Shown piece by piece: positions 1 to 64,000 of a stretch of 64,000 nt of DNA. The translations under genes were made by a program, and so were the position numbers. This DNA comes from Cheilinus undulatus (taxonomy: Eukaryota > Chordata > Actinopteri > Labriformes > Labridae): assembly GCF_018320785.1 (NCBI RefSeq), contig NC_054879.1, positions 42,584,698 through 42,648,697 on the forward strand, read 5' to 3'. Each line of letters opens with the position of its first letter. Position 1 is the stretch's first letter. The notes under the pieces were generated by a model. It was not told where the DNA came from. It searched no databases and saw only the letters and a list, made by a program, of their open reading frames with translations.

Positions 1-1945
1 GGAGTCTGTGAAATAGAAGCAGCTTTACTGCCCACAAGGATTCAATAAGGCCAGTGTATTTTCTGGCAGATCCATTTCCTGGTTGAACCCAGACTCAAAA
101 ATTAGGAGAAACTCAATCTGTGTATCATTCGTTCATTTAATATTTGATTGATAATTGATTAACAGATAAATGAAAAATGGCTCATTGTTCACTCTTCTGT
201 TTTAAAAACCAAGTCAAGTAATGAAAATACTGGCCATTTTCTAGTTTTCATTTCTGAAACGAAATCAAATAAACAGGAAATGATGCATCTTTTTGACTTT
301 TGCTATTAATGTTGGGATCAAAGAATGTAATATAAAAAACAGCTGTAAGCAGTCAATTTGATTGCAATACTGATTTGCGTAACCTGGTGCAAGTGTGCTC
401 AGAAAAGCATCCTGGGAATCACATGCCCATCGCTGAGGAGTTCACACTTCCTGGAGTGATATACGGGAACACAAATGCCAGCATCAAGTTAGGGCACACT
501 CACGCTAGGCAATCTGTACTGTGTTTGGGTACGTTTGAGCCTAAAAGTCCATTACATTTGACCAGACTGAGTACACTCTTCCATGCTTGGATGCAGCATG
601 CTTCCCTGCCTCTAGCACGGGAGGATAAGGTTGACCAAAGCATGGCATGAATGCAAATGAAGGAGCACAAGTGTGGGAACGTGACTTAACTTGGTGCCGG
701 TGGTTGTGTTCCGTATATCATTCCAGGACGCGTGAACTCCTCAGTGATCAGCATGTGATTCTCAGGATGCTTTTCTGAGCAAAACACCTGCTCCAGGTTA
801 TGCAAATTAATAATGAAATCGTACTAACAGCTTACTCCCGTTTTTTCATATTACATTCTCTGATCCCAACATTAATAGCAACAGTCAAAAAGACACACAC
901 ACACATTTTTTGTTTATTTGATTTCGTTTCAGAAATAAAAACAAGAAAATGAACCATTTTTTCATTATTTCTTATTCAACTATGAATCAAATATAAAATG
1001 AATGAATGATACACTGATTAAAAACAAGCCGTTTTCTCTTTTTTCTTTTTTTGACCAAAAATGAAATTAAAACGAACAGAAAAAGAGCCATTTTTCCATT
1101 TTTCGTTATTGACCAAATCTGGAAAAAATGGGAAAAAAGAGCTGTTTTCCATTTTCCATTTCTGACCAAAAATAGAAAAAAAAAAACCAAACAAACAAAC
1201 AACAAAAAAAATCAGAAAAATGCAGTTTTCCCGTTTTTTCTTTTTTGACAAAAAAAAAAAAAAAAAACAGAAAAAGAGCAGTTTTTCCATTTTTCTTTTG
1301 ACCAAAAATGAAAAAACAAAAACCAGAATGACAAGCTGTTTTTCCGCTTTTTCATTTTGGTTGCAAAACCAGAAAAAACAAATAACATTTTTTTACAAAT
1401 AGGGTCCCATTTTTTGTACAGTTCTGTTATTTTTTCTTCATTTAATTAAATACCTGCGGAAAAGGAAATTATGTGATCATTGGGAAAGGTGAACATTGTG
1501 TTTTACAGTATGTTAATAGTACTATCTATCTATATGCATATATATGCACATTATATATATATATATATGAAATGAGAATCAAAGATAAAAAATGGTAATA
1601 ACATTACAGTCCATTAACTTGCCAGTACATTTACAATTTTCATTATTTAATTATTTATCATACATTGTATTCAGAGCATTTTGGCCTATTATAATCCTCT
1701 AAAACACACTGGATGGCTCTTGTTTTGACATGTTGAAATGTTCATCTTTTCCAATGGTCACACAATTTCCTTTCCCTCAAGTATTTCATTAAACAAAGAA
1801 AACAAAATAACAGGATTGAAAAAAAAAAAATTTGACCCCTTTTTTATAAAATGTTGTTTTTCTGTTTTTGTGACCAAAAAGAAAAGTGAAATAAAGAGAG
1901 TTTCTCCTGATTTTTGAGTCTGGTTTCAACCAGTTATTTCACCTT
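1..1945. repeat. Complex foldback (long inverted repeat) element
   Basis: Bases from about 80 to 530 reappear as an imperfect reverse complement from about 660 to 1018; for example the stretch around 440-480 pairs with 700-730, and 290-330 pairs with 850-890. The outermost part of the left arm (80-122) pairs instead with 1895-1940, so 1018-1895 looks like an expansion or insertion near the end of the right arm. That insertion holds about six copies of a degenerate T-rich unit containing GACCAAAAATGAAA (1018-1385). It also holds a second palindrome whose arms are about 1433-1500 and 1736-1806, around a TA-rich core (1550-1570). Short ORFs inside it are low-complexity artefacts. Foldback-type non-autonomous DNA transposons are the likely class; the family name is unknown. 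Confidence 0.7.
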
Positions 1946-4900
1946 CCAAAGGATGTTGTTAGGGTGAAATAAGGACTGTATCAATGATAAACTCCTTCAA
2001 GATTTTATATCAGTCTTGCAGCTGTAATCCTCCTCTTGAGTTTTATTTATCAGTGCTTTTGTACTTCCATCTCAACCAAAAAGCCAAAAAACAGGATATT
2101 AAATGAAAAAACACAGTTAAGCTCTCAAATTGAAATGAGGAAGTAAAATCTTCCAAGAAATGTACGTAATTCTGCCCCATGTTTCTATATTTATGCTGCA
2201 ACATCGTGTAAAAATACATCACTAAACATGAAGCATAATCTCTTTTTGAAAACTCTAATCCCCTTAATCTTCATCCAGGCATAAACATCCAGTATGCTGT
2301 CCAGTTTTCAGCCAACCCCCGCCAATATTACACAGAGGCTTTCATTCAGATTCACTGAACATTTAATCACTAACAGAGCAGATATAAACGCTCGTCTCAC
2401 AGTCCTCCAGAGACAGCGATTGTGCTGCGTGCCTTCAAAGTGTTGTAATTAACACTGGACAGAGCACCAACAGAGTCCGGCTGAGCACACACAATGCTGT
2501 TTTGTCCCTTTTAACATGACAGACTTGGAAAAGGAAAGTGGTGCTCACATGGTGTAAACTCAGGTGGCCGGAGCGATTGGAGAGGGGGAGGGGAGGGACA
2601 AATCTCTCTTAATTTAGACATTGCCAAAATGGTCATTTGTCCTTAAGTGAGATGAATGAGGCCTGTGGTTGAGTGACTGGCTGATTGAACGGGTCGGGGA
2701 TGTAAGGAAATTGAGTTGCCTGACCCGTCACAGGCCCTGGACAGGGTGGGGTGGTGTGGAGCCAAAGAGGGGGACGTGGGTGCACCACCTGGCCTTCATC
2801 TGAATGATAAGATTTATTTTAGGAGAGCATGTAAGGATTACTGACCAGAGACGCTCCACTCAAAATTCTCAAATATCAGTATTTTTAGGGTTTAAACAAT
2901 TGTGTTTATGTGACAACAACAATAATGGTGTTTACACCAGTGTGCAGTGGGGGTGGGGGCGAAGCATTGTGGCTGAAGATGCTACGAAGGGGGTGGATTG
3001 TGTATTGTTAGAGCATAATGATTTCTGATGCTGTAAATGGAAACCAGATAATATTTCTACAAAAATCTGGAGGACACTTAAATGTAGAGAACAGCATAAC
3101 CAATTTAGTCCATTATGAATGAAAATAAAAACCAGAAACCAATGAAAATATAATTTTGATCAAATTTCACAGCATCAGCAGAGTTTAATAATGGAGGAGA
3201 AACAGGCCTTTAAAAACAGATGCTGATTCAACCAAAAAGATCACTCAACAGACTAAAAACCACAGTTTTGAAAGACTCAGTAATGTTGGGACTGTGGGAC
3301 TGTGGGATTAATTAAGTGTTGAGTATGAGTTCAGGAAGTCTGACAATAACTACAACTAGAGAAGTTAAGGTTTTCATTAAAGGGTCCTCCAGTAACCTTC
3401 CATAAGACTCAGGGCCCCCTATTAACCTTTATAAATAAGAATATCACTATTATATAACTAACGATGCTGACGACACATCTTAGACTGGCATCAGGGTGAT
3501 GTCCCTGATTATCCACACCTTCAAATCCTTCATTAATTATTTTTTTATGTTATAGAGCATTTATCAGGACCTCTAATCTGGCTCCCTCTCTTTTCCTAAG
3601 AAGACTGTCCTTTCCTGAGCTTTGAGGAGGGTTTCCTTTTTTCTAATAACAGCCTGAGTGAGTCAGAAAACATACATTAATACATTCAGGAAATCTTAGT
3701 GTTAAAAACTATCTTTATCATTATTTGTGCAGATTTCTTTTTTATTTATTGGAATTTAAATTTCACTACTATGAGGCGCGCCTCTGTCAGGATAGAAATA
3801 CACACTAAAACTTTCAAAACAAATCAGATCAATATTTTCAAATATTAATCTGAAATTGCTCCAATCAAGAATGCACCAGTGTCGAGATCAGTAATGGATC
3901 CTGTGACCAGTGCCATAACACTGAGCACTGAAGTCTCTGCATATGGGTGCCTGCTCTCCTGTCTGAGCTAAATCGCTGTTCAAAATCAACAAAAATTGGA
4001 TTTGGTTTAAGGTAAGGATTAAGGTAAGGATTAGGATACCAAGAGTTTGAGACCTGACCTGCAAACCTAATAAAAACGTTTATCAAAGCCAAGTAAACAG
4101 TTTTCCTTAAGCCGGGTGGACACTATGCAATTTTCCTGCGATTCAGCCATGAATTTGGAGTCGCGCAACTCTCAGTCTGATAGGACGTCATTTCTCGTGC
4201 TGTGTACAGGGGCATACAACGGCCAACCACAGCCCAACGTACAACAGTATGACCTGCTTCCAACTGGTCGTGAGGATTTCTGGCATGTTTGATATTTTGG
4301 TCATACGACTCCAGACACTTCACAGTGAGAGCAGAAACACGAGCAGAATAAACAACTTTGGGGGACTGTTTTCCTTTGTTAACGGTCAGACAATGTCCTA
4401 AATTACCATGACAACGGCTAGAATGACTTTCTGATGCCCCTCCATCCCCGTTGTGATAAAGGAAATAAACGAGCAGGAAATATTCCTATCTGTGGACCTT
4501 CAGCTGACACAGACACGGTGCTGTTTGTGTGTGTGAGACAGAGAGAGGGAGAGAGAGAGGGAGAGAGGGAAAGCGGGAGACATATGACTGGAAACCCTTC
4601 ACTCTCAGTGTGTGAGACTTTTTAAAAAGGAAACTCTGCGGGTTTCTGTCACAGTTCGTCCCGGACCTTGTCCTCTATGAAAACTCAAACACAGCTTGCA
4701 ATCACAATATTGGGGGGAAAAAAAAAATCACAATTAGATCTTTTTCTCAAATCAATCAGCCCTACTAAAAACTAAATTTTAAGTTGTCCACGTTAACTCA
4801 AATATATTCTTTGAAAATCTAATTTCCCCACCTTTTCCAACATTTTTTGCCATTACTAAGCAATTTTAGGAATAATGTTTTTAACAAAAGTTATTTTCAT

Positions 4901-5815
4901 TTAAAGAAGGCTATTTACTACACAAATGAGTAAATAAAGATATTTGTTTCTATGATAAGAGTGGGTATTAGTCAGGTCAAATATAAAATATGGCTTTCAC
5001 AGCTTAACTTCCCAATGGATCATGGTTTTGCTGACCTCCATGGGCCCCCAGTTTGGCTGGGCCCCAGAAACCTCCACCTTTATCCCTCCTTATGGACGGC
5101 CTTGTCTCCACATGACTTCTTGATTGTTCATGGCTGTGTTCAACCACCTCTAGGTCCAGTGGGGGTCCCCAGTCTCTGGCACCTTTATTTTGGGGGTCGT
5201 GGGCTGAAAAGGTTTGAGAAGCACTGTTTTAGACAATCCCAAAATCCACCATTTATTGTAATGAAAACAATCAATGCTTGAAAATAACTTGATTTAGTTT
5301 TATCATTGAGTTCAAACAAAGTCCAAAGCCTCAAAATGATTTTGAACATGATACCCATCCCTAAACTAAAATAACCCATCCCACATGTTGATTTATCCAT
5401 GAAGGACTCTAATGTAGAACAGGCATGCATTTACAAAGTGATTACACATAATAGTTTATCACTTGAATGGGAAGAGCATAAAGCAGAGTGTGTTGTATCT
5501 TTACTCCTGGAGGTTGTGTGTGGTCAAGTTCATGATGGGATATTTCAGAAGTGGATTACTCTGGCATGCTGGTCTTAAACAGATGACAAAGAATGTGGCC
5601 CTCTCAGATGACAAGCATTGGCAGTCAGTCACTCACATCCGCTGTCAGACAATAACAACGAGGCTGCCAGTGCAGAGCTGGAGGTTGTACAGAGAGCCAT
5701 TTGTAAGTGCTGAAAGAATGTTTTAGGTGGGTCAAACCTTTTTAATTGTCTGGTGGTCAACAGGAAACGTGGGAAATTGGATCTTAGCTTTGGATGCCTG
5801 TGTTTACTAGCAAGA
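1946..5815. other. Region upstream of chrna1, no gene recognised
   Basis: No convincing exon was found. Visible items are short direct repeats of TAAGGATTAAGG type near 4010-4040, a purine-rich GAGAGAGG run at 4535-4580, and a dispersed repeat at about 5010-5225 that recurs at about 50400-50545 (both end with a GGGCTGAAAAGGTT-type sequence). The segment at about 4700-4765 resembles the end of the repeat at 62030-62570. The bases just before 5816 should hold the chrna1 promoter and 5' leader, but no clear TATA box could be assigned. Confidence 0.5.
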
Positions 5816-24723
<18,908 letters not shown>

Positions 24724-24969
24724 AAGCCTGTGCTTCATTTTTTACCACTTAAAGTTTCTCAGATTAACTGTGAGGACTCAAAGTCTACATATTCTGCATG
24801 TGTCAGTCTTGATTTTGTTTGCTTTTCTGTTGTTTGGAGAATGCTTGTACTGTTTTTGTGTTTGTACCAGGAAATATATCTTTGTCTTATTTTCTAACAG
24901 AAATAGTGTGCTCTTTTATAAGTAAATATATGTGTGGAAATGAAATGTTAAAATGATGGGGAACAAACA

Positions 24970-24975
24970 AATAAA
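24970..24975 (+). promoter_or_regulatory. Candidate chrna1 polyadenylation signal
   Basis: The first exact AATAAA after the chrna1 stop codon, about 250 bases downstream of it. It could be the real signal or a chance match in AT-rich DNA. Confidence 0.35.
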
Positions 24976-25645
24976 TGATTTTCTCAGAAGGACTAATGTA
25001 GAGGTGCAGTTTTACTCAGTGTTATGTAAGAATCTCATCTCCCTGATGACTGTGACACCTATGTTGCACATTTTTAAATATTTCTTGAATATAAAGGATG
25101 GTTATTTTATTCACAATAGAATATTAACAACATATCAGATGTTTTAACTGAGATATTTTACCATTTCGTTTAAAATATGTTCTCATTTTGAAGTTGATGG
25201 CAGCAACACAACTTCAAAAAAAGTATGGACGAGGCAACACAAGGCTAGAACATAAGTGGTGCTATGAAAAAATATCTAAAACTGGATTTTCTCCAGTATA
25301 AGAATGTAAACTCAACCATGATGATTTAAAATGTCCTTGTTAAAGTCATAAAAATCTGAAAAAGTAAAATCAAAAGACAAAACAGCAGGAATGTAGGAAA
25401 AGAAAAATTGTTTTCATTTTGTGTTTCTCAAAATTATGACTCAAACTTATGACTTTTACTTTTTATTCCATACTTTGACCTTTTCAATTCAGGATTTTTA
25501 CTTTTATATCATTTTTTGACCTTTCAGATTCACAGTTTAAATTTTAAGTCATATTTTGACCTTTTTAACTCATTATTTCATTTTTCCCACTCATATTATG
25601 ACCATTTCAACCCCTAACTGGCTGTGTAATCCCATATTTTTATCC

Positions 25646-26145
25646 TTAAAGGGAACATTTTATGCACTTTTTCAGACTTTTCTAACAAAATATGTGCCCA
25701 TGGCCTGTCTACAGTCCCCTGAAGTACCAGAAAAATCTATTCCCTCCCCTCCTCTCTTTTTCCACCTTTCAGAAAAGTGTGCTAAAACAAACCGTTCCCA
25801 GATTTTCCCCTCATGATGTCATGTGGGGAGTTAGCACTGCCCCAGGTTTGGCTGGCCCTCCCCTCTTGGAAGAAAGCTCCGCCCTCCTCCCCTGATACTG
25901 AAAGCCACATCCATGTCCTGTGTGAGAGGGGTGTGGTCAGGGGTGGCGTCAGATAGCTCATTAACATTTAAAGCCACAGACACGTAAACGGCTCCTTCTG
26001 AGCAGGGCTTAAACAGAGGAGGTGTTTAGACATGTAAAGATCCAATACTGGAGTGTTTTTTCAGCAACAAACTTCACAGGCATGTTTTAAGGACCTCTGA
26101 CACAATATAAACTTGTCTTAAATGGGTAAAATATGTCCCCTTTAA
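25646..26145. mobile_element. MITE with TTAAAGGG-type ends, related to 43673-44562
   Basis: The left end TTAAAGGGAACATTTTATGC and the right end ATATGTCCCCTTTAA are inverted relatives. The interior shares long blocks with the element at 43673-44562, including TGATGTCATGTGGGGAGTTAGCACTGCC and GTGTTTTTTCAGCAACAAACTTCACAGGCATG-type sequence. Confidence 0.7.
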
Positions 26146-26179
26146 GATTCACATTTTTAACTCATATTGTTGCTTTTAA

Positions 26180-26720
26180 ATTCATGAATTTGAATTTTGT
26201 CTCTTTGACTTTCCAAACTCACTTTCAGATTGTATTTTTTTCAGGTTCAAACTTTGGGCCCTGTTCTGGCATGGGGGGCATACAGAAGTGGAAAAATTAT
26301 TTTTTTAAGTATGGGTGATAAACGTAACAATCTCACATGTTTAAATGTTTTAATAGATAACTGATTGCCAAGAGTTGTCTAAAACAGCTTGTAACAGCTA
26401 ATTTTCTCCGCAACATCCATTTAATTACATCTAATTAGAATACAGTGTATAAGAAGTGTTGCTTTATGTCAAAGTACCCACATTTCCTGAGGTCAGCATA
26501 ATTGGGGAAGGCTCTGAGCCTCTTTGCAATGCTGTCGCTCACAATTCCACACCCTTCTCAGTCCAGAACACGCCCCCATGCCAGAACAGGGCAAAACAAA
26601 GTTTGAACCTGAAAAAATACGATCTGAAAGTGAAAAAAAAATCTGAACCCAAGAAAAATAGATTTGAATGCGAAACAAAAAGATCTGAATGTGAAAACAT
26701 TAAACCTGCAACTGAAAAAA
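26180..26720. repeat. Inverted repeat (hairpin) between chrna1 and GPR155 copy 1
   Basis: Bases 26226-26280 (TTTTTTTCAGGTTCAAACTTTG, then CCTGTTCTGGCATGGGGG) pair almost perfectly with the reverse complement of 26574-26632. Weaker pairing extends outward through CTTTCAGATTG / CGATCTGAAAG. This is probably another small foldback element. Confidence 0.7.
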
Positions 26721-27332
26721 CCCACCTTATTTTTAGTTTCAGTTCAGTGTTTGTATTATTTCAAATTTAGGAACAAACCATAAACTTTCAGCTTCAAATC
26801 TTTTTTTTTTTTTTCAATTATTTTTTTCAAGTTAACAAAACTTTTGGCATGGATTTACCTCCATAGTATGACACACACTGAAAGACATTTTGATCTTAGT
26901 CCACACCTAATCTTATTTATGGGCGGCCCTGCCATAAGCCTGAAGGACAGGTGCCACTCACTCACTTCACTTGTGTTTTTCCTGCGGAGGAAATTAGGAG
27001 TTTGTTCCATTGTTGAACTAATTCCTCTTGAGGTGACCTGGATAATGCAGGGGAACTCTGACCTGAACCAAAAGGCTTTGGACCATTGTGTAGACTGAAG
27101 CTTAACCAGCACATGAGGGCACAAACACTTCAGGGGTGAGTAATAGCTAAATTTACTATATTTATTAGCAGATTGAGGCTCAGTTATCAACTAACAGCCG
27201 CATTTTAGTCGTATTAAGTTTTCTAAAAATATAAATAAGGCAGTTAGCTGCAAGTGCTATCTTGCTAACTTGAGGTGACCGTTTAACGTTTAACGGCTGT
27301 AACGGCTAACTCCTTTGATCTTTTCCGACAGC

Positions 27333-27350
27333 ATGAGAGCAGACTGCTAG
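27333..27350 (+). promoter_or_regulatory. Short uORF in the GPR155 copy 1 leader
   Basis: ATG AGA GCA GAC TGC TAG, five codons ending 46 bases before the main ATG. Copy 2 has an aligned ATG AGA GCA GCC TGC TGA at 51329-51346, so the small frame survived duplication. Whether it is transcribed depends on the unmapped 5' end; a candidate splice acceptor (CCGACAG) lies immediately before it. Confidence 0.4.
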
Positions 27351-27396
27351 CATCAGCTTCAGCTTTTTATGAGGAGGAAGACCCGCTTCAGCCACC

Positions 27397-27748
27397 ATGT
27401 CCATTGACAAGCTCCTCCCGGCTCTCCTGGAGTGTTTTGGAATAATAATATGCGGATACGTCGCAGGGAGAGCAGACATCATCACCTCCACCCAGGCTAA
27501 AGGATTGGGGAATTTTGTCTCCAAGTTTGCCCTCCCTGCACTGCTGTTCAAGAACATGGTCCTGCTGGACTTTGGTAATGTCATCTGGCCATTCCTGTGG
27601 AGCATCCTCATAGCCAAAGTGTGTGTATTTTTCATTGTGTGTGTCCTAACGTTGATAATCGCCAGCCCTCATGACCGCTTCAGCCAGGCTGGGATTTTCT
27701 CAATATTTGCAACCCAAAGCAATGATTTTGCTCTGGGATATCCCATAG
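27397..27748 (+). CDS. gpr155: GPR155 copy 1 exon 1: TM1 to TM3 of the permease domain
   Basis: Starts ATGTCCATTGAC in a good CCACCATGT context and ends in phase 1 at ATAG|GTAAGT. Residue 7 is Leu where copy 2 and human have Phe, directly before the conserved Pro of PALLECFG. Upstream bases 27368-27396 are clearly related to the copy 2 sequence coding YEEED. In copy 1 that segment is out of frame with the ATG, so the acidic N-terminal extension of copy 2 is absent here. Confidence 0.9.
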
Positions 27749-30700
27749 GTAAGTGTGAAACATGCAATCATATTATTTGTTCTTACACAAGAGGATTTGA
27801 GGAAAGAACAAACAACACCTCTCTGATCCTATAATGCTTATTACCTGATGTTAAAGCACAGAGGTGTTCCACTTGCTGATTGTTAGGGGGATTAAAGGAG
27901 CCTATTCTTACTCAGATTTAGTTGTTTTTTACAGGTTGTCACAAGCTATTAGTGGGCTTGGCCTACATAATATCCCAGGGTTACACGTGCAACTGTTTAC
28001 AAATGAAACTGCACATAAAGCAAAATTCTTATGCACGTTTTTATCATGTTAATGTGGAATATTTCTAAAGAATCATATAGCCTATATTCAGTCAGATGCT
28101 AGATGTGCTTCCTAGGTCTGAGCCTTTTATTTTTATCTTTATCCACAGTGGAGGCCATTTACAAGAAAACAAACCTATACTACCCCCAGTACATCTACCT
28201 GGTGGCACCTGTGTCACTGATGATTCTCAACCCCATCGGCTTTGCCTTCTGTGAGATCCAGAAATGGAAGAATCAAGAAACTCACCAGCAGAGCAAACTT
28301 TTGATCGTGGGAATTGTAATTTTGCAGGTCCTGAAAAACCCTATAGTGTTCATGGTTATCATCGGCCTCGTTGCCCACATCCTTCTGCAGCACAATATTC
28401 CTCCATTCATGAATGAATTTGTGGATTGCTTGGCTGACTCTTTTGGTGGAGCAGCTCTTTTCTACTTGGGTCTGTCCATGGTGGGTCAGATGCGGAAACT
28501 GACCAGGTCCACATTTGTTATACTGGTGTTACTTCTTACAGCTAAACTGTGAGTAAATATCTTCACTGCACCTAAATAATTCTTTTTATATAAATGCATG
28601 ATAATTACCAGTTAAATTATCATTATTTGCAACATCCATCAAACACCTATCTTTTCATGTGACTTTCAGGTTGCTAATGCCCTTGATCTGCAAGAACATG
28701 GTGGATCTGTTGGACCATACCAACGTGAGCGCTTTGAACCACTCCAGCCTCTCCAATTATGCTTTTCTTTATGGAGTGTTTCCCACTGCACCAAGTGTGG
28801 CCATCTATGCTGTCTATTATAACGTAGAGATTGAAGTTGTGAGTTGTTTACATCAGTTTGCCAACCCTCTTACTTCTTCTGATCAACTTTCCCCCTGAAA
28901 CTCACTCAACAATAATGTTGCTCTGTCTTTTAACAGGTAACCTCTGGGATGGTGATCAGCACTTTTCTCTCAGCTCCAATCATGTATGTTTCTGCCTGGT
29001 TACTGTCAATCCGTCAAATGGATCGGCAGCTTGTGATGGCTTCACTGCAGAGTGTCAGCTTTAACATCAGCATACTGAGCATAGTTTTACTGGTGAATCA
29101 CAACAAAATATTAGTGTATACTACAGTGCCTTCAAGAAGTATTCACCCCCTTTGATCGTTTACGGATTTTTTAAATCAATCATGGTAAAGATGATTTGAC
29201 TTGTTTTGACCAGGAAAAAAAAAAAACAAAAAAGACTCTTTATTGTCAAAGTGAAAACAGATTTCCACAAAGTAATTTCAATTAAATAAAAATGTTATGT
29301 AGAATAAGTGACTGCATAAATATTCACCCCCTTTAAAGTGACTGGCCTAATTTAACAGAGGTCTGAAGAATTGGTCCTTATTAGTGAAATGGGGATCACC
29401 TGAGTGCAGAAATGTGCAAAATGTGTCCCAAGTGATTGTATTTTAAAGACACATGGAAGGTGGAAGGAAGGACCGGTACACTCGTGCACTGGTTCATCAC
29501 CATTCCTGGCTACCATTACATCATGAAGACAAAGAAACATTCCAAGCAACTCAGAGAAAAGGTTATTGAGCAGTTTAAGTCAGAGAATGGATTAAAAAAA
29601 ATATCAAAGCCACTAAACATCCCATAGAGTTCAGTTAAATCCATTATCAAGAAATGGAAGGAATATGGCACATGTGTAAATCTACCTAGATCAGGCTGTC
29701 CTCGCAAGTGAATAACCGTGCAAGAAGGAGACTAGTGAGAAAGGCTACCAAGACACCTATGACTACTCTATAGGAGTTACAAGCTTCAGCAGCTGAGATG
29801 GGAGAGACTCTGCATACAACTGTTGCCCAGGCTCTTTACTAGTCAGAGCTTCATGGGAGATTGGGAAAGAGAAGCCACTGTTGAAGAAAACCCATATTTA
29901 ATCAGACTAGAGTTCTCCAAATGACATGAGGGAGACTCTATGGTTGAGTGGGAGAAAGTTCTTTTGTCTGCTGAGATCAAAACTGTGCTTTTTGGCCATC
30001 AGATGGAACCAAACACTGCACATCAGCACAAACTCCACTGTGAAGCACGGTGGTGGCAGCATCATGCTGTAGGGATGCTTCTCGGCAGCCCGCTCTGGAA
30101 GGCTTGTAAGGGTAGAGGGTAAAATGAATGCTGCAAAGTATAGGAACATCCTTGAGGACAATCTTTTTCAGTCTGCAGGAGAACTACAGCTTGGGAGACT
30201 TTTTTTTTTAGAAAGACACTGACCCTTAGCAAACAGCAAAAGCTACACAGAAATGATTTAAAGACAAGAAGAGGAATGTTCTGGAGTGGCCGAGTCAAAG
30301 CCCAGACCTTAATCCAATAAAGAATTCGTGGCTGGACTTGAAAAGGGCTGTTCACTCCTGATCCCCTTGCTACATGGCAGAGCTTGAGCAGTTTTGCAAA
30401 GAATAATGGAGTAAAAATGCAGTGTCCAAATGTGCAAGCCTGATTGAGACCTATCTACACAGACTTGGTGCTGTGATTGCAGCAAAGATGACTCTACTAA
30501 ATACTGACTTGAATAGGGTGAATATTTATGCAGCCACTTATATAATTCACATTACCTTATAGAAATCTGTTTTAACTTTGACATGAAAGAGTTAAAAAAT
30601 GTAAAAAAAGAAATAATGATAAGGGTAAACCATCCAAGGCAATGCATTCTTTTTACAGGCCCTTTAGAAGAGGTTGTTGTCGTCTTTCTATTTAGAAAAA

Positions 30701-33700
30701 AATAATTTGTTGAAAGATCTGATACTGCCTTATTTTTGGAGAAGAATGAGTCTAGTCTGCTGCATGATGTATCTAAATGATTAATAAGTGTACTTACCTT
30801 TGAACAGTCCTTAATTTGAAATCTGTGTTTTTCTGACAGATTTGGACCTTTGCTGTTATTTTTTTGACTAAGAAAGTCAAAAGACTACCTCATATGCTAA
30901 CAGCTAACCTCTTCCTAGCACAGGTGAGCACATACTTTATTCAACTGACACTACAGATCTGTATGTTGGTGAAACTTGCCTTTACCTTATGGCTTTTATA
31001 TTGACAAGTTTATAACCTGCATTGGGATGATACTTTGGACCTATGTGGCTCCAATGGACAACTTTGTCGGGCAGGTCCTGACTTTCACCATACTCTGTAC
31101 CTCACTTTACAGCACATATGTATGGCCAGGTATGCTATGAACATTTGAAAACAGACACATTAATCCTGCAGTGAACATTTTTTCTCATAGATATCTGAAA
31201 TCAATGCTTTGATTGCTATTTTTTCCTTTTTTCAGCCATAATAGCTCTCTCTCTTGTGCTCATGAAGAGGTTTGGGGATCTGAAAGTTTCACCAGGCATG
31301 CTGGTCCTTGCAGGGTGGGGGTGAGTCATTTCCATAATATAACTAATTTAAATCAAAGTAAAGTAGTTCATCTGGTCCACTTAGAGTTTAAAACCACAGT
31401 GCTTGCACAAGAGTAGGATTCGCATGGATGTTGTTCCTCTGTAAGTCCAGTACTGTTATGCAAGCCAGATTGGTTGACAGACATGACTGTATCAAGAGCA
31501 GAGACACTGCCCGTCGGGGAGAATTCAGCATCATCAGATCATTCAGTGGTCTGTTAAAATACCTTACTCATGTTATCAGAGAACCTGGGATTTCTCTGTA
31601 ACTTAAAGTTTGCTTAACCATTCTCCTAGCATCAAACTACTGAGGATGTAGTGATTCCCATATTGCCAGACAAGCTTGTCGTTAAGACTCAATGCCAGAC
31701 ATAAAGCTGAGATACCAGCAGCCCAATGTATATTTTGGCTGGATACACTTCTAAACACCTCCCAGGATGTTTGCAATGAATGAGTACATAGGTCAGATTT
31801 GACTTGAAGCCCTGTAATACTGTGGGCTGAAGAAATGGCACAGACTCGCCTCTTAAGAAGCAGCTGTTTTGTAATAGATTTCCATTGGAAGTTTTTGCCC
31901 CTGGCGCAAACAGCTGATCTGTTTTATTAAAGCTTTTCGTTTGGTCCAAATAAATGTGTAAGGCATGCGCTTGGCACGATTTGCATTACTGTGTTTGCTC
32001 AGGGGAAGAAAAAAGAAACAGTGTTAGGCAGTTTGGTCAAAAAGCAATATGTTGGCATGAAGGCATGATTATGCCTCATCTCTCTCACGCATCTCCTGTA
32101 TCAAACTGAGGATATTGAGGGTTAACTGAAAACACATGAACACTACAGATTCAATTAGCAGATGCCAACAGTGAATAGCTTCTGTTAGTAAAAGCTATTG
32201 CATACCTGAACTGTTTGGAAGCTTGTTGCTTATTTGGCACTTGGTATCCTCTTCATAACCAGATAGTGAAGCGGGGGTGATGCCTCAATGGCCACTCCTG
32301 ACTTGGCCACCCTATGGCTGGCAAAATAATATTACACAAAGTCCAGGGATTGGGATGTAACTGTCAGGATGGGCAGAAGTGCCTTTGTGTCTAGATGAGC
32401 TGTGTCCTAGTATGTAATTTTTTTGATGGACGATGGTTAGTGTGACGATGTAAAACTACCAGAAGCAGAAGCTAGCAGGCAGGAAGTTTAAGGCGATGAA
32501 GAAATAAGTGAAGGTCCAAATTCTGTGGCTGGTTCAAGTGAGTTTTATTCACTGCGTAGTGGAGAGAAGAAACTCACAGCATGGCTGGCAAGGTTCTCTG
32601 CTCCTGAGCAGGTTTGAGAGGAGGTTTTTAAGCAGGCTTGGGTGTAACAAAACTCCAGTATGGGATCAAAGAAGACTGACAAGATACCATTTGGTCACAT
32701 GCAGTACAGTATGCATGGGAAGACATACACATACAATCAACATTCGACATTTGCATTCCTATGTTGTTTCCTGGTCAAAAAATGAGGTGTGAAGAGTGAT
32801 CAGAGAACATATGGGTTCGTATTAAATTACAAGCTGATACTTGGGTCTACTGAATATGACATACAGTTCGACTTCCACAAAGGCATAGGTATTTTAGTTC
32901 TGTTTTTTACACTGCCTGGCCAAAAAAAAGTCGCCACCAAAAAAAGGTCACACTCTCTAATATTTCATTGGACCACCTTTAGCTTTGATTACAGCACGCA
33001 TTCGCTGTTGCATTGTTTCAATAAGCTTCTGCAATGTCACAAGATTTATTTCCATCCAGTGTTGCACTAATTTTTCACCAGGATCTTGTACTGATGATGG
33101 GAGAGTCTGACCACTGGGCAAAGCCTTCTCCAGCACATCCCAAAGATTCTCAATGGGGTTAAGGTCTGGACTCTGTGGTGGCCAATCCATGTTTGAAAAT
33201 GATGTCTCATGCTCCCTGAACCACTCTTTCACAATTTGAGCCTGATGAATCCTGGCATTGCCATCTTGGAATATGCCCATGCCATTAGGGAAGAAAAAAT
33301 CCATTGTTTAAGAAATGAGAAGTTACTCATTGCATCAGCTGGGGTTAAATAACTTGTTGCCAGCTGAAAGATAATCGCCCATGCAGTAATTATCCAATAG
33401 GAGGCTCGCACCTATTTGCTTAGTTAAATCCAGGTGACGACTTTTTTTTTGGCCAGGCAGTGTATTTCAGTTCTATGAGTAACTTGTAATGATAAGTGTA
33501 TAAGACCAGCTAAGATGACTGCCTGGATGCTGGGATATACTGAGAGCATTAGTTCAGGCAGACCACAGAGTTGAGCTCTGCCATATAATTTAGATCAGCT
33601 GATCCAAGCCCTCATCAGCTGATGGCTAGCTGTTTCACTTCAAAGGCCTTGTCCAGAGACAAAACGTTATATATCCGTTTCGTTTTGAAAAAGTTTTCCA

Positions 33701-36700
33701 TAAATACGAGATAGTTTGTTTGTTTGTTTGAAATGTCCACGTAAGCATGGAACCAATGAAAACGACTGGAAACGCTGTAGTATATATGCCAAGCCTGTAC
33801 GTGGCACTGTATTGCTGCCACGGAAATGCACCAAAAGAGAGAAGAAGATCACAGAAAACTGACACAGACTTTCTTCTAGTTGCCCTCCCGGTTGTTCTAT
33901 GTGTTGGATTTAAGAAAAAATTTGGTATGTTCTGTTCGGGTGGTGGTAAAGGAGCTTCAGATTTTGCTGTAAAAGCCATAATAAGCTCAGTAGCTTCTGC
34001 AGCACAAACACAACCCTGTAATCCGCCATTGTTGTTTTGGTTCAATACGCAGGTTAAGTGGCCTACGCTGTGTGTGACGTAATCGTTTCCATGTGGATGA
34101 AATGCCTATATGACAAAAAATGCATATACTCGTGAATTCGTCTCCGTGTGGACAGGGCCTAAGTATGGAGTTGGCTAATCACATTCATGCTGCCTTTTTT
34201 AAGCTACTCTCTGCTAGTCTCTGCTGCTCCTTCTGCAAGCCTCTTTTTGCAACCCTCCTCCAACCCAGCTCCTCCTTTATTCTGCATCTGACTTAAGCAA
34301 TGTAATTTGTTGTCACTGATGCCTGCTTTGCTCTGGGTTTATTTCTGCTTCTCTCCTTGCAGGCACAGGCAGAGCAGAAACATGTGCTGTTCCTTCTTCA
34401 TACTTTACACATAGGCTTGTGGAAGGGCAGGGGAATCCTAGAACAGCCACACCACAGAACATACATAACAACAGCAATAAGTGCAAACTAATAACGACCA
34501 ATAAGGAGAAAAATATTTATAACAGCAAATCATGTGTGTTTCTTGACAAAGTGGTCCTGGCTGAAATGGCTTTGTAGATGGGGCTTCTAGGTGAAAGTTT
34601 GAAAATCAACAGTTTTGGGGTGGCTGGAAATGCTTATGTGCTTGTGTCATGATCTGGCTCAGGTGGTCACAATAAAAAATGGAGACAAAACCATGGCAAA
34701 GTTTTAAACAAGTCTTTATTTTATCACATCAGACCAAATCAAACAATTCTCTAATTAAACCAAATTAGACCAAATTACCTAAAGTTATTTCAAGCAAGTA
34801 AAGACAGTAGTGTGTGTTGTGCATGAATGAAGTTCAAGTCTGTGTAAATGTTGTGAAATGAGAACATAACTAAAGCTCAACTTAATCTAACATAACTAAA
34901 CCAAAGTGTGATATACATGTGTGGAGGCCAGGTCAGAGAGAGAGGGTGTTTTTTCAAATCAACCCCTACACCCTCCCCCTCCGTGGTGGAGTGCACTCCA
35001 TCAGAAGTCACACTCGCAGCTGAGTGAAGTCCCCTTCGTCAAGGTGTAGGGTATATATATAGCGGCAAGCTTGGGGACAAACTTCCCTCTCTCAGCCGGA
35101 AACAGGAACTATGGCTTCGCAGCCGCATCTTGCGGGAGCGGCTGTTATTGCATTGATCCAGCAGCAAGAAAATGAGTGGATTAGATCGTACAGAAGGCGT
35201 AGGTGTCTAAGGCTTGAGTTTTTTTTTCTTTTTTGTAGCTCATATTAATATTAATATTATATATTAATATTAATGTTATATTAATATAATATTAATTTTC
35301 TTCCTCTTTAGTAAATTATATTAGTTTTAACTAATAAATGATTATCCTTTAATGTACTATTTAATGTTAATTCAGTTTATTGTAATTTAATCATCATGTC
35401 ATAGAACAGGTTGTCCGAAATTAATGCAAAAACAAGGATAATATATTTTAATGTCAGAGCAGCAAAAAGCTTCTTTTTTCTTGTAACTTATGTTTGTATT
35501 GAAATTTCACAGACATCAAAAACAATAAAACAGTCCCTGTAAATAAAAACACTTAACAATAAAATAAACACATCAGCCGTTTTCTGGACTAATGCAGGGT
35601 AGGCCCTCATTTGATACTCAATACCATGTACATTTGAAGTTGTAAATGTCTGTATGACCATCTTTATCTTAGTTTAACAGTGTTTGTACAGGCACTTGAG
35701 CAGAACTTACATCTGAAGGTTGCTTCTTCCATGATCACCACCGGACACAATGAGCGACGCACGTGTTCGGTGAGTCGGCATCAGTGCAGACTCGCTGGTG
35801 GAGGGTTTTATAGTCCACTACCACTCCCCGCTAATTGGTTTGGGACAAACTTAATATGGCGAACCCTCCGTGAAGACGCGCAAACGGAGGGATAGTGGGT
35901 AGGGAGAGTGTGTAGTGGTCGGTTTGAAAAACACCCAGAGAGTGTGTGACTGCTGGAGCTTGAATAACCTCCACAGCCCAGGTGTGTGACATTACTCTAA
36001 TCAGGGAGCTGCACTGATAGCCACAGGCTGGAGACACTCGGGCTGACAATACCAAACATCACATGATGTCATGGACATCACAGCTTGGTTTTACTGTTTG
36101 ATAACAGGCTTTCAGGCCAGTTGCTGTTGGCAATATGAAGTAGTAGCATTCCCCTTTCCCTGTGAAACCAAGACTTTATTTATACATGGGATTTAGTACA
36201 AGATACAGGTGTATAACTGTCTGGCCAACTGTGTTATGGTCTATCTGTGAGCTGCCCCATTAACAGTTGTGTCAACAGATATAACTTTCTGAATGAAAGC
36301 AGAGAAGATAGATTTGAATCTTATAATAAAGTTACATCAAATCATGTGTTAAAAGTGGATCCAGTAATGCTAGTCAATGAAGCTGCTATAATGGCTTTAG
36401 GCTACTGATGACACACAGAGGCTAATCTCAGAGATTTCAAGCAAATCTTTACAAAGAGGACGAAGATGTACTGAGGTGGTTTGGCTACCACCTAATATTA
36501 ATCCCTAAACAAAAGGGCTGCGTAATTATTCTTTCTCTATTAACAGGGTTCCAGCTTTAATAACAGCTGTGTTACTCTTTTCTGGGGAAAAAACATCCGA
36601 CACGATGGACTCAACATTCATTTATGGCAAGCAGCAGGTAACAGCATCAGAAATCATTCTTGACTTTTAGGATAGACATTTAAATACTTTTAAGTGAATT

Positions 36701-39700
36701 ATTTTACAGTTAGTATGTCTGTATTTATTTTTTGTCACAGATAATCTGCACCTCAGTGGTAGCTTTCCTCAGTATACTGCTGGGAGGAGGGTCTCTTGTA
36801 TGTCTCAGCAAAGGAAACAGGACCCCGCAAGAAAATGCTAGTGAAGGACCCTCTGCAGAGACTCTTGGAACTGAAGTTGAACCAGTGATCCAGACGAATT
36901 TTGAACCTGTCAGTCAATCAGGAGAGCTTTCCAGAGGTACACTTCTTAAGTAGATTTATGGAGTTATAAAGCTTATTATAGCAGCTTGATATTAAGGTAT
37001 TATGATAATCCAGTCTGGAGCTAAAGAAAACGTGATGTTGCATTTTCTGTGTCATTTTAATACAGGAGGTACTTGGCTTGTGGTAGTGAATGAAAAAAAA
37101 AGCTGCCTTTTTCAATAATCCAAAAAATAGACTTGGCTGTGAACAAAAACCATGTACTATGATGCTATTCATAATGAATATGGCATCAAATTAAGTATGA
37201 AGTTCTTTCTAAATTCATAGTATGCAATTTGGTGTATGCAAGAAGAGTCAGATGTACTGTATACTATGGCTAGAATATTTTAGTATGATACAAAGCTAAC
37301 TTGCCATACGTAACTACACCACACTGCATTGCAGTTTGTCAGTCAGGTAATCAATATTCCTGGCTACTATTACACAATGAAAACAAAAGAACACTCCAAG
37401 CAACTCAGAGAAATAGTTCTAGAAAAGTATAGGTCATCTGATTGTTAAAGCAATTCAGAGATTAGTATGTGTGAGGCTCATCTCTTACCACTTAAAGGGG
37501 ATGATGTGATTATCTCTCCTCTTATCAAAAGATGAGGGGACAATAAACATAAATGCGTCAGATAACACTTAAGTTTCAGTGTTGTATGCTGTGCTGTTGG
37601 TTTGGTAATAATTTCAGATTTCATCTATGAAGAATCAAATCAGTCGTAGTCAGTCAGAGAACAGCTTGTTGATATTAGTTCAGCTGTAAATAGCACAACA
37701 CGTACCAGAACTCTGCAAGGACTATCAGAAAATGTAACTCATAACTTGCAGTTTGAAATATAATTTAGTCGAACATCTGATTAGAACATGAAGCAGAATT
37801 TGTTAAATTGAGGTTGAATTTATTTTAAAACAACCGCTTTTGGTTTGCCACTTATTTGAAATATGTAAAAGATGGAGGACAAATGGTGGCAGGAAGTTGT
37901 TCCATCCTTATCTGCCATCAGAGGCTGTAACAGAGGAAGAATAGGGGGCGAAAGGCAGCGAATTGTAACAGTGCTGGGAAGTGGATTTATTTTGTAAATT
38001 TACCTACCCAGAAAAGCCTCACTGAGATTAAAAAAAAAAGTCCTATTTACAAAAATGTCCTGACCAAGACAGGCAGCAGCACAGTCAACAAGGTTACACA
38101 CATGACACATAGCCGTTACAATCAGATCAATCAATCCTGAGTCACAGAGCACAATGTCATTAGTCAAAACATCTAAAAACTGATGCATCTACCTCCAGTA
38201 TCTACTTTTGAAAAGATTTAAAGAGACCAGCTCCCCAGACACAAAGTCTCCTGCAGGACATTCCAAGCTGCATGAGCAGTGTACCTGAAACTCCATTTCT
38301 AATGATGGCAGAACCTGCCTCGCTGATTGTTCTAAATGGATGAAGAAACATCACCTTCGGCCCAGAATCTGAGTGTCATGGTTGATGACCAGCTAACCTT
38401 CAAGGTTCATGTGGCCTCGATTGCTTGGTCTTGCTGATTTCTCCTCTTTCACATCAAGAGGATCAGACCCTACCGGACAGAGCATGCAACACAGCTCCTG
38501 GTACAGGCTCTTGTAATATCATGCATTGACTACTGCAACTCATTACTGACATCCTAGCATGTGCGTTTAAACCTCTGCAGATGATCCAGAATGCAACAGC
38601 ACATCTGGTCTTCAACCAACCCAAGACAGCACATGCCACTCCTCCACTGTTCATCTCTCTACACTGGCTTTCAGTTGCAGCTCCCGTCAAATTCAAAACT
38701 CTAATCATTGCTTACAAAGCAGTAACTAAAACTGCTCCTGTTTACCTCCCTCACCCAGGTCTTCACTCTCTCTTGCCCACAATGCTTGGCCAGCAAAAAG
38801 GCTGCTGTTAATTCCATCATATCAGGGTCCTAAATCACTTGCTCGACTCGTCTACTCGATTGTCCCTCGATGGTTGGGAAACTCCATTCAATCCACAGAG
38901 TGCCCTTCTACTTGTAAGAGAGAGCAAAAGAACCAGCTCTTTCAAAAACACTATGCACTTAGCTAGACTCTAATCTGTTGTTGTCCCCAGTGGAAGTATG
39001 AGTCTACCATATGCAGTTGGCTTGAACTGTCCCAGTCTACTTTGAGAGGTTTTGCGCCCAGCTCTTTGTGAGTGACCCAGCACTTGGTTCTTTGGTCATT
39101 CTTTGTTGGTGAAGGCGAATTGACTTGCTTTGGACAAAAGCATCTGCTAAATGACATTATAACACTGCAAGAACCTTTGGCACTGTTGCAGAATCACAAG
39201 CAGTAAAGAGCTAATGTTTACAATATCTGCTCTGATGCCCCCCTCAGGTCAAGGGGGGAACAGCTGCTCGTCCAAAGACTGTCTGCTTGTTCGTATGGAA
39301 AACCTCCGTCAGGCTCCTGATGGACAAGTGGCCCGTCATGAGCTCTTGTGTCTGCTTCTGACTGTCAGCTTGCTGGCTGTGAGTAAACCACCACCTTTCA
39401 CTTCTACAGTGACATGAAGTCAGTGTTAGCTGTCTGTGTTATCATATTGAGTGCATCATATAATCAGATTCTGTTAGCTGAGATATTGTTTCAGCTTCTT
39501 GTCTTCTGGAAAACTACTGGAAATCTGTCAGGTATTTATTATGGTATGATGTTATTAAAGAACCAGAATTGTTGATGTAACTAATTCTCAATAAATCACG
39601 GCGACATGATCAAGTCCTCCGGACAGTTGCTGAATCCATCTGCAGCACTGTTAACACCTGCCGGAAGACAAAGCCAACCAGCAACACCATTCAAAGAAGG

Positions 39701-42605
39701 AGACAAACAATACAACACCAAAATTCTTGTTCTTTGCTTTTAAGAGAAGCACAGCAAATTTGGTTGTACACTGTGCAATGACAATAAAGGGTATTTGATT
39801 TGATTCGATTCGATTCAATTCGATTCTAGAGGACTAGAGGCTAGAAGTAGACCTTGGAAAGCAGCTGCATTTCCCCTCCAAGATTGTCGAGACCTATCTA
39901 CAGCCAGACATTGTTTTATGCTTGGCCTCTTCAAAACATGCCCTCATGCTTGAGCTCACCCTGCCTTGGGAAGAACGGATGAAGGAGGCGCACAAGCAGA
40001 AGAGAGCAAAGTATGAGGAACTGAGAAACAGCTGCCAGAGAATAGGCTGGAAAGCCAAGTGTTGGCCCGTGGAGGCTGGGTGTTGAAGCTTTGCAGGGCA
40101 GTCACTCTGTAGCACATATATACGACACTGGACATTGTGGGAGAGGAGGAAGAAAGAGATTTCCACCACCACAGACACAGCTAAGAAGGCGTCAAGATGT
40201 CTCTGGTTAAGGAGGGCAGATCCATCTGTTGCTGCTAGGGCACAGGCACAGGGTCTGATCAGCCTTTGTTGGGTTGTCTGGGTGAGGGTGTATGATGTTT
40301 GAAACACCCTGTGACCCCAGGTAGCATCATCAGCTGTGTTTCCATTGCCCTTAGAAATGTGCAAAATCTAAACAGTGCAATTAAAAAATGGTAATGGTAA
40401 TGGAAAAACCTCTCAAATACTGCTAAAAAGTTTTTATGCTCTCACGGTGTCACGTGACCAGTTCAATCCGAGACAACATGGCATGGACAGAAAAGGAGAC
40501 AGAGACTTTTCTTAACATCGTACTTATACCTGTATACGTGGCTTTTGCAATACATATGGACCTTGCCCCTGAACTATTATCCATTACCTTCGTCTTTTGT
40601 TCAAAATTGTCAAGGCAACTGCTGTAGATGTAATCACACCTGTACCAACACGCAACAGGTTTATAGCGTCAAGCTTCCTTGAGTCTCATCAGCCGAGATT
40701 TTACGAGAATTGCAAGGCTCGTGCCCAAAGCTCCCCTCAAGGGAAACACATTCAAAGTTTAATTTGTACTCAGTTGAAATGTAAGAAATGTCGCTTTTAT
40801 TTTGCAAAAAATGTAATGCAGACGCAGCTACTGACAGTGTGCCCTCTGTAGCACTGCAGGTTTATCTGAAAGCAGTAAATTTCAAGGTTTTGGTGAATAA
40901 ATTGTTCAAACAACAGCAACTTAATACTGTTTAAAGTGGTTGATCTCACTCAGCTGGTTCTACTTCTGTCAACTGCGTGATTCTTTTCTATTAGAAAGAT
41001 GAAGTCGCTCTTATTTGTTCTTATGGCAGAACTTATCCAGCTGCTTGTGGTTGCTCTTTTACCATGTTCCTGGTAAACTATACTTGGAGCTGCAGTTCTT
41101 CTGCGCTGTGGCCAACTATGGACAGGTGGGTAATAAAGAAATATTACACACAAGATTTACCTGCATTTATTGTCATGTAGTTGTCATGTCATGGTGTGTT
41201 TTCTGTTGCCAGGGGTTTCTCTCTTTTGCTGTGTTTGGTCTGGACAAGCACCTGATGATATTGCTATTTCGAAAGAGGTGAAAACACATTTTGTCACAAT
41301 CTAAAGCAGAGGTTCTCAACTGGTCGGGCATAAAGACCCTGTGCCACACCCTTGATGACAAAAATCTCAGCTTTTCAATTATGAAAACAAATATTTTTAA
41401 TGAAAAATAGGGCAATTTGTACCTGACACGCCTGATGGATTTGTTTCACACATCCATCTGGTAAACCACCCATAGACAGCATTTGGGAAAGGGCAGAGCC
41501 TTTGAAATAAAACTCGGAGGGTGAGTGGATGAACGTTCTGTGTGTCACATCTTGATGGGCCAATCAGAGCAACAAAACGTGACGTCGTAGCTGCTGCTAC
41601 TGAGGAGTAAACTCCATAGAGAGCTGCATAATGCGAACCATGGTGACTGTAGACATGTCAGTACACGACTTTTGTGGTTTTTGAAAAGAAAACAACTCAC
41701 TGTTCTTTGTTCTTTGTTCTTCTTTTAACGAAGAAATGTGGTCAGGTTCTGATAAACCTAGGGCTTTAGCAGCAGCCACGCTAATCTCTTCCACCATAAT
41801 TGCAACGGTCTTTTGTTGCTGCTTGCTTACCTCACGACTCCACTGCACCCGAAAGTCCTGCTGCTCAACGCTGATTGGTCCTGTCACTTTCTAACCCGGC
41901 TCAAACGGTTCAGATGGGAGCTTTGCAAGATAGATTTGCCAGTGAGCAACACGGAAACAGGCGTATCCATCTGCTTTGCAAGGTTGGGGCAATTTTGATT
42001 TGAGATGGAACAAGAGATGTGATAGAAAAACAATGAGACATATCCTTCAAAATAAAAGCACATTATAGACTTGTTGCAAGCACACATCTGTGACCCACTG
42101 CGAATGGTTTTGCGACTCACTTTTGGGTCCTGACCCACCTGTTGAGAGCCGAGAATCTAAAGCATCATGGAAGTATAGTGTTAAACATTATTTACTCTAA
42201 ATTTATACAGCGTGAAAATTACACTTAAAAGCTTGTTTTTCCATTGTTGACAGGTTTGGACAAAAAGATTTTGATATTAAAATAAAAGTGCCTATCATGG
42301 CCCCTAAGAGGAGATGGGCTAATCGGGCCGTAAAGAAGAAGAGGCCTTTTAAGACCCCTGTAGAGACCAAGCCAGAGGAGATCCTTCCAATCCCACAGAA
42401 AATAAGCACCAGCAGCCCAGAGAAAAAGGATCCAGGGCAGGTGGGTTCAACAGTGGAATATGTACAAGAGGAGAAAAAGGTGATGATTCATTACCTGCCC
42501 CATGTACGTGATCTGCCAAGAGCCAAGGAGGATCCTAGACCCAGTGGGAGTGAGACAAAACCACAAGGGAAAGACATTAAGAGGAAAAAGAGGGTAAAAA
42601 AATGA
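27397..42605 (+). CDS. gpr155: GPR155/LYCHOS-like protein lacking the DEP domain (copy 1)
   Basis: The family is a lysosomal membrane protein that fuses a PIN-like permease domain to a GPCR-like domain, senses cholesterol and signals to mTORC1 through GATOR1. Thirteen exons: 27397-27748, 28149-28548, 28670-28838, 28937-29092, 30840-30923, 31009-31129, 31236-31320, 36547-36637, 36741-36936, 39248-39378, 41030-41125, 41213-41277, 42254-42605. Phases all agree; the total is 2298 nt, or 765 aa plus TGA. Landmarks: [15 protein letters not shown] (TM1), [61 protein letters not shown], and [14 protein letters not shown] in the last helix. Exons 2-9 have exactly the lengths seen in copy 2. Unlike copy 2 there is no Cys-rich loop exon between 36936 and 39248 and no DEP domain; the last exon encodes a Lys/Pro-rich tail. 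Frames are unbroken, so the gene may be functional. Gene identity is sure; the terminal exon is less sure. Confidence 0.88.
29124..30663 (+). mobile_element. Degenerate Tc1/mariner transposon in GPR155 copy 1 intron 4
   Basis: The left end is TA|CAGTGCCTTCAAGAAGTATT. Transposase frame pieces are visible: [20 protein letters not shown] and ISKPLNIP of the helix-turn-helix, then a body with stops and frameshifts that includes a [13 protein letters not shown] block near 30040. The right end near 30660 is decayed. The element is dead and roughly full length for the family (about 1.5 kb). Confidence 0.8.
32910..33462 (-). mobile_element. Internally deleted Tc1-type element with perfect ends
   Basis: CACTGCCTGGCC at the left and GGCCAGGCAGTG at the right are exact inverted repeats, flanked by TA on both sides (32908-32909 and 33463-33464), as expected for Tc1/mariner insertion. 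On the minus strand, 33304-32957 encodes the C-terminal third of a transposase, including a [16 protein letters not shown] block with the last catalytic acidic residue. The N-terminal DNA-binding and first catalytic regions are missing. It is non-autonomous, but its ends look young. Confidence 0.85.
33644..34162. mobile_element. MITE-like element, family A (copy in GPR155 copy 1 intron 7)
   Basis: The left end GGCCTTGTCCAGAGAC and the right end GTGTGGACAGGGCC are inverted. The interior is the reverse complement of 11455-12003. Three overlapping minus-strand ORFs and one plus-strand ORF belong to the repeat and are not genes. Confidence 0.65.
34944..35934 (+). mobile_element. DNA transposon with about 50-bp inverted ends, possibly Harbinger-like
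   Basis: The left end GGGTGTTTTTTCAAATCAAC matches the reverse complement of the right end (GTTTGAAAAACACCC), with imperfect pairing continuing through a CTCCCTCCG-type stretch. Inside, 35112-35205 reads [19 protein letters not shown] and then [12 protein letters not shown] before a possible splice site. This resembles the N-terminal exon of a Harbinger-type transposase. No catalytic region is recognisable, so the class is tentative. Confidence 0.5.
37345..37445 (+). repeat. Tc1 fragment in GPR155 copy 1 intron 9
   Basis: About 100 bases closely match 29505-29580 of the larger Tc1 element, covering the CACTCCAAGCAACTCAGAGAA segment that encodes the transposase N-terminus. No ends are present. 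Confidence 0.65.
38345..39165 (+). pseudogene. L2-type LINE 3' end, reverse transcriptase relic
   Basis: Frame pieces read [10 protein letters not shown], then after a frameshift [30 protein letters not shown] and similar blocks that belong to the C-terminal part of an L2/Maui-like reverse transcriptase. The segment ends with a TTTGGACAAAAGCATCTGC and TAAATGACATTATAA tail typical of that family. Frameshifts and stops show it is inactive. It is inside GPR155 copy 1 intron 9, where the loop exon of copy 2 has no counterpart. Confidence 0.75.
39590..39830 (+). repeat. LINE 3' tail with GATTC tandem end
   Basis: A 3' untranslated stretch ending TGTGCAATGACAATAAAGGG is followed by repeated GATTCGATTC words (39795-39826). 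This is the tail style of Rex1/CR1-like fish LINEs. No coding sequence is retained. Confidence 0.55.
40336..40830. mobile_element. MITE-like element, family B (copy in GPR155 copy 1)
   Basis: Reverse-oriented relative of 16806-17402, beginning GTGTTTCCATTGCCCTTAGA. It shares the GTCACGTGACCAGTTCAATCCGAGA-type and GCTTTTGCAATACATATGGAC-type blocks. The right boundary is approximate. Confidence 0.6.
41307..42154. mobile_element. hAT-type MITE with 8-bp target duplication
   Basis: The ends are CAGAGGTTCTCAACTGG and, at the right, CCTGTTGAGAGCCGAGA, which are imperfect inverted repeats. ATCTAAAG occurs immediately outside both ends (41299-41306 and 42155-42162), the 8-bp duplication expected of hAT elements. 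Length 848 bp. Minus-strand ORFs inside are not recognised as transposase. It sits in the last intron of GPR155 copy 1, ending 99 bases before the terminal exon. Confidence 0.85.
42254..42605 (+). CDS. gpr155: GPR155 copy 1 terminal exon: novel Lys/Pro-rich tail
   Basis: A TTTTTCCATTGTTGACAG acceptor precedes an open frame that joins in the correct phase to exon 12 (AAG AG|G TTT). It runs 117 residues to TGA at 42603-42605. The product begins [16 protein letters not shown] and contains basic clusters [15 protein letters not shown] and KRKKRVKK, with Pro/Glu/Lys-rich sequence between them. No DEP signature is present. The first two residues (RF) equal those of copy 2 exon 14 (RFSRLW), so the acceptor may be ancestral and the body new. 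The exon is richer in G+C than its flanks and has no stop over 352 nt, which favours coding. It could instead be a chance open frame in a gene truncated by the duplication. Confidence 0.6.
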
Positions 42606-43672
42606 AAGACTTTCATGGTTAAAGCTGGTAAGAGACAAATGACTTTCTAACACCGGTGTTTAATTCTTTTCTGTGACGGTATTTTTAAACAATGATGATT
42701 GTAAACCAATATGCATGAATAATAAGTGTGTCATTTATATGTGTTTTGAAAATAGTGGTGCAAAATGATGGTGATTGACACTAAATTTAAATGATTTAAC
42801 TTAATTTTTTAGTTAAAGGTTAAAAATAAGATTTAAATACTAGTAAAATTAAGTAGTAGTTTTATTTGTCATTAGGCAATGTTCTATTGGTGTAGGTCCT
42901 TCTGTGCTGTCATGTCTGAAAACAGGCCTTTGCTTTTATGTTTTAACCATCACTATATCTTGGTTTCTTCTACGGCCGCTGACAGGGAAAAATGTGGAAC
43001 AGAGGCTGGATTTTGCTCTCTTACAGAAAAACAAAAACATGTTTTGTATTTTACTAGACACCTAAATGGTGCCAGAAGCTGTCTACTTTTGTAATTATTG
43101 GTCTTTGAAACAACAACTAAAATGCTGTTTAATCTGATAATGTGATTTTCTTTTTTGGGTGAACAGTGCTGTTATTGTTTGTGTAATTCTGAAAGTGGGC
43201 TCTAAAGTGGATCACTAGAATAATAAGAGTATTTGAGACCAAGGAACAGCTCTCCCTTGTGGCTGCCTGAAAACTGCTATAAGTAGGGACCCAAAATACC
43301 AAAATTATGATTGGCTAATTACCCGATCAGGCAGGACTTGTACTACAATAACTGTTCAGGCTGTTTAGTTTAATTTCAGCATTATGTTTCCTTTTGTTGT
43401 ACTATAAACTGTGAACTTTGCTTCCTCTCTTCTTTTTGAATCCTTTAAGGATTTCAAGATTGCCACTGATGCTCTACTTTTTATAGTTGAGGAATAAATA
43501 CAGTATTATGAACATAGAACCCCTTCTCTAATCTCTCTTCAATTTAAAGCACATGAACAAAACTCATCTTCCTCTATTCTTCTCTTTCCTCTTTTCCTTG
43601 CCATCTATTTTAATTTAATTACTATTATTTTTATTTGATCACACTTTTGTTTCTATGTAAATGTTTCTTAAG

Positions 43673-44562
43673 TTAAAAGTCACATATTTTACCTCTTTAA
43701 CACAAGTTTATATTGGTCTCAGATGTCCCCAAACATGCCTGTGAAGGTTGTTGCTGAAAACACCTTTCAGCCCTGCTCAGAACGAGCTTTTTCTGTGTCT
43801 GTGGCTTTAAATGTTACTGAGCTGTCTGACTCCGCCCCTGACCACACCCCTCTCAGGAAATGGATGTTGCTCTCCTGAGAGGAGGGTCAGGAGAGGAGGG
43901 CAGAACTTTCTTCCAAGCTGGGAGGGCCAACTGAACCTGGGGGCGGGGCTAACTCCCCACAATCCTGTTAGGCAACACTGCTCCTGGGAAGGTTCACAAC
44001 TGTTCCAAGGTGTCTCGGTTTGTCTCTACAATCCCCCTAAGAATCAGAAAAATCCATTTCCTCCCTGCTCTCTTTATCCACCTTTCAGAAAAATGTGTGA
44101 TGAAACAAACACACATTTTCCCCTTATGATGTCATGTTGGGAGTTAGCACTGCCCCCAGTTTCAGTTGGCTCTCCACTCACTGCATGGAAGAAAGTTCTT
44201 TCCTCCTCCATCATTTAAGTCACATCCATTTCCTGAGAGGGGCGGAGTCAGACAGTTCAATAACATTTAAAGACACAGAAACAGCTCGCGCTGAGCAGGG
44301 CTAAAACAGAGGCTTTTTTTTTTTTAAGACTTATTTTTGGGCTTTTTCATACCTTTATTTGATAGAGTAAGGACAGTGGATAGACTCGGAAACAGGGAAG
44401 AGAGTGGGGAGAGACATGCGGTAAAGGGCCTGAGGCTTTTTTTACACAAGTAAAAATCCGATACTGGAGTGTTTTTTCAGCAACAAACTTCACAGGCATG
44501 TTTTGGGGACATCTGAGACCAATATAAACTTGTCTTAAAAGGGTGAAATATGTGAACTGTAA
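43673..44562. mobile_element. Palindromic MITE, about 890 bp, with nested SINE
   Basis: The left arm (43673-about 43860) is the reverse complement of the right arm (about 44220-44562, interrupted). For instance TTTATATTGGTCTCAGATGT at the left pairs with ACATCTGAGACCAATATAAA at the right. The interior relates to the element at 25646-26145. A T-run at 44316-44327 starts a SINE-like insert reaching to about 44435, with CCTTTATTTGATAGAGTAAGG and GGGGAGAGACATGCGG. Confidence 0.7.
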
Positions 44563-44880
44563 CTGTGGTCAGATTCCTTGTATACACCTGACCAGTAAAG
44601 TGAATACGTTTTCTAATCACAAACATACAGCAACTATGTGTGGCATTTTAGTTTTTAAACATGAAAAAATCAGAAGGAGGGTTGATGCATGGTAATGCTG
44701 GAAAATATTTTTTCTGCATTACACTGCCATCTAGTGGTAGGAGACAGACTGTTCTTCCAGTTTGATATGCTCAGATTGTTTCTCTATTTTTACCTCTGTT
44801 TTTAAATATCAGATTTCAGCAACTAAGACGATCTCTGTTGCAATCAGCAGGATGTCTGCAGTGTTATTGTATCTTCTGTC

Positions 44881-44971
44881 ACTGTGATGTTGGATCAAAT
44901 TCTGCTCCGTGTTCATGGCTGCACATTAGGATTGTCTGCAGGTCGTTCAACTAAACCAAGTGTGCTCTAAA
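44881..44971 (+). pseudogene. chrna1: Broken duplicate of chrna1 exon 9
   Basis: GTGATGTTGGATCAAATTCTG aligns to the exon 9 stretch GTGTTGGATCATATACTGCTG. TTCATGGCTG, CACATTAGGA and TCTGCAGGTCGT then align to TTCATGGCTG, CACATTAGGA and TTGCAGGCCGT. A deletion of about 18 bases removes part of M4, and substitutions replace the ending. Similarity continues past the stop (AAAGGTGTGTGCTTC against AAAGCCTGTGCTTC, and CTTCTCAGTTGAACTG against TTTCTCAGATTAACTG), showing that genomic DNA was duplicated. Confidence 0.75.
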
Positions 44972-47429
44972 GGTGTGTGCTTCGTGTTTTACCTGTAGAA
45001 CTTCTCAGTTGAACTGAGTAATGCCTAACATTTGTTTCTGACACTCCTGATTGTTGCCCTGCGGCACTTTAAAGTCTTTGCATGTTTGCTTCTGGTGATT
45101 GTGTAATGTTTCTACAAGCTCACGTTCACAATCATGTGCTTTCAGGTTTGCTTATGGTGCTTGAATATTTACCAAAGTTGGAAAATAAGCTAAAAAACTT
45201 AGCGGATACCTTGCAATCATAACTGAAAGATGATGTGGAGGGGAGACTTTTGGCAGATGTTTTCTGTGAGGTACCTTTACACCCCCACTTATTTGGAAAA
45301 AAAAAACCCAAAGCAACCAAGCCTGTCCAGTTATTTCCTTGCAGAGTTTCCTACTTTATTGCACTTTGTAACCTTACATAGATTTTTTTAGGTCAGTCCT
45401 ATTTGACATTCAAACACTCATGCAAATATTGTGATGATGCATCACTATTTCAGACACATGGTTTGTCTTGTTTGTCTATCCATCATACAGCTCCAAATTT
45501 TTTTATGTTCATGTTTTTTTCAGCCCAGAATCACATAACATTTTAACAAATTAACAATGTAAAACGTACACAAAGACAAGTATCTAAAGGGGCTTTGGAT
45601 GTCTGTAGCTCCTTAGCCTCCACTCAACCACAAGACCTGGAAAGAGCACAGCAGGCCATGCAAATATAGGAGAGACAAGCACAGTAATTCTATATGCATG
45701 ACACATGATATAAAGGAGATAAGATGTGATCAAAAACACAAAAAGAAATATATGAACTATTAAAAAAAGTTCTAGTGAAAATATTGCAAATATGATTTAG
45801 GAGGTGTTTGATGGCTTTTATCTGTATCTACCCAAGGGCTAAATTCATCATAGTCCTCCATTATTTAACTTTCTCTATAGTTCCTTGGCTATTTTTCCCT
45901 TACAACTTAAAAAATGTTTTTTTTTTTTGCAGACAGAAGAGAGCTGTTCTTTGTGCCAATGACAGCCATTTACATAGACAAGGGCTGTCAGAATAAAGGT
46001 ATTAATTGTAATAAATTAAGGTTCTGTAATTAGTGCATTATTTTTAAAAACCGCAATAGGTGCACATTTTAGTATAATTAGGTTAAGCCAACCTATATAA
46101 GGGTCATCAACTACATTAGGACAAGGTCCAGCTTTTTTCTATACAGGGACTTTGGGGTCAATCTTAAAAACCAAAGAAATGTCAAAAATGGTCTCATTAA
46201 CATATCTAGTTTTTAAAATAATTTTCTTTCAAATGTATGTAATTGTTAGGCTCATTTATCACAGCCAGCCACAAGGGGACGATTGCGAAATTTTTGCGAA
46301 AAGTTGACATAATAAATGGCAGTTTTAGTTATTTTTCTCTGCACAGGTTCTGAATTTGGTGATGCTCTGAGGGCTGAATGGGAGGATGTGGGGGGTATGA
46401 TGTGGTCAGTTGATGATCACTGCCCTGTAGCCCCATTGATGTAAAATAAGTACACCCCTGCACCATAATGTCCCAAACTGACAGAAAGCTCAGTACAAGT
46501 CAAAAGTTGTCTGCACCTTGTGGTGTCAGACGTTTAAAGTTCCTTTATCTGCCCTGTCGTTCGAATGACAGAGATAGATGATGTATAGTGTAGGAAGTGG
46601 CACAATATGTACAGACATTTTTTGCATATTTGTCAAACTTAAATGATTCAGAACATCAAACAAATGTTAATATCAGACACAGATAGCCTGAGTAAACACA
46701 AAATGCAGTTTTGGGCTCCAGCAAACTACAGTGAGAGCCATTATCAACAAACAGGGAAAACTTGGAACTGCTGTGGACCTTCCCAGGAGTAGTGTTGCCT
46801 AACAGGAGGCAACCTGTTCACATTTTCAGCTCACATTTAAAATCCTAATAAGAAAATCTGAAGTTAGTTTCTGTCAATAAATCAGACATTTGTGAGTGAA
46901 GGGAGGAAAGAAAGAAGCAGGTGATAGAGCTGTTTAATTTCATTGTTATTTAAATGTTTTTGAAAACAAATCAACCTATACATTAAAAAAGGGGAAAACT
47001 AAGCTTAAGCTTTGATTTTAAAATATAAAGCTTTTTTTTATTATGCCTTTGCCAAAAGCTGTTATTCTCAACCTTTAGCTTGAAATGAGAGAGTGTTAAT
47101 TTGATCATTTCTATTGTTAATATTAATGTCATTTAGTTATATAGTAAATTAGAAAAACTGATTTTTTTTTTTTTAAGAATTTCACACTGACATTAGGACT
47201 TTATGTTTATCATGCTGCTTGTCTCCATTGATCCAAAATGGCCATGTGCAGGCCGGCCCACAGATTTGGCTTGGCCCCTGCTAAACCAGAGAATGACCCC
47301 TCCCCACTTTTGATTTATTAAAGATCTAAATGTTTGTATGTTGGATTAGTAGCATTGGCTACTAATTACCTCAATTTGAAGCAGAAAAGTGTGTCAAACT
47401 ATTATTGGGATTTTATTTGTGCCACTTTT

Positions 47430-48540
47430 AATCGCTTTTCCTGCCCATTATTGCAACAATTATTTGCCGCTTTAATCAATTTGATTTTTTTTTGTCAGTT
47501 TTTGTCTCTTCCCGCTGCTTTTTTGCCTCTGTTGACCCAATATTGTCACTATCAAACCCTTTTCGTCATTTTATATGCCCATTTTTGTCACTTTTAACCT
47601 ATTTCTGCTACTTTTAGAATCCCATTTCCCCACATTTTCCACCCATTTCTTCCCCATTTTTAACCTATTTTAATTCTATTTTTTAAAAAAGGGGTTTGCT
47701 CTTTGTATGCTTTGCTCTATCCCCCATTATGGGCAGCCTTGCCCATGTGCAATTATATTAAAAACAGAGGAAGCATTGGATGCAGTGTGATGCATCTTGA
47801 TATTGAATCACTGGCCTGATAGTAGTAATCAAATCATCAGAGCAGTCAAGATGCACAGCTTTAGTGTGTAACATCTACCATTACACATCTATCCACAGCA
47901 ATCTACACCAAGAAAAAACTGAGTGCCTTTCAGATAAACATTTTGCTTAATTTTAACCAGTTTTTATCACTTTTTACCATCAATTTTGTCAATTTAAACG
48001 CATTTTGCCACATAAATTCTCGTTTCAGACCCTTGCCATCACTTTTTTCTGCCTATTTTTCCCCCTTCGAAACCAAGTCTTGCCACTTTACACCTATTTT
48101 TGCCTCTGTTGACCCAATATTGCCTCTATTAACCACTTTTTACCGCATTTTACGCCCATTTAAACCACATTTCACTATTTGATATGCTCATTTTTGCCAG
48201 CTTAACCAATATCTACCAATGTTTGCCCATTTTTCGGTCTTAGTCAACCCTTTTTGGCAGTTTATATCAATTTTTCCTCCCATTTCGCCAAATTTTCCAC
48301 CCATTTGTACGAATTTAAAGTCATTTCAGCCACTTTTTAATTCCCCTTATCTATGCCCGTTTTTACCACTTTAACCAATTTTTGCCACCTTTCGCTTATT
48401 TTTTTTTGCCAATTTTATCAAATTTCTGCCACTTTTAACCAATTTCTGCTACTTATAAAATCTGATTTCACCATTTTTTGCCGTTATTAACCTGTTCTAG
48501 CCATTTTTTAACTCATTTTATTTCTGTTTTTAACAGAAGG
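47430..48540. repeat. T-rich degenerate tandem words
   Basis: Irregular repetition of TTTTTGCCACTTTTAACC-like words, the same as at 14170-14600, interrupted by about 250 bases of other sequence at 47690-47945. Long plus-strand frames with Phe/Leu/Pro-rich products come from this composition. Confidence 0.65.
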
Positions 48541-49623
48541 GATTGGAATCCATTTTAAGAAGGCTATCTACCACACAAATGAATAAAAAGATATATTTGC
48601 TTGTTTGTTAGAGTGTTTTGTTTTCAGGTTAAAGCTCCTCCTTTATCCCCCCTTATGGGCGGCTTTGGCTGCACAAGATTCTAGACTATGCCCATAGGCT
48701 GTTTTACCATTAGGCAAGTGCCTGGGGCCTCGTCTGTAAGGGGGGCCTCAAGAATTTGCCTAGGTTTGTTTTCCTTCAATTCTAGCTCACTTATGTTTTT
48801 GCCACTCCCCAGGTCAAAGAAAATTATTCATAGTTTAGCATTTAGAACATCATAAAAAGACGCGCAGCTGCAGCATCGCCTCTGCTCTCTCAGTGAGTCT
48901 TGTCTCCACACCTCTGACTAGTTTCTTGCACAGGGGACCTAACAAATGTCAAAGCCAGAGGATTTTGCCTTGTAGTACCAAAGTTCTTCCCCTGAGTGGG
49001 ATTAAAACAGCTGCTCTCAGGATAACAAACACTTTCTCTGCGTAATTGTCCCTCAACCACAAACGCAGACATCGCATCACGCTTTGGTGAGCAACTCAGT
49101 TCAATCTCCAGCCTAATTTCATCCCACATTAAAACAAATCTGCAATGCCAGACAAATATAACCCAATTTTATTTACATAAGATCTTATTTTATGTCATCA
49201 AGAAGTGAACGTGTGATCTTAAATACTTAAATTTAATCAGGACATCGTTTATAAATCCTGTGGCATATTTAACTCCAGCTCTCATTAAATGGTAGAAATT
49301 CTTCTCATAACGGTGAAAATGACTCAATAACTGAACATTCAATCCTCGTCTGGATTTGTCCTGGGACATGTGAGGTCGGCATGTTTGATCTTGGCGCAGC
49401 TCATCCATGATTACGCACGGAGATGGCCCCGTTCATGATGCATGCAGGGATGCCAGGGGGATGAGTGGACATGAAGAACTACTCTAGGGGCTCAGACATG
49501 TGCTTTAACGTCAAGTTTTTACCAGTAGGTGGGTTTGTATCTCTATAAGCAGTAATAGCGCCGAAGTGCGATGAATCTCCGCAAGATCCTCGTCTGCCTC
49601 CATCCTCTGTGCCTCCCCAGCCT

Positions 49624-49627
<4 letters not shown>

Positions 49628-49678
<51 letters not shown>
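49628..49678. repeat. CT dinucleotide microsatellite
   Basis: About 23 uninterrupted CT units after a run of C. The minus-strand ORF with a long Arg-Glu run is a read-through of this repeat. Confidence 0.95.
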
Positions 49679-51295
49679 GTCTTCCCGCTGGACTCTGTGC
49701 ACGGATCCCAGTCCAAGTGTGTTTAGTGTGAAAACATGCAGCACTCATTAAATAGTATCTGCACCTAATATTGGAACATTTCTCTTTATAAACATTACAG
49801 CAGCCTTTACATCAGCTTTTGTTGTATTTGATGTTGCAAAAAAATTCCCCAGCCAACAGGACGTTTCATTGGAGCACATCCGGCCCCCGACCCAAAATGA
49901 GTTTGACACCCTGTTTTCCTGCAGTACAGTATGATTCAATGAAAAAAATACTGAAAATAGAGCCTATTGTATTTTTCCTCTTAATAACATGATAAAAACC
50001 CATGTGATACAGCTGATTTGATGCAGAAACACAGATTAACTGCATTAGGATCTTAATGAAACCTTGGACCAGATACACTTACTCAGATATTGTACCTGAA
50101 AACACGAAATCCTAAGAACAGGAGAGCACATGAACTTCAGAAAATGATGAGCAAAAGCCACAAGTTTGTGCATTTTTTATTCTCCATCTAAGGTGGATGC
50201 AGTTCGTCCAGCTTGATGTAACCAACTATTCACTAATACTTAACCTAACACGTGTTGGTTATAATGCAGATTTTCGTACACTGAATGGAGTTAAATGTGT
50301 TATTAGTGGAGCACTGCACACTGTACTGCTTCTGTTGAATCACGTTTATATGGCGGTCATCAAAGAAGTTGAGGTGAGTGATATTAGGGGGGGCTCACAC
50401 TGGTCTTTGCCTGGGGCCTCCAAGTCACTAAAACCGCCCCTGATTGTGCGTGGCTGTGTTCAACCACCTTCAGGTACAGTGGGGTCCCCGGTCTCTTGCA
50501 CCTTTATTTATGGGGTCCTGGGCTGAAAAGGTTGAGAACCCCTGCCTTCAAACGCCGTGAAAAATTGACCTCTGCATATAAAATATTTGGTTGGCTGATA
50601 ATTTACACCTGAAAGCTGGAGAATGCAATGGAGTGAGGCAACTTTCCTGTCCATTAACTCAATAGCCTAGTCTTACAACCAGTGAAAAGCATTCGTGTGT
50701 AATTTGCTCTGTCACCATTGGAAACAGGCACTTACACGTTTTGCCTGATGAGCACGTTTGAGTTTGGAGCATGGAGTAAGGCCCGCCCCCTCTCCCTCTA
50801 CTGAAACGTGATTGGTGGAATTGTTGTTGACAAGTCGGTGATTACGAAAGTTGCTGGGTGGGAACTGTAGTGTTGCGTATGTAAAACGGTATTTCAAGAG
50901 TCAGCACGGACTTAACTGGCGGGGTTGACTAAAGGAGACCATGTGAAAGTTCTAAGTCGTAAATGAAAAGCGTAACCTTGTATTTTTAAATACTGCGTAG
51001 GACACCGGTTTAATGCTAAGCCTTAGCTCACCGGCTAATAGCTTCTGAAGCTTGACACATGGTACAGGAGAAGGCACGGCTGCACTCAGAGGTGAGGGAG
51101 TGACTTTGACAGCCGCACTTTAATGGTGTTAAAGTTGCTGTGTTTGTACTTTTTAGTTTCGTAATGACGTTTATGAAGGGTTTTTGTTAACTGAGCAGTC
51201 TTCTGTTTTGTCCCTCTGGCAGCAGAGCGTTTAACGTTTGTAACGGCTAACTCTTCCTGTGATTGTATCTGACAGTGCCGAGCTGTAACATAAAC

Positions 51296-51346
51296 ATGAC
51301 AGCTAACCAGGCCTATGACAGACCAGGCATGAGAGCAGCCTGCTGA
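51296..51346 (+). promoter_or_regulatory. uORF in the GPR155 copy 2 leader
   Basis: Sixteen codons starting ATGACAGCT and ending in the MRAAC-stop block at 51329-51346 that also occurs as MRADC-stop in copy 1 (27333-27350). A TATCTGACAG acceptor candidate ends at 51275, so this may lie in the second, coding exon's leader. Confidence 0.4.
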
Positions 51347-51368
51347 TACAGGAGCGAAGATCAGAGTG

Positions 51369-51795
51369 ATGGAGGCGCAGGGCGGAACTACAAACTTTCT
51401 ATATGAGGAGGAAGACTCGGACTCCTCTGCTGTTTCAGGCACCATGTCTATTGACAAGCTCTTCCCGGCTCTCCTGGAGTGTTTTGGGATAATATTGTGC
51501 GGATACATCGCAGGGAGGGCAAACATCATCACCTCCACCCAGGCTAAAGGATTGGGAAATTTTGTCTCTAAGTTTGCCCTCCCAGCACTGCTGTTCAAGA
51601 ACATGGTCGTGTTGGACTTCGGTAATGTCATCTGGCCATTCCTGTGGAGCATCCTCATAGCCAAAGTGTGTGTGTTTTCCCTTGTGTGTGTCCTAACGTT
51701 GATAGTCGCCAGTCCTGAGAACCGCTACAGCAAAGCTGGGATTTTCTCAATATTTGCCACCCAAAGCAATGATTTTGCTCTGGGATATCCCATAG
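51369..51795 (+). CDS. gpr155: GPR155 copy 2 exon 1: acidic N-terminus and TM1 to TM3
   Basis: ATG at 51369 opens [20 protein letters not shown] before the [15 protein letters not shown] block. Phe is kept before the TM1 Pro. The GTG three bases earlier is not needed as a start. An internal Met at 51444 corresponds to the copy 1 start and could be used as a second start. Confidence 0.88.
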
Positions 51796-54700
51796 GTAAG
51801 TGTAAAGAAAAAATACCACCCACATTTTTCTTTTTATCCTCTGAGACAATAATCATGCTCTCCTAATGTTGCCCCATCATGGAACCATAATATAATTACC
51901 CATGACAAACAGAGCTGAAAATTGCTACTTTCAGGACCCTCCTGTATCAACAAATTGCTAATGCAGGAAAACGTTCCCACGGTGAGGAGGTGGGGTTATT
52001 TTTGAGCTAAATAGTCATTATTTTATCCTCAAACTGGAGGATTTTACAGAAATATAAACACAACTCTCACCATATTGAGCCTTACCTATGGTTTAAAATT
52101 GTGGTTTATATAAGTTATCGACAAAACTGGTCAGACTGCACAGGCTTGAAAGTTTTGCAACAAAAGGTTTTAGTAAACTGGAGGCCTGAAGCAAAGACTA
52201 ATATAAGGCCCCTCCCTGTTTAATATTTTGAAGGATCTCCCTTCAGGTAAAAAAAGCCAGAGAACTACAGGAAATGCCTATTTCTGAAATATGAATACCC
52301 AAAAAAAAAACACAACAAAACTTGCTCATCAGCTTTGGAAAAGCATCATAACTTAAACTCACCATATCTTATATTTTAATATTTAACATGTGTTTTACTT
52401 GTAACTTAGGAGAATAAGCATTTGCTTTATATTAGAGTAATATTCATTGCTATGATAAAATTATACACACACCGTGAGTGCAATTCATTATTTCAATGTG
52501 TCGATAGGGATCTACAGTCATGGACGAAAGTATTGGCACCCCTGGAATTTTTCCAGAAAATACACCTACAGAAAATACAGCTTGTCGTTCTAGTGTTTAC
52601 AGAAAAAAGAATGAGACCTACAAAGAAAAGAACACAGTACCTACAGTCAAACATGGTGGAGTTTGAAAGATGTTTTGGGGTTGTTTTGCTGCCTCTGGCA
52701 CTGGGTGCCTTGACTGTGTGCAAGGAATCATGAAATCTGGAGACTAAAGTTTTTGGGCCAGAATGTAGGACCTAGTGTCAGAGAGCTGGGTCTGTATTAG
52801 AGGTCATGGATGTTCCAGCAGGACAATGACCCCAATCATACCTCAAAAGGCACCAAGAAATGGTTGGAGACAAAGCACTGGTAAGTTCTGAAGTGGCCAG
52901 CAATGAGTCCGGATCTAAATCCCATTGGACACTTATGGAGAGATCTCAAAATTGCTGTTGCAAGAAGGCACCCTTCAAATCTGAGAGACCTGGAGCAGTT
53001 TGCAAAAGAAGAGTGGTCCAAAATTCCAGTTGAGAGGTGTAAGAAGCTTGTTGTTGGTTAAAGGAGGCGATTGGTTTCAGTTATTTTTTCCCAAGGGTGT
53101 GCAACCAAATATTAAGTTAAGGGTGCCAACAATTTTGTCCGGCCCATTTTTTGAATTTTGTGTAAAATTATGTCAAATTTTGCTATTTATTCACTCTTGG
53201 TCCCTTTTTTACATTAAGAACACATGCCTCACTAAAATCACTGAAAGCAGTTTAAAGGTACACTTTGTAATACTGAGCATAGTAGCATTTAGCAGACCAA
53301 ACTTGGCAAAATAATATTTATAAGCAGACCTCTTTAATCACCAGAATATATATTATATTGTTTCACTAAATATTATGTTCCTGTTTTCACCAAGTTTGCT
53401 TTGTTTAATGCTGCTAGGCTAAATATTACACACTGCACCTTTAAGATATGCACCTCATATTTGATGCATATCCTGAAGTCCCTTGGAGAACAGGCCCCTA
53501 GGCAGTTGCCTTTATTTGCTAACTCAAATCAAATATTATCTTAAGACACTTAACAGGAAGAATAGATCTAGATCGGTAATTCACCATGAGCTCATCACTT
53601 GCCTTCTTTTAGCAAAGCAACTTCCTTTTAATAGGAGGAAACCTCAAGCAGAACCAAACTCATGCATAACAGCCATCTGTTGAGATTGTGCTTTAACAGA
53701 TTTATTGCTTGACTAAAGAGCATTTGGAACAGCCACAGTTCTGCATGTTGTCTGTAAGGCCTTTCCACTGACTTGTTGCCTTTATAGAGGACATTAGCAG
53801 CCATAAAACAGTCTGATGAATCAAGTACAGAACAATCTGTTACAGAGGTTATTCCGGTGCAGAGTAGTCAGAGTAAGGCCCAGTCTCAATGTGCACACTC
53901 ACACACTCACTGTGACGTATGACAGGGATTCCCTGGGGACGGTAAACCCTATAAAAGTAAAGTGAAAAGTCCGTAAGAGTTCAGGGTTTAGGGAGGAGAT
54001 TGAAATTAAGCCTCACATTCATTAAAGGTGCAATGTGTAAAATAAGGAATTATTAGCAACATCATCCAGATTCTACATTGTGATGCTCACTTCTGGTGCT
54101 ATCAGTGGCAACCAGTGGAATTAAGAATGGGTTTCTGTTATTTGATGACATCTGTGGTACTGTAGAAACATGCAAGATTCAAAAATCAAAGATGGCAGAC
54201 TCCATGGAGGAATGCAAGAATAAAAGGCTTATTTTAAGTTAATAAAAAAATTTTTTTTTTATATAATCAGGCAATCAAAATTAATTTAGATAGTCCTATT
54301 TCTAAATATTATTTTACTGAGTTTGTTCCATTAAATGCTAAGCTAAATATTTCACACACTACACCTTTAAACTTCTGATTAAATTTCTAGAAAGAATCTT
54401 TCTTTCACTTCAGCAAATGAATCTTTGGTTTTAGTATTTGTTCCAAGTTTGAAAACTTTATAAGTTTAGCTTTTGTTTTGGTTAATCAAAGGGAAGCTGT
54501 GGTTAAATTTGTGTTTAGGCTGATCTTTTTGCTAAGGCTGGCAATTATGTATAGACTTTAATGACAGGATTAATCAGTCAGATATGAACGAAAGTGCCAC
54601 ATGCTAAACAATTTGCAAGTTCATCTTGACAGTAGATATTTTGTATTTTTTAATTACTTCAGTACATTTGTGCTGCATTTTAACATGTCAGATTCCCAGT

Positions 54701-57700
54701 AGGTTTTGCTGTATTTGATCCGCTTTTCTTCATCTTTATCCGCAGTTGAAGCTCTGTACCAGAGCACATACCCAGAGTACCTTCAGTACATCTACCTGGT
54801 TGCACCTGTGTCCCTGATGCTTCTCAATCCCATTGGCTTTGCCTTCTGTGAGATCCAGAAGTGGAAGAACCAGGGAGATCATCAGCAGAGCAAACTCCTG
54901 ATAATGGGACTTGTAGTGTTACAGGTCTTGAAGAACCCCATTGTATTCATGGTTATCATCGGTCTCATCGCCCACTTTGTCCTACACCAGAGGATCCCTG
55001 CATTCATGGCTGATTTTGTGGATGGTCTGGCAAATTCCTTCGGAGGAGCAGCTCTCTTCTACTTGGGTTTGTCCATGGTGGGCCAGTTAAGGAAACTAAC
55101 CAGGTCTACATTGGTGACACTGATATTACTTCTTACTGCTAAACTGTGAGTGGAAAAACACTTCAGTATTCTTTGGAAATTGTTTTGTTGTCAAACAAGT
55201 TTGGTTTCTATGATGATGCATACTCTAGGACTGCACAGAGTCAGCAAGTTAGAGATTACTGTAGTCCAAGTATGTTGTTTTGAGCGGATGGTTTGGATAA
55301 TGGCCTTTCTCAGACCACAAGCCTTTTACACAATGGCTGACATGTGCATGAGTATGCAGAATGATAGCAAGTGCTTTCAAAATATGCAGTAGCTCTTCAT
55401 TTCTCAGTCATCCCATCCAAAAGTAATTGTCTTTTCATTTGACTTTCAGGTTGCTAATGCCCCTGATCTGCAAGGACATGGTGGATTTGTTGGACCATAC
55501 CAACACCAGCGCTTTGAACCACTCTAGTCTCTCTAATTATGCCTTTCTTTATGGAGTGTTTCCCACTGCACCAAGTGTGGCAATTTACGCCGTCTACTAC
55601 AACGCAGAGCTAGAAGTTGTGAGTAGTGTTTATCTCATTGCACACCGACAAACATTCAACTATTTGAACAACTTTTCCCTTTAGCTCTAAATGTTTAAAT
55701 TATTTTTGTCACAGGTAACCTCTGGGATGGTGATCAGCACTTTTCTGTCGGCTCCAATCATGTATGTTTCTGCCTGGCTACTGTCAATCCCATGGATGGA
55801 TCCACAGCTTTTGATGAACTCACTGCAGAGTGTCACCTTTGACATAAGCATTGTGAGCTTAATAGCACTGGTGAGTCAAAAAACATACATGCCACTGTGA
55901 CTACATACTTCAGATTAGTTTATTTTAGCTTATCATTTATAACTAACTAATTCCTCTTTGTGTGAAAACTGAGATCACAGGGAAGTTACAAAACAGGTTT
56001 ATCCTGCTGTATGTCAATACAGATATTACACAAGACTTTTTCCTTCTTGCATGGTGACATTTAGGAGCAACGGAGTAAAATTATAAAGATATTCTTACAT
56101 TTACTTTAAAAATGTTTGAATGATTGTTAACTTTAAGATTGCAGTGTGAGAGCAAACAGATACCCCACTGGCTGCCAGACTTACTTCCCTTTTATGGTCA
56201 CTTTCAGCATTTCATTTAGGGAACCTGAAACTAGTGGCTATAAAAAGTAAGAAACTTGAAACAGATGCAAAATGCATGCAAGCCTCTGTAGTTTGCTTCA
56301 TTATATTATGAAATAGGAATTCAGTGTTTTGGTTTAACATCAAACCATTGTTTCTCTGACAGGTGTGGACCATTACTGTTATATTTCTGAGTAAGAAATT
56401 CAATCGACTACCTCATGTGTTTACAGTCAACCTGTTCTTGGCACAGGTAAGCATATGCCTTTATTTGTCTAAACTCTACTCCTTTGTCTTTTGATTAAAG
56501 TTGACACCTGTTCTTATATTGTCTCTAGTTTATAAGTTGCATTGGGATGATCCTTTGGAACTTTGTAGTCAAAGAGGGCAACTTTGTTGGGCAGGTCCTG
56601 ACTTTCACATTACTCTGTACCTCACTCTACAGCACCTATGTGTGGCCAGGTATGCTCTGAATGTGCTCAACAACCTCCAAGCAAATACTTCACCTTTACC
56701 TTAAACACTGAAATTTTCCAGGAAGCATTGAAATCTGAAGTTTCATGACTTGTGTTTGAATGATTATCTTGTTCCAGGGTTGATAGCTCTCTCTCTTGTG
56801 CTCATGAAGAACTATGAAGACCAGAAAGTTTCACCAGGTGTTTTGGTGCTTTTAGGATGGGGGTGAGTTATTTTGAAAAGTGATTAATGTAGAGATTCCC
56901 AAGCTTTTTTTTTTGTCAGACTCCCTTTTAAATATTTAATAATTTTATTGTTTGAAATATTTTCAGCACCCCCACTCTACAATGTACATATCAACATGTA
57001 AAAAATGTAAACATGACAAACACATGGTCAGTCATGATGTTTGCAATTACTTTTTTATATTGTTATTTTTGAAATAATAGCAGTCGCCTTAAACAGAGTT
57101 TTAAAACTCTGACTCTCTGAAGATGAAAAATTCCTGGAAAATAAAAAACTCAATGAACATCTTTAAGATTTGTATTCCCAGTCCTGCAATAATTTCAGTG
57201 ACTGCCGTGGCCTCATTTGGCGCTACAGATCTTCTCGAGACTTGGATGCAGCTGTGAGACTGTCAGTTAATTTTCAATGTCCAACCTTGACTTGTTTTGT
57301 CTAGATTGAGGCAACAGAAGAAAAACCTATCTCACACAGTAGGATGTTGTATTATTAAAAAAGTGGGGCCCGGGCTCTCCTGCCTTGCAACGTTTACTCC
57401 TTTCTGCTGCAATTCTAAATGAAGACTTAAGCACTATTTGCATGGGATTAGTATTAATCTAATGGTAAATAGAAACCTCTTGTTACTTTTAACAGTTTTG
57501 TGCAGTTGATGTTGTGAATGTTATTCTGCACTTTATAAATTTGGGATCATTACGCAGCCACCTTCCTCACAACAACCTTCCTTGTGCAGAGCACAACCAC
57601 TAAATGTTGAGCGACACATTTCAAATCAGAAATTTATTAATTAGAAATGTACAGATAAATAATAATGATATAAGATCAGGCACTTGCAAGGACAAACTGT

Positions 57701-60700
57701 AGGAAGCAGAGCAGAAGCACTGTGCGTATAAAGAGAGTACAGCACACATTTGGACTGTAGAGTTTAAGTAATACGTTAAGTAAGTTAAAGCCACTTTTAC
57801 ACATGCGCTGAAATTAACTGAAAGACACGCTCTGTTTATAACCTTTATGTGTCAAAACTTCATTGATCTGCCTCTATTCAAATTTTATCAGAAAAAGCTG
57901 CATGGATTGTAAAAAACCTAAGTTACAGAGATATCGATTTGCACAAGATTTGACTTACCTGTGGGCCTCTGTGTGCGCTGAACCATTCTAGGTAAATGGC
58001 CCTGGAATTTTCCCTCCACAAATTACAGAGATGGTCAATTCGCACAGGATTAAAACACAGACGTCCTGTGCCAATGTTAGACGTGACTGAAGGTCCCTTG
58101 GTAATACTAATCCCATGCGAATAAAGGTCCTTGCCCACCAGATGTGATTTTTTCCCGGGAATAATTCACACAAAATTTTTAATTTTCAAACCTGTACCTT
58201 TTTTTATTTTGCTCAGACAAGCACACATTTGGCACCAGCTAGTGTTTTGAATGGCCAGGGTTGTGCTCGTCTGAACAAAACTTTGAAAAAAATCAACCAT
58301 GATTTGAAAAAAAAACCCCGCAATTTTGCTCTGGGAAGTTGCGTTGCTGGTGTGGAAGCTTGCTTTGATTTGCTACACTTTAGAAAAATGAACATTGAAT
58401 TTAAAATCATGTCTGGTGTGCAAAGACCTTTATTCGTGTTGCCCTCAATGCTAAAAGGCCTTAAGGCATAAGTCTTGGACTTGGACTCCAATCACATTGT
58501 TGATTGTGAGGAAAAATAAATGGTCTGATTCTCTTCTAGAGTGCTGAAGTCATCATCTGGTGTTCCTTAGTTGCCTTGCTGTGTCCCCCTGTCCTGCCCA
58601 TTTTTGGAACCATAGAATTTATAAATAAATCATAAATAGGTGACCTGTCAAACAAATATTGTAAAACCTGCACATGCGGTAAAGTGAAATACACATGTTG
58701 GGACATTTAGCACACAAAGAGTTTTAAAGGCCCATGAGAGTACAAAAGAAATTTAGCAGAGAGACTGCCAACCTAGTTTATTATAAATCACGAAAACAAA
58801 CTTTTAAATTTCCTGTGTATTTAATCTTGACCACATTTTCCCTGACTTGGTTAATGTTTAATGTGTTTGACGTTATATTAACAGGGTTCCAGCTTTAGCA
58901 ACGGCTGTGTTACTGATTTCTGGGGAGAAAATGCCTGATATGATTGACTCGTCCTTCTTTTATGGCAAATCACAGGTAAAAATATAAGTAGAGGTCATTC
59001 TCCTGTGTTCTGCCTTGTAAAATCATTTCTTTCTAAAATGGTGTAAATTTTGTAAAGGCTGCATGTCTGTATGTGTTTTACAGATAATCTGCACTTCAGT
59101 TGTAGCTGCCCTCAGTATACTGCTGGGTGGGGGCTCTCTTGTGTGTCTAAGTAGAGGAAGTTGGGCCAAAAATGAACTTATACAAGAAGGAAACTCCACA
59201 GAGGCTCTTGTGACTGAAGTTGAACCAGAAAATGACAATCCATTTGTACCTGCGGCTCCTTCAGGAGTGCCTAACGGAGGTATAGTGGACTTTTTTAGCT
59301 AACTTTTGCATTAATGTTTACTTTTGATCACATTAAATCATGACCAGGTTATTTATTTAATGCAGGGGTAATAAATGGCCATTTTATTGCATGCAGAGGC
59401 TGCTTATCTGAAACAGTCTGTCAGGGGTCATAACCTACGTTTGAGAGTAAGAAAACAACACTATCAGAAATCCAAAGAAAAACTGACTCTTATCTGCAGG
59501 TCATCTTCAGCAAACTGTTTCTTAAGCAATTCTTGTGCCTGTTCTTTATCCGTCTGTGGATTAACTTCAGTTACACAAGCAGACAAAAAAAAAACAACAG
59601 CAGTGCAGTTACAAAATCACCAAGTAACCACAGAAGAGGCAAAAACAATAGGGAAACATTGGATTTCATAATCTGGGAACATGATATGAGAAGTTCCTTG
59701 TGAGTTCAGTTCTTTATTTGAAGTATGGTGCTTCAGAGACGAGGGACTTTTGATTGAATCTCTTAGATTGAAATTTGTTTCACTTTGAAATGGCTTGAAA
59801 GGAATGTAATCATATCAGCCAGATGATATTAATAGATGCAAACCATTACAGCATGTGTTAAAGGGAAACACTTAGACTGTGATTAGTGGTCTACTAGTTC
59901 TTTACGGTCTACTGTAACTCTTGATTTATCATTGTTTTCACTATTTATGCCGTATGCTGGTGCAAAAGTTGCTGATTATAGAATATAGTACAAGATGGGA
60001 ATTATGGAAAGAACAGATCATGAAGAAAAAGTCTAAAAAAATACATTTTGATTAAAACAGTCCTGTTTAAATGTCATTCAAACCAAAAAAAGATGAATGT
60101 GCATGTGTTATTAAGCTCTGATTTATAATAGTAGTCAACTTTAGATTGTGTTTATTGCCTTTTGCATTTCCTGAGCTCACTGATAGAAAGGATAATGCAG
60201 TAATAGGGTCAAGAATCACTCTTTCTGTTATCACTCTGTTATCAGCATGCCTCATATGTGACTGTGCACCAGCCCAGCCCATGCCTGACATGATCATCAG
60301 CACAAACATGAATGACACAGCAACACTCCCAGGTATTGTTTGATAATCAACAGACGCTTGTTTCCATTCTGTGTTGACTCAGAATTAAACCCCATTAAGT
60401 AACATAAAAAAGGAACCACTTTCCTGTAAGCTCTGTGTCCAGTTTTTAAATAAATCTCTGCTTCGCTGTCAGGACACTGAAAAATTCTAATGTTACAAAT
60501 TGATATAAAGAAGCAATCACCAATGCTCAAAGTAAGCACCAAACATTTAAATGTCAGAAAGAGCTCTAACTTAGCTCTGCTCTGCTGCCACCTTCAGGTC
60601 AGTGTGAGAACAGCTGCACATCCACAGACTGCCTGCTTGTTCAAGTGGAGGAGCTCCAGCAGGTCGCAGATAGACAAGTGGCCCGTCATGTGCTCTTGTG

Positions 60701-61558
60701 TCTGCTCCTGACTGTCAGCCTGCTCGCTGTGAGTAAACCACCACCTTTCACTTCTACAGTGACATGAATTATTATATTTAGTGCATCACAAGCCTAATCA
60801 GATATAAAGGGCTGAGCCGTGTTATTTTCAGCTCCTGTCACTGTCAGACGGAATCTTTACCAAAGAGACTACCACAGAAAAAAATATTTATAAATTGTTT
60901 TACTTGTTTTATTTTTGGTTTTAGAGGATTCAAAATCAACAGTTAATAGCTGTGTTTTTAATAAATAATTTCAGGTAGTTTAAACATCTACCTCTAAAAA
61001 GTGTTTTGGTTTTCAGTTTGAAAAATAAATTCTCTTGTAATTGCTGTTTTGACAGAATTTATCCAGCTGCTTGTGGTTGCTCTTTAATCGTGTTCCTGGT
61101 AGACTTTACTTGGAGCTGCAGTTTTTCTGTGCAGTGGCTAACTATGGACAGGTTAGTGATCTAAATGTAACGTAAAGATTATGAACATTTCTGTCAGAGT
61201 ACCAGTGTCATGACAAACTCTCTGTCACCAGGGTTTTCTCTCTTTTGCACTGTTTGGTCTGGATAAGCACTTGATCATACTGCCATTTAAGAAGAGGTAA
61301 GGAATGTTTGATAAGAAACTCTGCCTCTCTCTTTAGCATTACTAAAATTATTTATATGTAGTTCTCCAACATGACAGTATACAGTCTCCTTATTTTCATA
61401 TGTCTGTGAATGGTGTTCAGATTCAGCCGTTTGTGGAATAGAAGTAAGCCAGAAGAGCAACCACAGACTGACGTACCTGAGGAAGTCAGGATGACTTGCA
61501 CTCAGTTCACAAAATACCACAAAGACCAGTGTGTTCATGACATCATCAGAAAAAGGAG
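51369..61558 (+). CDS. gpr155: GPR155/LYCHOS, canonical copy (copy 2), 3' end beyond window
   Basis: Same family as copy 1, and closer to human GPR155, for example in [19 protein letters not shown]. Exons: 51369-51795, 54746-55145, 55450-55618, 55715-55870, 56363-56446, 56529-56649, 56778-56862, 58885-58975, 59084-59279, 60246-60332, 60598-60728, 61056-61151, 61232-61296, 61421-61558. All borders are GT-AG and phases agree; 2246 nt gives 748 codons so far, against about 870 for the human protein. The protein has the permease-like bundle ([36 protein letters not shown]), the GPCR-like half, a cytoplasmic Cys-containing loop, and the start of the DEP domain in exon 14. The rest of DEP is not in 61559-64000 and presumably lies to the right. 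The family localises to lysosomes, binds cholesterol through TM1 and relieves GATOR1 inhibition of mTORC1. Confidence 0.93.
52512..53240 (+). pseudogene. Deleted Tc1-type element in GPR155 copy 2 intron 1
   Basis: The left end is CTACAGTCATGGACGAAAGT. The interior reads [18 protein letters not shown], then after a stop [20 protein letters not shown] and [11 protein letters not shown], which are the second half of a Tc1 transposase with its second and third catalytic blocks. The N-terminal half is absent. The right end is approximate. Confidence 0.75.
53252..53444. mobile_element. MITE with TTAAAGGT ends (copy 1 of 3)
   Basis: Inverted ends TTAAAGGTACACTTTGTAAT and ATTACACACTGCACCTTTAA, 193 bp, in GPR155 copy 2 intron 1. 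Confidence 0.75.
54022..54370. mobile_element. MITE with TTAAAGGT ends (copy 2 of 3)
   Basis: Inverted ends TTAAAGGTGCAATGTGTAAA and TTCACACACTACACCTTTAA, 349 bp, in the same intron as the 193-bp relative. Confidence 0.75.
57430..58130. mobile_element. MITE in GPR155 copy 2 intron 7
   Basis: TTGCATGGGATTAGTATTAA at 57438-57457 is repeated as the inverse AATACTAATCCCATGCGAATA at 58103-58123. This defines a roughly 700-bp element with GGACCTT-like flanks. No coding content. Confidence 0.6.
60246..60332 (+). CDS. gpr155: GPR155 copy 2 exon 10: Cys-rich loop exon
   Basis: 87 nt, symmetric (phase 1 at both ends), encoding 29 residues starting [16 protein letters not shown]. The Cys pattern lines up with a Cys cluster in the human loop between the two late membrane helices. 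Borders are TTATCAG and GTATTG. Because it is symmetric, it can be skipped without a frame change, and copy 1 appears to have lost it. Confidence 0.75.
61421..61558 (+). CDS. gpr155: GPR155 copy 2 exon 14: linker and start of DEP domain
   Basis: Encodes [18 protein letters not shown], then a segment ending [16 protein letters not shown], then VHDIIRKRR, matching the human region that leads into the DEP domain. It leaves in phase 2 at AGG AG|GTGAGT, so at least one more exon must follow outside the window. Confidence 0.88.
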
Positions 61559-62054
61559 GTGAGTGTACCAAGGCTTTCCCCTTTAGTCACAGGTTGGGAT
61601 GAAATGTTAAAAGTAGCCTTTCTCAAACTTCTGTATGCTGTGGGACCCACCAAAAAACCCTGAGACAATCATAACATGAGACTTTAATATTTACCTTTTA
61701 TTTTTCACAATTTAGTTTCATAAACAGGGAATTTCAATGCACATGTTTTGCTTTGAATATACAGTAACATTGCTTTGAAGGTGTTTTCTGGGGTCACAAC
61801 AAACAATTAATGAGCCACTGCCCTTCATTTAGTTAAGTGACTGATTCACTTAAACCTCAGAAGTCCACAATCACACAAGTGCGTTGTCATCATGTGCTAT
61901 TTTTTCACTTGATAGCATGAAAAAAATACCACATGTTGCTTTGCAATCACTTTGTGTGTGATTTTTAACCTCTTTTTCAGTTTTTGTTTTATGCCAATAG
62001 GTCAGTCAGAACAAAAATATAATCATTTGAATTGGATACAAACATGTATTTTAC

Positions 62055-62570
62055 ACATAGGGGTAGGGCTGGGCAATAAATTGCAAATTAGATTAAATTG
62101 CAATATGGACCGCTGCAATTTTCAAATCACAGAAGGTGCAATATTTCTTTTACCTGAAATTTGGGCCAAAATACCAGGTTAAAACATTTTTTGCAGCAGA
62201 GATGTTATGCATTACATGTCATGCAATCATTGAAGTTCCATTTTTTAAAGAATAGTCTACAAAAAATCCTACTTTGTAGGATTTTCTTACTGAATATGAG
62301 AATGACATCAAAATTATTACTCCCTTCAATACAAAAATTCATGTTCAATTTGCAATACGAGTCAAAATGATCACAATGAGATATAAAATTAAATTAAGAT
62401 TGTTTAGTCCTTGTTAGTCTTATATTGTGTTGGTTATAATAATTTATTTATTGTTTCTGTTAAAAAAAATACATGAGATGAGAAACTTTAGAAATAAGTG
62501 CATTTCAAATCGCAGTGTTAGGGGAAAAAAATCACAATTAGATTATTTTCCCCAATCATTCAGTCATACA
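62055..62570. repeat. Dispersed repeat with GGGCTGGGCAATA head
   Basis: A TAGGGCTGGGCAATAAATTGC head and a CACAATTAGATTATTTTCCCC-type end, with repeated GCAATAT/CAAAT words between. A related end occurs at 4700-4765, so it is a dispersed element. Confidence 0.5.
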
Positions 62571-63284
62571 TAGGGGACAGTGGTCCAGGGGCTGTGGCGG
62601 CATATGGGTTAGCGCTGTTGCCTCACAGCTAAAACTGGAAAAAGCACATCATTGTATTTCTATGTATTTAGCCTGATTTTGGCTCACTTGTACATGTTTT
62701 TGTGTTTAGATTTGCACTGTTTGAGAATCCCTCACATCCTTGGAATGCAAAAATATGCCACATTATTCTCTCTTTAAACTTAAGAATTGATCAGTGGACA
62801 AATATTCCTATAGATACATATTTCTCTGTAAGAAAAAAAACCCTAATTTTTAGCTTGATAAATGTAATTTTATTACTTTAATGTGTAAGTTTATAACATT
62901 TTCTAAATTTCTACTTCTTGAAATGACAACTTTCTCATATTCTGATATATTTGTTGTTATTTTAGGAGGTAACATACCTAATACAGTAAGCTACAGCAAA
63001 AAATAGTTTTCATTTCATTAAGTTGAGGTTGTGATGAAAAAGAAGATTCCAAACATGAGCGTGATAAACATCTTCTGAGTGGTTCATGTTGTCAAAAGAA
63101 AAGCATTGACAAAATGTCAGAAATAGCCTGTGGACTTCTAAGGGTAAACTTACATTTCTTATAATCATCTCTGTAAACTGTAAAAGCACTTTGTGGCCCA
63201 GCACACTCTTCCCAAGTAGCATTTATGTCTCCAAAGACACTGATAAGTTCTTAAAATCAGGAAGCAAGTGGCATAGCAGAATAG

Positions 63285-63820
63285 TTAAAGGTACAGTGTG
63301 TAGAATTTGGCAGCATTTCGCCGAACAGAAACAGTGTACGTGGGATGTAATGTTTATATATCTATGTGAAGAATGTTAAAATAAGTGCACAATCATTTCC
63401 TTTAAACTTTAGTTTTCTTTTCACAAAATTAGATAAAAGCTTTTTAAATTTACATTACCGCGGGTCACCCTCATGGAGGCTGACATAACGAACTGCCATG
63501 TTGTCTACGGCAACATTTAGGGGACAGAAAGAGCGAAACGCAATTTTTAAATACAAACCTGCCCGCTGGTCCTGAAAGCTACCTTGAAGGCAGGTGGAGA
63601 AGAAGACTGACCTATAATTTATAAAAATAATAGTTACAAAAATGATTGAATAAACCCTCACCTCGTCACTGCTGTAAATGATGTCCGTCTCACGATCCTT
63701 TTTGGTCTTCACAGGCTCTCTGCACTTAGTGATGTGACGTTTTGGTAGGAGATCAGCTCATTCTAAAATCTGAACGCTAGATGTCGCTAAATTGCCAAAT
63801 TCTACACACTGTACCTTTAA
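63285..63820. mobile_element. MITE with TTAAAGGT ends (copy 3 of 3, near-perfect arms)
   Basis: The first 27 bases, starting TTAAAGGTACAGTGTGTAGA, are matched exactly by the reverse complement of the last 27. Length 536 bp. This is the best-preserved member of the set and lies in the last visible intron of GPR155 copy 2. Confidence 0.85.
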
Positions 63821-64000
63821 CAGAGTGTCACCATGTAATCCAACACCAGTTAGACCATGACACCATCAGACAAAATAAATAAGAAGATGACATAAGTCCA
63901 AGCTCCAGCTGCATTTTATTACTTTCGAGACTGAAAATAACAACATGTTATCAAGTATTTTACGATCATTTAAAACCTGAATTATATATTTTCTATTATT

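Follow-up and report, generated by a model that had tools for sequence, protein, structure and literature searches.

Human GPR155, or LYCHOS, joins a transporter-like part to a GPCR-like part and ends in a DEP domain, which is generally conserved among GPR155 homologues (PMC12716839). A review (PMC11574030) describes a LYCHOS dimer in which the membrane helices make most of the contact and DEP a smaller part, places the binding of GATOR1 at a cytosol-facing loop, and calls it unknown whether the DEP domain meets G-protein subunits. In mouse, one report assigns DEP to the end of Gpr155 variants 1 and 5, implying other variants without it (PMC9330825); by that implication these would be DEP-less, as is one of the two genes described below, although the mouse forms are splice variants of a single gene, whereas in the present case it is an entire gene copy that lacks a DEP exon nearby. 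A paper on turbot lists gpr155a, and no title among the literature matches listed describes a DEP-less GPR155 gene in fish.

The window, by which we mean the whole 64-kb stretch of Cheilinus undulatus DNA analysed (C15:42584698-42648697), holds two gpr155 genes arranged head to tail on the forward strand (Table 1); searches beyond it covered the 1.17 Gb assembly in 46 contigs. The flanking genes look like CHN1 (RhoGAP by Pfam; L005 2943) and CHRNA1 (13304-24541 of the window), with CIR1-like and SP9-like genes (C2H2 fingers by Pfam; L002 8439, L003 3588 and 8212) downstream of copy 2. The domains were computed; the names of these four neighbours are our presumption. WIPF1 and SCRN3, neighbours of GPR155 in human, are not among the genes noted here. 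The CHRNA-like gene contains an open frame of 269 codons (18064-18873) whose product looks like a coiled coil, an intron of each gpr155 copy holds a transposase-like fragment with an SPDLNPI motif (30278-30352 and 52885-52959), presumably Tc1-like, and a repeat occurs in both orientations between the copies (43671-44564) and again upstream of copy 1 (25708-26145; 72–90% alike). An Rfam search of the 64-kb window gave no match.

Table 1. Features of the two gpr155 genes, in window positions unless a flanking piece is named
Feature	Position	Strand	Basis
gpr155 copy 1, exons 1-6	27397-27748, 28149-28548, 28670-28838, 28937-29092, 30840-30923, 31009-31129	+	splice sites and phases equal to copy 2
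gpr155 copy 1, exons 7-12	31236-31320, 36547-36637, 36741-36936, 39248-39378, 41030-41125, 41213-41277	+	splice sites and phases equal to copy 2
copy 1 intron 12, 976 nt	41278..42253	+	splice sites; holds inserted repeat
inserted repeat	41298..42164	.	flanking 11-bp direct repeat and inverted ends
copy 1 candidate terminal exon 13, Lys/Pro-rich tail	42254..42605	+	open frame, phase, acceptor, codon-position signal
first AATAAA after tail stop, possible polyadenylation signal	43493..43498	+	pattern scan of 42601-46500
gpr155 copy 2, exons 1-12	51444..61296	+	splice sites, phases; human alignment
copy 2 exon 13, linker plus start of DEP	61421..61558	+	splice site, phase
copy 2 exon 14, rest of DEP	L002 223-415, stop 416-418, just past the window		flanking sequence

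Exons 1 to 12 of copy 1 (27397..41277) encode a 648-residue membrane part. When the two genes are assembled by their splice sites, all 12 exons agree in length (352, 400, 169, 156, 84, 121, 85, 91, 196, 131, 96 and 65 nucleotides) and phase, and 513 of the 648 residues are common to both. Copy 1 aligns with the transporter-like and GPCR-like parts of human LYCHOS chains (for example PDB 8u54_A and 8y56_R) over query residues 1-534 and 531-650, with a best E-value of 1.3e-243. The PIN-like ten-helix transporter domain is recognized both by Pfam (Mem_trans, 85.5 bits against a cutoff of 25.7) and by the human alignment, and the alignment with the human chains, which continues to query residue 650, places a GPCR-like seven-helix part behind it. 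The proposal in the initial annotation that this paralogue keeps the membrane part is thus borne out by twelve intact membrane exons and a human alignment along their length. A frameshift suspected in exon 11, where frames overlap in both copies, was dismissed once the human alignment gave the right frame.

The copies differ at the amino terminus, where copy 2 has an in-frame upstream ATG (open frame from 51333) and with it a possible extension of about 24 residues ahead of MSIDK, whereas a stop nine codons upstream of the MSIDK start of copy 1 (27373-27748 region) leaves it a shorter N-terminus. Upstream of exon 1 the copies resemble each other in patches, and the likeness is lost gradually some 200 bases ahead of the ATG (27194 with 51109). 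Exon 1 itself (27397-27748 versus 51444-51795) has diverged far less than the remainder of the two genes, with 92.6% of bases shared, and dS is about 0.2 over the first 120 codons versus 0.37–0.91 further on; judged from this pattern, gene conversion is possible. Among the exons, conservation between the copies is lowest (70% of bases) in exon 9, which carries the putative GATOR1-binding loop. Among five human residues that we take to be parts of the cholesterol site (F43, P44, E48, Y57 and F352), copy 2 keeps all, and copy 1 keeps four and has leucine at the position of F43.

Averaged over the lineages of both copies, the NG86 method gives a dN of 0.126 and a dS of 0.460 (dN/dS 0.27), and YN00, an average in the same sense, a higher ratio (0.142/0.338). 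Of 506 columns aligned with human, 297 are identical in all three proteins; copy 1 alone departs in 35 and copy 2 alone in 12, and the remaining 162 show other patterns of difference. Copy 1 has therefore changed faster than copy 2 at the protein level (35 versus 12 positions, p = 0.001), a bias also present over the final 68 membrane-part residues (6 versus 0), and these comparisons suggest a gene that evolves faster and is nevertheless constrained on average. They also bear on the possibility that copy 1 is decaying toward a pseudogene and that the tail described below is a chance frame. The faster protein change, the absence from copy 1 of any in-frame equivalent to copy 2's upstream ATG and N-terminal extension, and the missing DEP domain would all suit such decay, but 648 codons free of stops and frameshifts, GT-AG ends at every one of the 11 introns that separate exons 1 to 12 and the NG86 ratio speak against it, and we regard it as quite unlikely.

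Beyond exon 12 the two genes part. Human LYCHOS ends in DEP, and so does copy 2, in which the domain is split over two exons, the first in the window and the other immediately beyond it; joined, they score 61.1 bits with the Pfam DEP model (cutoff 32.7). Copy 1 ends instead in an unrelated basic tail; Pfam finds no DEP in it, tail included, and a DEP search of the sequence between the copies gave no match at E-values up to 1 and chance-level matches at values up to 20 (for example 45617-45760, E = 4.4). The tail was also considered as a remnant of DEP and rejected, there being no significant match; against exon 13 of copy 2 its DNA reaches a local score of 24.0, compared with a shuffle mean of 24.1. 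The sequence of copy 1 downstream of exon 12 has weak matches to that of copy 2, the best covering 86 bases at 64%. Of the initial proposal that the duplication removed the DEP exons, the contrast between a copy without DEP and a copy with it stands; duplication as the cause is not established; no remnant was found and the matches are weak. This sequence pattern would fit a duplicated segment whose end lay short of the DEP exons, and also a later loss of these exons from copy 1.

The tail exon is defined by an open frame and by its splice sites. The donor of exon 12 (AAAGAG/GTGAAAAC, after 41277) is in phase 2, and an acceptor (TTGACAG/G) ahead of 42254 restores the frame, which is open from 42216 and runs for 117 residues, the first codon being split, to a TGA at 42603-42605; the in-phase junction proposed in the initial annotation is accordingly confirmed at the level of the sequence. 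The donor scores 7.5 bits and, with a matrix made from the other 23 junctions, the acceptor 10.5 bits, both inside the range of the other junctions, and the next best AG within 41290-42605 scores 5.4 bits. Elsewhere in the window, on both strands, an in-phase frame of at least 117 codons follows none of 149 acceptor-like sites at 8 bits or more, 2 of 400 at 6 bits or more and 4 of 913 at 4 bits or more. An open run of 116 codons has a chance probability of 0.0019 given the dinucleotides of the tail itself and of 0.00005 given those of the 1 kb downstream.

Intron 12 of copy 1 owes its length of 976 nt to an inserted repeat, bounded by an 11-bp direct repeat (AATCTAAAGCA, at 41298-41308 and 42154-42164) and with inverted ends at 41311-41330 and 42131-42150. 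From its ends and a target duplication of 8 bp or longer we take it to be hAT-like. It is a multi-copy element: its middle part (about 110-690 of 848) is matched at 84–87% by at least 39 further genomic sites, a figure obtained from 40 of 10,451 candidates scored and from 41 matches listed, less the window itself and one 32-base piece. The ends of the repeat have no match at these 39 places, so that its limits are those set by the direct and inverted repeats of the window. With the repeat removed, intron 12 measures 120 nt, compared with 124 nt in copy 2, and the tail exon therefore occupies the place of the first DEP exon in copy 2; the likeness of this intron between the copies, likewise without the repeat, has a z of 1.0, the other six short introns ranging from 0.4 to 3.6. 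Transcripts of copy 1 might instead end within intron 12, leaving the tail unused and the receptor both DEP-less and tail-less, with LLFRKR at its end. The presence of the repeat in this intron would suit such an outcome, as would the open frame from 41003 that runs through exon 12 and stops at once (TGA 41279-41281), but the ordinary strength of both splice sites, the 120-nt intron that remains without the repeat and the open frame beyond it make this unlikely.

Coding signal within the tail is uneven. Its bases are distributed unequally over the three codon positions beyond what is seen in stop-free Markov sequences (p = 0.003; T makes up 6% of first positions), and 18 hand-picked decoy open reading frames gave p-values of 0.011 or more. 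When the tail is cut in four, p falls below 0.05 in one piece only; the test is weak at this length, one of six true coding stretches of copy 1 failing it (p = 0.30). The synonymous-codon score of the tail is high, being reached by 1 of 34 decoys (hand-picked from the 83 open reading frames listed for the window, the 18 above being drawn from the 34), but it gives no frame-specific support, because two further frames of this DNA give similar values (0.094 and 0.121, versus 0.110 in frame). The same frame could also belong to an independent small gene of 102 codons, starting at the ATG at 42297, whose context (ATCATGG) looks strong by eye; since the open frame extends beyond this ATG on its 5' side and crosses a strong acceptor in the correct phase, we consider this very unlikely. 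Finally, exon 12 of copy 1 might also be joined to exon 13 of copy 2 by read-through, giving a DEP-bearing fusion and making the tail one of two alternative ends. The phases would allow it, with a phase 2 donor at exon 12 and a phase 2 acceptor at 61421, but the 20 kb between them contain the whole of copy 2 and a possible poly(A) signal at 43493, and such a fusion appears highly improbable.

The predicted tail protein (116 residues counted) contains 22 lysines and 9 arginines, 31 basic residues compared with 15 D and E, together with 14 prolines, and has a pI of 10.2; the earlier description of copy 1 as ending in a basic tail of 117 residues without DEP agrees with this composition and with the Pfam result. 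A structure model built from the single sequence without an alignment, weak evidence as such, has a mean pLDDT of 65.5, a pTM of 0.14 and neither strands nor helices as long as four residues, and weakly suggests disorder. The protein search that the initial annotation had proposed found no relative of the tail in Pfam, NCBIfam or PDB, libraries that hold no vertebrate proteomes and so say little on fishes, and its one match in the genome was the tail itself. The possibility that the tail derives from a repeat or from some other gene was rejected, there being no second protein match genome-wide and no DNA match in the window; in the flanks the tail has short weak matches only. Viral contigs gave 41 pattern matches, none of them confirmed.

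On balance, copy 1 is probably a protein-coding tandem paralogue of gpr155/LYCHOS, in which a 17-helix membrane part is followed by a disordered basic tail of 117 residues in place of DEP. This presupposes that the splice from exon 12 to the tail exon is used. By analogy with human LYCHOS, the protein would reside in the lysosomal membrane with its tail in the cytosol, where the polybasic segment could be held by charge to the acidic cytosolic membrane face and serve as an electrostatic anchor. Loss of DEP would then take away the lesser part of the dimer contact, and cholesterol sensing and contact with GATOR1 via the cytosolic loop could in principle persist in copy 1, provided that the account of the dimer and of GATOR1 in the review (PMC11574030) holds in this species. 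We advance more tentatively, as a possibility that we lean against, that one LYCHOS paralogue of this fish lineage has undergone a selected, permanent swap of DEP for a new polybasic tail that anchors it to the membrane, which would alter its dimer contact and its output.

For annotation, copy 1 should not be labelled simply a truncated gene model. A paralogue that has the sensor part but no DEP, beside one that bears DEP, would allow the two to be compared in one animal, and, if the swap is true, this locus would amount to a natural experiment on the role of the LYCHOS DEP domain.
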